Shown: positions 1-64,000 of the stretch, piece after piece
Layout: each line of letters opens with the position of its first letter
Position numbering within the stretch: position 1 is the stretch's first letter
Source of the DNA: Patescibacteria group bacterium
GTDB lineage: Bacteria; Patescibacteriota; Patescibacteriia; 2-12-FULL-60-25
Length of the DNA: 64,000 bases
Reading direction: 5' to 3'
Assembly (NCBI GenBank): GCA_028688515.1
Contig: JAQTXZ010000001.1
Location: 744,001-808,000, forward strand
Position numbers and translations under genes: made by a program
Notes under the pieces: generated by a model
Seen by the model: only the letters and a program-made list of their open reading frames with translations
The model's database searches: none
What the model was told of the DNA's origin: nothing

Positions 1-314
1 ATTATAGTACCCGGTCTTACCGGCGCCACATAATGATCCACCGCTCCTTTGCCTCCGCCCATGCGCTTTTCGTTACCGCCCTTGGTAATCGGCTTATCAG
101 GAAAAACCCGGATCCAAATTTTTCCACCTCTGCGCGTGTAGCGCGTCAAAACGCGACGGCATGCCTCAATCTGCCTCGAAGTCAACCAGGCCGGAGTTGT
201 GGCCTTGAGACCAAAACTGCCAAAAGCAAGAAAAACCTTGTCCGTTGCAATACGAACATTGCGCCCACGGCCTTTTTGCCACTTTCTATGTTTTACTTTT
301 TTCGGTATAAGCAT
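1..314 (-). CDS. rplP: 50S ribosomal protein L16, C-terminus cut by the window edge
   Basis: The reverse strand from 314 reads [18 protein letters not shown] and continues through [15 protein letters not shown] and [18 protein letters not shown], the usual L16 sequence. About 104 residues are present; the rest lies beyond position 1. L16 sits near the A site and the peptidyl-transferase centre. It starts 14 bases after the rpsC stop, the normal gene order in the S10 operon. The ATG at 314 was chosen because it gives the family's usual N-terminus. Confidence 0.95.
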
Positions 315-328
315 ATGCGTTTTTCAAC

Positions 329-1072
329 TTAGGCGCGGCTGCGCATTGGCGGCCTTTCGCGACGAGGACGAGCGCCATCTGTACCGCCAGGCGTACGTGG
401 CGTAGATGGCTGATATTGTTGCAAACGATCTTTTGCAAACACGTCTCCTCTATAAATCCAGACCTTTACACCGATTGATCCCATCATCGTATGGGCAAAA
501 TCACCGGCATAATCCACATCGGCGCGCAAGTTGGCCAAAGGAATCTTTCCCCAAGCCAACCGCTCGCGACGAGCGATCTCGGCTCCGTTCAAACGTCCGG
601 AAACAGCGACCTTAACTCCCAATGCTCCGGCCTTCTTTACTCGTTCGATGGTTTGCTTCAAAACTCTGCGAAAAGGCATGCGGCGCTCCAAATCAGAAAT
701 GATCTGTTGCACCACTAAAGTCGCTTCGAGCCCCGCTTTGGAAACCTCGGAAACATTTAATTGAAATTGAATTTTCTTGCCTCTGTAAAATTCATGCATG
801 AACTTCTTCTTGAGATCTTCTATACCGGTGCCCGAATGACCGATGACCATACCCGGTTTAGCAGTGGTGATAGTGATATTCAGATTACCCCTTGAACGAT
901 CAATGAGAATCGCATTTACTGCGGCATCTTTAAGTTCCTTTTTGAAAAAGTTCCTGATGTTATGATCTTGTTCGATTTGATCGCGGTAAATTTTACGGCG
1001 CGCAAACCAACGTGATGGCCAAGTTGTGGTCATCCCCAATCGAAAAGCTTTTGGATTTACTTTGTGTCCCAT
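329..1072 (-). CDS. rpsC: 30S ribosomal protein S3
   Basis: A 247-residue protein that begins MGHKVNPKAFRLGMTTTWPSRWF, the S3 signature start. It has a KH-domain region (IDRSRGNLNITITTAKPGMVIG) around residues 55-80 and an Arg/Pro-rich C-terminal tail. S3 forms part of the mRNA entry channel. It starts 5 bases after the rplV stop and is followed by rplP. Length and sequence look intact. Confidence 0.97.
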   Translation of the reverse strand: MGHKVNPKAFRLGMTTTWPSRWFARRKIYRDQIEQDHNIRNFFKKELKDAAVNAILIDRSRGNLNITITTAKPGMVIGHSGTGIEDLKKKFMHEFYRGKKIQFQLNVSEVSKAGLEATLVVQQIISDLERRMPFRRVLKQTIERVKKAGALGVKVAVSGRLNGAEIARRERLAWGKIPLANLRADVDYAGDFAHTMMGSIGVKVWIYRGDVFAKDRLQQYQPSTPRTPGGTDGARPRRERPPMRSRA

Positions 1073-1077
1073 AGTAT

Positions 1078-1545
1078 TTATTCGTTGGTTTCTTTCTCGG
1101 ATTTAGCATCTTCCGCAACCTCAGCCTTAACTCGCTCCCGCTTAACCTCCACAGCTGCCGACTTAGACTTTTTGATGCGGGGTTTGTAGGTCTTCTTTTC
1201 TTTTACGGGCATCGCCTCATCCGAAAGCATAAGCGTAATGTGGGAAGTACGTTTGCGAATAGGGGCTGCGGCTCCATGCGCACGAGGGCGCGAGCGCTTG
1301 ATGGTCATCCCTCCATCTACCGAAATGTGCTTTATCCAGAGCGTGTCTTTTGACAACTTAAAATTATGTTCGGCGTTGGCCAAAGCGGATTGCAAAAGTT
1401 TAAGCACGGGCCTTGCGGCTGCTTTATTCAAGAAAAGCAACTGGCGTTCGGCCACAAGAGCCGAACTTTTTCTGACCAGCCCTGCCACCAGGCGAACCTT
1501 TCGAGGCGCCATGCGCAAATTTTTGAGTTTAGCTACTACTTCCAT
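1078..1545 (-). CDS. rplV: 50S ribosomal protein L22 with a Lys/Glu-rich C-terminal extension
   Basis: 155 residues. The first ~110 match L22, with KNLRMAPRKVRLVAGLVR near the start and the beta-hairpin segment GGMTIKRSRPRAHGAA that in other bacteria lines the exit tunnel. The last ~40 residues are a charged, low-complexity tail absent from the ~110-residue typical L22. It lies between rpsS and rpsC in the standard order. Confidence 0.96.
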   Translation of the reverse strand: MEVVAKLKNLRMAPRKVRLVAGLVRKSSALVAERQLLFLNKAAARPVLKLLQSALANAEHNFKLSKDTLWIKHISVDGGMTIKRSRPRAHGAAAPIRKRTSHITLMLSDEAMPVKEKKTYKPRIKKSKSAAVEVKRERVKAEVAEDAKSEKETNE

Positions 1546-1550
1546 ATATT

Positions 1551-1865
1551 TTATTTCTTAGCCGGAGCGGGGGCCGGTGCCACTACTTTTGTTTCCTGAG
1601 TCTTCTGCATCTTGCCTCCATGACGCACAAACTTGCGCGTAGGGGAAAACTCGCCAAGCTTATGGCCAACCATATTCTCTTGCACTAAAACCGGAGTATG
1701 TTGCCTGCCATTATGTACGCCAAACGTAACGCCGACCATCTCTGGCGTGATCGTTGAAGCGCGCGACCAAGTTTTGATCACGGTTTTTTCGCCCGGTTTT
1801 ATCTTAGCGACTTTGGCCAACAGTTTTGGCTCTGTAAAAGGCCCTTTTTTAAGACTTCTGGACAT
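1551..1865 (-). CDS. rpsS: 30S ribosomal protein S19
   Basis: 104 residues beginning [19 protein letters not shown], with the family block [30 protein letters not shown] written here as separate motifs [10 protein letters not shown] and [11 protein letters not shown]. It acts in the head of the small subunit. A short Ala/Pro/Lys tail extends the usual ~92 residues. It is 5 bases from rplB and 5 from rplV, so it is cotranscribed. Confidence 0.97.
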
Positions 1866-1869
1866 ATAA

Positions 1870-2712
1870 TTATAATTTCTTGCCCTTGCGGCGTTGGATG
1901 ATCAATTTATCCGAAGCGAGATTCTTACGTCGTGTTTTAACACCCATGGCATGCTTGCCCCATTTTGTTTTGGCATACTTCATACCAATAGGGTGTTTTC
2001 CCTCACCTCCACCATGCGGGTGATCGTTCGGGTTCATAACCTTGCCCCGAACAGTCGGCTTGATACCCCTGTGTCGCATGCGTCCAGCTTTGCCATAACG
2101 CACAAGACGATAATCCGGATTAGAAACAGTACCGATCGTTGCCATGCAATTTTTTGAGACATTGCGTAACTCTCCAGAAGGAAGCTTTAAGGTAGCATAA
2201 GGACCCTCAACCGCCATAAGACGTATAAGAGTGCCGGCGCCGCGTCCCAATTTAGCGCCTTCTCCGGGCCGCAATTCAACGGCATGAATCAACGCTCCCA
2301 ACGGGATGCGTTCTAGCGGTAATCTGTTACCAACGGACATTTCGATATCCGCCGTTTTAGTTGAAATGATCTGCTGGCCTACCTTCAAACTATCCGGAGC
2401 GATAATGTAACGTTTTTCGCCATCCTTATAAACCACCAACGAAATACGGGCTCCGCGATTCGGGTCATACTCAATACTAGCCACGTCGCCAATCACATCA
2501 TATTTATCGCGCTTAAAATCAACTATGCGATAAAATTGCTTATGTCCCCCGCCCTTGTGACGGACCGTAATCTTGCCATTGGTACGTCCGGCGAATTCTT
2601 TACGAGGCGCAATCAAAGATTTCTCAGGATCTTTTTTTGTAATATCCGAAAAATCTTGCACCGATGAGATGCGCCTTCCTTTGGTAACCGGTCGATATTG
2701 CTTAATAGGCAT
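1870..2712 (-). CDS. rplB: 50S ribosomal protein L2
   Basis: The frame is open further upstream, but the start is placed at 2712 because [14 protein letters not shown] is the family N-terminus and AAGGAG lies just upstream. This gives 280 residues. The C-terminal region holds [10 protein letters not shown], the conserved loop near the peptidyl-transferase centre, with its histidine. The neighbouring stop of rplW is 4 bases away, which also supports this start. Confidence 0.97.
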
Positions 2713-2716
2713 ATTT

Positions 2717-3151
2717 TTAGACTCCTTCGTAGAGATCAATCTTCTGTCCTTGTTTAACCGTGACAAAAGCTTTCTTCCAGCGATTGCGTTCACCTTTTAT
2801 GCGACCGCGACTAAGGCGTTTTCCTATACCGCGAGCCGTACGCACCGCTTCCACTTTAACGCCGTACAAATCCTTTATAGCTTTGGCGATTTCAATCTTG
2901 TTCGCTTCTACCGGAACATTGATGACATAGATATTACGCGATGCCATAATCGCAGCCTTCTCACTAACGCGAGGAGAATGCAAAATACGATACGACATTC
3001 CAGCCTGGCCTTTAGATGCGGCAACCGTCTCGGCTTTAGCGGAGGATTGTTGCTGCGAAGCAGGAGTCAGGATCTCTTCCTTAACCTCTTTGGCCTCGCT
3101 CTTTTTCACACCCTCTTTTTGCTTGGGTGCTTTGCTAGAAAATATTCCCAT
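2717..3151 (-). CDS. rplW: 50S ribosomal protein L23 with an N-terminal extension
   Basis: 144 residues. The L23 core begins near residue 53 (YRILHSPRVSEKAAIMAS) and ends with the usual beta-strand region (RWKKAFVTVKQGQKIDLYEG). A ~50-residue Lys/Glu/Gln-rich leader precedes it and is not part of the ~95-residue bacterial norm. L23 docks trigger factor and SRP at the tunnel exit. It lies between rplD and rplB in the standard order. Confidence 0.95.
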   Translation of the reverse strand: MGIFSSKAPKQKEGVKKSEAKEVKEEILTPASQQQSSAKAETVAASKGQAGMSYRILHSPRVSEKAAIMASRNIYVINVPVEANKIEIAKAIKDLYGVKVEAVRTARGIGKRLSRGRIKGERNRWKKAFVTVKQGQKIDLYEGV

Positions 3152-3153
3152 AT

Positions 3154-3792
3154 TTAGGCTTTGTTATATAACGCCTCAAAAGCCGCTAAGCTTGATTGCT
3201 CAAAAACAATCGTCGGATATTTTACCAAATCTGAAACATTCAATGTATTAACGGTCACGAGCTGAACATTTTGGATGTTTTTAACCATGCGCATCAACGC
3301 TTGATTGGATTCAGGAACGACGACAATCGACTTGCGGCCAAACGGCAAAACTTTTGTCCAGCCGGCAAAAATTTTAGTCTTAGGTTCTTCGATCGGAAAC
3401 TTATCAACCACCACAAACTTATCGTGTGAAACACGATCAGAAAGAATCATAAACAAAGCTGAACGTTTCGCTTTGCGGTTGATTTTGATGCTGTAATTGC
3501 GCTCTTTGCGCGGACCGAAAGTGATACCGCCGCCAACCCATTGCGGCGAGCGGATGGATCCTTGACGAGCACGGCCGGTTCCTTTTTGGCGCCACGGCTT
3601 ACGGCCCCCCCCAGCCACCTCTCCGCGAGTTTTTGTGTTGGCCTTGGTGGTTCGCTTGTTAGCTTCTTGAGCAATCACAACGCTATGAATCAGCGAAGTG
3701 GAAGGTTTAATTCCAAAATGACTCTCGGGAAGTTCCACCTGACCGATTGATTCGCCTTTTATGTTGTAAACTTTTACGCTAGGCATAGTCAT
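3154..3792 (-). CDS. rplD: 50S ribosomal protein L4
   Basis: About 212 residues, with the L4 signature RKPWRQKGTGRARQGSIRSP near residues 74-93, whose loop lines the exit tunnel. The start codon overlaps the rplC stop by one base (TAATG), so translation is probably coupled. A second ATG six bases in (MPSVKVYN) is an equally plausible start. In Enterobacteria L4 represses its own operon, but no such control is evident here. Confidence 0.95.
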   Translation of the reverse strand: MTMPSVKVYNIKGESIGQVELPESHFGIKPSTSLIHSVVIAQEANKRTTKANTKTRGEVAGGGRKPWRQKGTGRARQGSIRSPQWVGGGITFGPRKERNYSIKINRKAKRSALFMILSDRVSHDKFVVVDKFPIEEPKTKIFAGWTKVLPFGRKSIVVVPESNQALMRMVKNIQNVQLVTVNTLNVSDLVKYPTIVFEQSSLAAFEALYNKA

Positions 3793-4394
3793 TATGATGT
3801 TTGAATTGAAAGTATCGTATTGCGCGCTCCCGGCACAGCTCCTTTGATAGCCAGAATGCCGCCTTCACGCACCTCAACGACGCTTAAATTTTTTACCGTA
3901 ACAGTTTCGCCACCCATGCGACCTGCCATGCGGACGCCCTTAAAAACGCGCTGCACGCCGCCTGCGCCAATAGAGCCAGGCATACGCAACTGATCTTTGT
4001 GTCCATGCGAAGCCGGATGGCCATGAAAATGATGTCGTTTAACAACACCCTGAAAACCCTTGCCTTTGGATGTACCGGAAACCTCCACTTCATCTCCCGC
4101 AACAAAAGTTGTAGCTTCTATCATGTCACCGCGTTTTAATTCACCTGCATCAGCGATACGAAATTCGCTCAAGATTTTGACCTTTGGCAAATCTTTTAAA
4201 TGACCGGTCATGGGCGATGTTAAACGCTTGGCGTTTAAAAAACCCAATTGAACGGCTTTGTAACCGTCTTGTTCGTCCGTTTTAACTTGCGTTACAACGC
4301 AAGGGCCCGCTTGTACCAAGGTAACGGGAATAACCGTGCCGTTGGGCAAGAAGACTTGAGACATCTCCAATTTTTTTGCAAGAATAAATTTCAT
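3792..4394 (-). CDS. rplC: 50S ribosomal protein L3
   Basis: 200 residues beginning MKFILAKKLEMSQVF. It contains GTSKGKGFQGVVKRHHFHG and SHGHKDQLRMPGSIGAGG, the conserved L3 loop that reaches the peptidyl-transferase centre. It is the first gene after an unusually long gap from rpsJ. The upstream ribosome-binding site is weak. Confidence 0.96.
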   Translation of the reverse strand: MKFILAKKLEMSQVFLPNGTVIPVTLVQAGPCVVTQVKTDEQDGYKAVQLGFLNAKRLTSPMTGHLKDLPKVKILSEFRIADAGELKRGDMIEATTFVAGDEVEVSGTSKGKGFQGVVKRHHFHGHPASHGHKDQLRMPGSIGAGGVQRVFKGVRMAGRMGGETVTVKNLSVVEVREGGILAIKGAVPGARNTILSIQTS

Positions 4395-4853
4395 ATTGTC
4401 AGCCTGGATTAAGGGCTAGACCTGGCCACAGCATTGATCCCGCTTAACGCCGGATGTACTGCGTCGTCTTAAAACGCAAAAGCCAGAAACCCCTCCACCA
4501 ATCGTCCCGCGTCTTCACGTCCCACGTCCTGCGTACTTTAACTACGTGGGACGATTGGACGAATTTGACGTGCGACGATATGACGAGTGAGTTTCCGGCC
4601 TCTGAGCGATCAAAGGCAATAAATAATTTTTGAATGGATTTATTATGCTCGCGTATAATCAGCGAGCTGAATCTGCTTCGAACTTCGCGACAGGGAGGTT
4701 ATGCTCACGGGGATCAAAATCGCTGCCTGATCCTTGTTCCAAATTGCATAGCAAGATGGAACGAACAACTTTCTCCATGGGTAGTTGAAACAGTGTACAT
4801 TTACCTTGACTGACCTTTTTCCTTTTTTATTTTCGCTTTTGAGTTGTTACTTT
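4395..4853 (-). promoter_or_regulatory. Long untranslated gap between rpsJ and rplC with two inverted repeats
   Basis: 459 bases without a convincing gene inside an operon that is otherwise tightly packed. It holds a ~15-bp inverted repeat with one mismatch (around 4498-4512 and 4544-4558, ending GGGACGATTGG) and a 6-bp hairpin GCTCGC/GCGAGC at 4647-4667. It could be a leader for the L3-L16 genes, contain an internal promoter, or have been lengthened by the short-word repeats seen elsewhere. Position and structure are seen; function is inferred. Confidence 0.4.
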
Positions 4854-5201
4854 TTACGACATTTTTATTTCCACATCCACGCCCGACGGGAGATTGAGGC
4901 TGGTCAATGCGTCGATTGTCTTTGCCGTTGCATCCATTATGTCGACAATTCTTTTATGCACCCTCATCTCGAACTGTTCGCGTGCATTTTTAAAAATGAA
5001 CGTTGAACGGTTGACTGTCCACTTCTTTTTCTCCGTGGGCAGAGGGATGGGACCGACCACCTGCGCGCCAGTTCTTTGCGCCGTCTCTATAATAGTACGC
5101 GTAGCCTGATCGATAATCTTATGATCGTACGCGCGAATCTTTATGCGGATGCGTGTCGCAGATTCTTTGACGGACTTTTTTGTGGTTGCAGTTTCTGCCA
5201 T
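4854..5201 (-). CDS. rpsJ: 30S ribosomal protein S10 (NusE)
   Basis: 115 residues. The S10 core starts near residue 17 ([21 protein letters not shown]) and includes [17 protein letters not shown] and the C-terminal [14 protein letters not shown] short Thr/Lys leader precedes it. Besides its ribosomal role, S10 partners NusB in antitermination; nusB is also in this window at 35.1 kb. It follows tuf by 82 bases. Confidence 0.97.
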
Positions 5202-5283
5202 GATCGTTCCCGTCCCTCCGTCCGCCGCGCCGATCCGGTGGGATTGGCGCGGGGAGGAGCAGACGAATAAAGTTCAAAAGAAA

Positions 5284-6474
5284 TTACTTGATAATCTTGG
5301 TTACAACGCCGGCACCGACCGTTTTACCTCCCTCGCGGATGGCAAAACGCATCTTTTCTTCCATGGCAACCGGGGTGATGAGCTTAACGTTGATCTTAAC
5401 CGTATCGCCAGGCTGAACCATGGCAACACCTTCCGGCAAAGTTACATCACCGGTCACGTCCGTTGTGCGAACATAGAACTGCGGTTTATAACCAGAAACA
5501 AACGGCTTATGGCGTCCGCCTTCATCCTTTGTCAAAGCGTAGATTTCAGCTTCGAAATCCAAATGCGGAGTAATAGAACCGGGTTTAGCCAAAACCATAC
5601 CTCGTTCAACCTCTTCCTTTTTGATACCGCGAAGCAATAAGCCTGCGTTATCTCCGGCGCGACCCTCGTTTAAAGATTTGTTAAACATCTCGATACCGGT
5701 AACAACTGTTTTGCGAGTATCTCCGAGGCCGACAATCTCAACATCTTCGTTAATTTTGACCATTCCGCGTTCGATACGACCGGTAACAACAGTGCCGCGA
5801 CCTTCGATTGAGAAGACATCTTCAATAGGCATGAGAAGAGGCTTGTCTGTATCGCGAACCGGATCCGGGATGTACTCATCTAATTTGTTCAAAAGTTCCA
5901 AGACACATTTGTTCGCTTCCGGATCGGCCGGGTTCTCCAATGCCTTCAAAGCCGAACCGCGGATAATGGGAGCATTGGTGCCGTCGAACTCATATTTTTT
6001 GAGCAATTCACGAATCTCCTCTTCGACCAAATCAATCAACTCAGGATCATCAACCATGTCGCATTTGTTCAAAAAAACAACAATGTTTGGCACACCGACC
6101 TGGTGAGCTAAAAGGATATGCTCGCGAGTTTGAGGCATAGGGCCGTCCGTAGCAGCCACAACCAAAATTGCGCCGTCCATCTGAGCGGCGCCCGTGATCA
6201 TATTCTTGATGTAGTCGGCGTGTCCCGGACAGTCAACGTGAGCATAGTGACGTTTTTCAGTCTCATACTCAACGTGAGCGGTGGCAATGGTAATACCGCG
6301 CGATTTTGATTCGGGCGCTTTATCCAACTTGCTTACGTCAGCCTTGTCTGCCTTGCCGCCCTGAGCATTCAGGACCGACAAAATGGCAGCCGTCAAGGTT
6401 GTCTTTCCGTGGTCAACGTGACCGATGGTGCCCACATTTACGTGAGGCTTGTTGCGTTCAAAGACTCCAGCCAT
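5284..6474 (-). CDS. tuf: Elongation factor Tu
   Basis: 396 residues, the normal length. The GTPase motifs are GHVDHGKT at 18-25, DCPGH near 80 and NKCD near 136. The C-terminal beta-barrel ends in [12 protein letters not shown]. It delivers aminoacyl-tRNA to the ribosome. It lies directly upstream of rpsJ, so the S10 operon is fed from the tuf side. No truncation is seen. Confidence 0.98.
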
Positions 6475-6586
6475 AGTTTGTTAGTTGCATGCCCTCCGTT
6501 TTGCGAAGTGGCTTAAAAATAATGCATTTAATAATTACAAAGCAGGAAAAATATAGCATCCCTTTTAAAAAAGCGCAAGGGGTAGC

Positions 6587-6970
6587 CTACTTTTTGCCGT
6601 CATCCTCCAAAGGTTCAAAATAAAACCGCTCTTCCAGCGAAATTCCGGGCTCTGATTCCGCTACTTCAGGCGACGTTTCATCCATTGGCTTGACTGTCAC
6701 TTTTTCTTTATTTTTAGCCAAATTTTCTCCATTTGTCTCGACCGAAGACTCATCCCATGGTATCTCCAAGATGTCTTCTGACAAATCTTGGCCCGTGACG
6801 CCAAATTCATCTGGTAATTCCAAGCCCATCTCGCCAAAGTTATCCTCATCCACCAAATCCTCAAAAGCTCCGAGTGGCATCACGACCAAAGGATCTTTTC
6901 CATCAGGGTCTGTGACGATTACTGGCGACCCCAAACGGCGCGCGGTTTTAAAAATTCTTTTCCATGACAT
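6587..6970 (-). CDS. Small acidic protein with a possible Phd/YefM-like N-terminus
   Basis: 127 residues. The first ~40 (PVIVTDPDGKDPLVVMPLGA followed by FEDLVDE) resemble the antitoxin pattern in which a beta-hairpin precedes a helix ending in a leucine/valine. The rest is acidic and low in complexity, and no toxin gene is adjacent. It may be a lineage-specific protein rather than an antitoxin. It lies between the pilin-like pair and tuf. Confidence 0.55.
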   Translation of the reverse strand: MSWKRIFKTARRLGSPVIVTDPDGKDPLVVMPLGAFEDLVDEDNFGEMGLELPDEFGVTGQDLSEDILEIPWDESSVETNGENLAKNKEKVTVKPMDETSPEVAESEPGISLEERFYFEPLEDDGKK

Positions 6971-7023
6971 AATGACTAAAGTTCATCATACGAACAGAAG
7001 GATTGCAACCTAAAAAGAAGCGG

Positions 7024-8340
7024 CTATTGGGTTGAGCGTATTTGCGCTGGATCCGGACGTACGACATCGACGATTGGCGAATACCTGCCACACCTTCTAT
7101 CAAGACAGTCTATTCTGACATTCGGCTTATGTTTTATATCGCCGGTAAAAATCCTAGCCTTACCAGGTTGACCATCGACCCAGCCTAAAAAGACAGATGA
7201 GTGCCTACCATCGCATTCGCTATTGGCGGTATACGTAATTAACCAGTCGCCAGGCCGCAATGCATCGGTGACATTTTTTGGATAGCCCTGATTCTTTGCT
7301 TCGAGAATACCTCTGACCGCGCTTACCGCATCCGTCGCACTCTGCTTGCAGACTGCGCTGCTCTTAAAATACGATTCATAATTTCTTCGAGTCGTGTCAG
7401 AATTGCTAGTGTTGGCAGCCTTTTTTAAACAATCATTCCCCGCAGAGCAAAGTAGGCCGTAATAATCACCAGGCGTGATGTTAATTTTTACCGGAAAAGA
7501 AGTTGTAAAAGGTTGAAACATGGAAGCTTTACTCCAACAAAAATCAACCGAGTAACCGCCGTTGCTTTTGGAAGTTTTTTTAGGATTAAGCAAGCAATCA
7601 GTTGAACCTACGCCCGCCAGAGCCATGGCGCGGTTAGTAACCATGTTGCATGAGCCTAAATTAATTTTACACTCAGATAGCAGTTGCGCCACCTGATTTA
7701 TTCGCGAAGCATAATCACCGCCGGTTACTTGCGACAAAATAAAAGAATTTAACTTAGTCTTATCTATAGCCATCACAGATGTGCACTTGCCGCCTACGAT
7801 TGGATTCACCGTTTCGATTTCAGGATCCGGAGGTATGTCGGGAGGCATAGTGGAGTTTGTCGTATTGCTATTCATCTCTTGGATGGAAGCAAGTTGAGAC
7901 TCTACAATTGGAATCTCTAGATTGCCAAGAGTCGTTGTTTGGGGATTTATATTTGCGAGGATGACATAAGATCCCAAAATAATAATCAAGCCTATAACCG
8001 CATCAATCATTTTCTTTTTTGCATCGGCAGTCTGCAGACCAGTTGCTCCATAGACATAAAGCATCCCTCCCCAGACAAACATTATTGCGGTCGCTATCAG
8101 GCCGACGCCAATAATTACTTTAAAAAAAGCTTGTATGTAAACTGCGAAAAATGGAATTATTATTGCGTTGCCGTCTATAAAAATAGGATGATCCCTGAAA
8201 TCCAAACCCGGAATAGGAACGTTCAATTGCGGCACGGAATAAGTGGTGGTCGCAGCAAAAACTTTTGTAACAGCAACGCAAAATAAGATCGAACCTACAA
8301 TCGATACAAGCAGTAAAATCAGCAGGGATTTTTTATGCAT
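7024..8340 (-). CDS. Membrane protein: pilin-like (Mbov_0395/TrbC type) N-terminus plus a cysteine-rich, possibly CHAP/NlpC-like domain
   Basis: 438 residues. A signal/TM segment (residues ~5-28) is followed by two hydrophobic helices (~65-92 and ~108-128) with the spacing of VirB2/TrbC-like pilins, including MLYVYGATGLQTADAKKK and IIILGSYVILANINP. The C-terminal half is secreted-looking, with many Cys and a GDWLITYT...CDGRHSSVFLGW stretch resembling amidase/CHAP folds; the catalytic triad is not proven. It follows the next gene by 4 bases and shares its N-terminal architecture, so the two are probably paralogous at the N-terminus. Confidence 0.6.
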   Translation of the reverse strand: MHKKSLLILLLVSIVGSILFCVAVTKVFAATTTYSVPQLNVPIPGLDFRDHPIFIDGNAIIIPFFAVYIQAFFKVIIGVGLIATAIMFVWGGMLYVYGATGLQTADAKKKMIDAVIGLIIILGSYVILANINPQTTTLGNLEIPIVESQLASIQEMNSNTTNSTMPPDIPPDPEIETVNPIVGGKCTSVMAIDKTKLNSFILSQVTGGDYASRINQVAQLLSECKINLGSCNMVTNRAMALAGVGSTDCLLNPKKTSKSNGGYSVDFCWSKASMFQPFTTSFPVKINITPGDYYGLLCSAGNDCLKKAANTSNSDTTRRNYESYFKSSAVCKQSATDAVSAVRGILEAKNQGYPKNVTDALRPGDWLITYTANSECDGRHSSVFLGWVDGQPGKARIFTGDIKHKPNVRIDCLDRRCGRYSPIVDVVRPDPAQIRSTQ

Positions 8341-8344
8341 ACTA

Positions 8345-10153
8345 TCATTGATCTACCGACTCAACGGGAGCGACATCCGGCAAATCCGACGCAACCGTAG
8401 TATTGGGGCCAGTCGCCTCTTCGTTCAAATCCAAACAGCACCTGAATCCGTTTTCATAACCACGCCAACCCAGGCTATGTCCGCTTCCAAATGTTCTTAA
8501 ACAAGACGGCAGTGTGCCGACTGCGCTATTATTTACTCCCAAGTGAGCAACAGGTGACCAGTAAAAACTCATCCACACATAAGGCCTGTCGGATTCAGTT
8601 GGAATAAAATTACTGTCATAGTTTTCCAAATCTTCGAGATTCTTTTTTTCCGCAGTTCTTCCCAAAACAATTTCCGCCACATTGCCAACCATGTCGTAAA
8701 CACCCTCCTCCGTAACACAGCCCGACCGACTGCCACTTTTTTCTGCGAGACTGACACCGGACAAAAAAGCTATGGCCTCTTGATAAGAAGCTGCATAACC
8801 CGGATCTTGCAAAGATGTATTTTGATTTGCGGGAGTTAGAACGCTTCCGTCTGCCTGAGAAGGATAGTATCTATCAAAAGCTCCAAGGATCTTGTCTCTT
8901 TTTGCCAAGAGCGACAAAATCTCGGAAGTTGATTGGGAGTCGTAGTTACAAGGCGCTTTTTGTTTTGTCGGGGCGTAACCGTTAAAACGCGCAAGCCCCG
9001 GGTCAAACTTATCCGAGTAACCGTAAGTATTCTTACCTTCCGGCCCCAAACAAGCGCGTTGCCATTCATCGATATTGCACAAACGCTCGCCGTGTTGCTC
9101 GCACCACCAAGCGGCTTCGATGCCAAGCACTCCATTGTATGGTTTAATGCCGCCTCGATTAGGGGCTTCGTATTTATCTATACAGAAAGATGGAATGATG
9201 GTCGTTTTTTTTGCGCCGTTTGGTTTGTAATTATCGCTTTGCTTGATTGCAATCATCCACGCCGGGCACGTTCCCTGCGCCACCGGCTGCCCAAATTCAT
9301 TTCGCGCCACGCCTCCTTCCCCGGGAGTTTTTTTAGCGGTCGACGATTGTCCCGTGACATAATTAACCCAAGACGCGCCTGTGCTCATCGGAATGGTGGA
9401 TGACTGATCAACCAGTCTTTTAGCCTCCGCAGGATCCTCGGGCGTCCCCCTTTTAACATTCGGGACTTGAATGGCGCCAAAAGTTGTGGTGTTCGGATTT
9501 ATGTTGGCAAGTATCACATACGCCCCCAAGATAATTCCCAAACCGATTAAAGCATCCTGGATCAAACCCTTTGCATCCCTGACTTTTGCGCCCGTGCCTG
9601 ACAAAATGTATAAAATTCCTCCATAAACCAACATCAAGGCTGCGGCAACCAGGGAGATGCCAAACAAATACTTTTGAAAAGCTGAAGTATAAATCGCCAA
9701 ATACGGAACTTGAATGGAATTATTGTAAATTTCGAGCTTGGACGGAAAACTTACCCCCGGAATAGGCACGCCCAACGTCATCGCGACGCTGGTTGTATAT
9801 GCCACATCTGACTTTCCGGCGGCAAAATAATCTTTATTGAATTTATCAAACGACACAGGTTCATTACCGCATTGCGCCGAACTGTCCGATCCGACTTTTG
9901 TACAACCAGACGTCAACTCCGAACACGTAACCTGGAATTTACTGTCCGTCTGATTATTGATCTTGTCAGCCGCGACGGAACAATTCGTGCCGTTTGGCGT
10001 CAATGCGCAGAATTCTTTAGACTGCGCGTCGGATTTGCATTTGCAACAAACAAAAGGATCGGCCGCCAAAGCCGCGCCGGCAATAAATCCGTTAACGACA
10101 AAAATCGTGAGAAGGCTCACCGCAAACGTTAAAGAACATTTCCTCCTTGGCAT
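8345..10153 (-). CDS. Secreted pilin-like protein fused to an FGE-sulfatase (C-type-lectin-fold) domain
   Basis: 602 residues. A signal peptide (cleavage near ALAA/DPF) leads into a Cys-rich stretch, then two hydrophobic helices (~160-220; ALMLVYGGILYILSGTGAK and LGIILGAYVILANINPNTT) like those of Mbov_0395/TrbC pilins. Residues ~295-585 form an FGE/SUMF1-type domain: PSFCIDKYEAPNRGG, CEQHGERLCNIDEWQRAC, GVYDMVGNVAEIV and GWRGYENGFRCCL. The FGE fold can be an enzyme or a binding scaffold; the membrane anchor favours surface display. It lies between fusA and tuf on the same strand. Confidence 0.65.
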   Translation of the reverse strand: MPRRKCSLTFAVSLLTIFVVNGFIAGAALAADPFVCCKCKSDAQSKEFCALTPNGTNCSVAADKINNQTDSKFQVTCSELTSGCTKVGSDSSAQCGNEPVSFDKFNKDYFAAGKSDVAYTTSVAMTLGVPIPGVSFPSKLEIYNNSIQVPYLAIYTSAFQKYLFGISLVAAALMLVYGGILYILSGTGAKVRDAKGLIQDALIGLGIILGAYVILANINPNTTTFGAIQVPNVKRGTPEDPAEAKRLVDQSSTIPMSTGASWVNYVTGQSSTAKKTPGEGGVARNEFGQPVAQGTCPAWMIAIKQSDNYKPNGAKKTTIIPSFCIDKYEAPNRGGIKPYNGVLGIEAAWWCEQHGERLCNIDEWQRACLGPEGKNTYGYSDKFDPGLARFNGYAPTKQKAPCNYDSQSTSEILSLLAKRDKILGAFDRYYPSQADGSVLTPANQNTSLQDPGYAASYQEAIAFLSGVSLAEKSGSRSGCVTEEGVYDMVGNVAEIVLGRTAEKKNLEDLENYDSNFIPTESDRPYVWMSFYWSPVAHLGVNNSAVGTLPSCLRTFGSGHSLGWRGYENGFRCCLDLNEEATGPNTTVASDLPDVAPVESVDQ

Positions 10154-10238
10154 CAGGGAGCATTATAGCATTTTCACGTCGCAACAGAAACTAAAAGGAC
10201 CGGCATAACCGATCCTCATCTTGTTTATATTATTTTTA

Positions 10239-10279
10239 CTGGATCCCCGGGTCTCCGTAGAACTACGCCCGAGGATGAC
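10239..10279. repeat. Palindromic REP-like repeat (GGATCC...CCCGAGGATGAC type)
   Basis: CTGGATCCCCGGGTCTC is followed 15 bases later by CGCCCGAGGATGAC, so the two sides pair. The same design occurs at 14137-14175, and shorter relatives at 12455-12480 and 35576-35603. It lies in the gap between fusA and the FGE-fusion gene. Confidence 0.65.
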
Positions 10280-10291
10280 AAACTAAACAAA

Positions 10292-12373
10292 TTACTTTTT
10301 CGCTCTGCCCTCGATGATCGTCTGTTGGACGTTGGAAGGCACGGGGGCGTAATGGTCGAATTCCATCGAATACGAACCGCGACCTTGTGTCATGGAGCGA
10401 AGAGATGTGGCATAGCCGAACATTTCGGCAAGCGGCACCTCGGCCTGGATGACTTTGACGTCATTGCGATCTTCCATGGAATTAATCTGACCGCGCTTGG
10501 AGTTTAAGTCGCCGATAACATCTCCCATGTAAGTTTCCGGAACGACGACTTCCACACGCTCGATCGGTTCCAAGATGGCAACGCCGGCTTTTTCACAAGC
10601 TGCACGGAAAGCCATCGAAGCGGCAATTTTAAATGCGGCTTCGGAGGAGTCAACTTCGTGATACGAACCATCGAAGACAGTGGCCTTGACATCGAGTATC
10701 GGATAACCGGCGGCAACGCCGCGCTGCATGGCTTCTTGGATACCCTTGTTGATCGGTTGAACATACTCTTTGGGTACGACACCACCTTTGATTTCGTTGA
10801 CGAATTCATAACCTTTACCGCGTTCCTGCGGTTCGATACGCAACCAACAATGACCATATTGTCCGCGGCCGCCGGATTGGCGGATGAATTTACCTTCGCC
10901 TTCCGCCATGCCTTTGATAGCTTCTTTGTACGCGACTTGCGGTTTGCCGACGTTGGCCTCCACGTTAAATTCACGTTTCATGCGATCAACAATAATTTCC
11001 AAATGCAACTCGCCCATACCGGAAAGAATCGTCTGCAAGGTTTCCTCATCGGTTCTGACATGGAACGAAGGATCTTCTTCCGCCAACTTTTGCAATGCGA
11101 CGCCCATCTTTTCTTGATCGGCTTTTGTCTTGGGTTCAATGGCCAAATCGATAACCGGTTCCGGAATGGTGATGTTTTCCAAAATCAAAGGATGCTCCTC
11201 GGTGCACAAAGTATGTCCAGTGAAAGTTTCTTTTAAACCGACGGCTGCAGCGATTTCGCCGGAGTAAACCTCTTGCACTTCCTCGCGGCTGTTAGCATGC
11301 ATACGAACGATGCGACCGATGCGCTCACGTTTGCCGTTAGTGGCATTGTACACGTAAGAGCCGGCGGCCAAAGTTCCGGAATAAACACGGAAGAAAACCA
11401 GTTTGCCTACGAACGGATCTGACATGACTTTAAAAGCCAACGCGGCGAACGGTGCGCCGTCATCCGGTTTGCATTCAATTAATTTTTCGTGATCATTCGG
11501 ATCCATACCCGTAATCGGAGGAACGTCCAAAGGTGAAGGCAGATAATAATTCACCGCGTCCAGCATAAACTGCACGCCTTTATTTTTAAGCGCGGAACCG
11601 CAAAGAATCGGAAACAGATCCATGTGAATGACAGCCTTGCGCAAAGCTGCACGAATTTCATCGACAGACAATTCCTCGCCGGCCAAATATTTGTTCATCA
11701 AAGCCTCGTCTGTCTCGGACAGAGCTTCCAAAAATTCGTTGCGCCACTTTTTGGCTTCGTCCATCATTTCTGCAGGAACTTCAGCCTCGACAATATCTTT
11801 GCCCATTTCATCCATATACATCTCCGCCTTCATCGTAATGAGGTCGATGATGCCTTTAAATCCGCCTTCCGCGCCGATAGGAAGTTGGATCGGATAAGCG
11901 CGCTTAGCGAGACGAGTTCTGATGGAAACTATATCTTTAAAGAAATCCGCTCCGGTGCGATCCAATTTGTTGACGAAGCACATGCGAGGTACTTTGTATT
12001 TGTCAGCCTGGCGCCAAACCGTTTCCGATTGCGCCTCCACGCCGGCCACCCCATCGAACACGGTGACCGCACCATCCAAAACACGCAGCGAACGCTGCAC
12101 CTCGATTGTAAAATCGATGTGTCCCGGAGTGTCGATCAAATTCAATCTGCATCCTTTCCAAAAGCAAGTTGTAGCGGCGGACGTAATCGTGATGCCGCGC
12201 TCCTGCTCTTGCTCCATCCAGTCCATGGTAGCCTCACCCTCGTGCACCTCGCCTATTTTGTGCTTTTTTCCGGTATAAAACAAAACGCGCTCCGACACCG
12301 TGGTTTTACCGGCGTCGATGTGGGCAATGATCCCGAAGTTTCGGGTATCTTTGAGCGAATATTCTCTTGGCAT
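10292..12373 (-). CDS. fusA: Elongation factor G
   Basis: About 693 residues. Start placed at the ATG giving [12 protein letters not shown], the family N-terminus. GTPase motifs are AHIDAGKT at 17-24, DTPGH and NKLD. Later domains include [15 protein letters not shown] and the domain V segment with [13 protein letters not shown]. It drives translocation. It follows rpsG after a 154-base gap of short repeats, an expanded str operon. Confidence 0.97.
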
Positions 12374-12374
12374 A

Positions 12375-12480
12375 TTATTCAATTACGAATTCAAAATTAC
12401 GAATTACGATAAAACCAAAAGACCGGTCACTTGGATCAGTCCTTTCAAACATTTCTGGATTCCCGCCTTCGCAGGAATAG
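12375..12480. repeat. Short-word repeats in the rpsG-fusA gap
   Basis: 12375-12412 is a run of shuffled AATTACGAATT words, and 12455-12480 is a hairpin of the CTGGATTCCCGCCTTCGCAG type, widespread as a mobile palindrome in bacteria. Nothing else is seen in this gap. Confidence 0.6.
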
Positions 12481-12527
12481 CAAAGGTGGAAACAGAAATC
12501 GCGCGGTCGGGGTCGCCCATAACAGAC

Positions 12528-12995
12528 TTAGCGGGCAAAGTGGGCGAAGGCGCGATTGGCCTCTGCCATGCGCTGAACGTCCTGCTTCTTCTTAACTGCA
12601 TCACCCTGATTTTCGGCTGCAGACAAAATTTCGTTGGCTAATTTTTCCGCCATCGGCTTGCCCTTTTTGGCGCGTGCTGCGGTTATCAACCATCTAAAAG
12701 CCAGCTGTTGGCGGCGTTCGGCGCGAACCTGAAGAGGAATTTGATAGTTAGCACCACCAACGCGGCGGGATTTAACCTCGAGCATCGGCGAGACATTTTT
12801 AAGAGCCTCATCAAAAACTTCCATGGCAGGTTTTTTTGTCTTGGCTTCTATTTTATCAAAAGCCTGGTACACGATCTTTTGAGATGTGGACTTTTTACCG
12901 CGTTCCATGACGTAGTTAATCAACTTGGCCACGACTGTCGAGGTATATTTCGGATCGGGCAAAATCGATCTTTTAGGTGCTTGCTTTCCACGCAT
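12528..12995 (-). CDS. rpsG: 30S ribosomal protein S7
   Basis: 155 residues, typical length. Begins [17 protein letters not shown] and contains [18 protein letters not shown] and the C-terminal [13 protein letters not shown]7 nucleates assembly of the small-subunit head. It lies between rpsL and fusA as in the standard str operon. Confidence 0.97.
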
Positions 12996-13006
12996 AACTT
13001 TCGAAC

Positions 13007-13074
13007 TGAATTATGAATTCTGAATTAAGAATTAATGATACCGACATTCCTAATTCTTAATTATTAATTTTTAA
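13007..13074. repeat. AT-rich short-word repeat between rpsL and rpsG
   Basis: Permutations of GAATTATGAATT / TTAAGAATTAATG fill the gap. The same words recur at 12375-12412, 42172-42262 and 42405-42480. Confidence 0.6.
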
Positions 13075-13500
13075 TTATTTAGTGGCTTTGGGTTTTTTGT
13101 TGCCGTAGAGCGAACGACTGCGGCGACGATTGGAAACACCCTGTGTATCAAAGACGCCGCGCACAATGTGATAGCGCACGCCCGGAAGATCTTTAACGCG
13201 GCCGCCGCGGATCATCACAATCGAGTGCTCTTGCAAATTATGGCCTTCGCCCGGAATGTAAGCCGAAACCTCTTGTCCGTTGGATAGACGGATACGAGCA
13301 ATTTTACGCAAAGCCGAGTTAGGCTTTTTTGGCGTCATGGTCGTCACTTTGGTGCACACGCCGCGCTTAAACGGACTGCCCTTAGGAAGTTCTGTGCGCA
13401 CGCGATGCAAGGTATCACGCGTAAACTGGAGAGCCGGACTCTTGGATTTTACCTTTGCCGTGCGGCGTGAATGCCGGACGAGTTGATTAAATGTAGGCAT
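13075..13500 (-). CDS. rpsL: 30S ribosomal protein S12
   Basis: Start placed at [13 protein letters not shown], the family N-terminus. Contains [20 protein letters not shown] and [25 protein letters not shown], the decoding-centre loops (here given as separate motifs [10 protein letters not shown] and GGRVKDLPG). The lysine in TPKKPNS, the classical streptomycin-resistance site, is the wild-type residue. First gene of the str operon. Confidence 0.97.
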
Positions 13501-13590
13501 GTTAGATAATAGTTTAGCCAAAACAATGGCTGTAAATGTGGGCGAAATATATCAAACGACTCAACAACCGTCAAGCGCACCCACGGGAGT

Positions 13591-13642
13591 CCTTAAAGTC
13601 CTTAAAGTCTATAAAGTCTATAAGGTCCTTAATAAGGTGCTA
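13591..13642. repeat. CCTTAAAGTC-type word repeat
   Basis: A stretch of near-identical 9-10 base words built from TAAAGTCCTTAAAGTC. Similar stretches are at 16062-16104 and 32239-32288. It lies between rpsL and the membrane-protein gene; no gene or clear promoter is seen. Confidence 0.6.
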
Positions 13643-13684
13643 ATTTCACACTTTATTGACTTTCGATTTTGTGGACATTACGGG

Positions 13685-15382
13685 CTAGAGAGGCAGCATT
13701 CGCGGATTGAGCCAGCGCGGCAGCCAGAAGGCAAAAATCAGGACAACTGAGAGATAAATCATGATTATTTGCGGCAACCATCGAGTAAAGTCGCCCTTGA
13801 GCTTATACCAAATATGCCCCAAGGCGACGCTAAGCAACGCCACCGCGCCCGGCAAAAAAGTGCCGAGAGCATAAGAGGCCATCAATCCTGCGGCTAGCCA
13901 AGCGGCGGCGGTAATCAGCCAAGAGTGACGGCGGCCACGGACAAAGGTTGCGGCGATGCCGACAAGAGCCACTGATCCTAGGGCGAGAAGTTTGACCATC
14001 ATGTCGTCAGAGACGACTTGAGCGCCGCGGATGAAAGCAAGTGAGGCGTCTGCGAGAGAAAGCCACAAGACAGCTGACAGAACACCCTGCGACCAAATCG
14101 GATGACGCAAAAAGAATTGGAATAAATTATTTCCATTGGATCCACGGGTCTCGTCGGACTCGCCCGAGGATGACAGATGGGTACGCAACCAAAGTACAAT
14201 AAGGCCGAGCAACGTCGGTAAAAGGACAGGCCAACCAAGCAGGATCGAGGAAAGAATCAGAAAGACAATTCGTGGCACGTGGCTTGTAACCCGTGGCACG
14301 TCCGATCGAACGCTTGTCGATTGTCGTGTGACGTCCTTTGTCGCCAAATTCCAAAAAATCAAAAACGTAACAAAAACCAGATCCGCGGCAAGATCAAGAT
14401 GCGAACCGCGCATTCTCCCCCAGCCGACAGAAAGACCGACGACTGCAGCGGAAATCATCAATAAAAAATTCCATAGATTTTCTCTTTGATCGCGCACTAG
14501 TTGAATGAAATTTTTCGGGCGCCAAAATACAGTAACCAATAACCAAAAAACAACAACCAATAACCAAGACGCAGTGAAGAGAGTGATCATGTTTGGCAGT
14601 TCGCCGCCGAAGCCGGTGAACCAGCGCGTTAGCTGCGCGTTGCTCCAAAACGTGTTCAGGTTTGTGCGCGAAAAAGCGCCGATCAAATCCGCGCCTGTTG
14701 TCTGCAGTAATCCGTTGCCCGAAAAAGCAGCCGTCAAAACGACAATAATCGAAGGCAACACAAGGGCAAGTGACCCGAACAACCAAGTGCCGATACCGCC
14801 TGCGACAGCGCGCAAATCATTCCGGTGCACTTTAAAGTCACTCCAAAAAACAAATAGCGCAAACCCCAAAACAAAGCCGCGCAACATAGCGATCGGCCCT
14901 GCAATCAAAGGCCAAAAGCCCAGCGTAAAAAAATAAGCCGGGATCTGGTTGAATGTTAACGGCAAGCTGCCGGAGCTTTGCGGCCACAATCCGACCAGTC
15001 CAAACAGCAAAGAGCCGGCCAATGCTGCCGGCAAATTAACCTTCAGAAGGAACCAAGCCGACTCGGCGTTCGCCTTATACCAAATTTTAAACCAAATACC
15101 AATTAATGCCATTGCGGCCAGGATCATTATAGGCTGCCACAAAAACAGATCCAAAGGCAGTATGTTTTTGGGATGCACAACCCATGTAATGATTCCAACC
15201 AAAAGCAAGGCAAAAATAAAACCCCAAACTTCATTTGAATTTGCAGACGCAGGAGTCTGGGCAATCGGACGCATCTGTGGAAGTTGTCCGGAGTTATTTA
15301 CTGCCATCGGATCCCCGACGTCGATCTTTGCTTGAGCGGTAACGATCTTTTGATCGTCAGTCACTACCTTTGAGCGAATCAT
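13685..15382 (-). CDS. Polytopic membrane protein of unknown function
   Basis: 565 residues with roughly a dozen hydrophobic helices and no recognisable soluble domain. Its start overlaps the stop of the M50 protease gene by 4 bases (ATGA), so the two are coupled. Three in-frame segments look like inserted genomic repeats: DVTRQSTSVRSDVPRVTSH (14270-14340), SSSGESDETRGSN (14137-14175) and a TM stretch coded by ACCAATAACCA-like words (14534-14570). A carrier or envelope polymerase is possible but not shown. Confidence 0.75.
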   Translation of the reverse strand: MIRSKVVTDDQKIVTAQAKIDVGDPMAVNNSGQLPQMRPIAQTPASANSNEVWGFIFALLLVGIITWVVHPKNILPLDLFLWQPIMILAAMALIGIWFKIWYKANAESAWFLLKVNLPAALAGSLLFGLVGLWPQSSGSLPLTFNQIPAYFFTLGFWPLIAGPIAMLRGFVLGFALFVFWSDFKVHRNDLRAVAGGIGTWLFGSLALVLPSIIVVLTAAFSGNGLLQTTGADLIGAFSRTNLNTFWSNAQLTRWFTGFGGELPNMITLFTASWLLVVVFWLLVTVFWRPKNFIQLVRDQRENLWNFLLMISAAVVGLSVGWGRMRGSHLDLAADLVFVTFLIFWNLATKDVTRQSTSVRSDVPRVTSHVPRIVFLILSSILLGWPVLLPTLLGLIVLWLRTHLSSSGESDETRGSNGNNLFQFFLRHPIWSQGVLSAVLWLSLADASLAFIRGAQVVSDDMMVKLLALGSVALVGIAATFVRGRRHSWLITAAAWLAAGLMASYALGTFLPGAVALLSVALGHIWYKLKGDFTRWLPQIIMIYLSVVLIFAFWLPRWLNPRMLPL

Positions 15383-16035
15383 AAGCCGAGCAAACTATTA
15401 AGGCCAAAGACGCTTGCAACCCAATGATAAGGCCCGCCCAACACAGCGCCTATCAAGCCAACGCCTAAAAAAACGTCCAACAAAATTAAAGCCATCAAAA
15501 TCCACGGACCTTGCGTTTCTATAACTCGACGCAGATTGTTCCACTTTGGACCGTGTAAGAGAGCAAGAACTATTTTTGATCCATCGAGAGGCGGCAGCGG
15601 GATGAGGTTGAAAAGCATCAACGCGGCGTTGATCAAGAACGCTAAACTCAAAAAAATTATCAGCAGATTATGCGCGCCTAACACAGGGACTAATAGTCGA
15701 AGCAAAAGACCGCAAATAGTCAGCAACAGCAAATTACTTATCGGTCCGGCAATGCCAACGTAAAACGGCCCCCATTTTTGATCTTTAAGCTGATACGGAT
15801 TAAACGGAACCGGCTTGCCCCAGCCAAAGCTGACAAAAACCAGCGCAAACAAGCCAAACCAGTCAATATGGGCCAAAGGATTTAAGGACAGTCGCCCCAT
15901 GCGTTTTGCCGTTGGATCGCCCAACCAAGTTGCGACGAGCGCATGCGAAAACTCGTGCACCGTAAGCGCAATCAGCACGGCGGCTATCCAAAGCACAAAT
16001 AGAATAGGATCGGAAAATAATGTCGTGAAATTCAT
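15379..16035 (-). CDS. Site-2-protease-like M50 zinc metalloprotease
   Basis: About 218 residues with the metal site HEFSH at 27-31 inside the first long hydrophobic helix and the second-ligand motif NLIPLPPLDGS near 160. This is the compact M50 (SpoIVFB/YwhC-like) form without a PDZ domain. The family cleaves membrane proteins within the bilayer, often for signalling. The start was chosen at MNFTTLF; seven more residues are possible. Substrate unknown. Confidence 0.85.
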   Translation of the reverse strand: MNFTTLFSDPILFVLWIAAVLIALTVHEFSHALVATWLGDPTAKRMGRLSLNPLAHIDWFGLFALVFVSFGWGKPVPFNPYQLKDQKWGPFYVGIAGPISNLLLLTICGLLLRLLVPVLGAHNLLIIFLSLAFLINAALMLFNLIPLPPLDGSKIVLALLHGPKWNNLRRVIETQGPWILMALILLDVFLGVGLIGAVLGGPYHWVASVFGLNSLLGL

Positions 16036-16061
16036 ATCTCTAATTGCCCACTCCAAGTTCT

Positions 16062-16104
16062 ACGACTTTAAGGACTTTATGGACTTTAAGGACTTTATGG
16101 ACTG
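16062..16104. repeat. Tandem GACTTTAAGGACTTTATG words
   Basis: Four near-perfect copies of an ~11-base unit (ACTTTAAGG / ACTTTATGG) lie in the divergent gap between the M50 gene and rpmB. Related stretches are at 13591-13642 and 32239-32288. Confidence 0.7.
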
Positions 16105-16151
16105 ATGCACTTGCCAATCATACCGCAAACGTCTATACTTGTGCCAATCAT

Positions 16152-16406
16152 ATGTCACGAATCTGTATATTGACCGGAAAAAGGGCCAATGTAGCCAACA
16201 ACCGCAGTCACTCAAACCGCGCAACCAAACGCCTTCAGGGCGTCAACCTACAATCCCGCCGCATTGGCGGCGTTAAGATCGTTTTGTCTACGGAGGCTAT
16301 AAAAACGATAAAAAAACTGGACGCCATCCACAAGGGCGAGATCAAGACAAAGAAGCAAAAGAAGCTCGCCAAAACTTTGGCACGCAAGGCTGCGGTTAAA
16401 AAATAA
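16152..16406 (+). CDS. rpmB: 50S ribosomal protein L28
   Basis: 84 residues beginning [27 protein letters not shown], the L28 zinc-ribbon-derived start (only one cysteine remains), with the usual KTIKKLDAI region. Transcribed alone and divergently from the M50 gene. Followed by a strong hairpin terminator. Confidence 0.95.
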
Positions 16407-16427
16407 ATTTAATTGTCGATTTTTCGT

Positions 16428-16459
16428 AGAGACGCCCTCCGAGGGCGTCTCTATTTGTT
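16428..16459 (+). terminator. Hairpin terminator, also a repeated palindrome
   Basis: The 11-bp palindrome AGAGACGCCCT/AGGGCGTCTCT is followed by ATTTGTTTTAT. It lies between the convergent genes rpmB and the LOG-family gene. A near-identical hairpin is at 34156-34180, so it also behaves as a dispersed repeat. Confidence 0.7.
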
Positions 16460-16523
16460 TTATTGTTTTAAGTTGGACGGATTGTTTTAAGTTAGACGCA
16501 AAATTTTGCGTCTCTACAGTAAT

Positions 16524-17369
16524 TTATAATTCCCGTTCCTTGGTTTTACGAATTATCTCAAATGCCTCTTTCGGAGTGTCGACGATGCGAATTATTTCTA
16601 TATCAGATTGACTGATAAATGAATTTTCTTGCATCAGCGTCGTTTTCATCCAATCGTAAAAGGGCGCCCAAAAAGCTTTGCCGTAAAAAATACAAGGAAT
16701 GTTGCGCGGCATTTTTCCGGTTTCGATAAGAGTGATCATTTCAGATGCTTCATCCAGTGTGCCGAAACCTCCGGGGAAAAATACATACGCTTGTGCCGAG
16801 GCGGAAAGCATAACTTTGCGCGTAAAAAAGTAATGAAAACCAATTGCGCGCGTAACGTATTCGTTGCGCCGCTGTTCAGTCGGAAGTTCGATGTCTAACC
16901 CGATTGACTCTCCGCCGGCGTTGAATGCTCCTTTGTTGGCGGCTTCCATAATACCAGGTCCGCCGCCGGTTATGACCGTCAAACCGGCCTTGCCGCACAT
17001 CTTTGCCAACTCTTCCGCAGCTTTGTAATAACGAGTTCCGCGAGCTGCGCGAGCGCTGCCAAAAAAAGTCACTTCGTGTTTGAGCTTGGATAAAAATTCA
17101 AAACCCTCGATAAATTCCGCGATAATGCGAAAAATGCGCCAATAAAGATTTTCAGTAAAAGGGACATTTTCCGCGGGCGTGCACTGGTTTTGCGGCGAAC
17201 AAACCCAATGCATAAAACGCTTGCCTCCCTCCGGTCCCTGCTCATGATACGAACCGTTGCTTACAAAATTCGAACTTTTGTAAAAAGGCCTTTGCGGTTT
17301 CGAACGGACAGCAACCGTTCGTTTTGACAAAGCGACTTTATTTTTTTTTGAAGGACTGGATTTTTTCAT
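16524..17369 (-). CDS. LOG-family (TIGR00730) Rossmann-fold protein
   Basis: 281 residues. The diagnostic motifs are GGGPGIMEAAN at 135-145 and PGGFGTLDE at 199-207, the nucleotide-binding and catalytic signatures of cytokinin riboside 5'-monophosphate phosphoribohydrolase. Proteins of this family are often mislabelled lysine decarboxylases. The first ~75 residues are a basic extension. The true substrate in this organism is unknown. Confidence 0.85.
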   Translation of the reverse strand: MKKSSPSKKNKVALSKRTVAVRSKPQRPFYKSSNFVSNGSYHEQGPEGGKRFMHWVCSPQNQCTPAENVPFTENLYWRIFRIIAEFIEGFEFLSKLKHEVTFFGSARAARGTRYYKAAEELAKMCGKAGLTVITGGGPGIMEAANKGAFNAGGESIGLDIELPTEQRRNEYVTRAIGFHYFFTRKVMLSASAQAYVFFPGGFGTLDEASEMITLIETGKMPRNIPCIFYGKAFWAPFYDWMKTTLMQENSFISQSDIEIIRIVDTPKEAFEIIRKTKEREL

Positions 17370-17374
17370 ATAAT

Positions 17375-17899
17375 TTATTCTTCATTTTCTACCTGTTCGT
17401 AGCCGTTGAATTCTTCCAATGTTGTGCCAACAGTCCGAATAAAGGCGGAAAGATCTGAGCGGCGCCAACACGGACCCAGGCCTATCTGCGATGGACGTCC
17501 TTCGTGATTTTCTACTTCCAAAAGAAAAAAATCTCCACTCAAGCTCCAGCCGAGATCGGTTAAACGCAGAGTAGAGATTTCGTCCAAGTTAAAACGCTGG
17601 ACACGCCCCAAAACAGCCTTGAACTCCAGCATCTCATTTTCGAGTTTTAACTTTTCTGAAAAACGATTTACCAAATACAGCCAGCAAGCTCCGGTTAAAA
17701 TTGCGATGATAGCAAGTTGCAAACCATCAATTGCCGGCAGCATTAAAGAAAACAACAAAAAAAGCGTTACGCTGATTGTAATCGCCAATATAAGCGCACC
17801 GCCCACGGTCATAAAATCCGCCTTAATCTCCGAAATCGGCTTTTGATCTTCTAGTTTCGTCTGCTTCGCCGAACGAATTTCGGCCAAAACTTGTGGCAT
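17375..17899 (-). CDS. Small membrane protein, function unknown
   Basis: 174 residues when started at MPQVLAEIRSAK (17899). Two adjacent hydrophobic helices (residues ~37-83) are followed by a cytoplasmic beta-rich domain that resembles PH-like YcxB/DUF304-type modules in layout only. It lies 5 bases downstream of nothing on its strand except the recombinase gene, and precedes the LOG gene by 5 bases. Confidence 0.65.
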   Translation of the reverse strand: MPQVLAEIRSAKQTKLEDQKPISEIKADFMTVGGALILAITISVTLFLLFSLMLPAIDGLQLAIIAILTGACWLYLVNRFSEKLKLENEMLEFKAVLGRVQRFNLDEISTLRLTDLGWSLSGDFFLLEVENHEGRPSQIGLGPCWRRSDLSAFIRTVGTTLEEFNGYEQVENEE

Positions 17900-17906
17900 G
17901 GAATCA

Positions 17907-19523
17907 TTATAGCATGTCGAATCTCGAAGCTCGAATCTCGAAGCTCGGTTTTCGGGGTTCGGCTCCGCCCAGAGGCACCATAGTAGAATCTGGGGTATCA
18001 ACACCCTGGAGAAGCTCGTAAATAAGCCCTAACTTTTGGGTTCGACAAACTTTTTCTTTTTCGTAAATAATTCCTTCTGGAAACACCATTTGTTGGAACC
18101 TTTGCTTATTTTCAAGTGAGTAATCCAACCATTGCCGCGGCAAGTCGCGCATAAACTGCGTTGCGTAGCTAATAGCAGCCTCAATGTCCCATTCCTCAAT
18201 ACGGGTTTCGTTGAGAGCAAGCTGGGCTATAATTTTTGCTTCTTCTAACGGCTGTTTTCCCTCCAGTAATTGCTCGTCGGTGATAAGACCACGACCTCGC
18301 ATTGTAATTAGTTCGGCGATTTGGACTTTAATCTCCGCAATCCTCTTTTCGTGACGTTCGCCATCAGCATTGAGCAACTTACGATTTGTTTCCCAAACAT
18401 CCAGAGCAATTTCTCTGAAAAGAGTAAGAGCTACATCTGTTGGTGCCACCTTTTCCAGTAAGGCAGTAAAGGATTTTTCCACATCCATTTTTGAGTTTCC
18501 TTTTCCATAGCGGGCACACTTTCTATTTTTGCAATGATAGTAAGCATACCGTCCGCCGTGACCACTAGACCAGCTACCCGTTAGAGTGCCTTTGCACTCG
18601 TAACATCGCGCAAAATCACGTAAAGGAAAATCTGGATTGGCTCGTGAGCGTGGTTTTGCATTAACGGAACGCCCAGCTTTAATGAGCTGGTTTTTTTGGA
18701 ACTCCTCAAGTGTAATCGCTGGAGTATGTAGACCTCGAACAAGGTTTTCTTCTGGCAAATCTTCTGGCGTCCAGTGCTTATCTTCAATCCAACCAGCATA
18801 GAATACGTTGGTAAGCATCACATCCACCATTTGCGGGTAGATGGTTTTACCAGTCCGCGAAGTAAGTCCTAGTTCTCGAAATCTCATCGTGAGACTTTTT
18901 ACTGTATGCACTCCTGTCGAAAACTCTTTTAATCCGCGCTGAATTATAAAAAATCTTTCCTCATCTATGGGGTCTGGCGTCCGCTTCTTTTGTCCGTGCT
19001 TTTTATTTTGCCTTGAAGTGTAACCGAGTGGAGGAGATAAGGGATAGATACCAGAGCGCAACAATGAACGCATATTGGTTTTACTTCTATCGGATTTTAT
19101 TTTGTTGTCTATGCGAGCGAATATGGCAAGAAACCCCGTCATTACTTCGGCAGTAATACCTTCACCGTTGATGCCCGTCTCGGTAGCAGAATGAATAATA
19201 ACGCCGTGCGCCATTAAGGTCTTCTGTATTTCGTAGAAATCGCCGATGTTCCTTGCTAATCTATCAACCTTCCAAATGATAAGGTAGCTGATTTGTTTCT
19301 TGTTTTCTCGGCAGTATGCCAACAAGCGTTGCAGTTGGGTTCTGTCATCATTCTTTGCAGACTCTCCTTCCTCTGTAAAAATCTCAACAACTTCAAATCC
19401 TTGCTCTGCACAGTATTTTTCACAGTCGGCTTTTTGAGTTTCCATACTTTTACCCTTGAGCTGCTCCTTCGAGGATACTCGCAGGTAAATGATGGCTTTA
19501 GGTTTTGTTGGTATGTGGTTCAT
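17907..19523 (-). CDS. Large serine recombinase
   Basis: 538 residues. An N-terminal resolvase domain begins AIIYLRVSSKEQLKGKS, with the catalytic serine in LRVSS and WKVDRLARN. A Recombinase domain follows, then a zinc ribbon (CYECKGTLTGSW...CKNRKCARYG) and a coiled coil. Such enzymes integrate or excise elements without host factors. The first codon overlaps the tyrosine recombinase stop (ATGA). The last ~11 residues are coded by dispersed GAATCTCGAAGCTCG words, so the original C-terminus may have been altered. Confidence 0.9.
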   Translation of the reverse strand: MNHIPTKPKAIIYLRVSSKEQLKGKSMETQKADCEKYCAEQGFEVVEIFTEEGESAKNDDRTQLQRLLAYCRENKKQISYLIIWKVDRLARNIGDFYEIQKTLMAHGVIIHSATETGINGEGITAEVMTGFLAIFARIDNKIKSDRSKTNMRSLLRSGIYPLSPPLGYTSRQNKKHGQKKRTPDPIDEERFFIIQRGLKEFSTGVHTVKSLTMRFRELGLTSRTGKTIYPQMVDVMLTNVFYAGWIEDKHWTPEDLPEENLVRGLHTPAITLEEFQKNQLIKAGRSVNAKPRSRANPDFPLRDFARCYECKGTLTGSWSSGHGGRYAYYHCKNRKCARYGKGNSKMDVEKSFTALLEKVAPTDVALTLFREIALDVWETNRKLLNADGERHEKRIAEIKVQIAELITMRGRGLITDEQLLEGKQPLEEAKIIAQLALNETRIEEWDIEAAISYATQFMRDLPRQWLDYSLENKQRFQQMVFPEGIIYEKEKVCRTQKLGLIYELLQGVDTPDSTMVPLGGAEPRKPSFEIRASRFDML

Positions 19524-20413
19524 TGTGTTTTATTCAAAACCAGCGTGTCCACGCCCTTTCGTAGGTCTGCGCTAGTGATGTGGAGATAGCGCCGTGTAGT
19601 CTCTAGGTTTCTATGTCCCATAAGTTCTTGGATGACCACGATATTTACTCCATTGTTCATTAGCGACGTTCCAAAAGTGTGACGCAAAGAATGGACAGCC
19701 ATTCTGTTATTCTTCTGGATACCAGTAGCTTTGAGGTATTTTTTTACGAGACCATAAACACTACGGGCGCAAAGTTGTTCGCCAAGCCTGCTTATAAAAA
19801 GATGATTACTGGATACGTTTGGACGTGTTTTTAAATAATGTTCAAGGATACTCACGAGTTCATCTGTCAGTGGAATAATCCGCTCTTTGTCACCTTTACC
19901 TCTAACTTTGATGCTTCTGCCACTATGTTCAAGATTAACCTCATCTAGGGTAAGTCCCACAAGTTCCGATAAACGTATACCAGTACCAAGCAATAAAGTG
20001 ACAATGGCTAAATCACGGGAGAGGTAAAAAGGGGTAGCTTCGCGCTTCACGGTAGCTATTAAGATTTGGTATTCAGTTTGAGTTAAATATGTGGGTTTTT
20101 TGTGCGGAAGTTTAGGTGATTCGATGTCGCTTATTGGATTTGCTTTTATGATTTTTTCACGCTTTAGATATTTGAAGAGGGATTTTATAGAGGATAGTTT
20201 GCGAGCTTTGGTGACAGCGCCGTTCGTTTCGGTGAGTGATGACAAAAACCCCATTACATCTTTTTCTGTAACGACCAGGATATTTGTTTTGCCGACAGAC
20301 TCTAAATACTCTACGAACTTATTTAGGTCGTGCTTGTAGGCTTCGGTAGTCCGAGAAGAAAAGTTTCTCCCCACCAAGAGATAGTCAAGAAAGTTTTGTA
20401 TGAATGTGTTCAT
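19520..20413 (-). CDS. Tyrosine recombinase (XerC/XerD-like integrase)
   Basis: 297 residues from MNTFIQNFLDYL. It has an N-terminal SAM-like core-binding domain and a complete catalytic set: R147 (GTGIRLSE), K in RGKGDKER, H241-x2-R244 (HSLRHT), H267 (LMGHRN) and Y276 (TRRYLH). It is probably active and could be an element integrase rather than the chromosomal Xer, because it sits with a serine recombinase, a short membrane protein and an excisionase-like regulator. Confidence 0.9.
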   Translation of the reverse strand: MNTFIQNFLDYLLVGRNFSSRTTEAYKHDLNKFVEYLESVGKTNILVVTEKDVMGFLSSLTETNGAVTKARKLSSIKSLFKYLKREKIIKANPISDIESPKLPHKKPTYLTQTEYQILIATVKREATPFYLSRDLAIVTLLLGTGIRLSELVGLTLDEVNLEHSGRSIKVRGKGDKERIIPLTDELVSILEHYLKTRPNVSSNHLFISRLGEQLCARSVYGLVKKYLKATGIQKNNRMAVHSLRHTFGTSLMNNGVNIVVIQELMGHRNLETTRRYLHITSADLRKGVDTLVLNKTQ

Positions 20414-20417
20414 AGTT

Positions 20418-20609
20418 TTATTTGAAACCCTCCCTCCACCAGCCATAGCGCTCTCCGATTTTATAAATACCCCATAGAGATAACCCGATAACTGGAATGC
20501 CTAATATCCACCAGAGGTCAAATGCATAGAGTACGAGGGATACTAGCGCGAGAACAAAAATATAATACGCGAGCGCTGCGACAGGATTCATTTTTGGATT
20601 TTTGTTCAT
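20418..20609 (-). CDS. Two-helix small membrane protein
   Basis: 63 residues with two hydrophobic helices (residues ~10-27 and ~32-49), unrecognised. It lies 4 bases after the regulator and 4 bases before the recombinase start, so it belongs to the recombinase operon. Confidence 0.6.
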   Translation of the reverse strand: MNKNPKMNPVAALAYYIFVLALVSLVLYAFDLWWILGIPVIGLSLWGIYKIGERYGWWREGFK

Positions 20610-20613
20610 AGCT

Positions 20614-20835
20614 TTATTTGGAGGAATTAATTATTTTTTGATTGATAAGATTTTCTAAATCGGACTTTCGGATGAGCCACTTGTGTCCTATGCGAAAGAA
20701 ACCATCTAGCTTGTGTGCTCGCACCCAACGCAAGACAGTGGCTTTAGAAACACCGAGTGATTGAGCAACAGCTTTGACGCCGAGCATTTCAGTTTCATTT
20801 ATTGATTCACTTTTTGCCTCTGGTATCTGGTTCAT
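20614..20835 (-). CDS. Helix-turn-helix DNA-binding protein (excisionase/MerR-like)
   Basis: 73 residues with the helix-turn-helix MLGVKAVAQSLGVSKATVLRW, then the wing FRIGHKWLIRKSDLENL, the arrangement of HTH_17/excisionase proteins. First gene of the operon with both recombinases, so it may control excision. Confidence 0.8.
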   Translation of the reverse strand: MNQIPEAKSESINETEMLGVKAVAQSLGVSKATVLRWVRAHKLDGFFRIGHKWLIRKSDLENLINQKIINSSK

Positions 20836-21188
20836 AATTTTTGACTGTTGCTGTTAATAGACATTTAATGCCGTAGAATGACGCGGTTGTTTATTGATGT
20901 TGCTACTTGACGTGCTCTGTGGGTTTGATATGATTCAATTGTTGTTGGAAGTTCGCATTTGCACTCCGCGAACGAAATAAAATGTCTATTTAATGTTGTT
21001 GATGCCCTGCGGGGCTTTTTTTGTCTCCGCATATCCACGTACCGTGTAGCTTTTTCCACTGAACAGGATTGAGCTGGTAGTACCTGTGTTATGCAGGACT
21101 ATACAGATACGCACTAAACCGTGATGCCCAGTCTCTACTGCTTGGTTTTGTGTGGAAAATCGAAATTGGGTGGTGGGTGTTTTCCAAT
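20836..21188. other. Gene-poor stretch upstream of the recombinase operon
   Basis: No supported gene. It includes ATGTCTATTTAATGTTGTTG followed by the GC-rich CCTGCGGGGC hairpin with TTTTTTTG near 21002-21024, a probable plus-strand intrinsic terminator, and possible promoter sequence for the leftward operon. Confidence 0.35.
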
Positions 21189-21416
21189 TCAACTTGGCGT
21201 TTTTTTGGGGGACGCCTCGTTGTGATTTGGATTTTCTTCTGAAAACTTTTTTGACTTGAGTAACCCCAACAGAAAAAGATTCCAAGTTTTACCAGACGTA
21301 CGGCGCTTATTCTTTAATTTTTCCCAAGTCTCGTCAGCAAGTCTTATAGTTTTATTTGAGTAATGTTTATCTCGCATATTTGTTAATTTGTTTTTTAATG
21401 TAATTGCATTAGCCAT
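21189..21416 (-). CDS. Possible ribbon-helix-helix protein
   Basis: 75 residues; KTIRLADETWEKLKNKRRTSG resembles the strand and first helix of CopG/Arc-type repressors, and NLFLLGLLKSK could be the second helix. The tail is basic. A start at 21377 is equally possible. It could be a regulator of the island, but evidence is limited to this pattern. Confidence 0.45.
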   Translation of the reverse strand: MANAITLKNKLTNMRDKHYSNKTIRLADETWEKLKNKRRTSGKTWNLFLLGLLKSKKFSEENPNHNEASPKKTPS

Positions 21417-21644
21417 TGCATAACCCCACCGCCCACGAGCCGTTGTCCTTGATACCTGGTATCAGAACCTGCACCCTACCTAGTCCTGGTCGCGGTCTTG
21501 GTCTGGTTTTGGTCTACACCTAGTAGCGGTCTATTCTTTACGTACCCTATCTGGGTCTGTTCCGTACACGCCGTTTTTTGAAAGAGCAGGGATTTTGACA
21601 CCAGTACAACTAAGGAATCCGTTATCTGGCTTGCGTGCTATCTG
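21417..21644. other. Non-coding stretch with GGTCTGGT-like short repeats
   Basis: Contains the palindrome GATACCTGGTATC (21450-21462) and then several CTGGTCGCGGTC / TTGGTCTGGTTTTGGTCT words (21480-21515). No gene is supported. The palindrome resembles the sites of the 22.1-22.3 kb array (CCTGGTATA). Confidence 0.4.
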
Positions 21645-21878
21645 CTATTTAACGTCCGCAGACTCTCCAGCAGGGAGTTGGGGCGACGTGAGCCGTTGGC
21701 TCACTTCGAGAGATGGTTGGGGGACATCTCCCGAAGTCAGACAATGACTTTTTTGCCAATGTGAAAATGCCAAATTCGCGACGATGTACAATTCATCACG
21801 AATCGCCTCAATGGTTTCATCTGTGAGGTCTCTGGCTTTATCGCCAAGACGTTTTCGACATTGTTCGAGTGTAAGCAT
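21645..21878 (-). CDS. Small helical protein of unknown function
   Basis: 77 residues from MLTLEQCRKRLGDKARDL to the end. The first ~45 residues look like a real compact helical domain (LTDETIEAIRDELYIVANLAF), with a disordered tail. Its ATG is directly preceded by a strong hairpin. Unrecognised. Confidence 0.5.
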   Translation of the reverse strand: MLTLEQCRKRLGDKARDLTDETIEAIRDELYIVANLAFSHWQKSHCLTSGDVPQPSLEVSQRLTSPQLPAGESADVK

Positions 21879-21912
21879 AAAAATCCGCTGATGGTTCAAC
21901 GGATTTTTTTGT
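21878..21912. terminator. Hairpin directly upstream of a start codon
   Basis: AAATCCG/CGGATTT with an 11-base loop and T/A tracts on both sides, so it could terminate transcription from either strand. On the minus strand its T tract abuts the ATG of the 21645-21878 gene, which may attenuate that gene. Confidence 0.55.
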
Positions 21913-22122
21913 GGGAGTAGTATTCTCACCAACAAAAAAACTCGCCATATATCGTAAAAGAATCCCTGTGGCGTTGAGAGCTTCTGCTCTCGCTATCCCA
22001 GAAAATCGGATACGATTTTATTGCGAGGTTACTTTGTTGGTGAAGTTTTCGTTGTCTCTCGAAAACTTTGTAACTGCTCCTTTATTTTACCAGTGCATAA
22101 AATGGATGCAAGCCGTTTAATG

Positions 22123-22294
22123 TTATACAGAACACACTAGAATTATACAGAATATACTAAATGCTGTGGATAACTTTTAATCATCTATTATGACAACTTC
22201 GCCACTTTGGACTTTGCGATTATATCCTGGTATAATTGATTATATTCTAGTATATGCGGGTATCATCCAGTGTTGTTTGTATAATCCTGTATAA
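22123..22294. promoter_or_regulatory. Phased iteron-like repeats with a DnaA box
   Basis: TTATACAGAACACACTAGAA (22123) and TTATACAGAATATACTAAAT (22143) are exactly 20 bp apart. TATATCCTGGTATA (22221), TATATTCTAGTATA (22241), a weaker TATCATCCAGTGTT (22261) and TATAATCCTGTATA (22280) follow at 19-20 bp steps. A perfect DnaA box, TGTGGATAA (22165-22173), lies between the two groups. It is either the operator of the adjacent regulator or a replication-origin remnant. Confidence 0.7.
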
Positions 22295-22311
22295 CTTTAG
22301 TGTTAATTGTT

Positions 22312-22500
22312 ATGCGCAAACCCAGTAAGAAAAAGTTTATGACAATCGCGGCTGTTGCCAAAGAGTTGGATGTTAGCCAGCGCTCGGTTAATCGTTACAT
22401 CGCAGCAAAAAAATTGAAGGCTACAAAAATTGGCTCTTGGCGCATTACCAAGAAAGACCTTCAAGATTTTATTAGAGGTAGTTCTAATATCCAGAAGTAA
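22312..22500 (+). CDS. Small helix-turn-helix regulator upstream of hsdM
   Basis: 62 residues; [20 protein letters not shown] then a wing ([16 protein letters not shown]), an excisionase/MerR-type fold similar to the 20614-20835 protein. Starts at GTG 22300, ATG 22312 or ATG 22339 are possible. It ends 2 bases before hsdM and lies right after the phased sites, so it probably binds them and controls the restriction operon. Confidence 0.75.
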
Positions 22501-22502
22501 TT

Positions 22503-24926
22503 ATGAAAATCACACTTGCACAGTTAGAACACCATCTCTTCACTGCCGCAGATAATCTCCGCGGCAAAATGGATGCATCCGAATTTAAGGAATACATTTT
22601 CGGGATGCTTTTTTTGAAGCGTGTGTCAGACCAATTTGATGTAGAACAGCAGGCAATTCGAGAAAAGTGGACGAAACAAAAACTATCGTCAAAACAAATT
22701 GAGGAATTAGTAGATGACCCTACCCAGTATGGCGACAGTTTTTACGTACCGCCGAAGGCTCGGTGGGAAAACATCCTCGTGCTACACGATAATGTGGGCG
22801 ATGAGCTAAATAAAGCACTTGGTGAGCTTGAAGCTCATAATGAGGAACTAACAGGTGTACTAAAGCATATTGATTTCCTTGCACAGATAGGTACAAAGCG
22901 AAAAGTGAAAGATGCTCAACTCGTAGATTTAATCCATCACTTCAATAAATACCGCCTAACGAACGAGGATTTCGAGTTTCCCGACCTTCTCGGCGCAGCG
23001 TACGAGTACCTCATTAAAGATTTTGCCGATAGTGCCGGCAAAAAGGGTGGCGAATTCTATACTCCTGCCCACGTAGTTCGTCTTCTGGTGCATCTCATAA
23101 AACCCCAAGCAGGAATGTATGTGTACGACCCAACGTGCGGCTCTGGCGGTATGCTTATCCAGTCAAAACAGTATCTTGATGAGACGGGACAGGACGCAAA
23201 AAACATTGCGCTCTATGGGCAAGATAATAACGGAACTGTCTGGGCTATTTGCAAGATGAATATGTTCTTGCACAACATTAATGATGCACAGATAGAGAAC
23301 GAGGATACCCTCCAGTCTCCTCAATTTATGGAGCGTGGATATATAAAGAAATTTGACCGCGTTATCGCTAACCCACCATTCTCACAAAATTATTCACGCG
23401 CATCAATGGAGTATCCACAGCGTTTTCGCTATGGGTTTGCACCAGAGACAGGCAAGAAAGCAGATTTGATGTTCGTACAGCATATGATTGCGTCTCTCAG
23501 AGATAGTGGAATGATGGCAACGGTAATGCCTAACGGCGTTCTCTTTCGAGGTGGCACAGAAAAAATAATACGCGAAGGTATTGTTAATGATGATATTATC
23601 GAAGCAATTATTGCTTTACCTCAACACTTATTCTACGGAACAGGCATCCCTGCTTGCATTCTGGTCATAAATAAACATAAGAAAAAGGAAACAAAAGGGA
23701 AGATTCTTTTCATTAATGCTGATGCCGAATACGGTGAAGGGCGCAACCAGAATTTCTTACGCCCCGAAGATATAGAAAAAATTGAGTATGTTTTTGATAG
23801 AAAAATTGATGAGCCAAAATACTCACGACTCGTAGACCTTTCGGAAATAAAAAAGAATGAATATAACCTCAACATTCGGCGTTATGTAGATAATTCTCCT
23901 GACCCAGAAATTGAGGACGTAAAAGCTCACCTTGAAGGCGGTATCCCGAAGCGCGAGATAACTCAATTTGAGTCTCTATTCAAAAAATACAAAACAAAAT
24001 CAAGTGATTTTTTTGATGACATAAATGTTGAGTATGCGAAATTCAAATCCGACATATCTGATAAAGAGGATATAAAAGAATTGGTTGGAACGCACGAAGG
24101 TATTTTGACAGTCAAACGCCAAGCAAACAAAGCACTTGCTGGTTGGTGGCAAGAAGCGCGCAAGAAAGTTGAGAAATTTCCAAAAAATAACCACGTGGCA
24201 GAATTTCGCCGAAAAGAAATTGTCTCACTCAAGGAGGCTTTAAGTGAAATTAAAACATTAGACGATTTTCAAAAAGCTGCTGTTTTTGTGAACTGGTGGG
24301 AGGGTGTACGCTATGACCTTAAAGCGATTGTTACGGTTGGTTGGAGCACATCTCTTATACCAGATGAATATGTAAAAAAAGCCTTCTTTGAGAAGGAGTT
24401 AATTGAAATTGAAAGTATTGAAATCAGTATAGCCAACATTCAAGAAGCTCTTGGGGCTATTGTTGAGGATGTTGAAATGGACGACGAAGAAGAAAAAACA
24501 ATCAAAGCTGTAAAAACCTATCTTAAATCACAAATAGACGACCTAGAAGATGTTGGCAAGAAAGAGGCGCTTGAAGAAGCAAAGAAATTGGAAAAAGTAC
24601 TCACCTTGATAAAAGATAAGGAATCAAAACTAAAGGATACCAAGCGTGCACTCAAAGATAAGGAACGTGAACTTGAGGTAAAAGTTGAAGATAAAAAGAA
24701 ATTATTTACTGAAGCCCAGGCACGAGAGTTAATTCTCCAGAAATTTTTCGACGGCATTAATTACCAGTTGGAGCGTTACCTGTCCGCAGAAGAAAAGAAA
24801 GTCGTATCTGTTCTTATGCATCGCTGGGATAAGTACCAAGTACCTATTTCATTCATTGAAAGTGACAGAGATAAGAGTACAAAAAAACTTTTTAAATTTT
24901 TGTCCGAGCTTGGATACAAAAAATAA
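22503..24926 (+). CDS. hsdM: Type I restriction-modification system, methyltransferase subunit
   Basis: 807 residues. An N-terminal HsdM domain is followed by the N6-adenine methyltransferase domain: GGEFYTP at 182-188, the SAM motif DPTCGSGG at 209-216 and the catalytic NPPF at 290-293. The C-terminal ~300 residues are charged and coiled-coil-like, longer than the ~500-residue norm. With hsdS it methylates the target. First enzyme of the hsdM-hsdS-hsdR operon. Confidence 0.95.
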
Positions 24927-24927
24927 T

Positions 24928-26226
24928 ATGTCTAATGCAAAAGTCACAATTCCAAAGGATTGGAAAGAGGTTCCGCTAAATGACCCTCGTTATTTCAGTG
25001 TGGTTGGAAGCGGTGTTGATTTTTGGATTGGTAAAAAGAATTTTCTCTCAACCAAATCAGTACAAGGCACAAAAATTGTTGCAATAGAGGGTGAAATCGA
25101 CTATCTAAATCGCCCATCACGCGCTAATGCACAGCCAAAAGTTGGAAGGGTTGCATTCGCAAAGATGAAAGATACGTTCAAAGTTTTACTAGCAGATGAA
25201 ACGCTTTCAAAAAAATATATTCTTTCCACAGGTTTTGCTTTAATTGAGCCTTCAATCGACAGTAGTTATTTATATCAATTTTTTCAATCTGAAAACTTTA
25301 ATGCTCAGAAAAATCGATACTCTGAAGGCTCAACACAGCAAGCGATTTCCCAAGATGATTTTAGTAATTTGCTGATTACGTTTCCAGAAAATCGAGATGA
25401 GCAAAAGTCCATTGCTGGTATTCTCGGTCTTGTTGACCAGGTTATTGAGGAAACAGAGGCTCTTATAAAAAAATATGAACATTTACAAATTGGAATGATG
25501 CAAGACCTATTCCGATATGGAATTGATGAAAACGGAAACCTACGAACTTTCAATACACATAAATTCAAGAAAACTGCATTAGGACTAATTCCTGAAAGCT
25601 GGAAAGTGGGAGGGATAGAAAACTTTACTGATATTTCTAATCCTAATGCCATTAAACCTGGACCATTTGGTTCTAACTTGAAAAAGGAAACATATACCGA
25701 GAATGGCTACAAAGTTTATGGGCAAGAACAAGTCTTGGCTGGCAATGCCCACATAGGAGATTATTACATAGACAAAAAGAAATATCGGGAACTTGAAGCA
25801 TTTCGAGCTGTACCAGGTGACATATTATTAAGTATGATGGGTTCGGTTGGAAGTGTTTTAATTTTACCAAATGACGCTCTGCCTGGTGTAATTAATCCTC
25901 GGTTGATTAAAATTTCAGTTTCTTCATCAAAGGCGGATGTAAATTTTGTAGCTACTTCTCTTCTACGACCAGAAACAAATCATCAACTATATTTAATGGC
26001 TTCTGGTGTTACTATGCCTGGAATAAATAAAGGCATCGTAATGAAATTACAGTTTGTGATACCTGATAAAGCGGAACAGAAAAGAATCTCGGATACACTT
26101 TCATACCTCTCAAATTTAATCAATGCAGAAAAGGTTTATCGAGATAAGCTTCTACGACAAAGAAATGGTTTGATGCACGACTTGTTAACTGGAGTAAAAC
26201 GAGCTACCAGTTTAATCAGAAGATAA
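24928..26226 (+). CDS. hsdS: Type I restriction-modification system, specificity subunit
   Basis: 432 residues from MSNAKVTIPKDWKEV, one base after the hsdM stop. Two target-recognition halves are visible (residues ~8-180 and ~225-400), each ended by a helical segment with PENRDEQKSIAGILGLVDQV or PDKAEQKRISDTLSYLSNLI, the conserved central and distal regions. The two halves read a bipartite target, which cannot be predicted here. Confidence 0.93.
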   Translation: MSNAKVTIPKDWKEVPLNDPRYFSVVGSGVDFWIGKKNFLSTKSVQGTKIVAIEGEIDYLNRPSRANAQPKVGRVAFAKMKDTFKVLLADETLSKKYILSTGFALIEPSIDSSYLYQFFQSENFNAQKNRYSEGSTQQAISQDDFSNLLITFPENRDEQKSIAGILGLVDQVIEETEALIKKYEHLQIGMMQDLFRYGIDENGNLRTFNTHKFKKTALGLIPESWKVGGIENFTDISNPNAIKPGPFGSNLKKETYTENGYKVYGQEQVLAGNAHIGDYYIDKKKYRELEAFRAVPGDILLSMMGSVGSVLILPNDALPGVINPRLIKISVSSSKADVNFVATSLLRPETNHQLYLMASGVTMPGINKGIVMKLQFVIPDKAEQKRISDTLSYLSNLINAEKVYRDKLLRQRNGLMHDLLTGVKRATSLIRR

Positions 26227-26227
26227 T

Positions 26228-29200
26228 ATGGAAAAGAAAAAATTAATCCTAAATGAAAAAGAGTACGTCGAGGAGCCACTGCTTCGGCAACTTGAACGTC
26301 TCGACTGGTCTATCCTTCGTGCTGGTGAAGAAGGTAAGGGCGACCCAAGTGTAACTTTCCGCGAAAGCTTTGGTGATGTTGTTATGGAGAGGAAGTTGCG
26401 AGAAGCACTGCTTCGTTTGAATCCTTGGCTAGAAGAAGACCAACTTGCACCAATCGTCCGCGAAATGACTACGCCCAATGTGACAGGTGGCTTAATTGAG
26501 AATAATCGCTATGTTCTTGAAAAGTTACTGGAAAATACTTCCGCAGAGAATAGGAAAACGGGCAAACCAGAAACGGTTCGGTTTATTGATTTTACAAACT
26601 CTGATACCAACGAGTTTTTAGCAGTATCACAATTTAAGGTAAACATTCCTGGTACGGAAAAACACATCATTCCAGACATTACTTTGTTTGTGAACGGCTT
26701 ACCTCTAGTACTTATCGAATGTAAATCTGCTTACCTACCCGACCCAATGGGAGAAGCTATCGAGCAATTGATGCGCTATCAAAACCGTCGGGGGGATGAA
26801 CCCGAAGGCAATGCTAAACTTTTCTGGTACAACCAGCTCCTCGTAGCTACAAGCAAACAAATCTGCCGCTATGCTTCAATCACTGGGGAGTATGAACACT
26901 TCATCGAATGGAAAGACCCTTATCCTTACACTTTGAACGACATAGAGACCGAGGGCAGTGATGCTGTAACTAGCCAACACATATTTGTGCAAGGCGTACT
27001 TGAAAAGAAGAACCTGCTCAATTTAATCCAGTCTTTCATTATTTTTCAAGATGGTGGTAAAGGAAAAATCATCAAAGTTACACCTCGCTACCAGCAATTC
27101 CGAACGGTAAACAAAATTATTGAACGTTTGCATTCTGGAAAAACACCCCTACAAAAAGGTGGCATTGTTTGGCACACACAAGGGTCAGGCAAATCTCTAA
27201 CAATGATGATGGTAGTGAGAAAGATGTATCGTGACCCAGCACTTACTGCGTACAAGACATTGTTTATAACAGACCGTACCGACCTAGAAACACAGCTTGG
27301 TAAAACAGCCAAAGGTATCGGCTATACATTAAAGGTTGCTTCCAACATTGCAAAATTGAAAGAGTTTCTTTCTACTAGGACGCCAGATTTGATAATGGGA
27401 ATGATACATAAATTTCAAGAGCACGATTTGATGCAGGAGTTCCCAATGCTCAACGACAGTGAGAAGATTTTGGTACTGATTGATGAAGCGCATCGCAGCC
27501 AATTCAAATTATTGGGTGCAAACCTAAATAAGTCTCTACCAAATTCTGTAAAAATTGCATTCACGGGAACTCCGATTGATAAGACCGAAGAGACGTTTGG
27601 AGACTATATAGATAAGTACACGATACGACAAGCGGTAGATGATGGCGTAACAGTAGAAATTATTTACGAGGGGCGTACCCATAACGCAAACATAAAAGAC
27701 GCCGAAGCGATGAACAGGCGTTTTGAGGATGTGTTTGCTGATGCCGATGAGGATACCCAAGCCCTCATACAAGGTCGCTATACGTGGAAGGCGTACTTGG
27801 AAGCAGAAGAGACCATCAAAGAAAAAGCTGAAGATATGCTCAAACACTATGTGAGCCAAATTTTTCCCAATGGCTTCAAGGCACAGGTTGTTGCTGTCTC
27901 ACGTCTTGCCGCAATCAAGTACAAACAGGCATTTGATGCTCTGTTAGCAGATAATACCTGGGTTGATGCATTTATAACTTCACTCCAATCACAAGCAGGC
28001 ATCACAATAGACAAGGAACAACTTTTACGAATGAAGGTAGAGGTAATAATTTCGGGAGGAAACAATGATGACCCATCTATGCGTCCATACACCAACGAGG
28101 ACGAGCACGATAAATCAATCGCAAGCTTCAAATTACCGTTCGGTAAAAAGAATGAGGATGGTTTAGAGGGCAATGTTGGCATTCTGGTTGTTCAAAGTAT
28201 GCTTCTGACGGGCTTCGATGCTCCAATCGAACAAGTAATGTATCTCGATGATGTTATACGCGAGCACAACCTCCTTCAAGCTATCGCTCGCGTCAATCGT
28301 GTCGAAAAGAATAAGCAAGCAGGTTTTATTGTTGATTATGTCGGTGTTGCTAATCATCTACGAAAAGCACTTTCAAACTTCAAAGATGAAGACATTGAAG
28401 AAACTCTTGAGGTGGTAAAAGATGAGGGACGTGATTTGGACGAACTACAATTTGCAAAATCAGCTCTCATTGATTTTTTCCATAAATATGATGTCAAAAA
28501 TACCGATGACATCGAAGTTTGTATAGACCTTTTAGCGGATGACGAGGTGCGCAATGATTTCTTGGCGATTTTCAGAAAGTTTTCTAACGCTATGGATAAG
28601 GCTTTACCGAAACCAGAAGCGCTTAAATTTGCGAAAGACCTAAAACATTTCGGCTTTGTTGCGCAAGTGGCACGTAATCGTTATCGAGACGAGAAGCTCA
28701 ATCTGCGTGATGTGAGCAAAAAAGTACGGGATATTATCGACGAATATCTTATCTCAATGGGGATAGACCCTAAAATACCGCCTACGCCAATTTTCGACGA
28801 GAAGTTTGAATTGAAAATAAAAGAAAAATCACCAAAAGCTAAAGCCGAAGAGCTAAAACACGCAATCACTGATTATATTGAAAAGCACGAAGATGAAGAC
28901 CCAGAACTCTACGGGCGTTTCAGCGAGAAGCTCGAAAAAATGCTCCAACAGTATCACGAAAACTGGGAACTTCTCGCCAAAGAGCTAGAGATGCTTCGTA
29001 TTGAAATGCGGCAGGGTCGTGAGGGTGAAGAAAACTATGGACTAGACCGCAAGAAGGAGCTGCCATTCTTGGGACTTTTAAAAAAAGAAGTTTATGGGGT
29101 CAAAGATTTGGCAGAATTAAGTCCAGAGCAAAAAGAGAATTTAGTACGTATTACTAAAGACATACTGGAGCGCATTAAGGCAGATGTGGGTATGGTTGAT

Positions 29201-29356
29201 TTCTGGAATAATGTTTCGGCGCAGCGACGACTGAAAGGATATATTGCCTCACACTTACTGACCGAATTTAAGGCGAACGAGACTATGTTCAATAAGCGTC
29301 TTATATTAAGCCAAAAAATAACCGAGTTAGCTTTTCATCTTTATGGCAACGTCTAA
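26228..29356 (+). CDS. hsdR: Type I restriction-modification system, endonuclease/translocase subunit
   Basis: 1042 residues, full length. An N-terminal PD-(D/E)xK nuclease has D150 (PDITLF) and E164-C-K166 (LIECKS). The SF2 motor shows Walker A TQGSGKS at 317-323, DEAHRSQ at 419-425 and FTGTPI. C-terminal helices bind the HsdM2S core. It begins one base after hsdS. All key residues are present, so restriction is probably functional. Confidence 0.95.
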   Translation: MEKKKLILNEKEYVEEPLLRQLERLDWSILRAGEEGKGDPSVTFRESFGDVVMERKLREALLRLNPWLEEDQLAPIVREMTTPNVTGGLIENNRYVLEKLLENTSAENRKTGKPETVRFIDFTNSDTNEFLAVSQFKVNIPGTEKHIIPDITLFVNGLPLVLIECKSAYLPDPMGEAIEQLMRYQNRRGDEPEGNAKLFWYNQLLVATSKQICRYASITGEYEHFIEWKDPYPYTLNDIETEGSDAVTSQHIFVQGVLEKKNLLNLIQSFIIFQDGGKGKIIKVTPRYQQFRTVNKIIERLHSGKTPLQKGGIVWHTQGSGKSLTMMMVVRKMYRDPALTAYKTLFITDRTDLETQLGKTAKGIGYTLKVASNIAKLKEFLSTRTPDLIMGMIHKFQEHDLMQEFPMLNDSEKILVLIDEAHRSQFKLLGANLNKSLPNSVKIAFTGTPIDKTEETFGDYIDKYTIRQAVDDGVTVEIIYEGRTHNANIKDAEAMNRRFEDVFADADEDTQALIQGRYTWKAYLEAEETIKEKAEDMLKHYVSQIFPNGFKAQVVAVSRLAAIKYKQAFDALLADNTWVDAFITSLQSQAGITIDKEQLLRMKVEVIISGGNNDDPSMRPYTNEDEHDKSIASFKLPFGKKNEDGLEGNVGILVVQSMLLTGFDAPIEQVMYLDDVIREHNLLQAIARVNRVEKNKQAGFIVDYVGVANHLRKALSNFKDEDIEETLEVVKDEGRDLDELQFAKSALIDFFHKYDVKNTDDIEVCIDLLADDEVRNDFLAIFRKFSNAMDKALPKPEALKFAKDLKHFGFVAQVARNRYRDEKLNLRDVSKKVRDIIDEYLISMGIDPKIPPTPIFDEKFELKIKEKSPKAKAEELKHAITDYIEKHEDEDPELYGRFSEKLEKMLQQYHENWELLAKELEMLRIEMRQGREGEENYGLDRKKELPFLGLLKKEVYGVKDLAELSPEQKENLVRITKDILERIKADVGMVDFWNNVSAQRRLKGYIASHLLTEFKANETMFNKRLILSQKITELAFHLYGNV

Positions 29357-30014
29357 ACCATATAAATTAATACGCTCTAAACGCAGAACCATCGCTTTGG
29401 CTGTTACAGCGGACGCCTCGCTTATTGTACGTGCTCCGATGAGCACGCCTCTGTCGTACATAGAGAAACTTGTAGAGGCTAAAATTGACTGGATACGAAA
29501 AGCAATTAAGCGTGTGAATATGCGCCCTCGTCCAGTGGTGCACGACTACACAACTGGCGAAAGTTTTTTATATCTCGGTAAATCCTATAAATTGAGTATT
29601 GCTAAAAATACGGACAAGAAATTACTCTTCAAGGGTGCTTTCATTCTGAACTCAAAAGAGAAAAAGCACGCACGAGAGTTGCTTATCTCCTGGTACAAAC
29701 AGGAAGCAAAAAAGAAAATATCTGAACGTGTAGATTGGTGTTCTAGACGTTCAGGAGTTTCATATAAGTCACTAAAAATTACAACAGCAAATAAGCGTTG
29801 GGGTTCGTGTAGTACTACGGGGAATCTTAATTTTAGCTGGCGGTTGATTATGGCTCCTCTTTCAGTTATAGATTATGTGGTGGCTCACGAACTTGCCCAT
29901 ATTGAATATAAAAATCACTCAAAGGATTTTTGGAATAGAGTAAAAGTGATGTATCCGAATTACGAAAAAGCCAAAGGATGGTTACGGCAAAATGAGGGTA
30001 CACTCAACATTTAA
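29343..30014 (+). CDS. YgjP/SprT-like M48-type zinc metallopeptidase
   Basis: 223 residues with the family motifs RWGSCS at 152-157, HELAH at 182-186 and a downstream histidine (NHSKDFW, ~192). It overlaps the hsdR end by 14 bases, so it is translationally coupled to it. This family (DUF45) is a frequent companion of type I hsdR genes; whether it trims HsdR or another partner is not established from the sequence. Confidence 0.88.
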   Translation: MATSKPYKLIRSKRRTIALAVTADASLIVRAPMSTPLSYIEKLVEAKIDWIRKAIKRVNMRPRPVVHDYTTGESFLYLGKSYKLSIAKNTDKKLLFKGAFILNSKEKKHARELLISWYKQEAKKKISERVDWCSRRSGVSYKSLKITTANKRWGSCSTTGNLNFSWRLIMAPLSVIDYVVAHELAHIEYKNHSKDFWNRVKVMYPNYEKAKGWLRQNEGTLNI

Positions 30015-30030
30015 TAGCTAACAAAACAAG

Positions 30031-30975
30031 ATGAATACAAACAATCCATTAGGAAAACTTAAAAAAGTAGAACTCCGCGAAGGTTGGAAACACGAAGCCA
30101 GCAATTTTACTCGTTGGCTCGCCGAGGAAGAAAACCTCTTACTTTTGGGAGATGAGATTGGTTTTGATATTAAACTGGTGCAGATAGAGGCGGCAGTTGG
30201 CAGTTTCAATGTCGATATACTTGCAGAGGAAGAAAACAGTGGTCGTAAAATCATCATCGAAAATCAGCTTGAAGTAACAAACCACGACCATCTAGGCAAA
30301 ATTATTACCTACGCTTCTGGATATGACGCCAAAATTATTGTGTGGGTGGTGAAGGACGTCCGAGAAGAACACCGCCAGGCGGTTGACTGGTTAAACGAAC
30401 ACACAGATGAGGATACGGAGTTTTATCTTGTGAAAATTGAACTTTGGCAGATTGAAAATTCTCCTTATGCACCAAAGTTCGAGATAATTTCTAAACCGAA
30501 TGATTGGACAAAGGCAGTGAGAAGCTCCGCGGACACTGGAGAATTAACTGATACTAAAGTAAAACAGTTAGATTTTTGGACGCAATTTAAGGAATACGCG
30601 AAGAAAAGACAGACTAAATTGCATATGCAAAAAAGTTACCCGCAACACTGGACTAATATCAGCATTGGAAGCTCTGATGCCCACATAGCTCTGACCATCA
30701 ACTCACGAGAAAGTTCATTTGGTGTGGAATTATATATTCCAGATAATAAAGAACTCTATCAAAAATTATTCGGTAGTAAAGAAAAGATTGAAACTGACCT
30801 TGAAGAGAAGGCGGAGTGGATGGAGTTACCAACAAAGAAAGCTAGCAGGGTACGGATACTTACCACGGGCAACTTCGATGATGCATCTAAATGGGAAGAT
30901 GTTTTTGAATGGTTGCTTAATGAAGCGGAAAAATTCCATAAAGTTTTCCCAAAATATATAAAGCTTGAAAAATGA
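30031..30975 (+). CDS. DUF4268-type protein with a PD-(D/E)xK-like N-terminus
   Basis: 314 residues. VGSFNVDILAEEENSGRK followed by IIIENQLE matches the D...ExQ core of restriction-endonuclease-like folds; the lysine of ExK is replaced by glutamine, as in several such families. The C-terminal half (from FWTQFKEYAKKR) fits DUF4268. It belongs to the restriction island and may be an accessory nuclease. Confidence 0.7.
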   Translation: MNTNNPLGKLKKVELREGWKHEASNFTRWLAEEENLLLLGDEIGFDIKLVQIEAAVGSFNVDILAEEENSGRKIIIENQLEVTNHDHLGKIITYASGYDAKIIVWVVKDVREEHRQAVDWLNEHTDEDTEFYLVKIELWQIENSPYAPKFEIISKPNDWTKAVRSSADTGELTDTKVKQLDFWTQFKEYAKKRQTKLHMQKSYPQHWTNISIGSSDAHIALTINSRESSFGVELYIPDNKELYQKLFGSKEKIETDLEEKAEWMELPTKKASRVRILTTGNFDDASKWEDVFEWLLNEAEKFHKVFPKYIKLEK

Positions 30976-31169
30976 TTTCAAATGAAGCTCTCCAGGAGTT
31001 TAAAAAGATATGGCGAGAACAATTTGGCGAGGATATAACAGACGCAAAAGCTCTTGAGGAAGGAATCAACCTGCTAACCTTGTTTAATGCCATCTATCGA
31101 CCAATCAAGAAAGAGTGGGCAGATGAATACGACCTCAAGAATGAACAGAATCCGTCTCTGGAGAAGTAG
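30972..31169 (+). CDS. Small conserved-looking orphan protein
   Basis: 65 residues; ALQEFKKIWREQFGEDITDA and LEEGINLLTLFNAIY look like a small helical domain common at the ends of mobile-element operons. Start overlaps the previous stop (ATGA). Its 3' end overlaps the convergent gene by 35 bases. Confidence 0.6.
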   Translation: MISNEALQEFKKIWREQFGEDITDAKALEEGINLLTLFNAIYRPIKKEWADEYDLKNEQNPSLEK

Positions 31170-31827
31170 TTGAATTTTTCAGCAGCTCTATATCTTCATT
31201 TGTCATCTTGCCCGCTGTTGCTCGGCTCATTAAATCCATCAAGAACCCCATTGTCTCTCTTTTTTCTGCGTTTGATTTTATGCGTAGAGCTTCTTTAGAG
31301 TGTGACGACTTGGTGACATAGTTGAAGACGTTTAGAACATAGTTTCGGCGCTTCACGATAATATCGTCTTCGTACGCCTCTTCATCGCTCTGGTCTCTCT
31401 TGAGAATGCTCATAGCGTCATTGAGAAGTTCTGCGCCAAGCGTTTTAGTCCCAGCCTCTAACGCTTCGTCCGCGGGCACCATAAGGGTATTCTGCTCGTT
31501 ACGCACCCTAACAAGCTGCTGCAACTCTTTTTGCTGTTCTCGGTAGCCTTCTTGGGCGAGCAATTCGGCGTCCCATTTCTTGCGCCACAGACGATACTGT
31601 TTCTCCCAGGGGAAGAACGTTAGAGGGGTAATTTGGACGTTGTAGTCGTTGATAATCTTAATTGCGCTCCTGGTAGGGTCTTTACGCTTCTCGTCGTAGT
31701 AGAACGCCTTAAACTGCGGGATAAGGTCTCTTATCTCTTCAATTTTATGGTAATGACCGTTAAAGTTCTCGTAAAAAGAAAACTTCTTGGTATTACTGGT
31801 CTGTATTGGTACGTTCTGTTCTGTCAT
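31135..31827 (-). CDS. Helical protein of unknown function at the island edge
   Basis: 230 residues, mostly charged helices with a Trp-rich patch (FFPWEKQYRLWRKKWDAE). The arrangement is reminiscent of small terminase-like or DNA-binding proteins, but no family is recognised. Convergent with the restriction operon; may mark the end of the mobile island. Confidence 0.55.
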   Translation of the reverse strand: MTEQNVPIQTSNTKKFSFYENFNGHYHKIEEIRDLIPQFKAFYYDEKRKDPTRSAIKIINDYNVQITPLTFFPWEKQYRLWRKKWDAELLAQEGYREQQKELQQLVRVRNEQNTLMVPADEALEAGTKTLGAELLNDAMSILKRDQSDEEAYEDDIIVKRRNYVLNVFNYVTKSSHSKEALRIKSNAEKRETMGFLMDLMSRATAGKMTNEDIELLKNSTTSPETDSVHS

Positions 31828-32238
31828 TGAAATAAGCCTTAATTTGTGGTAAAGTAGCTATATTGTTTGATAGGACGGCTGCAAAACTCCTTGCCAGAAG
31901 CGTAGCTCCTGCCAGATTTTGTTCCAATCTAATCCTTTCAAGCGCTCTGCCCGGAGGGGGTTCGGTAATTCGATATTCGATATTCTTTTAAGTGAGGACC
32001 GGCGAGGCTTTCGGCTAAGTCCAATCGAGCCAACTCGACAAGCGAAGTTTAGATCGACAAATCGAGCACATAGTTATACTGATCGCGGTCGGCAGATTGC
32101 TCCACCTCAACGATCCGCATAGTTGAACGCTGCAGAGGCCCAATTCCGTCTTCCACGGAAAACGGAACGCCAGCCTCAACACACCGAATATCCCGAAACC
32201 TCAAACCGATCCTCATATGTATCGTCGCGCACATGCAA
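31828..32238. other. Gene-poor stretch
   Basis: No supported gene. Contains GATATTCGATATTC words (31968-31985) of the dispersed CGAATATTCG family and a GC-rich tract; possibly one junction of the mobile island, opposite the CTCGAA words at 17921-17951. Confidence 0.4.
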
Positions 32239-32288
32239 GAGTCCGTAAAGTCTTTAAAGTCTGTAAAGTCATTAAAGTCCTTTGTAAT
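32239..32288. repeat. TAAAGTCTTTAAAGTC-type words
   Basis: Five near copies of an ~11-base unit, the same family as 13591-13642 and 16062-16104. Confidence 0.65.
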
Positions 32289-32319
32289 GAAAAAAAGCGG
32301 CGCCTAGTTAGGCCGCCGC
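32288..32319 (-). terminator. Intrinsic terminator overlapping a stop codon
   Basis: On the minus strand a GCGGCG...CGCCGC hairpin with an inner CCTA/TAGG pair is followed by seven T. The stop codon of the upstream gene (32308-32310) lies in the hairpin. Confidence 0.7.
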
Positions 32320-34047
32320 AGATTGAGGTCGAGTATCATTAGCAGGCAGATCGGATGGGCCGGTCCACAGCTTTCTGATAACAAATTCCCAGAGCACGCC
32401 CCGCAAATCCGCATCCATCCAGTCCTTGCCGTAGTAGCATGTCGGCCAGATGAACGGGAAGGCGGTGTCGATAAGCGTAAGGAACTTGTAAACGAGGTGC
32501 GCACGCCGATCACGACAGATTTTGGACTCGATGAAAGTAACAAGGTCGAGCATCTGCAGCTCGTGTGTGATACCGCCCCAGCGGAAGAGGTAGGTTTCTC
32601 CCCTTCTGTCGACGGATGAATGCGGGTTGTTCGGATCCACAGCGCCGGCGCGGGCGGCGTTGGATTTTTGCGCCCACACCTGCCCGGGGTTTGTAACCAA
32701 CTTTGCACGCAGGCGGTTTACCAACAACTCAACTTCCGGGCCGTTGGAAAGGCAAACCAGAATCACGCCCGAGTGATCGGTGATGTTTTCCGGCAAGCGC
32801 TTGAGCTTGCGCATGAGCTTGGCGAAGATCATCTCCTTGATCCTGCAATCAAAATAAACCAAGACCTGCGGATCTCCATCACCGTCCCCTGTCTTCACAA
32901 CTCTGACATCAAGACGTGTCACATAACGCGTCGCGGTAGTTGACAGATGCGCCTCGGGCTGATCTTCGTCATAAACGCCAATCAACGGTTCGCCCTTGTC
33001 ATTGCGCTTGACGCAGTATTTGTTTTTCGGATCAAGCTCGGCCACGACGACTTTTGGCATCGAAGGCAAGCCAAAAACCTCGTTCACGAATACTTTGACC
33101 AACGCTCCGTGGATCTCTGCGACCCTGTCGGGGTTGTAAGTACCGATCATGTGCTCAAACTCGATCTGCGCCAAAATCGCAACCACAGCAGCTTCGTGCG
33201 GAATGCGCTTGGAGATGATCCCGTTACCGGACCTGTGCGCAATCAGCAGGATAAGGGTTGGAAAATCACGGGCCAGCTTTACTTCGGCCGCAAACTCCAA
33301 CTGCGCGCGATGATTAACCAACACGTAATCGAGCAGCTCATCGATGTACCTGTGAGTGCGCTTGATCGCTTCGTGGGTCAGAGCTCTGAATCTTTTTAAC
33401 GTCATGCCGTTTAACGCATACTGCTCCCTGTACGCCTCGAGCAATCTGCGTTCTCTTATATCCAGAAGCTTTCGTTCCTTCTTGGTTCCGATCAGTCTTT
33501 TGGGAAGCGCTCTGTAAGCCGTTACCATCAGTCGAAGGACACGGAAAAACCGACCGCGTTCGCCGGTAAGCAGCGAATCACGATCGATAATATCCAGAAT
33601 CTCCTTCGGACTCTTGTCGCCAAAAGTCGTGAGACCGGGAAACGTTCTGTACATTTCGTCCGTCTGATCCTTGATGTGCTCGCGGATGATGGTAGCCTCT
33701 TCCGCATCCAACTCAGCCATGATGCGCGGCAAACTCAACCAGATTGCGCCGTGCGAATCAACGACCGGCGCAATATCACAAGCAACCTGAGGCGAAAACG
33801 ATCCGCGCTCGGCCGATCGGACTGTTGAGTCGAGACACGGATTAACAGTCTCCGACAGCGGACTGCAGCACGCGCCATTGTTGGTCAGACGGCCACAGAG
33901 CTGCAAATCGACATTTGCGCAGCGCGAGGTAAAAACCCCGGGCAACCTGCTGCACGCCTCGACAAATCTTTGCCTCAAGTGCTTGACCGGCTTGCCTTCT
34001 CGCGAGTTCCCGTGGAACGGCTCGGGACATGTTGCAAAAACACCCAT
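32308..34047 (-). CDS. Orphan protein with a possible RelA/SpoT-like segment
   Basis: 579 residues. Start supported by GGGAGG six bases before the ATG. A C-terminal segment, RIKEMIFAKLMRKLKRL then ITDHSGVILVC, followed by ITHELQMLDL, resembles the core of RelA/SpoT-type nucleotidyltransferases (R-K...D..G and E-Q-M elements). The match is by eye and weak. The N-terminal half is helical and unrecognised. Ends in its own terminator. Confidence 0.7.
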   Translation of the reverse strand: MGVFATCPEPFHGNSREGKPVKHLRQRFVEACSRLPGVFTSRCANVDLQLCGRLTNNGACCSPLSETVNPCLDSTVRSAERGSFSPQVACDIAPVVDSHGAIWLSLPRIMAELDAEEATIIREHIKDQTDEMYRTFPGLTTFGDKSPKEILDIIDRDSLLTGERGRFFRVLRLMVTAYRALPKRLIGTKKERKLLDIRERRLLEAYREQYALNGMTLKRFRALTHEAIKRTHRYIDELLDYVLVNHRAQLEFAAEVKLARDFPTLILLIAHRSGNGIISKRIPHEAAVVAILAQIEFEHMIGTYNPDRVAEIHGALVKVFVNEVFGLPSMPKVVVAELDPKNKYCVKRNDKGEPLIGVYDEDQPEAHLSTTATRYVTRLDVRVVKTGDGDGDPQVLVYFDCRIKEMIFAKLMRKLKRLPENITDHSGVILVCLSNGPEVELLVNRLRAKLVTNPGQVWAQKSNAARAGAVDPNNPHSSVDRRGETYLFRWGGITHELQMLDLVTFIESKICRDRRAHLVYKFLTLIDTAFPFIWPTCYYGKDWMDADLRGVLWEFVIRKLWTGPSDLPANDTRPQSAAA

Positions 34048-34220
34048 CGTCTACCTCCCGGTGCGTGTATTAGTTACCAAAAGAACAGAGCATAAAAATA
34101 GATGAATTCCGACCCCACGTCAAGATTGATGCGTGATTGATGCATGGTTTTATATAGAGACGCCCTCGGAGGGCGCCTCTACTTCACAAAATCCCAACGA
34201 AATGTTATCCTCGCGACATT
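34048..34220. repeat. Gap with a repeated palindrome
   Basis: 34156-34180 is an 11-bp hairpin, AGAGACGCCCTC/GGAGGGCGCCTCT, matching the one after rpmB. It lies between divergently oriented genes, so it is a repeat here rather than a terminator. Confidence 0.55.
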
Positions 34221-34733
34221 ATGAACAACGAAAACGAAACGATTCAGCGCACTTTGGTGCTGCTCAAACCCGATACTTTGGAACGCGGATTGGTGGGAGA
34301 AGTTATCCAACGCTTTGAAAAAGTCGGCTTAAAAATAGTCGGCATGAAGATGGTCTGGCCCAGTGAAGAGACTGCCATGAAGCATTACACCGAGGATTTA
34401 GCCATTCGTCGCGGCGAGAATGTGCGCAAACTCATGGTCGAGATGCTTGTCTCCGGCCCGGTTATCGCGATCGCTCTTGAAGGTATCGAGGCTGCCGAGC
34501 TGGTTCGTAAGATGGTTGGCGGAACAGAGCCAAAAACAGCCGCTCCCGGCACAATCCGCGGCGACTATTCGCATGTTTCCTATAAACACGCAGACGCCAA
34601 AAGCAAAGGCATCTTTAATTTGATCCACGCCTCCGGCAACGCCGAAGAGGCTGTTCAAGAGATTCAGGTTTGGTTTGATGCGAGCGAATTGCACGAATTT
34701 AGCCCTGATTACGTGCAAAAAACCATCATCTAG
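34221..34733 (+). CDS. ndk: Nucleoside diphosphate kinase
   Basis: 170 residues. Contains KPDTLERGLVG at 16-26 and the phosphohistidine motif NLIHASGN (H136). It moves phosphate between NTPs and NDPs. A ~20-residue insertion around residues 55-75, relative to the ~140-residue bacterial norm, is a variant seen in some archaeal and CPR enzymes. Confidence 0.95.
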   Translation: MNNENETIQRTLVLLKPDTLERGLVGEVIQRFEKVGLKIVGMKMVWPSEETAMKHYTEDLAIRRGENVRKLMVEMLVSGPVIAIALEGIEAAELVRKMVGGTEPKTAAPGTIRGDYSHVSYKHADAKSKGIFNLIHASGNAEEAVQEIQVWFDASELHEFSPDYVQKTII

Positions 34734-34797
34734 TCTCTATTGCGCTTTATTGGGTTTTTTGTTATGATTAAGGCATAAATCATCAGTTATTAAGCAT

Positions 34798-35037
34798 ATG
34801 GGTCTTCCCGGACATCGTAGAACAAGTTCCGATAAACATCGTCGCGCTGCGCATTTTGCCTTAAAAAAGCAAAATATTGTTGCTGATGCAGCCTCGGCCG
34901 ACCAAGCTCACCTCTCACACAAGGCCGCCCCGGGCGCCACTTCCTACCGCGGCCACGCCATCCATGTGAAAGGCAAAACGCAAAAACTTGAAAAATTACT
35001 TAAAAAGTCCAAAAAAGCAGAACCGACAAAAGCTTAA
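34798..35037 (+). CDS. rpmF: 50S ribosomal protein L32, zinc-free form
   Basis: 79 residues. The N-terminus ([20 protein letters not shown]) and middle ([17 protein letters not shown]) follow the L32 pattern, but the four zinc-binding cysteines are absent. This is a known zinc-independent variation. A Lys-rich tail follows. It precedes nusB. Confidence 0.88.
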
Positions 35038-35069
35038 ACTCGGTTCGCAAATTTACTCGCACCTTTCTT

Positions 35070-35600
35070 ATGTCAAACAGACATTTGGCACGCTCCTTGG
35101 CTCTTCAATCATTGTACGAATGGGATTTCCATTCACAAGATAAAGATCAAGCGCAATCCATAATCGACCGCAACCTAAAAGAGTTCGCCCCGGATATGGA
35201 CGAACGTCCTTTTGCGTTAAGTCTCGTCAAAGGCATCATGGATCACAAAGACGAGATTGATGTTGCCATCGGAAAGTTTGCACCGGATTGGCCAATCGAA
35301 AGAATCACAACGGTTGATCGCAATGTTTTGCGAATGGGTATTTACGAGCTGGTTTTTGATCAGGCGATCCCTTCAAAAGTCGCCATCAACGAGGCGATTG
35401 AATTGGCCAAAACTTTTGGCGGAGAATCTTCCGGCAAATTTGTAAATGGAGTTTTGGGTGCGGTCTATCGCGATCAAATGGCAAACGGCGCTTCGAAGGA
35501 TTCGGATAAACCGAAAGATAATCAAGTATCCAATAACCAAACACCAATAACCAAAGACGAAACAGATGAAGCGGATGGATCCTCGCCTACGCAAGGATGA
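35070..35600 (+). CDS. nusB: Transcription antitermination factor NusB
   Basis: 176 residues. Residues 1-135 follow NusB ([47 protein letters not shown]). The final ~40 residues ([14 protein letters not shown] and DGSSPTQG) are coded by ACCAATAACCA words and by a palindromic repeat, so the C-terminus has been extended by mobile repeats. NusB acts with S10 on rRNA transcription. Confidence 0.93.
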
Positions 35601-35773
35601 CAAAGTGGGGAGCAAGGATGACAAGAGGCGACGTAGTACGATTGGTACGTTGTACGATCAAATAAATTATTAAACAAGTCGACGAACGAGACTTACGAGG
35701 CGCACGGAAAAACGACAATCGAGTCGGACATCCGTCAGCTTCGCGAGCAACGTTCGCCCGCAAAAGCGAATAT
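35601..35773. other. Gap before rnc
   Basis: Contains a second AAGGATGACA word (35612-35622) and GTACGATTGGTACGTTGTAC words at 35636-35655. No gene is seen. Confidence 0.4.
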
Positions 35774-36511
35774 ATGACTACAATTCCACAAACAGACTTT
35801 AAGCTTTTGGAAGAAAGGCTTGGTTACACGTTTAAGGACAAAAATATCTTGATGCAAGCGTTGACGCATCGATCGTATTTAAATGAGCATTCGGATTTTC
35901 CTTTTGAGCACAACGAACGCTTGGAATTTTTGGGCGATGCCGTTTTGGAACTGATCGTCACCGAACATCTGTATTTGAATTACGCCAATCCTGAAGGCGA
36001 GCTGACAAACTGGCGCGCAGCTTTGGTAAACGCCAAAACATTATCCGGTATCGCATCTCAATTGGCTTTCGAAGACTATCTACTGATGTCAAAAGGCGAG
36101 GCGAAAGATAAAAATTCCAAAGCGCGCATGTATATTTTGGCCAACGCCATCGAGGCTATAATCGGTGCGATTTATTTGGATGGTAAAGCGCCGGGTGCAG
36201 AGGGTTTTATCCATAAACACATTCTTTCGCATCTGCCTTTCATTCTCAAAAATCAACTTTACATAGATCCAAAAAGCAAGTTTCAAGAGACCGCGCAAGA
36301 GATGCTGGGCGTAACGCCGTCTTATAAAGTTCTTAAAGAAGTCGGCCCGGACCACAACAAGGAGTTTACGGTCGGCGTGTTTTTGGAAAAGGAACTTGTT
36401 GCCGTGGGCAGCGGAACCTCCAAACAAGAAGCGCAGATCGCAGCCGCTCAAGCCGGATTGGAAGCTAAACACTGGGCAACCGGGACGCTTGACGCGAAGG
36501 ACGAAAAGTGA
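35774..36511 (+). CDS. rnc: Ribonuclease III
   Basis: 245 residues. The RNase III signature NERLEFLGDAVL is at 47-58 with its catalytic Glu/Asp. The dsRNA-binding domain covers ~170-235 (KSKFQETAQEMLG ... SKQEAQIAAAQAGLE). It processes rRNA precursors and double-stranded RNA. Grouping with nusB and rpmF is common. Confidence 0.96.
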   Translation: MTTIPQTDFKLLEERLGYTFKDKNILMQALTHRSYLNEHSDFPFEHNERLEFLGDAVLELIVTEHLYLNYANPEGELTNWRAALVNAKTLSGIASQLAFEDYLLMSKGEAKDKNSKARMYILANAIEAIIGAIYLDGKAPGAEGFIHKHILSHLPFILKNQLYIDPKSKFQETAQEMLGVTPSYKVLKEVGPDHNKEFTVGVFLEKELVAVGSGTSKQEAQIAAAQAGLEAKHWATGTLDAKDEK

Positions 36512-36550
36512 TAGTAAATTGAGACTACCCACCTACCCCGGAGGCAGCCG

Positions 36551-37162
36551 ATGGCCATCAAGCCTATCACCTACCCCGCAATCATTCGGATTCCAACTGA
36601 ATACAAAGTCCCGATCATGACTCAACGACAAGTCATCTTTCCGGACCTGGAGGGGTTTAACAAGCCATTTTCCATCGCCAAAATCAACCTTGACAACACT
36701 GACTGCCAAAGCCAGATTGTCGCTCTGGCGCAAAAAATCGGCGGCGAATATTTGGCGACACTCATCGCCAAGCGGGTCAAGGACGGCTTTCGCGTTCTTC
36801 CGCCGTATTCGCGCATCCTAGACAGACTTCCTGCAACGGAAGTCACTCCCCCGCTCTCAGAAGAACTAATCGCCGCACTCAAATACCAGTGGATCAAGCC
36901 GGCGTTCGACGAATGGTCCGCGGACAATCAGAAGAATGTATGGGACGCGATCCAGGAGAGACTGGGAGTTGACAGGGAGAGATTCGAGAAAATCGCACGC
37001 GGTATCGGCGGAACGCTGAACAACCGCGAGTGGCGCAAGCTAAACTTTCTTCTGGAGGGTGCGGAGCCTGCAAAATCTCCGGCACAACGCAGTGAGACGC
37101 GAGTCACTACATGGGTCGACATGCACGGTGATCCGTGGTCACTCTGCTCACCTCAGCGCTAG
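36551..37162 (+). CDS. Orphan protein, function unknown
   Basis: 203 residues behind a GGAGG six bases before the ATG. A helical C-terminal half (FDEWSADNQKNVWDAIQERL and later GGTLNNREWRKLNFLLEG) is the only patterned region. A terminator follows directly. Confidence 0.6.
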   Translation: MAIKPITYPAIIRIPTEYKVPIMTQRQVIFPDLEGFNKPFSIAKINLDNTDCQSQIVALAQKIGGEYLATLIAKRVKDGFRVLPPYSRILDRLPATEVTPPLSEELIAALKYQWIKPAFDEWSADNQKNVWDAIQERLGVDRERFEKIARGIGGTLNNREWRKLNFLLEGAEPAKSPAQRSETRVTTWVDMHGDPWSLCSPQR

Positions 37163-37188
37163 CGGCAATCTCGCCGCTTGTTTTTTTT
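37161..37188 (+). terminator. Intrinsic terminator
   Basis: AGCGGC/GCCGCT stem with a 6-base loop, then TTGTTTTTTTT. It ends the 36551-37162 gene and overlaps its stop codon. Confidence 0.85.
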
Positions 37189-37235
37189 GCGTAAAAAAAA
37201 CCGCCGACGAGTATCGGGGCATAGAAAAACCCAGT

Positions 37236-37613
37236 CTAACCGATGACACCGGAGAGATACATCTTCCCGGTGCATCGACTACGCCATCCCGTCACCGTTA
37301 CAACACTCCCGATGTCGGGTATGGGAGAACCGTCCAAAATATGGATCTCCTTGCAGTAATGACCAAAACTCGGATCAACTGCAGGAGCGGCTCTGTACGA
37401 AGTTGGATCGTTGGGCAATGGTCTGACCGACACCAACACTCCAAGGGTGTGCTCATCGCCAAAAGCGGTGTCTGTCCAAACATAATCCTCTATGTTTACC
37501 ACGCGCACTTGCATGAGGATCCTCTTGCCGGAGATCCAGTCAATGAGCGGCAACGAGATAAAAATGAGCACAGGGACAAACGAGTAGCCGATAATGGTCA
37601 AGAACGTAACCAT
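37236..37613 (-). CDS. Small membrane-anchored protein
   Basis: 125 residues from MVTFLTIIGYSF (AAAGGCAGG upstream). One N-terminal hydrophobic helix (~2-26) and a beta-rich exterior domain with two Cys. Unrecognised. Confidence 0.5.
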   Translation of the reverse strand: MVTFLTIIGYSFVPVLIFISLPLIDWISGKRILMQVRVVNIEDYVWTDTAFGDEHTLGVLVSVRPLPNDPTSYRAAPAVDPSFGHYCKEIHILDGSPIPDIGSVVTVTGWRSRCTGKMYLSGVIG

Positions 37614-37773
37614 CGCAACCTGCCTTTCTTTCTTGATTACCACTTGGCATCGGCTTATCATAATTAAGCCACAATGTCAAGATGCAGTACTCGAATTAGT
37701 TATTGGCGGCGCCACGTGAAACCGCCACTTGCCGAAGCCACGTAAAGCGCGTTTCATTATATGCGCCACGTGG

Positions 37774-37813
37774 CACGTAAAAAACCGCCATACATCTAGC
37801 GGTTTTTTACGTG
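37774..37813 (-). terminator. Perfect inverted repeat after tRNA-Arg
   Basis: CACGTAAAAAACCGC and GCGGTTTTTTACGTG, 15 bp each with a 10-base loop. Terminator for the leftward tRNA, possibly bidirectional. Confidence 0.85.
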
Positions 37814-37888
37814 GTGCGCCCTGAGGGATTCGAACCCCCGACCGTCAGCTTCGAAGGCTGCTGCTCTATCCAGCTGAGCTAAGGGCGC
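37812..37888 (-). tRNA. tRNA-Arg(UCG)
   Basis: Minus-strand cloverleaf with acceptor GCGCCCT/AGGGCGC, D-arm AGCTCAGCTGGATAGAGC, anticodon loop CTTCGAA (anticodon TCG) and T-arm GGGGGTTCGAATCCC. CCA is encoded (37812-37814). Confidence 0.97.
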
Positions 37889-37934
37889 TTAACTGCAACC
37901 AGTCTAAATCACATCCCAGTATCTGTCGAGAGAG

Positions 37935-37964
37935 TTGACTCTAAATTTAATTGATGACTATTAT
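37935..37964 (+). promoter_or_regulatory. Sigma70-type promoter
   Basis: TTGACT (37935-37940) and TATTAT (37959-37964), 18-base spacer, 24 bases before the start codon of the next gene. Confidence 0.6.
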
Positions 37965-37987
37965 ATTGCGCCACAAAGGAGGCGCTC

Positions 37988-38290
37988 ATGTCGATGTCAG
38001 CGATCAGCGAAAAGAAGTTCGGCCGCATCCTGAAGTCTCGATTGGGCAAGTCGTGGGAAAGGGCACTTGCCGTCTTCCGCGGATTCGACAAGGATATTGC
38101 CGTTGTTCATGCGCTGTACCACGCGTCCAACGCCAACAAAACAAGCCGCGTCCTTGATATGCTGGAGCGCCATCTCAAGAATCGCCCGCGCAAGCGGTGG
38201 TCCGCCAAGCACGAAGCAACTCAGGACAACCCCGACAAGATCCTGTTCGCCATCATCTCCCGCGACGTCCTCGGCCTTGGCCGCGAATAG
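37988..38290 (+). CDS. Small basic orphan protein
   Basis: 100 residues with AAAGGAGG five bases before the ATG. Rich in Lys/Arg and helical (EKKFGRILKSRLGKSWERAL), possibly nucleic-acid binding. Has its own promoter and terminator. Confidence 0.7.
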   Translation: MSMSAISEKKFGRILKSRLGKSWERALAVFRGFDKDIAVVHALYHASNANKTSRVLDMLERHLKNRPRKRWSAKHEATQDNPDKILFAIISRDVLGLGRE

Positions 38291-38308
38291 GCACCATAGC
38301 CTCAACCG

Positions 38309-38338
38309 TCTTGCAACCTCGCAGGCGGATTTTTTTTA
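38309..38338 (+). terminator. Intrinsic terminator, copy 1 of a repeated unit
   Basis: CCGTCT/AGGCGG stem around TGCAACCTCGC, then ATTTTTTTT. The same ~30-base sequence recurs at 39107-39138. Confidence 0.75.
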
Positions 38339-38361
38339 CATGTCATGTGCCAGATTTGTGT

Positions 38362-38390
38362 TTGACCTTCATTCAAGCATTTGCTACGTT
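38362..38390 (+). promoter_or_regulatory. Sigma70-type promoter
   Basis: TTGACC (38362-38367), 17-base spacer, TACGTT (38385-38390), ahead of the lipoprotein gene. Confidence 0.55.
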
Positions 38391-38419
38391 GAGTCCGTCC
38401 AGTGAAGGAGGTTGAGAAC

Positions 38420-39016
38420 ATGAACCGTAAATCGTTCTTCATTCTTGGATCAATTGCCCTTTCCTCAATGGGAAACGCGGGCTGTTCCCCGGGAGACAAT
38501 CGTTTGGATGCACCCGGCGAAGCGCTCGTCGAAGCTTCCACGGACGCGCCCAGTGACGCATCCATCGATGCTGCCATCATCTGTCCAAATTGCGACGAAC
38601 TGCTTACGTGGGACTCGACCGTATCCGATCACACCACCTATGGCGATATCACCACGGACAGCACATGGTCCGATTCGTACGCCTGGCAGATGCTCGACGC
38701 CTGCCCCGGTTGGAGTATCAACGAAGGTCACGAGGGCGGGATCGGCGACACTTTGGAGATCGGCACGTGCGATGGCGGCGTTGTACTCGTTTGGATAGGC
38801 GACCGGTTCTCCGCTTTCAAACTTTCACAAGGGTGGACGGGGAAAACGGACACGGGGTTCGGCATCGGATCGAGTTACGAGAATTTCATCAAGGCTTATC
38901 CGGACTACGAGAGCGATTCAACGCTGATCGACAAGGACGGCCGTGCCTCGATGAACTACACGAACGGACTCGTATTTTTCGATGATAGCCTGCTCACCCA
39001 GCTCCTCGTGTTCTGA
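38420..39016 (+). CDS. Probable lipoprotein
   Basis: 198 residues from MNRKSFFILGSIALSS, behind AAGGAGG. A lipobox (GNAGC) marks the lipidated cysteine near residue 22, followed by an Ala/Asp/Ser-rich spacer. The exterior domain (CNCDELLTWD-like Cys pair, Gly/Trp-rich) is unrecognised. Surface-anchored by inference. Confidence 0.75.
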   Translation: MNRKSFFILGSIALSSMGNAGCSPGDNRLDAPGEALVEASTDAPSDASIDAAIICPNCDELLTWDSTVSDHTTYGDITTDSTWSDSYAWQMLDACPGWSINEGHEGGIGDTLEIGTCDGGVVLVWIGDRFSAFKLSQGWTGKTDTGFGIGSSYENFIKAYPDYESDSTLIDKDGRASMNYTNGLVFFDDSLLTQLLVF

Positions 39017-39103
39017 CGCATCCCAACTTCGCGTCTGTCAGTCAACGTCGCCATCATGAGATAAGCTCGCACGCTCCATCTAACGCGTTCGAGCGCGCTC
39101 TGA

Positions 39104-39138
39104 TGCACACCGTCTTGCAACCTCGCAGGCGGATTTTT
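39104..39138 (+). terminator. Intrinsic terminator, copy 2 of the repeated unit
   Basis: CCGTCTTGCAACCTCGCAGG then CGGATTTTTTT, identical in the stem to the unit at 38309. Confidence 0.75.
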
Positions 39139-39220
39139 TTATGCGACATGTGGCACGTGATATGTGGCCCGTCAGATTGTTCGACATGTGCATGCCACGT
39201 GCCACATGCCACATTTCGTG
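39139..39220. repeat. CCACATGTGGCACGTG-type words
   Basis: Several overlapping GACATGTGGCACGTGA and TGCCACGTGCCACATGCC words form imperfect palindromes. Related stretches are at 14270-14300 and 37706-37780. Confidence 0.6.
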
Positions 39221-39304
39221 AGATAATATTAATACTATCAATCTTGGTAGGTCTGACATTCCCCCGTCGCGCAAGGCTTTGGGGGATCTTCGAGGAGGTG
39301 CGAC

Positions 39305-39586
39305 GTGCATACAAAGTTTATTGCGTATTTGGTTTCGCAGTTGCCAGTTGAGGAAACAGACCGCAAGCCCATACCGCCGAACAGGCGCCCCGTGTTCCGC
39401 AGCAGCCATCGCGGACCTGGCGCACGTTACGGCAAAGCCGATCCTGAGATGGTGAGACAGCTGGTCTTGAGCATAAACCAGCACTGCCTACTCGCGTCTG
39501 GCGGGATACTGTGGGCGGGAATCGATCTCATCCCATTTATCGCAACTCTTCCTAAAGAGGTCTCCAATGGTTCTGCCAAGAACTGA
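39305..39586 (+). CDS. Small orphan protein with a GTG start
   Basis: 93 residues. GAGGAGG six bases before GTG 39305 decides the start. One possible C-terminal hydrophobic helix (LLASGGILWAGIDLIPFIA). Unrecognised. Confidence 0.6.
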   Translation: MHTKFIAYLVSQLPVEETDRKPIPPNRRPVFRSSHRGPGARYGKADPEMVRQLVLSINQHCLLASGGILWAGIDLIPFIATLPKEVSNGSAKN

Positions 39587-39672
39587 TTCTCCTTCCCGGG
39601 GAAAACGCAAACCTCGCGTTTTCCCACGGCTCCAAGCGCTTGATGATTCGAGAGTTTGGAAGCGTACGACGC

Positions 39673-39701
39673 TTGACATTTTAGCAAATTTGTGCTATCC
39701 T
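39673..39701 (+). promoter_or_regulatory. Strong consensus promoter
   Basis: TTGACA (39673-39678), exactly 17 bases, TATCCT (39696-39701). Predicts transcription from about 39708 into a ~220-base leader. Confidence 0.75.
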
Positions 39702-39707
39702 GCTTTA

Positions 39708-39926
39708 TTCAGTATCCGGATAGCAAATTAAAATTAAATATAAGCAAAAAGCTCTGAGGAGAGAGTTTTTGGCTAAACTACGCATATTTTAGACGTATCA
39801 ATGCCATGCATTCACGTCCAATCTCGTATTTAGCTGTAAATATAGATAGAAACGGCAAGTTTTGTGTAACTCTCCCAGGGTTTAGCGAAATTCGCCGTTT
39901 TTTCGTTAAACGAAGGAGCAGGAATT
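39708..39926 (+). promoter_or_regulatory. Structured leader with a possible pseudoknot and attenuator
   Basis: An 11-bp stem, GTTTAGCGAAA (39880-39890) with TTTCGTTAAAC (39901-39911), ends just before GAAGGAG. Its loop contains GCCGTT (39894-39899), which pairs with AACGGC (39851-39856) and is followed by a T run. The two pairings form an H-type pseudoknot or compete. GAGAGAGTT (39754-39762) can pair with AACTCTC (39869-39875). Riboswitch-like layout, ligand unknown. Confidence 0.4.
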
Positions 39927-40179
39927 ATGCAGAGGAGGAATCCCCGCGTGTTGCTTGTCGCACGCGTGGGGCTGCCATACAACACAACTCGGTACAAATC
40001 TAATCAATTTACGACCGAAAGTTGCGCTGTATCCCCTGCAGAATTCCCGTTCTTTCACTTCAAAAATACCAACGTACGACGTACCACGTACAACGTACCG
40101 CGTACAAGCGTGCTAAGCCCGCTGGACCATGCGGACCATGCGGACCAAACGGTTTTCAACGTCAACTGGAGGAATCATC
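39927..40179. other. Ill-defined stretch between the leader and the zinc-ribbon gene
   Basis: An ATG at 39927 sits 8 bases after AAGGAG, but the frame it opens runs through GTACGACGTACCACGTAC words (40072-40104) and overlaps the next gene, so a real product is doubtful. It may encode a short leader peptide. Confidence 0.35.
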
Positions 40180-41268
40180 ATGACGAAGCCGAACGCTGCC
40201 AAGACCGCCGCCACCACGACGACCGCTGCCAAGCCGGACTTGCACCTGGTGAAGAAGGTGTGCAAGTGCGGAGGTGAGATCAACGGAGACCACCCAACCT
40301 GTATCCAATGCCACAAGAACGCGGACGCGGAATCCCGTGGCGTGAAACCGCTCCCCTGCATGAATGACTGCGGCAGGAAGACCACGATGTACTTCTGTGT
40401 CTTCTGTCACAAGGAGATTCTGGAGCGGCTCGGTAACACCGCGGAGGTCGTGCACATGTGGCAGATGAAGTGCCCGAACGACCCGCGCTTCAACAAGCGT
40501 GCCGATCGGTACGTGCCCGCACCGCGTGCCACCGCGCCGGCTCCCAAGCCGATCACGAAGCCGGCAGCAGAGTCCGCGCCCGTCGCGGCAGCGAGCATCG
40601 ACGATCTCGATGCCCTGCTCGAAGCGCAGCTCGAGTCGGCGGAGGAGTACGTCCAGCCGACCTACGTCAGCTACACCGAGGAGCTGGAGACGGCTCTCGA
40701 GGCGAAGCTCGCCACCATCGAGGACTGCGACGACGTGCAGCCCGTCGACTACGGCCCCGTCGTCAAGGATATCAAGGGATACCTTGCGAGGTTCGTCGTT
40801 GTCGGACATGACGTTCCTGCAGAGCCCGCGCCGGCAAGGAAGTTGAGCCCGGCCGAGCAGAGAGCGACCGAGATCCGTGCCGAGGCACGGAAGATCCATA
40901 CCGAGGGCAGGGTTGCCGCCCTGTTTGCAGCCGGAGCTGTCGTGCGCACCAAGAAGATCAAGCTCGACGACCTGGGTGAGTTCGAGGATCCACATTTGGA
41001 CGTGACGTACAAGAACGTCCGGTGCGATATCTTCGACCCAGCTCGCGACGCTCTCATCAAGAATGCTCGCAAGGAGCTGGAGCGTCGGGTGCGGGCCGAG
41101 AAGGCCTTCAACGCCAAGCGGTCGTGCGAGGCCTCCCAACGCCTCACGTCCGACATGCTCCAGAACGGCAAGCCGCAGCGCAAGCCCGAATCCAAGAAGG
41201 GTAAGGGCGGCAAGAAGGGCGGCAAGGCCGAGCAGTCCGGCGGCAAGGGGCGCAAGAGCAGCAAGTAG
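40180..41268 (+). CDS. Zinc-ribbon protein with a Lys/Gly-rich tail
   Basis: 362 residues from MTKPNAAKTAATTTTAAKPD; GGAGG seven bases before decides the start. Two Cys clusters, CKCGGEINGDHPTCIQC and CMNDCGRKTTMYFCVFC, look like zinc ribbons. An Ala/Pro linker, acidic and helical segments follow, and a tail rich in KKGKGGKKGG suggests nucleic-acid binding. GC-rich compared with neighbours. Confidence 0.7.
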   Translation: MTKPNAAKTAATTTTAAKPDLHLVKKVCKCGGEINGDHPTCIQCHKNADAESRGVKPLPCMNDCGRKTTMYFCVFCHKEILERLGNTAEVVHMWQMKCPNDPRFNKRADRYVPAPRATAPAPKPITKPAAESAPVAAASIDDLDALLEAQLESAEEYVQPTYVSYTEELETALEAKLATIEDCDDVQPVDYGPVVKDIKGYLARFVVVGHDVPAEPAPARKLSPAEQRATEIRAEARKIHTEGRVAALFAAGAVVRTKKIKLDDLGEFEDPHLDVTYKNVRCDIFDPARDALIKNARKELERRVRAEKAFNAKRSCEASQRLTSDMLQNGKPQRKPESKKGKGGKKGGKAEQSGGKGRKSSK

Positions 41269-41330
41269 AACGCGAAACGTCGAAATCAGACGTCACGCGA
41301 TGCACGTGAAACGTCGTACATTTACCTACA

Positions 41331-41440
41331 CAGGCTTGAGCGCATCGTCGGTCCTCGATGAGCGCTCGCCTCAACTGAGCTTCTGTCAACCACAAACAAT
41401 CTCGTCCTTTACACGGACGGGAGCTCTGAGAGGAGAAAGG
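41331..41440 (+). promoter_or_regulatory. Hairpin leader, copy 1
   Basis: GAGCGCATCG...CGATGAGCGCTC hairpin at 41338-41367, then CCTCAACTGAGCTTCTGTC and a ribosome-binding site (GAGAGGAG) for the next gene. Copy 2 at 42083. Confidence 0.55.
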
Positions 41441-41442
41441 TC

Positions 41443-41808
41443 ATGGAAGTCGTTTTGGCTGAGACCGTGAAAGAGGCATTAAACGAAACGTGCTACGGCT
41501 GCGAAGGATGCCTTCGGCATCACTTCGTGCAGTTGCTTGCGGACCGGTTGCCGATGATCGTGGCACCCAACACGTTCATCACTTGTGCGTTGTTGCTGAT
41601 CCATGATCTGCGCAACGGATTAGCGGCGAGCAACCGTCACAGCGACGCATTTCGAGACATGCCGCCGCTCGTCTTCGACGCTCTGATCGACGAGCTTCCG
41701 GAGGTGGCAAGCATCGCTCTGCCTTCGAGCATGGCGGCGTGCGCGGAAGCGCATCTCGCCTGGCTCCAGCGCGACGCCGGGTCGTTGTTGAAAGACAGGA
41801 CATCATAG
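41443..41808 (+). CDS. Orphan protein with a Cys pair
   Basis: 121 residues; N-terminal ALNETCYGCEGCLRHHF holds a CxxCxxC-like cluster, the rest is helical. Behind a hairpin leader and a good ribosome-binding site. Unrecognised. Confidence 0.6.
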   Translation: MEVVLAETVKEALNETCYGCEGCLRHHFVQLLADRLPMIVAPNTFITCALLLIHDLRNGLAASNRHSDAFRDMPPLVFDALIDELPEVASIALPSSMAACAEAHLAWLQRDAGSLLKDRTS

Positions 41809-41905
41809 GTGGTCAACGCAACATGTACTGCTGACGTTTGAAATGCCGAGGGAGATTGCCGCGCTACGTCGGACTCCACTCGCAAAGAAAAGAAGGCAAG
41901 AAACA

Positions 41906-42070
41906 ATGAAGAAGATTCCCGTGTTCGGAATCGTGTCCCTCATCATCCTTTTGTCGGTCATCGCGGTCAAGGAGGGAATGTGGGGCACCGTGGAGTTGGT
42001 CGGGCACTACATCTACGTGGTGCTCAACTTCCTCTGCATGTGTTTCAACTGGGTCGTCGGCATTGGCTGA
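41906..42070 (+). CDS. Tiny membrane protein
   Basis: 54 residues from MKKIPVFGIVSLIILLSV, with one or two hydrophobic helices. The start is uncertain; longer forms begin at 41843. Confidence 0.45.
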   Translation: MKKIPVFGIVSLIILLSVIAVKEGMWGTVELVGHYIYVVLNFLCMCFNWVVGIG

Positions 42071-42082
42071 TCGCCCGGACTC

Positions 42083-42150
42083 ACAGGCTTGCAGCGCATC
42101 GTCGGTTCTCGACATGCGCTCGCCTCAACTAAGCTTCTGTCGATAAGACG
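42083..42150 (+). repeat. Hairpin leader, copy 2, without a gene
   Basis: CACAGGCTTGCAGCGCATCG matches the 41331 leader; its hairpin AGCGCAT...ATGCGCT (42093-42120) keeps pairing despite base changes. It ends in GAGAGG but no reading frame follows, so it is an orphan copy. Confidence 0.55.
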
Positions 42151-42171
42151 GGATCTTTGAGAGGAAAAAAT

Positions 42172-42262
42172 ATAAAAAATTAAGAATTATGAATTAAGAA
42201 TTGTGAATTTTGGAATAAAATAATTATTTACATTCATTCGTAATTAGTACTTCGTAATTCAT
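42172..42262. repeat. AATTAAGAATT-type words
   Basis: Runs of AAAAATTAAGAATTATGAAT and relatives, as at 13007 and 42405. Confidence 0.65.
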
Positions 42263-42274
42263 GGCTGGTTCCAG

Positions 42275-42399
42275 TTGTTCGTTACGGGCCCGCAGGGACT
42301 TGTAAAACAAAGTTTTCTGTCTTAGACGAAAGTCAAAGACAAATCTCTCTCCTCGGAAATTTTGTTCTACCTCAAACCCTGCGGACCTGTGCCGAACAA
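42275..42399 (+). ncRNA. Candidate structured RNA, ~125 nt, family unknown
   Basis: A rod-like fold with long pairing: TTGTTCG/CGAACAA (42275-42281 with 42393-42399), ACGGG/CCTGT, CCGCAGGG/CCCTGCGG (42290-42297 with 42377-42384), an 8x10 internal loop, a 12-bp stem AACAAAGTTTTC/GGAAATTTTGTT (42306-42317 with 42355-42366), and a hairpin TGTCTT...AAGACA ending in GAC-GAAA-GTC, a GNRA tetraloop. The GAAA loop favours the plus strand. The closing stem loosely resembles 6S RNA, but the element is shorter. It is flanked by repeats, not genes. Confidence 0.5.
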
Positions 42400-42404
42400 T
42401 AAAA

Positions 42405-42480
42405 AAATTAAGAATTATGAATTTTGGAATATAAAAAACATCTTCATTAATTCTTAATTATTAATTCTTAATTCATAATT
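42405..42480. repeat. AATTATGAATT-type words
   Basis: Same family as 42172-42262; together they bracket the structured RNA. Confidence 0.65.
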
Positions 42481-42484
42481 AGCT

Positions 42485-44410
42485 TCATTTCCTAATAACA
42501 CCCTTACCGACCGCGCCTTCGTCGTTTTGTAAATCAGTATTCAATGCTTTTAATGTTTGTGAAATATTTTCTTTCAGTACTTCGTCAAAAACCTGAAACG
42601 ATGCATCGCCCGCAAGATCGACGAACTTACCGCTGTCGGAAGAAATCGGCGTAAGCGCAACTTCAAACTGCACCTGCGCATCTTGAACCTCTTCCGGTAA
42701 ACGATTCAAAGACCAACTGACCGTTCTGGTGTTATTATCATAGATCAATTCTCCGGCCGTGCTGGTGCTTAAAGAAACAAAATCAACATTACGAGGTAAA
42801 ACGCTTTTTACTGAAAGATCTTTTAACGAATGAACGCGCTTATCTATATTCCAAAAAATACGATAATGCGTCGCCTGGCCGACTTGCGGCGGCAGCGGTC
42901 CGGATCCTACGGGAACGCCTTCGTCTGAAAAGTATCTGGCCTCGGCGGAAAGCTTCGCGTCTGTTTTTAATTTAAAAACCATGGGAACAATTTGAATCGT
43001 GCGATTTACTTTTGTACCGCCGATTGATTCGATGTTCGCAAAAACCGTGGCGCGGACAGCTAACAGCCCTGCGCCGGCAGCATCTGCGGACAACGGAACT
43101 GAAAAGTCCAGTGAACCGTCCGAGCGCGGCGCCATCTCTTTTAAGGCGGGCAGAGTAGTTCCGTCCCAAACCAAGGCCTGATCTTTTTGCGTCGAACTGG
43201 CGGCGTTTCCAAGTTTGTTCCAATCAATCAATGCGGGTACAACTGACGCAGAGTCATCCAGATTTACAGTTTCGAGCATCAAACGCAGGCTGATATTTTT
43301 TAGCGGCTCGTCGGCTGTATTTTCGTATCCCAAAGTGAACTGTAAATTATTTCCGTATGCAACGCTGCGCTCGGCCGCGTTGGAACCATTGACGAAAAGC
43401 TTAAGCGAAAGATCGCCGGCTAAAACAGGAAAAGACTCTTCCGTTGTTTGCATCGGTTTAAATATATTGTCAGCACCGACAGTGCCGGTTTGAGCGGAAA
43501 CCTTTGCCTGACCGCCAAAACCCGAAGCGAATACGCCGTTGACCGTAATAACCGTCGAACTCCCGGCTGCTAAAGTTGATAATGTTTTGCGAAAAACTCT
43601 GTTATCAACCGCAACGCCGCTGCTTGCTGTTTCCAGAATCGTGAGACCTTCCGGCAGAGTCATGCGGGCCTCCAAACCATCCAAAGCATCAGATCCCTTA
43701 TTGTGAATTTTATAAACAAAACTGATTTCATCACCCGGTACGGCTTTTTCGGGAGCAACCATCTCACCTTCCAAAACAGTTTCGGAAAAAGTTATTTGTT
43801 CAGTCGCTAAAGCTTCAAGATTGCCGGATGAACCGGCCGGCTTATAAGTGGCCACCGCCTGGATGGCCGAAAGCGCACCCAAAGAACCTAAGAATTTTCC
43901 TTTTACAGAAATAATCCCTTTTTCTTCTGCCGCCAAATCGCCTATCTTCCAGACCATATTTTGATCCGCCGGTTTTGGATTAAATTCCGTTGGCACAAAA
44001 TCCGACGGAAAATTCGCCCTAACCTCCACCGAAGAAATCGGCGAACGCAAAGGATTATAATAATTTATAAAATACGTCGTCTCTTCGCCTAAGGTAATCT
44101 GTACCGGTCCCTCAACGCTTAAAACCAATCCGTTGCCGCTGAAAACATCGAAAGATTTAAAAAACAAAAATCCGGACCAGGCCGCGCCGCACAAAACCAA
44201 AATACCTACGGGGATACCGATGGCCGCCCAAAGCCAGCGGTAACTTTTTTTAATCACCAAATGCGCCATGTCCACTTCTCCTTCCTGACCCCCCTCTTGC
44301 ACTTGAAAAATCGTACGCAAACTATCTTCCACTTCTTGGTCGCGCTTAATAATCTCCGCTTTTACTTCGGAAAAGTTGGGCGGAAGATTTTTTTTATTTT
44401 TGTGCAACAT
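42485..44410 (-). CDS. Membrane-anchored protein with DUF11-like repeats
   Basis: 641 residues from MLHKNKKNLPPNF. One TM helix near residue 70 (AAIGIPVGILVLCGAAWSGF) is followed by an exterior of repeated beta domains (SVEGPVQITLGEETTYFINY, EISFVYKIHNKGSDALDGL, LQFTLGYENTADEPLKNISL), the DUF11/CARDB-like pattern of surface proteins. Start overlaps the DUF4012 stop by 17 bases. Likely cell-surface structural. Confidence 0.75.
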   Translation of the reverse strand: MLHKNKKNLPPNFSEVKAEIIKRDQEVEDSLRTIFQVQEGGQEGEVDMAHLVIKKSYRWLWAAIGIPVGILVLCGAAWSGFLFFKSFDVFSGNGLVLSVEGPVQITLGEETTYFINYYNPLRSPISSVEVRANFPSDFVPTEFNPKPADQNMVWKIGDLAAEEKGIISVKGKFLGSLGALSAIQAVATYKPAGSSGNLEALATEQITFSETVLEGEMVAPEKAVPGDEISFVYKIHNKGSDALDGLEARMTLPEGLTILETASSGVAVDNRVFRKTLSTLAAGSSTVITVNGVFASGFGGQAKVSAQTGTVGADNIFKPMQTTEESFPVLAGDLSLKLFVNGSNAAERSVAYGNNLQFTLGYENTADEPLKNISLRLMLETVNLDDSASVVPALIDWNKLGNAASSTQKDQALVWDGTTLPALKEMAPRSDGSLDFSVPLSADAAGAGLLAVRATVFANIESIGGTKVNRTIQIVPMVFKLKTDAKLSAEARYFSDEGVPVGSGPLPPQVGQATHYRIFWNIDKRVHSLKDLSVKSVLPRNVDFVSLSTSTAGELIYDNNTRTVSWSLNRLPEEVQDAQVQFEVALTPISSDSGKFVDLAGDASFQVFDEVLKENISQTLKALNTDLQNDEGAVGKGVIRK

Positions 44411-47069
44411 CTGCATCTTTGTTAGAAAGCAACACCGCCACCGCCTCATCGCGATCCCACGTTCCCTGCCAGCCGATTTTTTCGTTTGCCGTTGCCTGGC
44501 CCACATCGCCGCGCGTCCATAATTTGTTCCACGGCGCATTCAATTTTACCTCTTGAGTTAACTGGCGCGTTTTGCCGGATTGGCTTGTGAGCAGCATCAA
44601 ATACGCTGCACGGACATTATCCGTTGCGCCGCTGTCAGGCGAATCCTGCGTTTTTTCCATGATGTCGTAAACCGTAAAAGGCAATCGGTAACTTAAAACT
44701 ATTTGTTGGCTCTTACCAGGATCGAGCTGCAGCCATCCGCCAAAAACAGTTCTATCACCTTCCGCTGCCGTCCAAACGGTGCCCATCGCAGACTGTGCGG
44801 AATTTTCGATCGCCAATAAATCCGGATCCGGCTTATCAATCTCTAAAGTCTTTTTAAAATAGTTTTCCGGCGGCGGTTCGAATCCTTTTGCATCCAAAAG
44901 TTCCGCACCCTTTGGAACATAAACGCGCAAATACTGAACGTTGCGCACGCCGCGGAATAGTTCACCCTTTTGTCCGTTGTGAGTTCTGTCGATGGTCAAA
45001 GTATCCACGATGCTTCCGTCCGCTTGAATTTCTGCAACGTGATTTACTTTTTCATCAACCACGGCATCCGTTTTTTGACCGGCGATATTTGCTGCAATAA
45101 CGGCCAAAGAATCTCCTGATGTCGGTTTAAGCTGACCCTGCCACCCGAAATTTTCGACCAAAGCCTCCTCGTCCGGATCAAACATTGAGATTTGAATTTC
45201 TTTTGTTTCCAACGCCTGATTGGATGCGGCCGCCAAAGCCAGCCAATCGTCTTGCTTTAAATTTTTGGCGCGCTCCATCAATTTTGTAAAAAGATCGCCG
45301 ATGAATTTTTTGGGCGTATTGGCATCTTTATCATACTCAATCTCCACGGCCTTTTGAGTTTCAATCAAAAAATTATCCGCGGTGATCGTCTTGCCATATT
45401 CCGGCAGCTCGACCGGACCTGTCACGACTAGAACTTTTTCCATGAAAGATGCATTGACGGCAATTACGCCATCCAAAGTCGGCTGGCCGGATTTGCTCCA
45501 AAACCATCGAATCTTTTCCGCTGTCTGCTTAAAATCCGCAAACCAATTAGCATCTTGAAATTGCCAAAGTGAGTTGATAAGTTGAAGCGGCTTGGGCGGC
45601 AAGACTCTTTCCGTAAGCTGGCCTTTTAAATCATAAGTTCCGCCGCTGGGCACGTGCACTGAAACAAGCTCGCCATGGTCAACGGTAATTTCCGCAACCG
45701 AACCCATGAATCCGCCGCTCGGCCTAAGCTCTGTTTGATTTTGAAATACGAGAAGATAAGTGCGCTGTCTGTCTGAACCCAAAAAACCAATCAGTGCATC
45801 GGACAAAACGGCAAACTCGCGAATGGATTCTTTGGCTTGGCTGATTTTATCCGGCAAAGACTGTGCCTGCGCTCTTTGCGCTTCAGGAACCGAGGCGACA
45901 TCGACGCTCTGCGCTGCCTGCTCGGCTTGCGACAGAATCGGCAAAACGCCGCGTGAAAAAGTTCCCAAAACTTGCAAGCGCTCGATCATGCCGCGGTTGG
46001 AACCGTCAAAAACTTTTTCAAAACCCATGGCCAAAAGCTCGCCCGCCTGGCCGACCTTATCACCGACTTCCAGCAGCGCTTTGGCGCTCTTGTATTGTTT
46101 AGGAACCAATGCCGCCGCGCCGACAGCTAAAAGATGCGATTCATCCAACAAACGATCCGCTTCCCTAAACTTATCCGATGCATCCTGCAGTTTATCGACA
46201 GAGATGTTAAGGCCGGAATCGCCTGCCAACAAAGTCAGGGCGCCGACCGCTTGTCTGCCTTGTTCCTCCACCTTGCTGCGCTCTTGCGAAACGCCGCGAT
46301 AAGCCACCAATGCCTGAGCCGGCAATGTGACGACGACTGCCAAAACAAAAAACCCTACGGCGGCCTTTGCAAAAGAAAATTTAGTCGTTGCGACTTCTTC
46401 CGCCGCTTCTTCAAACTCCTGTTCAACTTCTTTTACGACAGCCTGTTCTTTTTTTTCCAATTTTTTCAAATCTTTTGAGGCTTTAAAAAAAATCTTTTTA
46501 CCGGCGCGTTTTAATCGCGCTCCCAATAAACTCACGCTCAAAGCGCTTGATGCGGCGCGCGGCCTGTTTACTTGTTCGTCTTTTACATTCGGACTTATTT
46601 TTGATTTTAGAGCCGCACTCGCCATCGCGTCTGACGAACTTTGAGGCAAAGACAGGGTTTCGGCATAAGCCGCTTGATCGGACAACTTGACGCGGTTGGC
46701 GTTATCCTGCGTTTTTGACATTGGAATCTCGCGCAGCGAAACAACAAACGGACTCCGGCTATGGTTTTGCTGCTTGATGGCCACGCTGCTCGCAACCGGC
46801 TCCTCGTGGCGCTTAACAATGCAGGCAACCGCTTCCAAATCCAATTTTTCAGCGACATCCGCGCCTTGGCCGATCACCGGTTTTTCAAAAACAAAAGACG
46901 GCTTCTTGGCCGGCTGATGCAAATGCCGCGATCTTTTTTTAACTCCCGTCGGCGTGGACATAACAACGCCGTCCTGTTCCAAAACCTTTAATAAACTTGA
47001 TTCAAAATCACTCGTCCCGAGAGAGACGTTATTTTGAAAATTTTGAGTTTTATTTGTCCCTTCTACCAT
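44394..47069 (-). CDS. DUF4012 membrane protein
   Basis: 891 residues. A disordered, basic N-terminus (~240) is followed by a TM helix (GFFVLAVVVTLPAQALVAY) and a large exterior domain with the DUF4012 hallmarks NQTELRPSGGFMGSVAEIT, GTYDLKGQL and FADFKQTAEKIRWFW. The family is typical of CPR and Gram-positive genomes, next to glycan genes. The start overlaps the glycosyltransferase stop by 20 bases; AAGGAGG lies only one base before this ATG, so the start is not certain. Confidence 0.85.
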   Translation of the reverse strand: MVEGTNKTQNFQNNVSLGTSDFESSLLKVLEQDGVVMSTPTGVKKRSRHLHQPAKKPSFVFEKPVIGQGADVAEKLDLEAVACIVKRHEEPVASSVAIKQQNHSRSPFVVSLREIPMSKTQDNANRVKLSDQAAYAETLSLPQSSSDAMASAALKSKISPNVKDEQVNRPRAASSALSVSLLGARLKRAGKKIFFKASKDLKKLEKKEQAVVKEVEQEFEEAAEEVATTKFSFAKAAVGFFVLAVVVTLPAQALVAYRGVSQERSKVEEQGRQAVGALTLLAGDSGLNISVDKLQDASDKFREADRLLDESHLLAVGAAALVPKQYKSAKALLEVGDKVGQAGELLAMGFEKVFDGSNRGMIERLQVLGTFSRGVLPILSQAEQAAQSVDVASVPEAQRAQAQSLPDKISQAKESIREFAVLSDALIGFLGSDRQRTYLLVFQNQTELRPSGGFMGSVAEITVDHGELVSVHVPSGGTYDLKGQLTERVLPPKPLQLINSLWQFQDANWFADFKQTAEKIRWFWSKSGQPTLDGVIAVNASFMEKVLVVTGPVELPEYGKTITADNFLIETQKAVEIEYDKDANTPKKFIGDLFTKLMERAKNLKQDDWLALAAASNQALETKEIQISMFDPDEEALVENFGWQGQLKPTSGDSLAVIAANIAGQKTDAVVDEKVNHVAEIQADGSIVDTLTIDRTHNGQKGELFRGVRNVQYLRVYVPKGAELLDAKGFEPPPENYFKKTLEIDKPDPDLLAIENSAQSAMGTVWTAAEGDRTVFGGWLQLDPGKSQQIVLSYRLPFTVYDIMEKTQDSPDSGATDNVRAAYLMLLTSQSGKTRQLTQEVKLNAPWNKLWTRGDVGQATANEKIGWQGTWDRDEAVAVLLSNKDADVAQK

Positions 47070-48279
47070 GCCTCCTTACCGAAACGGCTAATTGGTAGGC
47101 CTCCAGAGTTTTTAGCGCAGCTTTTTTCCACGAATGCCTCTCGACTAATTCGACTGCCGCGCGCGCCGCAGAATCCCTAAATTTGCCCTGGTTATCCACC
47201 ACCGTTTTGATAGCTTCCAGCATACCATCTTTTGAGCCTGTTTTGAAGTAGATAACGCCATTTTTCCCCAGGACCTCGGGCAGACAGGTCGCATCTGAAC
47301 TGACGACGGGACAACCACGCGCCAAAGCTTCCAACGGAGTCAGTCCAAAACCCTCAAAACTTGATGGACAAACCAGTGCTGTCGCGCCTCGATACAACTC
47401 GGAGAGACGAGCATCGCTGACTTTGCCTAAAAACTGTACTCGTTCCGCTCCGCTGGAATTTTGACTTGAATTTTGACTTGAATTTGGAATTTGGAATTTG
47501 GAATTTGGATTGGTTATTGTTTTTTGGTTATTGGTTATTAGCCTCTGCATAAAATCATCGATTTCACCCGCGATAACTAAATACATGTCCGGATAAAGCT
47601 TAGACAACTCCTCCCACGCTTCCAACAGCAGGTCGAGACGTTTGTGAGGATAAGCGCTGCCGACGTAAAGAAGGAACCTCGAATGTCCGCTGCGCTGAAT
47701 ATCGAATTTTGAATCGAGATTCGAGCTTCGAGATTCGAACTTCGTTTCAAGTCTCGCGATCCCCTCTCCCGTAACGATGACTTTCTCTTTCACGGATGGG
47801 TAAAGGTTGATGAGATCTTGTTTTGTGAATTCCGTGGGCACACAGATGCGATCGCTTGCTTTGACGGCGTGATCGAGCACAGCCCGAAAACCCAGATACT
47901 TGATCATCCTGACAGGGCGTGACCGAGTGCTTGCCTTTGCGCTCGCGGGTTGATGTCGCAAAAGCAAATCATGAATCGTCGTCACTAAAGGACCCGAGTA
48001 ACTCAACGGAACGTTCCAGTGAGGGACGTGAACGATATCAACATTCAAACCTTTGAGCACCTTTGGTATTCGCAATTGTTCTTGTAATGAATACCAAGGA
48101 ATGTCGGCAACAACCGTTTTAACTTTATCTTTGAGCGGATGATTCGCGGTTCGAGTGATTAACGTGTACTCATTGTCCGACGCAACTTCAATCATGGCCG
48201 TTACCAGCTCTTGAATGTAACGCCCAAGCCCCCGCGTATTTTCCGCCCCCATCATTCTGGCCTCGATGCAGATTTTCAT
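47050..48279 (-). CDS. Family 4-type glycosyltransferase with in-frame repeat insertions
   Basis: 409 residues from MKICIEARMMGAENTRGLGR. GT-B fold: LLYVGSAYPHKRLDLLLEAW, VQFLGKVSDARL and the donor-site motif CPSSFEGFGLTPLEALARG. Three inserts are coded by dispersed repeats: ETKFESRSSNLDSKFDIQRS, NNQKTITNPNSKFQIPNSSQ (with its SQNSSQNSS continuation) and PASAKASTRSRP. They fall in surface loops, so the enzyme may still work. Longer start candidates run across tRNA-Pro and are rejected. Confidence 0.88.
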   Translation of the reverse strand: MKICIEARMMGAENTRGLGRYIQELVTAMIEVASDNEYTLITRTANHPLKDKVKTVVADIPWYSLQEQLRIPKVLKGLNVDIVHVPHWNVPLSYSGPLVTTIHDLLLRHQPASAKASTRSRPVRMIKYLGFRAVLDHAVKASDRICVPTEFTKQDLINLYPSVKEKVIVTGEGIARLETKFESRSSNLDSKFDIQRSGHSRFLLYVGSAYPHKRLDLLLEAWEELSKLYPDMYLVIAGEIDDFMQRLITNNQKTITNPNSKFQIPNSSQNSSQNSSGAERVQFLGKVSDARLSELYRGATALVCPSSFEGFGLTPLEALARGCPVVSSDATCLPEVLGKNGVIYFKTGSKDGMLEAIKTVVDNQGKFRDSAARAAVELVERHSWKKAALKTLEAYQLAVSVRRHGRRDK

Positions 48280-48385
48280 AAAGTTGGATAAAGCGTATAG
48301 GAAAATTGAGGGGAGGGCAAACTGATTAGCCTCGACAAAAAGCTGGCTGTCGGGTAATATCATGCACACAGTTTGGCTGATGAGT

Positions 48386-48459
48386 CGGGGCGTGGCGCAG
48401 TTGGCTAGCGCGCCTGCTTTGGGAGCAGGAGGCCGCGAGTTCAAGTCTCGCCGCCCCGA
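48386..48459 (+). tRNA. tRNA-Pro(UGG)
   Basis: Acceptor CGGGGCG/CGCCCCG, anticodon stem CCTGC/GCAGG with loop TTTGGGA (anticodon TGG at 48420-48422), T-arm GCGAGTTCAAGTCTCGC. CCA not encoded. Confidence 0.96.
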
Positions 48460-48522
48460 CTCATCAGCTGTAACCTTCTTGTCTAACCGCAATTCGTTTG
48501 TTAATCTATCGGCCGTAACGAA

Positions 48523-48665
48523 CCTCGAATATCCGCTTCGTTGAATGTCCGCTCCGCCTGCACCATACGGTGCGTGGCTCCGCTGAATTTCGAATTTCAT
48601 TCGGAAACTTCAGAAAGCGATATTCGATATTCAGTAAACGCAAGTGAACGGACATTCGATATTCG
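48523..48665. repeat. CGAATATCCGCTTCG-type words
   Basis: Alternating CTCGAATATCCGCTTCGTTG and TTCGATATTCG words between the two tRNAs. The same words occur inside the glycosyltransferase gene (47681-47748) and at 17921-17951. Confidence 0.6.
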
Positions 48666-48676
48666 TCGGAAGTTAA

Positions 48677-48748
48677 GCGGGTATCGTATAGTGGCTATTA
48701 TGCGACCCTTCCAAGGTTGAGAGGCGGGTTCAATTCCCGCTACCCGCT
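48677..48748 (+). tRNA. tRNA-Gly(UCC), integration target
   Basis: Acceptor GCGGGTA/TACCCGC, anticodon loop CTTCCAA (anticodon TCC at 48710-48712), T-arm GCGGGTTCAATTCCCGC. CCA not encoded. Its 3' end (48730-48752) is the first of four copies of the same sequence in the window. Confidence 0.96.
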
Positions 48749-48752
48749 CCAA
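48730..48752 (+). other. Attachment site 1 (att1, within tRNA-Gly)
   Basis: ATTCCCGCTACCCGCTCCAA, preceded by TCA. Copies: 52975-52997 (23/23), 58491-58510 (20/20), 61471-61489 (18 bases identical). Sequence to the right is foreign and GC-rich. A second CCCGCTACC is 94 bases downstream (48830). Confidence 0.85.
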
Positions 48753-48760
48753 TGCTGAAG

Positions 48761-48781
48761 CCGACCACCAGGTCGGTTTTT
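48761..48781 (+). terminator. Terminator of tRNA-Gly, carried by the element
   Basis: CCGACC/GGTCGG stem, 4-base loop, then TTTTT. It lies on the element side of att1. The same terminator type follows att3. Confidence 0.85.
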
Positions 48782-48852
48782 GCGTTGGTTGGGAGCAGGA
48801 CTCCTTTCGGGCTCGGTGACCGCTTTTTTCCCGCTACCTGCCGCGGTGCCCA

Positions 48853-50397
48853 TCAGGTGACCACTTCGCCTTCCAATCGTGCCAGGTGGTCGACATCCGT
48901 TCGCGTCGGCGCCGTGGGGTCTGTCCCAGCAGAAGAGTGCGGCGAGACTTTGTCAGCTGCGCCAAGAGCCGCCAGCTGATCAACCGCCGAGCGGAGCGTT
49001 GAACGCGATACGTGTGAGTAGCGCGCGGTCATTAAGATGGTCGTGTGTCCCAGCAGTTCCTGCACCACCCGGATCGGCACGCCCGCCGCGGTCAGGTTCG
49101 AGGCGAAGGTGTGCCGGAACGTGTGCCAGCCGAAGGGCTTGATACCTGCGTCGCGGCAAATTCGGTACAGGAACTTCTCGGTGGACCCGGGATCCATGAA
49201 GCTATCAACGTGTCGCTGGAAGACGAACGGTCCAGTTCGCGGGAAGGCGCGGAGCGCCCCGACGATAGTTGGGTTCAGAGGGATGTCGCGCATGCGACCC
49301 GTCTTGGTGGACTGGAGAACGCCGCGGGCGGCCGCGCGTCGTATGTGGACCAGCGGTTCGACGGCGTCGAGCTCGAGGTCGTCCCACATGAGCGCGGCGG
49401 CCTCGCCGAAGCGGGCGCCGGTGTGCAGCAGGAACAGCATGAACTTTCGCCAGAAGTCGGTGCCTGCAGCTGCGAGCGCGCGAGTGCTCTCGAAGACCTC
49501 GAACGTCGGGTCCGGCGCGCGAGGCGCGCCCACCCCGGGCGGGACAACCTGCACGCTGATCCACCCGCGACTCACCATGACCTCCGACAAGAATGGAATG
49601 CACCACGCGCCGCGCGCGGGTCGTTTCTGCCCTACGGCGGCATCGTCTGCAGACGCGGGAGCGCGTTGCCCTCGGTCGCCTGGGACTCGGGGCGGATTGT
49701 CGCCTAAGCGATATTGGGCGTCAAGGGAAATGATCTCGGCTTCGGTTGATGTTGTGGGGACGGAATCATGTCCGGTGACTCTTGGCTTCGAGGCTGGAGC
49801 CGGCGGTGAAGTGTCGTCCAACACGACCGGGGTTGTGGGGGTGATAGCCGCAGGCTCGCTGTTGGCGACGGTCTCCGCGTCCGGCGGGACGGTCACGATC
49901 GCTACGGGTCCGGGCACGGTAAGGGGCGTGGCCGGCAGGATTTCTTGAGGAACACAGCTGCCCAGTCGTCGGACTGCTTCCCGGCGCCGCTCGTCGACCA
50001 GGTGAAGGTAACGGCGCGTAGTATTCAAATCGGAGTGCCGGAGCAGGTCCGCGACCGTGGAGAGGTCCGAGCCCATCGTTAGGGCGAGCGTCGCGGTCGT
50101 GTGCCGGAGCGTGTGCGGGGTGATGCGTTTTGCGGTGCCGATCGCGCCTCGCAGCTGCTCGATGAGGCGCTGGCCGGCGGGCTGATGCGTTCCCGGGTAA
50201 CTCGGACAGCGCGTCTCTCCGCTCATGAAGCCGCCGACTTCCCCCTCGTAGAAGGGCACGCTATCGTCAACGCGGCGCTGCGTCCAATCCGTCAACAGAA
50301 GTGCGGCGGTCATCCGGGCGTTCGCCTCGATCCGCGTCGCAAATTCCGGGACGGACATCTCAGGCGAAGACAGGAAAACAGCGATGTCGGCTTTCCT
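48853..50397 (-). CDS. Tyrosine integrase with two catalytic domains
   Basis: 514 residues from MRKADIAVFLSSPEM. Residues ~70-145 hold the second half of one catalytic domain (H95-x2-R98 in PHTLRHT, H121, Y130 in TRRYLH) but lack its first arginine box. A ~170-residue linker follows. Residues ~300-490 hold a second domain with R329 (TGARFGEAA), H425-x2-R428 (WHTFRHT), H451 and Y460 (ARYSHV). The gene points at att1 and ends 100 bases from it, the usual place for a tRNA integrase. It looks like a fusion of two integrases. Confidence 0.8.
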   Translation of the reverse strand, partial: RKADIAVFLSSPEMSVPEFATRIEANARMTAALLLTDWTQRRVDDSVPFYEGEVGGFMSGETRCPSYPGTHQPAGQRLIEQLRGAIGTAKRITPHTLRHTTATLALTMGSDLSTVADLLRHSDLNTTRRYLHLVDERRREAVRRLGSCVPQEILPATPLTVPGPVAIVTVPPDAETVANSEPAAITPTTPVVLDDTSPPAPASKPRVTGHDSVPTTSTEAEIISLDAQYRLGDNPPRVPGDRGQRAPASADDAAVGQKRPARGAWCIPFLSEVMVSRGWISVQVVPPGVGAPRAPDPTFEVFESTRALAAAGTDFWRKFMLFLLHTGARFGEAAALMWDDLELDAVEPLVHIRRAAARGVLQSTKTGRMRDIPLNPTIVGALRAFPRTGPFVFQRHVDSFMDPGSTEKFLYRICRDAGIKPFGWHTFRHTFASNLTAAGVPIRVVQELLGHTTILMTARYSHVSRSTLRSAVDQLAALGAADKVSPHSSAGTDPTAPTRTDVDHLARLEGEVVT

Positions 50398-50653
50398 CAT
50401 CCGAGTCGAACGTGCACACGAGTACATCCATCTCCTCCTTGGTGTCTGCCAATCCACAGCACATCCGCCTGGCAACCTCCCTCAAGACCTCTGACGCGTC
50501 GAGGCCGTCCTTGCTCTTGAAGGCGATGGCGAGATCCACGATCCCCGAGCGAAGCGACGTTCGGATCCCGAGGATGTCTATGCGTTCACGGAGCTGAGCA
50601 AGTAACTCCAGCAAAATGGAGACGGTGCGTCGGGTTGCATTAGAGAATCGCAT
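50360..50653 (-). CDS. Small helical protein upstream of the integrase
   Basis: 97 residues, overlapping the integrase start by 38 bases. ILLELLAQLRERIDILGIRT and LDASEVLREVARRMCCGLAD look like real helices. Unrecognised; might be a regulator of the integrase. Confidence 0.45.
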   Translation of the reverse strand: MRFSNATRRTVSILLELLAQLRERIDILGIRTSLRSGIVDLAIAFKSKDGLDASEVLREVARRMCCGLADTKEEMDVLVCTFDSDEESRHRCFPVFA

Positions 50654-51194
50654 TCAAGTCAATTGCAGCACGGTATTCGCCATGCTGTCAATGGTGGGTG
50701 GTGTTCGCGAGTAGCCGGAGACACGAGCAGCGTGCGCTCCTCGGGAGCTGTTGGCGAGGCCGACCCGCTCGATGCGTCGCTGTTTCAGAGCAACACTGAT
50801 TTCAAATCAATCGCAGCACGTCGGCGGGCATCGGCGAAACTCCGTCTGGTGGAGCCCATTGGAGAAGTCGGTGCATCTCGAAATACAGCGATGAGATCCG
50901 CCGGAAGCTCGAAGCTGAGCGTAGCGCGATTGCGTGCGACGACCGCATCGCGCGGAAGTGAACTGCGAGCACACTGAGATTTAATAGCACCTTGAAATCG
51001 GAGGCTCTACAGGACGCGGCTAGAACGCTCGGGCGGCCGGGATGTAGGCGATGACCACCTCGACCTGGAAAGCCACTCCGCGACATGGAGCTGCTTGACA
51101 GACCCAGGGCACCAGCGCTAGACCTATCTAAGGTGTGGGAGTCAGACTCACGTCCAACGCGCACGGGGCGTGCCTAAGATCGGGTAGACAAGCG
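50654..51194. other. Gene-poor stretch with a direct repeat
   Basis: No convincing gene. TTCAAGTCAATTGCAGCACG (50652) recurs as TTCAAATCAATCGCAGCACG (50800). Confidence 0.35.
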
Positions 51195-52082
51195 ATGACG
51201 CCCATTGAGGCTCCGTACTTTCACTCGGCACCGGTGTCCCCAACGCGGGAGCTGGCGTCCGCACTTGAGCGTCTCAGAGTCCGTTTCGCGACAACAAATC
51301 GCCGGATTCACCATTTAGGAGCCGGCTATCCGCACCCTGAAGTGTCGGACCCCCGCTCCTACATCGCACACAAGGAAGGGAGCTTTCCATTCGGGGCGGA
51401 GGACGGGGACCCGTATCGCATGCCATGGGTTTCGCTTGCCCGAGACATTTACGTCCACGCCTTTGCGATAGGTCGTGTGCCCGTGACCAACAGGCTATAC
51501 CGCGGGTTTGACCCTGCCCATTTATTGCCAGCCAACCTCCTGGAGCAGGTGAACGAAGCAGAACTGCTAGACCACCCCGTGGTGAACGTGAGTTGGTACG
51601 AGGCAGCCCTCTTCACCGAATGGCTTTCACAGGTAATCCCCGGGGTGAGGCTGCCGTCGGAGATTGAGTGGGAGAAGGCTGCTGGCTGGGACAGTGCAAA
51701 GAGCAGGAAGATGCGGTTTCCGTGGGGAGACGAGTGGAGACCGGAGTATGTGAACAGTTGGGAGCGCGGACCGAATCGAACGACGCTTGCGGGCAGTTAC
51801 CTTCAAGGCGCCGCTCCGTGCGGCGCTCTCGACATGGCGGGAAACGTTTGGGAATGGTGTTCGAACTGGTTCATCGAAGGCGATACCCTCGAGCACGCGC
51901 TGGCGGTCGGGGGGCGGTTTCCAGAACTGGAAGACGACGGCACGAACCGCAGGGTAGATCGCGGCGGTGGCTGGTACCACGACGTTGGTTACCCTGCAAC
52001 ACATGTTAGAGCGGGGGACGACCCGGGGGACCGCTTCGCTCATTGCGGATTTCGACTTGCATGTAGTGACATCGTTTCATGA
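51195..52082 (+). CDS. FGE-sulfatase/EgtB-like domain protein
   Basis: 295 residues from MTPIEAPYFHSAP. The FGE fold is clear: YVHAFAIGRVPVTNRLYRGF, VVNVSWYEAALFTEWLSQ, RLPSEIEWEKAAG, FPWGDEW, ALDMAGNVWEWCSNW and HCGFRLAC. The iron- or copper-enzyme residues cannot be assigned by eye. A methyltransferase start follows 18 bases later; FGE-fold and methyltransferase pairs occur in ergothioneine-type pathways, but the DinB half of EgtB is missing. Confidence 0.85.
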   Translation: MTPIEAPYFHSAPVSPTRELASALERLRVRFATTNRRIHHLGAGYPHPEVSDPRSYIAHKEGSFPFGAEDGDPYRMPWVSLARDIYVHAFAIGRVPVTNRLYRGFDPAHLLPANLLEQVNEAELLDHPVVNVSWYEAALFTEWLSQVIPGVRLPSEIEWEKAAGWDSAKSRKMRFPWGDEWRPEYVNSWERGPNRTTLAGSYLQGAAPCGALDMAGNVWEWCSNWFIEGDTLEHALAVGGRFPELEDDGTNRRVDRGGGWYHDVGYPATHVRAGDDPGDRFAHCGFRLACSDIVS

Positions 52083-52100
52083 TCCCGGGAGGAGGATGAT

Positions 52101-52400
52101 ATGCCTGAGTGGGAAGATGTTTATGGCGGATGGGAGGAGTACTACCGGAAGGTGATGTCCGGCGACGCTTGGAGCGGCGAGGCAGAACCCGCCGTGGAAG
52201 CTCTCGTGAAGGGTGCGGGACAGGAGCGGGTTCATGTGGCCGATCTTGGGTGCGGCGAAGGCCGCAATACGATTCCGTGGCTCCGCCGTGAGAGCGCGAA
52301 GCACGACGCGCGCGAGAGCCGCCCGAGGATCACGCTCCGGCCGGAAAACATGCGGTCGTTGCGATGGGGTCACCGAAGACATGGGTGTTACCGGCGGTAG
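52101..52400 (+). pseudogene. Truncated SAM-dependent methyltransferase
   Basis: GGAGGA precedes the ATG. Residues 1-63 look like a class I methyltransferase N-terminus with motif I (VHVADLGCGEGRNT). After WLRRESAKH the sequence becomes Arg-rich and unrelated, and the usual ~200-residue remainder is absent. A deletion near 52295 is the likely cause. Confidence 0.65.
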
Positions 52401-52443
52401 ACGAACGCTGAGCCAACAAAAAAAGACCGCGGCCGTTAGTGGG

Positions 52444-52662
52444 TCACGGGATGCGCAACAGGGACTTGAGAATCGGCCGCGGACGGCAAGTGGTGTCTAC
52501 GCGTGCCTGCACGGCAGCAATGTTCTCTCGCCCGTCGAACACGAGGCAGGTCACGCTTCCTACCCGACGGGCCGTCCACCCGCGTGGCAAGTCGGGGTTC
52601 GGCATGCTCTGGTCAACTGAGATTGTTCCAAGAGTTGCGCTGAGTTGATCGCTGTCACTCAT
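52444..52662 (-). CDS. Small orphan protein
   Basis: 72 residues from MSDSDQLSATLGTISV, with GAGGAGGG four bases before the ATG. Beta-rich middle (GWTARRVGSVTCLVFDGREN). Unrecognised. Confidence 0.4.
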   Translation of the reverse strand: MSDSDQLSATLGTISVDQSMPNPDLPRGWTARRVGSVTCLVFDGRENIAAVQARVDTTCRPRPILKSLLRIP

Positions 52663-52974
52663 CAAGCCCTCCTCAGTCCACAGTATGCACGTCTCGCGCG
52701 CTTCCTGCAACATCGGTTACGCACAGGACGCCAGAGCGGACCGATGCAAAAGCCAACTTCGGCTTCGCCGCGAGCGGTCTTCGACTTGACGCCGAGCGCA
52801 TTGCCATGAATGTGGGATAATGAACGGATCAAGCCCGTCTGTCAACATGCGCCGAAGCTCCCGCCAGGCCGGCCTGATTCGCGTGGTCCGTCACCCAAGC
52901 CGACATCTTCGTGCGCGCCAACCGCCGAAGCGCGCAAGGGGGGGGCAGCGCCGGGCGCGCAGGGGCGCGAGCGG
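52663..52974. other. Gene-poor right end of element segment 1
   Basis: No gene or excisionase seen; a GC-rich stretch leads into att2. Confidence 0.35.
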
Positions 52975-52997
52975 TCAATTCCCGCTACCCGCTCCAA
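52975..52997 (+). other. Attachment site 2 (att2)
   Basis: ATTCCCGCTACCCGCTCCAA, preceded by TCA; 23 bases identical to the tRNA-Gly end. A second CCCGCTACC is 121 bases downstream (53102). The ~200 bases to the right match those right of att4. Confidence 0.85.
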
Positions 52998-53005
52998 AAG
53001 AGAGT

Positions 53006-53029
53006 CCTCCCTGTATGGGGAGGTCTTTT
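53006..53029 (+). terminator. Terminator following att2
   Basis: CCTCCC...GGGGAGG hairpin then TCTTTT. The same type follows att4. Confidence 0.8.
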
Positions 53030-53167
53030 GTATTCCGTGCTCGTACGGTTGAGTCGGGATTTACTGGGCGGAAACGTGGTCACCAGGTCTCGGGAACGCT
53101 GCCCGCTACCGGTATGAGGGAGTATGAAAATGCACTGGAACGACGGTCTGGGGACCAGGTTTGGTGG

Positions 53168-54355
53168 CTAACGGGGTGTACTGGGTGGACGAGGTGGACG
53201 AGCTTGTTCGCTCGTGGGGTCGTCGATCTTGCGGCGCTCGAGGGCCGTGGCCGGGAAATCGGAGCCGGTTGCCACCTCCTGTAGGAGGCAGTTCAGACCA
53301 TGCGTTGCTGGTGTGTGCGCGAAGTAGAAGAGCGAGGTCTGCGGATGGCCCTCGACATAGGCACGTCCTGACTCCAAAAGCACTTGCTGCATGTAGGGGT
53401 TCGCGACGTACGGGTTCTTCAGAACCACGAGTCTCTGCCCGTCGGGCAAGTTGCGCTTGCGGTGAAGCGTTTCCGTGACGAGCCGACGAACCAAGTCCGC
53501 ACGCATCTCGTCAGAGAACGTCACCGCCACCTGTGTACCGCCTGTGAACTTGAGATCCCGCATCTCGGCGTGCAACCCAACCCCGAAAGCGTCGTCGCGC
53601 ATCCCAACGCTCCCACTCAGCTCCATAGGGACCCGTGTGCACACCAACTCCGCTTCGATCTCCCCAGTTCCGCACTTGCCAGCCAGCGCGTCGGGAGCAA
53701 CCGGAATCCGACTCGGAATCACCACGCCGCTGACGAGTTTCTTGAAGTCCTCGACATTAAGCTTGATCGTTGCCTTATCGGGTGTCTTCTTCACCCGGAT
53801 CACTTTGAGCTCAACGTTCAGCAACCAGCCTGTTGCAATCGGGCAATGGTCCGACAAGACGGACATCAGACCATCAAGGAGAGCGATGATCTCGGGCTGC
53901 TTCGACGTGATCTCTACGGGAATCGGACCTTCACCCGCTCGGAGTTCACCGTCAGGCCCGGGGCGAAGCAACGGAAGCAGGTGATAGTTGCGCATCTCGG
54001 CGGCCAGAAGACGGTGGGCGACTAGCTCGTCAAGAACCCTGCCTGCAACATCCGGCTGACCGTTCAACATCCGGTTGAGCGCGTCACGCACGCCCACCTC
54101 GTCTTTCCTGACTACGGCGTACCCATGGAGGTACTCGAGCGTGAACAGGAGTTCTTCAAGACGTCCGAGCATCACCTCCTTGATAGGTGCTTTGCTGGGA
54201 GGGTCGTCAGGTCTTTGCTCGAACTCCTCGATGCGGAATGCAGAGGTCGCGATCCGGTTGACTTGCTTGGTTGTCACGAAGTCGGCGTCAACAAGGTGCC
54301 TCAACCGCCTGAGGTTATCGTCGTCCGCTACGTGGGTGATTGCTCTTGAGAACAT
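53168..54355 (-). CDS. Orphan protein of the Shedu/MBL segment
   Basis: 395 residues, soluble, no family recognised. Mixed alpha-beta; an N-terminal helical half (VADDDNLRRLRHLVDADFVT) suggests DNA binding or oligomerisation, the C-terminal half is beta-rich (TGGTQVAVTFSDEM). Its last ~15 residues are coded by the element-end repeat. It ends the leftward operon with the MBL-fold and membrane genes. Confidence 0.7.
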   Translation of the reverse strand: MFSRAITHVADDDNLRRLRHLVDADFVTTKQVNRIATSAFRIEEFEQRPDDPPSKAPIKEVMLGRLEELLFTLEYLHGYAVVRKDEVGVRDALNRMLNGQPDVAGRVLDELVAHRLLAAEMRNYHLLPLLRPGPDGELRAGEGPIPVEITSKQPEIIALLDGLMSVLSDHCPIATGWLLNVELKVIRVKKTPDKATIKLNVEDFKKLVSGVVIPSRIPVAPDALAGKCGTGEIEAELVCTRVPMELSGSVGMRDDAFGVGLHAEMRDLKFTGGTQVAVTFSDEMRADLVRRLVTETLHRKRNLPDGQRLVVLKNPYVANPYMQQVLLESGRAYVEGHPQTSLFYFAHTPATHGLNCLLQEVATGSDFPATALERRKIDDPTSEQARPPRPPSTPR

Positions 54356-54385
54356 CAGTCTTATGTTTCCGACTAAGCTATAGAG

Positions 54386-55366
54386 CTAGCGTGGCAACAG
54401 CGCGCATCTCCAAGCCTTCAGCGACTCATGGTATTTCGCAGCGTTGCCGTTGACGGTCTCGGCGAAGGTCTTGTTGGTGCAATATACCCACGCGCCGAAC
54501 TCATCGTCACTATCGAAGTCGACGATAATCGATCCGGCCTGATTGTTTGTGATTTTCGGGAGGTTTCTCCTGGACCACTCCCTATATGCCAGATGCTCGG
54601 ACTTCGCGTTACCGAAGAGTGTGAGCTTGGGCTGCAGCATATCAAGGAATGTGAAGTCGCAGTCGGAATGGCGACCGTGGTGCGGGGCTATCAGCAAGTC
54701 GATGTTCGTCACGCTGTCGGCGTGATTCTCGAGGATGTGTGCCCAGGTATCATCGTGACAGTCGCCCGGAAAAAGAATCTTCCTCCCGCCGGTCTTGTAC
54801 AGTATGACATGTGACGCGTCGTTCCACTCGTCGTTCTCGTTCGCTGCCTTCACTAGATCTGGAGTCGGTGACAGGACATGCAGACCATCGTCTTTCCAGA
54901 AGTCGCACCGAGGCTGTCCGGAGTAGTACACCAGACGCTTAGGATCGGCTGTTTTGGTTCGCAAAGACTTATAGAGATCCCAGTCTTCCCGTCGGTAGCG
55001 TGATGCCTCCCAGTTGTCGCCGCTCTTGTCGCACGTGTTGTCGGTGTCCCAGAAGTTGATCGGGCCGAATTCCGCGAACAGGTCTGCGATGCCATCCAGG
55101 TGATCCATATCAGGATGCGACAGAATGAATCGAAAGATTGCGTCGATGCTACGGTCGCGCATGTACGCTATGGGGTTGTCCGGGTCTTCTTTTTGATTGA
55201 AGTTTCCCTGTGCCGCCGCGAACTTGCGGGCGAGTGACTCCGTGAGACGTTCTGACTCAGACACTAACCGCGCGTTACACACGTCAATTACCGTAACGCG
55301 ACCGCTGTTGTGCTGGATGATTGAGCAGTCCCCCTCGCGGACGTTGAGATAGTGAACGATTGCCAT
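54386..55366 (-). CDS. Metallo-beta-lactamase-fold hydrolase (ComEC-like)
   Basis: 326 residues. Metal-binding pattern HPDMDHLDG at 84-92 (HxDxDH, with Asp in place of the second His), KILFPGDCHDD and LLIAPHHGRHSD. The layout matches the beta-lactamase domain of ComEC/Rec2-type proteins, without the membrane part; relatives occur as stand-alone proteins in defence islands. Two bases from the membrane gene and 30 from the 395-residue gene. Confidence 0.85.
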   Translation of the reverse strand: MAIVHYLNVREGDCSIIQHNSGRVTVIDVCNARLVSESERLTESLARKFAAAQGNFNQKEDPDNPIAYMRDRSIDAIFRFILSHPDMDHLDGIADLFAEFGPINFWDTDNTCDKSGDNWEASRYRREDWDLYKSLRTKTADPKRLVYYSGQPRCDFWKDDGLHVLSPTPDLVKAANENDEWNDASHVILYKTGGRKILFPGDCHDDTWAHILENHADSVTNIDLLIAPHHGRHSDCDFTFLDMLQPKLTLFGNAKSEHLAYREWSRRNLPKITNNQAGSIIVDFDSDDEFGAWVYCTNKTFAETVNGNAAKYHESLKAWRCALLPR

Positions 55367-55368
55367 AC

Positions 55369-56049
55369 TTACGCTACTCTCTGCTTAGTTCCGTCGGTTT
55401 CCGACGAGCTGGGCATTGCGGATGTCAACGCGAGCACCGTGTTTACGAATCGCACGCCGCGCTCCGCGGCGGCGCGAGAGAAAGTGAATGTGAGCGCGGA
55501 AAAGGCCGCTGTCGACCAAAGCGATCCGTTGCGGGCGGCAGGGTTCACAATTGCGCAGATGACCGAAGCGACTGCCAGCAGAAGGGCGAACCACGTCAGG
55601 TCACGGAAGAGGAGGTAGTCGAGCTGCGCACCATCGACGCGCGGGTCGTGCTCGACATCCTTGTATAGACGGTACCACGCAGCGTTTTGATCTGCCGGGC
55701 CGAGTGGGAATGAACCGCCCATGCGCTCCTTGAGTCGTGTCCTATCGATCCGCGTGTCTCTTGCAAGACCCGCTCGTTGAAATGCGCGCGACCCCGGCAG
55801 GGGATGCTTCCAACGCCAGAAGACCAGGCGAGCCTTGAGGTCATGCCCGGGAACGGAATCAAGCGCGGCGGCGATGATGGCGACCAGCAGCAAAGCGCTC
55901 GGCGCCAGTGCCTTGTTCCACGCCTCAGGGGTAAACGTTGTAAGCGTTGTGGGCATGCCGAGGTTGACCCAGGCAAGCACCATCGCGCCGGCAAGCATGA
56001 AGCCCCTAGTCCCGACTCTTGCTCGACTCTTGAGATATTTCTTGCTCAT
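55369..56049 (-). CDS. Four-helix membrane protein
   Basis: 226 residues. Helices at ~16-35, ~47-65, ~150-168 and ~172-190 flank a ~80-residue cytoplasmic loop. Layout recalls membrane effectors next to sensor proteins in defence loci; no family is recognised. Ends 2 bases before the MBL gene. Confidence 0.65.
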   Translation of the reverse strand: MSKKYLKSRARVGTRGFMLAGAMVLAWVNLGMPTTLTTFTPEAWNKALAPSALLLVAIIAAALDSVPGHDLKARLVFWRWKHPLPGSRAFQRAGLARDTRIDRTRLKERMGGSFPLGPADQNAAWYRLYKDVEHDPRVDGAQLDYLLFRDLTWFALLLAVASVICAIVNPAARNGSLWSTAAFSALTFTFSRAAAERGVRFVNTVLALTSAMPSSSETDGTKQRVA

Positions 56050-56235
56050 ACACAATTTCTGCAACTATGCCAGCATCTCTCTGCGCCGGCAAGGTTTGGC
56101 TCCGAGCGTTCTTCTCCTGCGAGACCGCGCGACACCGATGGCAGAGCGGCCGCCGCTTTTCGCGGCGACCTGTACGCGATGCAGACGTTCTGGCACATCT
56201 CGCAGGGTGGGCATCTTCGGCGCGAAGCCGTCAAC

Positions 56236-57657
56236 TTATCCGTATGGCGCGTCATCTCTCGTCTCGAGTAGGCGACCCGTGTCTTCGCCAGGCTCGTTGT
56301 CCGTCTGGGGTCCAGCGTCGTCGGGCGGAGTGGACTCTGCTACTGCGCCACCTCCGGGGGACGTTCCGAGCAAGCGTTCCAGATTCTTGACGTTCGCTTC
56401 TGCGCGGTGAGCGATAAGGTCGTAGGGGACGACCTCGATTCGGTGCAAAGATAGGTTGAGCAGCTCCAGCGCGCGTTTCGCATGCACGGATAGGGTACTC
56501 GCCCTACCGACGACGATGATAAGACGGGAGTTGCGTGCGTGCTTCAATCCGTACAGTCCCAGGCTCGTATCGGATGCGCCATCGAGCGAATCACGGTATA
56601 GCAACGCTTGGGGAATTGCATGTGATAGCGCCGAACCCAGGCGAAAGCGCGATGGCGACGGCGGCACTCCGTCATCGCCCATCGGTGGGGCCTCTATGAT
56701 CACTTCATTGGGTCCCTTTAGCTCGAGAATGTCCTGATGCCCGTCGTACCTCTCTAGAATGAAGTCCAGCGCGCCTCTAGGGACTGACGCCTTCGGTCGT
56801 ACGCGCAGGTAGTCGAGGCCCAGTAGCCAAGGGTTCTCTTCCAAGAAGTGCTGTAGGTCCGTTTCAGTGCTCGCAGGATAGTTCAGCAGCGCAGTATACG
56901 CCGCAGCGGTCGCGCGCACGTCGGCGATACGGTCCGCGAGTTTGTCCCCGAGTGATCTTGCAGAGGCAATTCGTCCGGATGGGGTGTCCGCAATTGAATC
57001 GAGCAGTGCCCCAAGCTGTGAAGGGTCCTGGATCCTGCCGATCCGACGTACCAGCATGTCGATGGTCGCCGGGTCGAGAGCATCCAGTGCCTCCAATACA
57101 GTGGCGATCGACGCCGGTTCCCGGGCGTCGGGTGCGGCGGTGGAACCATCCGCGTGTTCTACGAGCACCCGCAACGAGTTGAGCCGTTCGTCATTCCCCG
57201 CAATCCAAGTTCTGATAGCGTCAATGTCTAGTCCGCTTTGAACGACCTCGCGTCTAAGCTCCTTGTCTTCCTCGAGAGCCTGTCGAATATCTGGCCGGGT
57301 AATGCACAATCCGCCAGTGAAGTACGTCGAGGCGGCGTCTGACCCGTGTTGCTGAAGGTATGCGCGAATTCGTACCGGGAGAACGTAGTGCGTGTCCGTC
57401 GTGAATCCGACCTCGCGCGCCTCGTCGCGAATGGTCAGCAAGAGCGCCGGCTTCCTACCGTCAGGACAATCCGACCTCACCCGGCTAGCCAACGATTTGC
57501 AATTACGAAAAGCTGTCCGTCCTGTAGGGAAGACATCCTTCCAGCTGAAATCGTGGTAGACCTCGATGTCCTGGAGAAGCTTGCGGCCTCTTCTGAAACG
57601 AAGTCCCGCCGGGAATTCGTCAAACACTCTTCCAGTTAAGCGCACTTTTCGCCCCAC
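56236..57657 (-). CDS. sduA: Shedu-type nuclease (DUF4263/SduA C-terminal domain)
   Basis: 473 residues. Residues ~262-440 form the Shedu nuclease: ETDLQHFLEENPWLLG (265-280), ALDFILERYDG (296-306) and LELKGPNE (311-318), a PD-(D/E)xK core with D298, E312 and K314. The N-terminal ~250 residues are an unshared sensor-like region. Shedu proteins are anti-phage nucleases. First gene of the segment-2 cargo. Confidence 0.85.
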   Translation of the reverse strand: MGRKVRLTGRVFDEFPAGLRFRRGRKLLQDIEVYHDFSWKDVFPTGRTAFRNCKSLASRVRSDCPDGRKPALLLTIRDEAREVGFTTDTHYVLPVRIRAYLQQHGSDAASTYFTGGLCITRPDIRQALEEDKELRREVVQSGLDIDAIRTWIAGNDERLNSLRVLVEHADGSTAAPDAREPASIATVLEALDALDPATIDMLVRRIGRIQDPSQLGALLDSIADTPSGRIASARSLGDKLADRIADVRATAAAYTALLNYPASTETDLQHFLEENPWLLGLDYLRVRPKASVPRGALDFILERYDGHQDILELKGPNEVIIEAPPMGDDGVPPSPSRFRLGSALSHAIPQALLYRDSLDGASDTSLGLYGLKHARNSRLIIVVGRASTLSVHAKRALELLNLSLHRIEVVPYDLIAHRAEANVKNLERLLGTSPGGGAVAESTPPDDAGPQTDNEPGEDTGRLLETRDDAPYG

Positions 57658-57885
57658 GGCAAGCGAGCTGGAGGCCCATGTGCCGCGAATCCGATCGCAC
57701 GGTCAAGCTTGGGCAGCTCCGCCACCGCCTCCCGCATCGACTTGTCGGCAACGTGCGCGTAGCGGCACGTCATGGCGATGGTCGACGATGCCGATCGAGA
57801 GGCCGCGCTGAATGCGCACGCGGGGTGCTGGTCCGTCGAGCTCGCCCGGAGTAGCGGAAGTCGACCCACCATTCGTCGTTGCGGT
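57636..57885 (-). pseudogene. Tyrosine integrase C-terminal remnant
   Basis: A minus-strand frame has STIAMTCRYAHVADKSMREA, the tyrosine-nucleophile region, then KLDRAIGFAA. The rest of the catalytic domain is gone; a second frame has DFRYSGRARR. It lies directly downstream of the excisionase, where an intact int would sit. Confidence 0.65.
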
Positions 57886-58118
57886 CAGACCTTCTCGCCG
57901 ATGCCATAGAGCTGGGGAATTCGTGGGACGGGGGCGACGCGGCAGCGAGCGAGGAACGAGTCGAGGTCAGCTTCGCGAACGCGCACCAGGCGACCGATGC
58001 GGAAGTGCGGGACGTCGCCGCGCGCAAGCAGGGCGTAGACGCCGGTTCGAGTGATGTTGAGACGACGGGCGACGTCCGTGGCGGTGAGCAGACCCGTGGA
58101 GCGAATAACAGTTTGCAT
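57885..58118 (-). CDS. Excisionase-like helix-turn-helix protein
   Basis: 77 residues: STGLLTATDVARRLNITRTG then VPHFRIGRLVRVREADLDSF, an intact HTH_17/Xis fold. A damaged copy is at 61040-61103. Transcribed away from att3. Confidence 0.82.
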   Translation of the reverse strand: MQTVIRSTGLLTATDVARRLNITRTGVYALLARGDVPHFRIGRLVRVREADLDSFLARCRVAPVPRIPQLYGIGEKV

Positions 58119-58490
58119 ATAGATTGTAGAGATAGGAATCAGGCTCCTCCTTCCTCCTCATCTCGCGCGGGTGGCGCGCGACTTGACGGCGAGCGCCTCG
58201 TGCGGTGAAATGTCGGCATCGGATGCATAGTGCCGCGTACATTAACACCAATAGCGCCCCTGAAAAGGGACGCTAACGGTCATCGCTGTTTCAAGATGCC
58301 GCCCTCGCAAGGGGGGTGCTCTCATCTCGAAACCACGGTGACCGTTTCGGTGGCTGTAATGTTGCGCACGAGGCGGGACGCGGAATGACTGGCCAGACGA
58401 TAGCCTTGGCTGAAGGCGGCTCTGCTGCGCACAATCAGTACATCCTTGATCGGGCTTGTACACCCTAGTCGGAGCGCCGCGTCTTGTTCG
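58119..58490. repeat. Element right end, copy 1
   Basis: Together with the start of the xis gene, this ~430-base block is repeated at 61040-61470. Shared strings include GTGCCGCGTACATTAACACC and TTGGCTGAAGG. It probably holds the xis promoter and integrase/Xis binding sites. Confidence 0.75.
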
Positions 58491-58510
58491 ATTCCCGCTA
58501 CCCGCTCCAA
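58491..58510 (+). other. Attachment site 3 (att3)
   Basis: ATTCCCGCTACCCGCTCCAA, 20 identical bases, continued by TGC as at att1. A second CCCGCTACC is 94 bases downstream (58588), as at att1. Terminator CCGAC/GTCGG-TTTTT at 58519-58539. Confidence 0.85.
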
Positions 58511-58690
58511 TGCAAGAACCGACCATCGTGTCGGTTTTTGTGTTGGCTGCGAGCAGGGCTCGATTCGGGCTCGGTGACCGCTTTCTTCCCGCTACCTTCC
58601 GCGGTGGCCGATGGGTGACCACTTCGGCTTCGAAGCTCGGCAAGCGTCCGTCACACGTTCACGTCGGTGCCACTTGCGTTACGTCCCGGG
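58511..58690 (-). pseudogene. Copy of the integrase-side element end, with int 3' remnant
   Basis: Homologous to 48753-48930: both carry GCTCGGTGACCGCTTT and then GTGACCACTTCG, the int stop region. Here only the last ~25 integrase codons remain and are frameshifted, joined to transposase sequence. Confidence 0.65.
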
Positions 58691-59065
58691 AGCCGGCGGG
58701 AGAGCACCTTCTTTCGTGGCATCGGGGCCTGCGAGTCTGTCGACGACCGTGCGCAGCCGCGGCTGGCTGCGCGGACCGTGGCCTTTCTGCTGCTTGGGCT
58801 CCTTGTCCGCCGGTGGCTCCCCGTCCTGTCCAGGACGCCGCTCCGAACTCTGGCCGAACAGCATCTTGTTTCGGACGGCCAGCTGCTGCTCGAGCTCTGC
58901 GAGTCGCAGCCGCAGCTGCGCCTGGTCATCGCCCTTGCCCTGCGCTTCCAACAGCTTGCGTTGGAGGTCGAGGACCATCGCGACCAGACGCTGGTTTTCC
59001 TTCTCGAGGATGAGCGCCGCCTTGCGCAGGATCTCGGGGTCTTTTTCCTCTTTGAGGCGAAGCAC
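58679..59065 (-). pseudogene. IS66-family transposase fragment
   Basis: 128 residues with a leucine-zipper region (LRLRLAELEQQLAVRNKMLF) then GQSSERRPGQD, the N-terminal signature of IS66 TnpC. The zinc finger and DDE domain are missing. It interrupts the integrase remnant. Confidence 0.7.
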
Positions 59066-59117
59066 GTCCCCTTGGACGCGGCGGGGCGGCGTTAATTCAA
59101 CGGCCGTCGAAAAAAAG

Positions 59118-59852
59118 TCAGGCTGCGGTGGCCCGGCCGCCGAACACGAACGGGGCCGGACTCAGGGCGAGCTTGCCCACGAACTCGCTGCCTTCGAGCA
59201 GAAGCGCCAGCTCGCTCATGGTCAGAGCCTCCGAAACTGTCTCGATGTCCTCGTCCCGGTAGGGTTCTTCGCCACTCGACCCTCGGATATCGACCGCCCT
59301 GACGCACCCAGTCCCTAAGCCCGCGAACGTTTCGTACAGCAGCTGGTACAGCCCGCTGTTTCGCGACACAATGAGGGGTACCTCGGCAGCGATCGCCTCC
59401 CAGCCTGCGAGCCCAAATCCCTCGTGCACCGATAGCATGAGGGCGACACTACGTTCCGAGAGATGTCTCAGTAGCCCCCGGTAATCGTCAAGAAAAGGTG
59501 CGCCAATGACGTTCACGAATCTCTCAGCGTGCCCCTCGGCCAGGCGAAGCAGATCGATGGCTTCCTGTTCAGAGTTCCCTGCAGAAAGCCCAATGACGTA
59601 CATAACAGGATCCTGCCCGAAGAGCCGACTGTTCTCCTTCAGGGCGTGACCGAATCCAGCCACGGCGAGGCGAGCCAATTTGACCCTGTCGTTGCTGGGG
59701 TCTAACCTTCCGAAGGTGATTGCAGAAAAATTGCTCGGCGAGACCGGACCACCCTGGATCTCGGCCAAACCCGGTACCACCTGAACCGCGGAAGGGCGAC
59801 CGCTTACGCGCCGCATTCCAAACGAACTCCCTAGTTGCACCCTGACCAGCAA
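59118..59852 (-). CDS. Glycosyltransferase family 4, C-terminal half
   Basis: About 244 residues. ITFGRLDPSNDRVKLARLAV, YVIGLSAGN and the donor-binding motif SVHEGFGLAGWEAIAAEVPL are GT-B. The acceptor-binding N-terminal half is missing in this frame; the preceding reading frame (59569-61038) codes unrelated protein, so this is a truncated or fused gene. Confidence 0.55.
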   Translation of the reverse strand: MLVRVQLGSSFGMRRVSGRPSAVQVVPGLAEIQGGPVSPSNFSAITFGRLDPSNDRVKLARLAVAGFGHALKENSRLFGQDPVMYVIGLSAGNSEQEAIDLLRLAEGHAERFVNVIGAPFLDDYRGLLRHLSERSVALMLSVHEGFGLAGWEAIAAEVPLIVSRNSGLYQLLYETFAGLGTGCVRAVDIRGSSGEEPYRDEDIETVSEALTMSELALLLEGSEFVGKLALSPAPFVFGGRATAA

Positions 59853-61038
59853 CGCACGAAGCCACCGCCAGTTGTTTCAGGCAGAGAGCCACTTCCTCGC
59901 GAGTATACCCGTGTGACACAAGGTGACCTGATACTTCTGGCATCTTGGCCCTTCGGGATGGCATGCCGGCCAGAAGGTAGAGCGTTCTCAGTACGATCGG
60001 ACAAGTTGTGTGGGTTCCTAGCGCAAAGATGTTTGGAATCGGGAAGCCCGCCCCGTACGCGTGCGCGGACGATAGGAGCGTTTCCGCCGCGAAGCGTCGC
60101 TCGCCACGTGGAAACACAAGGTGTTCGGTTACGGTTCGTGGTATCGTTGTGTCGCGATCTCGGGGGATTCCAATGTGGTGAGCGACCGGGCGCGGTTTCA
60201 ACTGGCGCCGGAGTTGCTGGCGTATCCATTGTGCTAATTCCGCCAACGTTTCGCCCGCTAGACGTGGTTCACCACCCAATTCTCGTGTCAACGCAATCGA
60301 CAGGTCCTTGTCCAGGGCGTCAATAATCTGATTGGCGAGATCCAGCTGGTCCGCTCTGGGTGCTGGCTCGGTGACGATTGCTCCAGAAGAGTTGCCCAAC
60401 GGCTGACCGTCGTCTCTGATATCCCGTCTGATTTCTTCCAGCATCTGCCCCGTGACGGAGCGCAAGAGAGACTGCCTGACCGAGAGACCGACGGGGTCTT
60501 CCTTCGGGTCAGCGTGCACGAGCGTGTTCTTGACTAGACCGACAAGCGCGTTGCAGATGCGAGTGGTCGCCGTGCTCTGAACGCCCGCTGCCGGAGCGCC
60601 TTCAGAGTCAATGCGACCGAGAGTCCGGATCTGACTCGAGAATCCTCCGCCTAGCGCGGCCCCAAGTTCCTCAAGCACGTGGCGCGCAGCGCCTTGTTGG
60701 AAAGCGATCCGGAAATCAGCCGGAAGGGGTCGAGTGGCAAACAAACCATCCCTAGCGTACGCGATGCACCATTGCGCCGCGAGCAAGTATGCGCGCCGGA
60801 TGTCTGTCCCGGCGAGCGCGCGCAACATGTGTCGGAACTCTCCCTCTGAGTCGATCGTATGAAGCCATAACGCCCGTAGCGGAGCCAAGGCGCTTTCACG
60901 CTCAGTGGGATCCCTGGGCAGTTCGTCGAGTCCGTCAAGGCCGAGGAGGGCTCCCGTCACCGTCGTGAAGACTGCGTCGACCGGGTCCATCGACTGGAAG
61001 TCGAACAGTGAAAATCGAGACCGCGTCTCGAAATGCAA
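59569..61038 (-). CDS. Unrecognised protein, truncated at both ends
   Basis: Up to 489 residues, but beyond about residue 395 the frame runs over the glycosyltransferase and is probably not native. LVSHGYTREEVALCLKQLAV looks like a winged helix at the true C-terminus, as in large NTPase regulators. The N-terminus is joined directly to a broken xis, so the start shown may not be original. Confidence 0.5.
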   Translation of the reverse strand: MHFETRSRFSLFDFQSMDPVDAVFTTVTGALLGLDGLDELPRDPTERESALAPLRALWLHTIDSEGEFRHMLRALAGTDIRRAYLLAAQWCIAYARDGLFATRPLPADFRIAFQQGAARHVLEELGAALGGGFSSQIRTLGRIDSEGAPAAGVQSTATTRICNALVGLVKNTLVHADPKEDPVGLSVRQSLLRSVTGQMLEEIRRDIRDDGQPLGNSSGAIVTEPAPRADQLDLANQIIDALDKDLSIALTRELGGEPRLAGETLAELAQWIRQQLRRQLKPRPVAHHIGIPRDRDTTIPRTVTEHLVFPRGERRFAAETLLSSAHAYGAGFPIPNIFALGTHTTCPIVLRTLYLLAGMPSRRAKMPEVSGHLVSHGYTREEVALCLKQLAVASCVAGQGATREFVWNAARKRSPFRGSGGTGFGRDPGWSGLAEQFFCNHLRKVRPQQRQGQIGSPRRGWIRSRPEGEQSALRAGSCYVRHWAFCREL

Positions 61039-61039
61039 C

Positions 61040-61103
61040 GCCGTGCTCGGCGGGCGACGTCGGCGGCGGTGAGCAGGCCCGTGGAATGAATAGAAGTTTG
61101 CAT
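61040..61103 (-). pseudogene. Excisionase remnant
   Basis: From ATG at 61103 the frame reads MQTSIHSTGLLTAADVARRA, matching the first 20 residues of the 57885-58118 protein, then leaves the family. Confidence 0.75.
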
Positions 61104-61470
61104 ATAGTTGTAGAGATAGGAATCAGGCTCCTCCTTCGTCCTTGGGCGTGCGCGCGGGTGGCGCACGACTTGACGGCGATCGCCTCGTGCGGTGAAATGT
61201 CGATATCGGATGCATAGTGCCGCGTACATTAACACCAATAGCGCAGGACGCTCGCGGCGAGCGGTGTTTCAAGATGCCGCCCTCGCGAAGGGAGGGTGCT
61301 CTCATCTCGAAACCGTGGTGACCGCTTCGGTGGCTGTAATGTTGCGCACGAGACAGGACGCGGACTGACTGGCCAGACGATGGCCTTGGCTGAAGGCCGC
61401 TCTGCTGCGTACAATCAGTACGTCTGCGTCGTGCTCGATCGGGCACGTCGACCTGCCCGGGCAAGGTCGA
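61104..61470. repeat. Element right end, copy 2
   Basis: Near-identical to 58119-58490 over most of its length, with a few indels. No gene. Confidence 0.75.
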
Positions 61471-61489
61471 CTCCCGCTACCCGCTCCAA
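61471..61489 (+). other. Attachment site 4 (att4)
   Basis: TCCCGCTACCCGCTCCAA (18 identical bases). A second CCCGCTACC is 121 bases downstream (61594), as at att2. Terminator CCTCCCC/GGGGAGG then TCCTTTT at 61498-61522. Confidence 0.82.
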
Positions 61490-61725
61490 GAAAGAGTCCT
61501 CCCCGTATGGGGAGGTCCTTTTGTATTCCGTCGTCGTGCGTTTCTGTCGACCGTTGAGCTGGAATCGCGCGGTCACCAGCGCCGGGAATCATCCCCGCTA
61601 CCAGTATGAAGAAGCATGAAGATCCCCTGGAACGACGGTCTGGGGACCAAGCTGGGTGGCCAACGGGGTGTACTGGGTGGACGAAACTGAACACTCTACA
61701 CGGTATTCCGGCGTATCCTGCGAAG
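61490..61725. repeat. Element left end, second type
   Basis: Shares ~200 bases with 52998-53200 (both include CTGGAACGACGGTCTGGGGA and GGGGTGTACTGGGTGGACGA). Confidence 0.7.
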
Positions 61726-62988
61726 CTACGTCGGCCCCGAGGTTCGCGTGCCTCCCAACAGTCCTGCTTGTTGTGCCGCAATGTACGGATGATCGTGCTT
61801 GAATTCCTCCTGGTAGATTTCGCGAAAAGTCTTGCCGCTGAAGTATTCAAGAACGAGCTCGTTGCCTCGGAAGAAGGAAGTGATGATCTCCATCCACGCA
61901 TCGTCATCAAGGGTGGGTCCGGCTTCCGCGTTCGGGACATCTATTCTGAACAACTTCACCTTGTCGCCCGCCCAGACCTTGGCACGCGTGTGGTCAGGGG
62001 CTTGAGCGTAACGCTCCGCGTACAGGGTTGAGTCGTACACCTTTATGGCGCCGTCTAGGTGGGTGAAATGGTGGCTCTCGATGTCCCGAATTGAATGCAC
62101 GAATCGGCAGATTACTGGGCGATCGCCCTCCTCTTCCCTCGGAACCGGAAGCTCCTCCACCACAAAGGTCTTCAGACTTCCGTCCAGCGTCCAGCTGAAC
62201 TCGGTGCGAAGGCCTGCCCTGTCGAAGGGCGACGTGTCGTATACTCGTTCGTGGAGCGTTGTCCCGACTTGGCGCGGGTCATCCACCGCCTCGCGACGGA
62301 ACGGAGCGCCGAACCATCGATCGAGTTCCATGACCGGCCTGAGAACGCCCTTCGGACAGATACGGAAGTGGTCGATCGCGATCGACACCTCCAAGCCTGC
62401 GGCCCTGCAATCCCACAGCATCTTCAATAGTCCGTAGTGGACACGGTTGGCGTAACCGCGACGGAGTCCAGGATGGACGTGGATGTCGTGGGCCTTGTAC
62501 CCCACCCACGCGTGCCCGGGCGTGACGCCGCCACGCACAGGAAGGAGGGAGTCGCGTACAGTGAGCGCCTTTTCCAATTCGGGATACATCGCTAGCACCC
62601 TACTACCCGGCGGCACCCCCGGAACAAGATAGATCGAGAGGTCGCAGAACCTTTGGTTGAGGTATGCTGCGATGCCTGCGTGCGCAAGTTGTTCAGCCAG
62701 CGACAGCTGCAGGATTCTCTCCCGAGCGCGTTCCGCCAGTACCCCAAGGCCGTTCCACCGCCCGAGGTGATCGGCGAGGGAGGTCAGCTCCGCCTGTGGC
62801 AGCGTAGCTAGGTGTGTAACCCATAGGGACACGGCGGCGTCGTACTGAGCTTGTCGGAATGGACTGTCCCCCAGAACGTATTCGTAGCGAAAAAAGATCG
62901 GCGCTTCGTCACGATCGCGATGGTATTCAATTATAGGGTCGAGCAAGTCTGCCAAACCCTGGGGTGGAGCGATTTCAGTCATAGGCAT
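61726..62988 (-). CDS. Orphan protein of element segment 4
   Basis: 420 residues, soluble, no family recognised. Conserved-looking patches: HAWVGYKAHDIHVHPGLRRG, SHHFTHLDGAIKVYDSTLY and FFRGNELVLEYFSGKTFREI. Histidine-rich patches might bind metal. It is 85 bases downstream of the next gene, so the two likely act together. Confidence 0.7.
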   Translation of the reverse strand: MPMTEIAPPQGLADLLDPIIEYHRDRDEAPIFFRYEYVLGDSPFRQAQYDAAVSLWVTHLATLPQAELTSLADHLGRWNGLGVLAERARERILQLSLAEQLAHAGIAAYLNQRFCDLSIYLVPGVPPGSRVLAMYPELEKALTVRDSLLPVRGGVTPGHAWVGYKAHDIHVHPGLRRGYANRVHYGLLKMLWDCRAAGLEVSIAIDHFRICPKGVLRPVMELDRWFGAPFRREAVDDPRQVGTTLHERVYDTSPFDRAGLRTEFSWTLDGSLKTFVVEELPVPREEEGDRPVICRFVHSIRDIESHHFTHLDGAIKVYDSTLYAERYAQAPDHTRAKVWAGDKVKLFRIDVPNAEAGPTLDDDAWMEIITSFFRGNELVLEYFSGKTFREIYQEEFKHDHPYIAAQQAGLLGGTRTSGPT

Positions 62989-63073
62989 GTGTAATGCGGT
63001 GTTCAGTGTTCAAGAAGTGCCGCTCTAGGGGCGTTCCTGCCCTCTCTTTCGTCGCTGGCCATCGTGCGCGCCG

Positions 63074-64000
63074 TCATTCGATGCTTCCTTCACCAGGTGC
63101 CGGCGCGCCGGTATGGGCCGGCATGTAGTGTGCCGAAAGGGCGCCTAACATGTCGGTTAGCCGCTTGAGGATTCCTTCGAAGACGGCGCCCGGTTCACGG
63201 TCCGGTATTCCAAAACGCTCCGCGACTTCGTCGTACCGATGCCCCTTGCGATGGGCTACCCCGCTCGAGCGGAGGTCTTGCAGATCGCGAAGCAGCTTTA
63301 GGTCCGCCGCCCGTGCCGGATACTGATTTGCTTCATGGTAACGGTCGAGCTTGGCGAGCGACTTTTCATCCTTTGGCCCGGCGGGAAGCAGGCGGCTGAT
63401 CTCGGCCACGTTGATCGAATCCACCAATAACTTCGTGAGTGCCAGCACCTGTTGTTCGAACTCGGTGGCGTCCTTGGTCACGGGGACATGTAGTCCCCTA
63501 AAGTAGTGCTCATCGCCACTCAAGAGGGGGAGGAAGAGAGGCCATCCATGTTGCGTGACCCAGTCATCTTGGAACCTGACCAACGCCCGGACGAATATCA
63601 GGTCTGCGCTCGTCGGCTCGGATGGCTCTGCGAGGAAGGATCGCTTCCATTCAACTTCACTGACGCCGCCTTCAGGAGCCACGTTGTGGTGTAGCCAGTG
63701 CAGTTGCTCCTCGTAGCTGAGCGTCTCGCCCAGGTCACCCAGGAACGCAACCACATGCGTTTCGTGGTTGTTATCGATTCGCAGCATCCAGAGATCGCCG
63801 CAGAAGAGAGCGCCGTCAACTACTCGGTACTTCGCCGTTTGATCGTAGTACTTCTTCAGCACCTCGCGCTGGAAGAAGACCGGTGTCAAGTAATGCGGTG
63901 CGCGCGGATTCTTGCCGAAGTAGTTGGCGAGTCGAGCAGGGTCACTGGTGTACCGAAGCTCCTTCCCCTCGCTGTCGCGCGCAATGATGAACTCGCAGTA
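63074..64000 (-). CDS. Orphan protein, N-terminus beyond the window
   Basis: The frame is open to the window edge: reading in from 64000 gives CEFIIARDSEGKELRYTSDP then ARLANYFGKNPRAPHYLTPV, so the TTG at 63889 is not the start. About 309 residues are visible. FFQREVLKKYYDQTAKYRVV and LWMLRIDNNHETHVVAFLGD recur in the style of large defence-island proteins, but no family is recognised. Confidence 0.7.
   Translation of the reverse strand, partial: YCEFIIARDSEGKELRYTSDPARLANYFGKNPRAPHYLTPVFFQREVLKKYYDQTAKYRVVDGALFCGDLWMLRIDNNHETHVVAFLGDLGETLSYEEQLHWLHHNVAPEGGVSEVEWKRSFLAEPSEPTSADLIFVRALVRFQDDWVTQHGWPLFLPLLSGDEHYFRGLHVPVTKDATEFEQQVLALTKLLVDSINVAEISRLLPAGPKDEKSLAKLDRYHEANQYPARAADLKLLRDLQDLRSSGVAHRKGHRYDEVAERFGIPDREPGAVFEGILKRLTDMLGALSAHYMPAHTGAPAPGEGSIE

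Follow-up and report, generated by a model that had tools for sequence, protein, structure and literature searches.

The window, i.e. the whole 64,000-nucleotide stretch of Patescibacteria DNA analysed here, contains a 125 nt rod-shaped structure on its plus strand (Table 1) with an MFE of -54.3 kcal/mol, compared with -26.1 +/- 3.5 for shuffled sequences (0 of 200 shuffles as good). No long ORF was found over these positions. The nested stems described in an earlier sequence-only reading are all present in the computed fold, as 6+6+8, 3+12 and 6+3 bp, and the 8x10 loop corresponds to 42298-42305 / 42367-42376, bridged in part by 3 bp. The earlier reading overlooked a 13 nt bulge that separates the apical hairpin from the inner stem on the 3' side; this bulge is the sole strongly conserved part of the window rod. 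With 30-100 nt of flanking sequence added, the rod fold is retained and the bulge is still unpaired. The GNRA cap noted before finds no support as a defining feature, as relatives have apical loops of other lengths and sequences.

Table 1. Features of the rod locus, in window coordinates
Feature	Position	Strand	Remarks
A+T-rich repeat	42165..42265		occupies the place of the relatives' sigma-70 promoter
Rod-shaped small RNA (structured part)	42275..42399	+	fold z = -8.18; covarying homologues
Closing stem, 5' strand	42276..42297	+	20 bp as 6+6+8 bp
Inner stem, 5' strand	42302..42317	+	3+12 bp; flanks the bulge; helix P2, 7/7 modelled pairs compensated
Apical hairpin	42318..42341	+	6+3 bp, GAAA loop 42328-42331; loop and length vary among relatives
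One-sided bulge, 5'-AAUCUCUCUCCUC-3', core CUCUCUCCUC	42342..42354	+	unpaired in MFE fold; 10-nt core invariant in aligned homologues
Inner stem, 3' strand	42355..42370	+	3+12 bp
Closing stem, 3' strand	42377..42398	+	20 bp as 6+6+8 bp
A+T-rich repeat, second copy	42402..42480		3' side, where relatives often have an intrinsic terminator

An Rfam 15 scan of the window returned only tRNAs above threshold, with no credible weak match at the element either. The rod, rightly called unassigned before, belongs to a newly recognised small RNA family without a counterpart in Rfam 15. Searches by blastn with the 133 bp core against 96 relatives, phages and plasmids gave zero matches, and the first homologues were found by inspecting the sequence beside orthologous genes. 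In G001, G004 and G006 (loci L030-L032) a rod is located downstream of the orthologous 684 aa DUF11 gene, with the same bulge as the window copy and entirely different arms. The family illustrates how RNAs in which all but the bulge changes escape both blastn and Rfam.

Additional rods throughout the class were recovered by a pattern search with the bulge sequence, and many more by a small covariance model (R1). The family is spread over many Uhrbacteria-type ultra-small bacteria: eight of nine genomes of the own genus are positive (G000, G001, G003-G008), and about 55 loci pass inspection, distributed over 17 families of the class and two genomes outside it (G406, G407), usually with one copy per genome. 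These prevalence counts are lower bounds, since the searches rely on the sequence of the bulge; a second model (R2), used as a genome scanner, missed known copies. Of 152 AGGAGAGAG sites, 58 passed an automated rod test, compared with 49 of 784 random sites. Matches outside Patescibacteria (L120, L122, L124, L126, L127) were discarded as chance, as they possess no rod and some are plain ribosome-binding sequences. A second GAGGAGAGAG (CTCTCTCCTC on the minus strand) occurs in the window at 39750-39780, inside a short terminator-like hairpin with a weak model match (E 0.08). Furthermore, G083 contains two near-identical stretches (L236, L237) with GAGGAGAGAG pairs at a distance of ~206 nt; these stretches may represent a repeated element.

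Compensatory changes in homologues, whose absence had been named beforehand as the outcome that would refute the structure, were looked for and are present. All 12 modelled pairs show double changes in the 19 training rows, with a score of 1.20 versus 0.24 when shuffled, figures that are optimistic because the core sequences were trimmed by hand. Among 26 sequences outside the training set 12 of 12 pairs are changed on both sides, 88% of cells are paired (51% shuffled) and the score reaches 0.68 (0.17 shuffled; none of 500 shuffles did as well), in an alignment that was fitted to the model and is thus biased toward the same result. Shifting the partner by 1-3 columns destroyed the signal. A full-length alignment of 24 copies has a nearly invariant basal stem (CUGC/GCAG) and bulge core, and 10 of its 15 consensus pairs are compensated. 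The 10 nt core itself is invariant in these 24 homologues, all selected for carrying it, so that the invariance is partly by construction, the homologues having been found through the motif. Four loci (L079, L089, L094, L199) have bulge and hairpin in permuted order, with the local geometry unchanged. A bulge core that stays fixed while the arms have moved beyond recognition by blastn points to a sequence-specific partner.

Promoters and terminators in the relatives belong to a single strand. Upstream on the RNA strand, 30 of 57 copies have a sigma-70 promoter that scores better than 95% of shuffles, compared with 3 of 57 for the opposite strand; examples are TTGACA-17-TAGCAT (G007, G008) and TTGACA-16-TATAAT (G406, G110). 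Of 56 copies, 19 have an intrinsic terminator directly 3' of the RNA and one has it on the opposite side (expectation 1.7), and the pyrimidine (RNA) strand forms the more stable fold in 38 of 46 copies. Together these three features place the RNA on the window plus strand, as originally drawn, and not on the GA-rich minus strand; the covariation lends further weight to a structured RNA. A Shine-Dalgarno (SD) mimic, in which the GA-rich strand would pair with the tail of 16S rRNA, was dropped along with that strand; the RNA strand imitates the 16S tail instead. The models R1 and R2 were built on the GA-rich strand and are still valid as search tools.

A promoter and terminator of its own indicate a standalone gene and not a leader, and, judged by those of its relatives, the rod is a standalone small RNA gene. 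Neither signal is evident in the window genome. The flanking DNA aligns with that of G006 up to about 42165, and beyond this point an A+T-rich repeat stands in place of the promoter region. The repeats said to bracket the rod are real, A+T-rich and present on both sides. This interspersed repeat (AATTAAGAATTATGAATT...) has about 60 matches in the genome and is often self-complementary. The promoter match left in the window copy (42194-42221) is at chance level only. As the repeat has overwritten the promoter region, the window copy may be poorly expressed, or may use the repeat. Farther along the window, between 48000 and 64000, the G+C content climbs from about 47% to roughly 60% and remains high, possibly marking a different genome domain or an acquired region.

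Arms that are rewritten around a frozen unpaired 10-mer suggest that the rod needs a fixed partner. The 16S tails of the class end in GGATCACCTCCTTTCT, i.e. they are canonical, and CUCUCUCCUC consequently resembles an anti-SD sequence. With about even confidence we propose a standalone single-copy small RNA of Patescibacteria that exposes an anti-SD-like bulge, pairs through it with the ribosome-binding sites of mRNAs and controls their translation. The gene would be transcribed on the plus strand from its own sigma-70 promoter, which is seen in the relatives, and would end at an intrinsic terminator. The main task of the long rod would be to present the single unpaired stretch CUCUCUCCUC, a putative mimic of the anti-SD tail of 16S rRNA (CACCUCCUUU), which is predicted to pair with GGAG/GAGGAG-type ribosome-binding sites and so to affect translation. 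By complementarity alone, the conserved unpaired stretch matches SD sequences, and it is predicted to pair modestly with a generic SD (-8 to -9 kcal/mol versus -21 for the full complement). No conserved mRNA target was found in the fetched DNA, where 7 of 95 non-element GAGGAGAGAG sites are located at the start of an ORF, with control 9-10-mers too few for comparison.

The anti-SD-like bulge gives a sharp prediction. Regulatory RNA is little known in Patescibacteria, a large share of bacterial diversity, and no report on it turned up in the literature searched. A single-copy RNA gene present over many families with a fixed 10 nt sequence is a concrete handle, traceable in existing metatranscriptomes.

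A somewhat unlikely alternative is a protein-binding decoy, whose bulge or rod titrates an RNA-binding protein or, 6S-like, RNA polymerase, with no pairing to mRNA. The long rod, single copy, own promoter and class-wide presence are consistent with such a role, as is a genome that itself lacks 6S RNA according to Rfam, and a fixed loop inside a freely changing rod also fits a protein ligand. However, this loop is pyrimidine-rich and anti-SD-like, and the bulge is one-sided instead of a two-sided central bubble. Moreover, the 6S model (RF00013) does not match the own genome, and relaxing the E-value brought up no match in the element or its relatives either; the controls matched in 5 of 14 genomes. 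Identity with 6S RNA was rejected on these grounds, i.e. a gathering cut-off not reached and a conserved loop that is a one-sided 13 nt bulge, and the loose 6S resemblance of the sequence-only reading falls with the unmatched model and the different layout. Improbable as well is a Patescibacteria-specific housekeeping RNA that would mimic the anti-SD tail of 16S rRNA and act globally on translation initiation, or would have a 6S-like role, in cells in which Rfam models recognise neither 6S nor SRP RNA.

The palindrome might instead act as DNA, in the form of a cruciform or a single-stranded DNA hairpin with arms matched at the DNA level, which we regard as quite improbable. One argument for it comes from the mismatches: G-U and A-C on the RNA strand number 62 and 44 (p about 0.1), a mild excess, weaker than usual for RNA and unlike the own rRNA (24 GU versus 9 AC). 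Such near-equal counts are odd for an RNA. In addition, six rpoB-linked copies (L280, L285, L286, L287, L296, L121) possess a perfect DnaA box TTATCCACA 77-138 nt from the bulge, with a chance expectation far below one, and in G168 (one genome; sampled stretches L312-L331) the RNA gene is located ~35 kb from a GC skew switch near 665 kb that marks the terminus. The cruciform reading is nevertheless weakened by the promoters and terminators, which are confined to one strand, at similar distances, and would be needless for a DNA element. A cis-acting leader or 3'-UTR element of a neighbouring gene is very doubtful: the rod precedes rpoB, murJ or ftsK co-directionally in many families, with 25 of 32 co-directional cases on the RNA strand (automatic ORF calls), but the neighbours are not constant across families (rpoB, murJ, ftsK, lepA, recA, an HTH protein, DUF11), a point against cis regulation. 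Many copies also have convergent genes on either side, and a terminator is often located immediately downstream. An integron attC-like site was likewise set aside; its basal boxes and extrahelical base are similar by eye, but the rod occurs in one copy per genome and has no attC core.

Among known RNAs, 6S RNA (RF00013) shares the long rod, the standalone gene and the single copy with the proposed anti-SD-like RNA, which differs in the lack of a two-sided central bubble and in its conserved letters. Bacterial SRP RNA (RF00169, RF01854) is likewise rod-shaped, but the present rod lacks the Ffh-binding asymmetric loop with its tetraloop. Neither SRP model reached its cut-off, and SRP identity was rejected, with no SRP match at the element. 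The small SRP RNA (RF00169) has no match in the own genome, and the large one (RF01854) none over the cut-off in 38 genomes; the class may have lost SRP RNA or carry a strongly diverged version. In the alpha-proteobacterial AbcR and cuckoo RNAs, which are short and often associated with Hfq, the seeds are situated in hairpin loops. These examples of anti-SD small RNAs with CU-rich seeds (named in PMC8844928, PMC10746234) resemble the rod in an exposed C/U-rich anti-SD seed, but neither sequence nor structure homology was seen.

A close parallel is Yfr1 of cyanobacteria, 54-69 nt long, which consists of two separate stem-loops and, between them, a fixed unpaired pyrimidine-rich 5'-ACUCCUCACAC-3', a proposed site of pairing to other RNAs (PMC2190773). 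The rod does not carry the undecanucleotide ACUCCUCACAC between two stem-loops, its CUCUCUCCUC being located inside the rod, and Rfam scans of the window and the element gave no match to the Yfr1 family. Its motif is a one-sided bulge in a 110-160 nt rod, of different sequence and in the Patescibacteria lineage. In contrast to these differences, both are small RNAs kept across a large lineage, with changeable helices and one fixed unpaired pyrimidine-rich stretch. In the best-supported reading, the rod is a trans-acting antisense RNA to ribosome-binding sites, which would work like Yfr1.

Follow-up and report, generated by a model that had tools for sequence, protein, structure and literature searches.

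A probable tandem accretion array in a Patescibacteria chromosome, built from small tRNA-Gly-specific integrative elements

The recurrence of the 3' end of a tRNA-Gly(UCC) gene along a G+C-rich region of a Patescibacteria (CPR) chromosome raises the question of whether separate mobile elements have been inserted repeatedly at a single tRNA gene. The first-pass annotation of the 64,000-nucleotide stretch analysed here (the window) had proposed just this, from four copies of the tRNA 3' end with integrase, excisionase and remnants between them. The repeats are real and begin within 4 bases of the positions it gave. All four copies are present, but the total, including the tRNA itself, is five, the fifth lying past the window end, so that four elements, A to D (4.2, 5.5, 3.0 and 5.0 kb), stand head to tail (Table 1). 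The 22-base tRNA 3' end, TCAATTCCCGCTACCCGCTCCA, was found on the + strand at 48730-48751 (inside tRNA-Gly), 52975-52996 (exact), 58488-58509 (1 mismatch) and 61467-61488 (2 mismatches), with a further exact copy at C4:810497-810518 (window-equivalent 66497-66518); the tRNA and the outermost copy have an exact block of 24 bp in common, GTTCAATTCCCGCTACCCGCTCCA. Approximately 3e-4 matches to the 22-mer at two or fewer mismatches would be expected by chance in the whole genome on both strands, and a reversed-pattern control gave 0. When relatives were searched, as the annotation had advised, with an 18-mer and up to 2 mismatches allowed, 1-5 core copies, mostly 2-3 and approximately one per tRNA-Gly, were found in each of the other 40 family genomes, compared with 8 here (3 tRNA genes and 5 extra copies). 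As well as the fifth copy, element D, which lies mostly outside the window and carries the only intact integrase, and an occupied tRNA-Gly on contig C2 had been missed.

Table 1. Features of the array at tRNA-Gly(UCC); positions are those of the window unless prefixed C4
Feature	Position	Strand	Support or remark
tRNA-Gly(UCC), occupied target	48677..48751	+	ARAGORN and site table; 3' 24 bp = att copy S1
att core S1, GTTCAATTCCCGCTACCCGCTCCA	48728..48751	+	tRNA/A junction
Element A, 4245 bp, 62.6% G+C	48752..52996	.	type I left end, no family right end
Terminator hairpin, type I left end of A	48755..48785	+	fold z -4.5; gives tRNA new terminator
Two GGTGACC motifs, type I left arm of A	48815-48821, 48856-48862	+	
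A integrase remnants, one ORF without N-terminal domains	48853..50475	-	Pfam PF00589 (two stretches) and tblastn
A cargo: FGE-sulfatase (SUMF1-like) domain protein, open frame	51135..52082	+	PF03781 2.6e-36
att core S2, GGTCAATTCCCGCTACCCGCTCCA	52973..52996	+	A/B junction
Element B, 5513 bp, 59.2% G+C	52997..58509	.	type II left end, family right end
Terminator hairpin, type II left end of B	53001..53030	+	
GGTGACC, type II left arm of B	53078..53084	-	offset +82
B cargo: 395-aa protein	53168..54355	-	no family match in Pfam, PADLOC, further profile searches
B cargo: MBL-fold protein	54386..55366	-	PADLOC PDC-M48B (candidate defence family), E=1.8e-30
B cargo: 231-aa protein, hydrophobic stretches	55369..56064	-	no family match
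B cargo: Shedu SduA C-terminal nuclease domain protein	56236..57657	-	PF14082 2.7e-9; PADLOC SduA 6.1e-14
B integrase remnants, three short pieces	57705..57907	-	
B excisionase, HTH_17, intact, 77 aa	57885..58118	-	PF12728 1.5e-13; PHROG excisionase
Family right end of B	58063..58509	.	
GGTGACC, right arm of B	58337..58343	+	-172 from element end
att core S3, GTTCGATTCCCGCTACCCGCTCCA	58486..58509	+	B/C junction
Element C, 2979 bp, 61.5% G+C	58510..61488	.	type I left end, family right end
Terminator hairpin, type I left end of C	58513..58543	+	
C cargo: two overlapping frames, 489-aa ORF and GT4-conflict fragment	59118..61038	-	PF20706 3.4e-31; model 166-342 of 385
Family right end of C	61048..61488	.	
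att core S4, GGTCGACTCCCGCTACCCGCTCCA	61465..61488	+	C/D junction; attP-like, between D-type right and left arms
Element D, 5030 bp in total, 60.5% G+C	61489..64000 in window	.	type II left end; ends at window-equivalent 66518
Terminator hairpin, type II left end of D	61490..61522	+	
D cargo: 420-aa protein	61726..62988	-	no family match
D cargo: second gene, no family assigned	63074..64000 (C4:807074 to about 808768)	-	runs past window
D integrase, tyrosine, intact	C4:808834-809943	-	outside window
att core S5	C4:810495-810518		past window end

The surrounding chromosome indicates that this DNA was added at the tRNA gene. The elements have a G+C content of 59-63% against approximately 48% for the chromosome, and composition shifts at the first and last of the five aligned cores. 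An intact tRNA at one end, a tRNA fragment in the same orientation at the other and an integrase are all present, as in tRNA-integrated islands generally, with tRNA fragments for all elements and an intact integrase only in D. The native tRNA terminator, CAUAAAAACAGCUC...GAGCUGUUUUUAUG, has been displaced 17.7 kb downstream to just after core 5; a near-identical native terminator stands after element E on contig C2, and at an unoccupied tRNA-Gly(CCC) on another contig of the same genome the native terminator lies directly 3'. With their flanks joined, the three tRNA-Gly loci align continuously for ~100 bp beyond the tRNA. The UCC site is empty in three same-genus genomes (G001, G002 and G004), where the same tRNA-Phe/tRNA-Ile block is reached within about 100-120 bp of tRNA-Gly(UCC). 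The core is doubled in G002, but this was not accepted as an element because two copies of the same sequence flank a run of N. The empty sites also have no counterpart of the 3.1 kb that separate core 5 from tRNA-Phe; a sixth core within this stretch was rejected, the best match having 9/23 mismatches. At both tRNA-Gly loci the flanks are locally inverted relative to the same-genus genomes, so other rearrangements have occurred too.

Insertion is not confined to one tRNA gene, as had been supposed: element E (4.6 kb, integrase-defective, with a type I left end) occupies tRNA-Gly(GCC) on contig C2. A same-genus genome carries a related 1.4-kb element at its own tRNA-Gly(GCC); the right end of that element is homologous over about 190-230 bp (74-77%). 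Two more genomes of the family contain GC-rich islands bounded by 22-bp tRNA-His and tRNA-Ala repeats. The size of the G+C step, the origin of the sequence in a 4-contig consensus assembly without reads and foreign-looking cargo, e.g. a MopE-repeat protein, would all be consistent with an artefact of assembly or binning, in which a GC-rich contaminant was joined at repeated 22-mers. However, at two loci the outer boundaries coincide exactly with tRNA-Gly cores, the native terminators reappear on the far side, and the same-genus element and the tRNA-His and tRNA-Ala islands occur in other genomes, so that we regard an artefact as very unlikely, indeed barely credible. Neither outcome that the first-pass annotation had named as telling against its proposal was encountered: the site is empty in relatives, and the shifts in composition fall at att copies. 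One relative within the family bears a Patescibacteria name, in support of the suggestion that defence cargo is carried here by a CPR genome.

The ends of the elements fall into a small number of kinds. There are two types of left end, I (A and C) and II (B and D), giving the array order I-II-I-II, and one right end (the family right end) common to B, C, D, E and a same-genus element, approximately 80-84% alike among B, C/D and E. Neighbouring elements have unrelated left ends and cargo, for which reason a single large island split by internal deletions was set aside. Every unit in the array opens with its own terminator hairpin. The motif GGTGACC occurs at fixed offsets in the two unrelated left-end types (+64 and +105 in A, C and E; +83 in D, close to its place in B). 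The right end likewise carries it at a set distance (-171 in C, D and E), and the two other islands have it next to tRNA-His and tRNA-Ala. These are candidate arm sites; part of the conservation within a single end type is plain homology. The family right-end pattern had no match in viral contigs.

Only D has a complete tyrosine integrase and, with its intact excisionase (outside the window), an intact integrase-excisionase pair. Its catalytic residues R-K-H-R-H-Y (R207, K243, H303, R306, H329 and Y338), invariant in the alignment, identify it as a predicted lambda-type integrase. A, B, C and E are integrase-defective and keep att cores, as CIMEs do. The reported integrase, excisionase and remnants between the copies were recovered by Pfam and tblastn. 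In A, one C-terminal piece (48958-49563) is 44% identical to D integrase residues 155-358 and a second lies at 49963-50130; the pieces in B match residues 8-36, 220-239 and 331-356, pointing to two internal deletions; and the right end of C keeps the first 13 excisionase codons (61065-61103). In the integrase tree, D and A group with two large tRNA-anchored islands of the family in a single clade (support 100/100). By itself the D integrase had no match in viral contigs, where the integrase alignment found only 27% relatives, and phage and plasmid records gave only integrases of about 30% identity or less. A PHROGs scan of seven proteins matched only the D integrase and B excisionase. The sites are tRNA 3' ends and the integron-integrase model scored 53.8 bits against a cut-off of 265, which separates the array from integrons, and a Pfam scan of the A-E proteins found no relaxase, coupling protein or other transfer gene, which separates it from ICEs and IMEs.

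Taken together, these data indicate that the locus is very probably an array formed by tandem accretion of small integrative elements specific for tRNA-Gly. Repeated insertion at one tRNA accounts for the empty sites, the displaced terminator, the related left-end types and the common right end, but not for everything. The right ends of C and D are identical over the 418 bp up to the core, and the only 3 differences are core bases that lie within 6 bp (random placement would give this with P about 3e-4). Serial insertion alone is insufficient to explain this identity, which fits dimer or repeated insertion with deletion; comparison of the two ends suggests that, most likely, D entered twice, or entered as a dimer, after which deletion left only the right end of the first copy. 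Because of this identity, and because A, which has either decayed or is a different kind of element, is without a family right end, the accretion model has been extended to include dimer or repeat insertion, deletion and core exchange. The C/D identity and the resemblance of the B, C/D and E right ends might instead reflect tandem duplication of one element, then divergence and cargo replacement by homologous recombination, with no repeated site-specific insertion. To this we give a slim chance, since neighbours differ in cargo and left ends, the C/D differences are confined to the core, and relatives occur at another tRNA gene (E) and in a different species, E and the G001 element being independent single insertions at otherwise empty sites.

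The alternation of left ends, together with the absence of a right end from A, also invites a reading as two composite units, A+B (9.8 kb) and C+D (8.0 kb), both opening with a type I left end and closing with a family right end; type II elements that entered the distal site of a resident type I element would then have created S2 and S4. S2 and S4, which precede the type II ends, have G at the first T-loop position, where all sites at tRNA genes have T, although this pattern rests on only two sites. However, the complete family right end of C directly precedes S4, and each of S2 and S4 is a core of full length with a terminator after it, as at other left ends; we regard two composites as conceivable but unlikely.

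Within the accretion array, the recognisable cargo appears to be mainly defence or conflict genes, and several elements are likely to carry anti-phage genes, to judge from domain matches. In B, the PF14082 match to the SduA nuclease domain exceeds the curated cut-off, as expected of a putative Shedu protein, for which a PDB search gave nothing useful and viral contigs no match; the MBL-fold protein has a weak Pfam Lactamase_B_2 match. The two frames of C look like one frameshifted conflict gene. For D, the single-sequence predicted structure of the 420-aa protein (pLDDT 32.5) was uninformative and a PDB search with the second protein gave nothing useful. The MopE-repeat protein among the cargo looks foreign.

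Our current working hypothesis is that a lambda-type integrase of the family would use GGTGACC as arm sites and would recombine the core of an element with either the 3' end of the tRNA or any of the displaced cores. Insertion would restore the tRNA 3' end and bring a new terminator, and the host tRNA would thus stay functional. Integrase-dead units would persist as CIME-like passengers, still movable in trans by the integrase of D, their potential helper. More speculatively, and in our opinion improbably, Patescibacteria may possess a cassette-like system in which the resident D integrase gathers and moves in trans very small elements that have no integrase of their own; each element in this pool would bring a single defence gene or a few, a terminator and the right arm common to all. 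Elements with a type I, tRNA-restoring core would enter tRNA genes, and those with a type II, non-restoring core (G at the first T-loop position) would survive only on displaced copies, so that the array would grow by alternation.

CRISPR-Cas and the other classical defences are, by published accounts, largely missing from CPR/Patescibacteria genomes (PMC12455944). Genomic islands that carry defence genes had already been reported from these genomes; no description of tRNA-anchored stacked elements in Patescibacteria was found in the literature searched. The locus indicates that a known route of mobile DNA accumulation also operates in these streamlined bacteria. Its exact ends, core, integrase and candidate arm sites being specified, it offers a concrete route, testable by integrase assay, by which defence genes may enter and leave small genomes. 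tRNA-anchored tandem islands are listed in the Islander database (PMC4383910); in its table of 3919 islands, 125 tandems have at least two members and only 4 have at least three. Islander demands an integrase in each member, whereas here only D has an intact one. The additive flexible island fGI-2 of Ca. Methylopumilus (PMC10872708) belongs to a streamlined genome too and likewise repeats the final 20 bp of a tRNA gene, but at tRNA-Lys and in another phylum; the likeness noted here is that of the core repeats. Tycheposons, as described in that report and likened by that description only, are also tRNA-flanked and cargo-carrying, with a tyrosine recombinase. Streptococcal CIMEs (PMC7563491) are likewise decayed elements that keep att sites, have lost recombination genes and are stacked with a potential mobiliser, but derive from ICEs or IMEs, whereas no conjugation or mobilisation gene was found in A-E. 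The ssrA-specific islands of Dehalococcoides (PMC3146451) also lie in tandem after a single RNA gene, whose 3' end recurs as a copy of ~20 bp at the boundary of each island, and about half, without an integration module, have been proposed to be cis-mobilizable; there, a serine recombinase, the tmRNA gene and reductive dehalogenase cargo are involved, and here, in Patescibacteria, a tyrosine recombinase, tRNA-Gly and units of 3-5.5 kb with defence-type cargo.

The target tRNA-Gly(UCC) gene (window 48677-48751, ARAGORN) lies in a genome of 1.29 Mb in four contigs, with a completeness of 99%, of which the window covers C4:744001-808000. The first-pass annotation had read four copies of its 3' end as the borders of an island accreted by repeated integration. 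The 22-base 3' end is indeed repeated in direct orientation at window 52975, 58488 (1 mismatch) and 61467 (2 mismatches), but the count was one short, as an exact fifth copy lies past the window's end on the same contig (C4:810497-810518); such matches are expected by chance at about 3e-4 per genome. These att cores, S1 (in the tRNA) to S5, delimit four stacked elements, A to D, and a related element, E, occupies another tRNA-Gly gene of this genome (see table). The G+C content, about 48% left of the tRNA, is 59-63% in each segment and drops again after the fifth copy.

That foreign DNA was inserted at tRNA-Gly, as the annotation had proposed, is borne out by the flanks. A strong hairpin, CAUAAAAACAGCUCCACAAGAGCUGUUUUUAUG (z -7.5), directly follows the fifth core, and near-identical hairpins stand directly after the last core of E and directly 3' of the unoccupied tRNA-Gly(CCC) on contig C3; when the flanks of both occupied sites are joined, they align continuously with this native locus to ~100 bp past the tRNA. 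In three same-genus genomes a tRNA-Phe/tRNA-Ile block follows tRNA-Gly(UCC) at about 100-120 bp (one of the three sites being broken by a run of N), and in the window's genome this block lies beyond the island. A terminator-like hairpin stands right after the core in every left end of A-E, so that insertion would supply the tRNA with a new terminator in place of the displaced one. The stretch from the last core to tRNA-Phe (C4:810519-813640, about 3.1 kb) includes a DUF3800 gene, is missing from the same-genus empty sites and contains no recognisable core. Against same-genus genomes, both tRNA-Gly loci (window 48677; C2:54345) have a reversed orientation with respect to the genes that flank them.

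Elements, large islands and very small inserts (C2, contig of the window's genome; G021, G033 and G037, genomes of relatives; cargo functions are candidates, some from weak E-value matches)
Feature	Location	Left end	Right end	Cargo
Element A	window 48752-52996	type I		FGE-sulfatase domain protein
Element B	window 52997-58509	type II	common	MBL protein (candidate defence), Shedu nuclease (predicted), two genes of unknown family
Element C	window 58510-61488	type I	common	frameshifted gene with GT4-conflict domain
Element D	window-equivalent 61489-66518	type II	common	two genes of unknown family
Element E	C2, from tRNA-Gly(GCC); 4623 bp, GC-rich	type I	common	M23/MopE-repeat protein
Large island, tRNA-His, ~74 kb	G021 C3:4369-78754
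Large island, tRNA-Ala, ~81 kb	G037 C1:6989-88373
Very small insert	G037 C1:536158-536374
Very small insert	G037 C1:1214302-1214484
Very small insert	G033 C2:105387-105544

The two left-end types are mutually unrelated, and the common right end measures 440-670 bp. Integrase, excisionase and remnants do occur in the segments, as first described, yet an intact 369-aa tyrosine integrase (complete R-K-H-R-H-Y set by alignment), together with an HTH_17 excisionase, is found in D alone. Element A retains two C-terminal integrase pieces and B three integrase scraps beside an intact excisionase; C keeps 13 codons of an excisionase, and E has a broken excisionase and no integrase. A second, more distant integrase of this genome (C4:693954-694973) lies near tRNA-Met, which its relative in genome G002 likewise adjoins.

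Type I left ends carry the motif GGTGACC at +64 and +105; type II left ends have it inverted at +82/+83, and right ends have it at -171/-172. It is also found next to the tRNA in two large islands that belong to other members of the family, and these motifs are putative integrase arm sites. C and D have right ends with 418 identical bp; the only differences are three bases of the core that lie within 6 bp, a clustering with P about 3e-4 if differences were placed at random. Because the differences are confined to the core, S4, at the C/D junction, has the appearance of the attP of D itself, with a right arm, the core GGTCGACT... and a type II left arm, whereas S5 carries the chromosomal tRNA core. 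On the simplest history, D would have inserted twice or as a dimer, the first copy having been reduced to the right end that now closes C. The same confinement suggests that strands are exchanged at the variable T-loop bases or upstream of them. The first T-loop position is G in S2 (the A/B junction) and S4, which precede type II ends, and T in all cores at tRNA genes; coming from five elements, a split of cores by left-end type is a lead only.

The closest integrases (49% and 42-43%) belong to two same-family genomes, JAJYXM01 (FK3.bin42) and JAVHLR01 (Patescibacteria Ess09-17). Each lies at the end of one large GC-rich island whose borders are exact 22-bp repeats of a tRNA 3' end, from tRNA-Ala and tRNA-His respectively; together with the integrases of D and A, the two make up a fully supported clade of four. 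Their defence genes encode CBASS-type SMODS and SAVED proteins, a Schlafen AlbA_2 protein and a NERD-kinase protein, which from its domain order we take to be PglW-like; the islands also encode ParA, HerA/TraG-like ATPases, RadC and a PD-(D/E)XK nuclease, the ATPase/nuclease module being conserved. We found no description of them in the literature searched. Given the shared integrase clade and this content, the small tRNA-Gly elements probably represent minor relatives, for the most part non-autonomous, of a GC-rich, defence-bearing tRNA island family. Cysteine-rich MopE-motif proteins occur in E (C2:54534-57899), inside the G037 island (L158:3504-5267) and just outside the G021 island (L147:607-1740), and represent a cargo type common to E and the large islands or their edges.

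At tRNA-Gly(GCC) of a same-genus genome (G001) lies a 1444-bp element of 61% G+C. Its terminator is type I-like, its right end shares 74-77% identity with those of B and E, and of the recombination genes it has only a remnant of the excisionase, the integrase being absent. Among 381 genomes of the class, only the window's species, that of G001 and Ess09-17 carry this right end, and integrase matches at E<=1e-50 were found in 6 of 380 phylum genomes sampled, the window's own included. Directly behind tRNA-Gly in relatives there are also core-flanked inserts of about 140-200 bp, each with a terminator, which could be microCIME-like scars or minimal elements. Within the window's genome, a 12-kb segment of low G+C (0.31-0.41; C2:76000-88000) is a candidate separate island.

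Genomic islands with defence genes have already been reported in Patescibacteria (PMC12455944; PMC12259885), and the literature searched, the coverage of which was partial, yielded no account of stacked tRNA elements in the phylum. Elsewhere, tandem islands lie behind the single ssrA gene of Dehalococcoides, many of them without integrase (PMC3146451), CIMEs are known to accrete in streptococci (PMC7563491), and the streamlined Methylopumilus has an island with repeated tRNA-Lys ends (PMC10872708); among the 3919 islands in the Islander table, where a stricter rule than ours applies, tandems of three or more number only 4 (PMC4383910). The stacked tRNA-Gly array is thus of a known kind and, as far as that partial coverage extends, newly mapped in this phylum.
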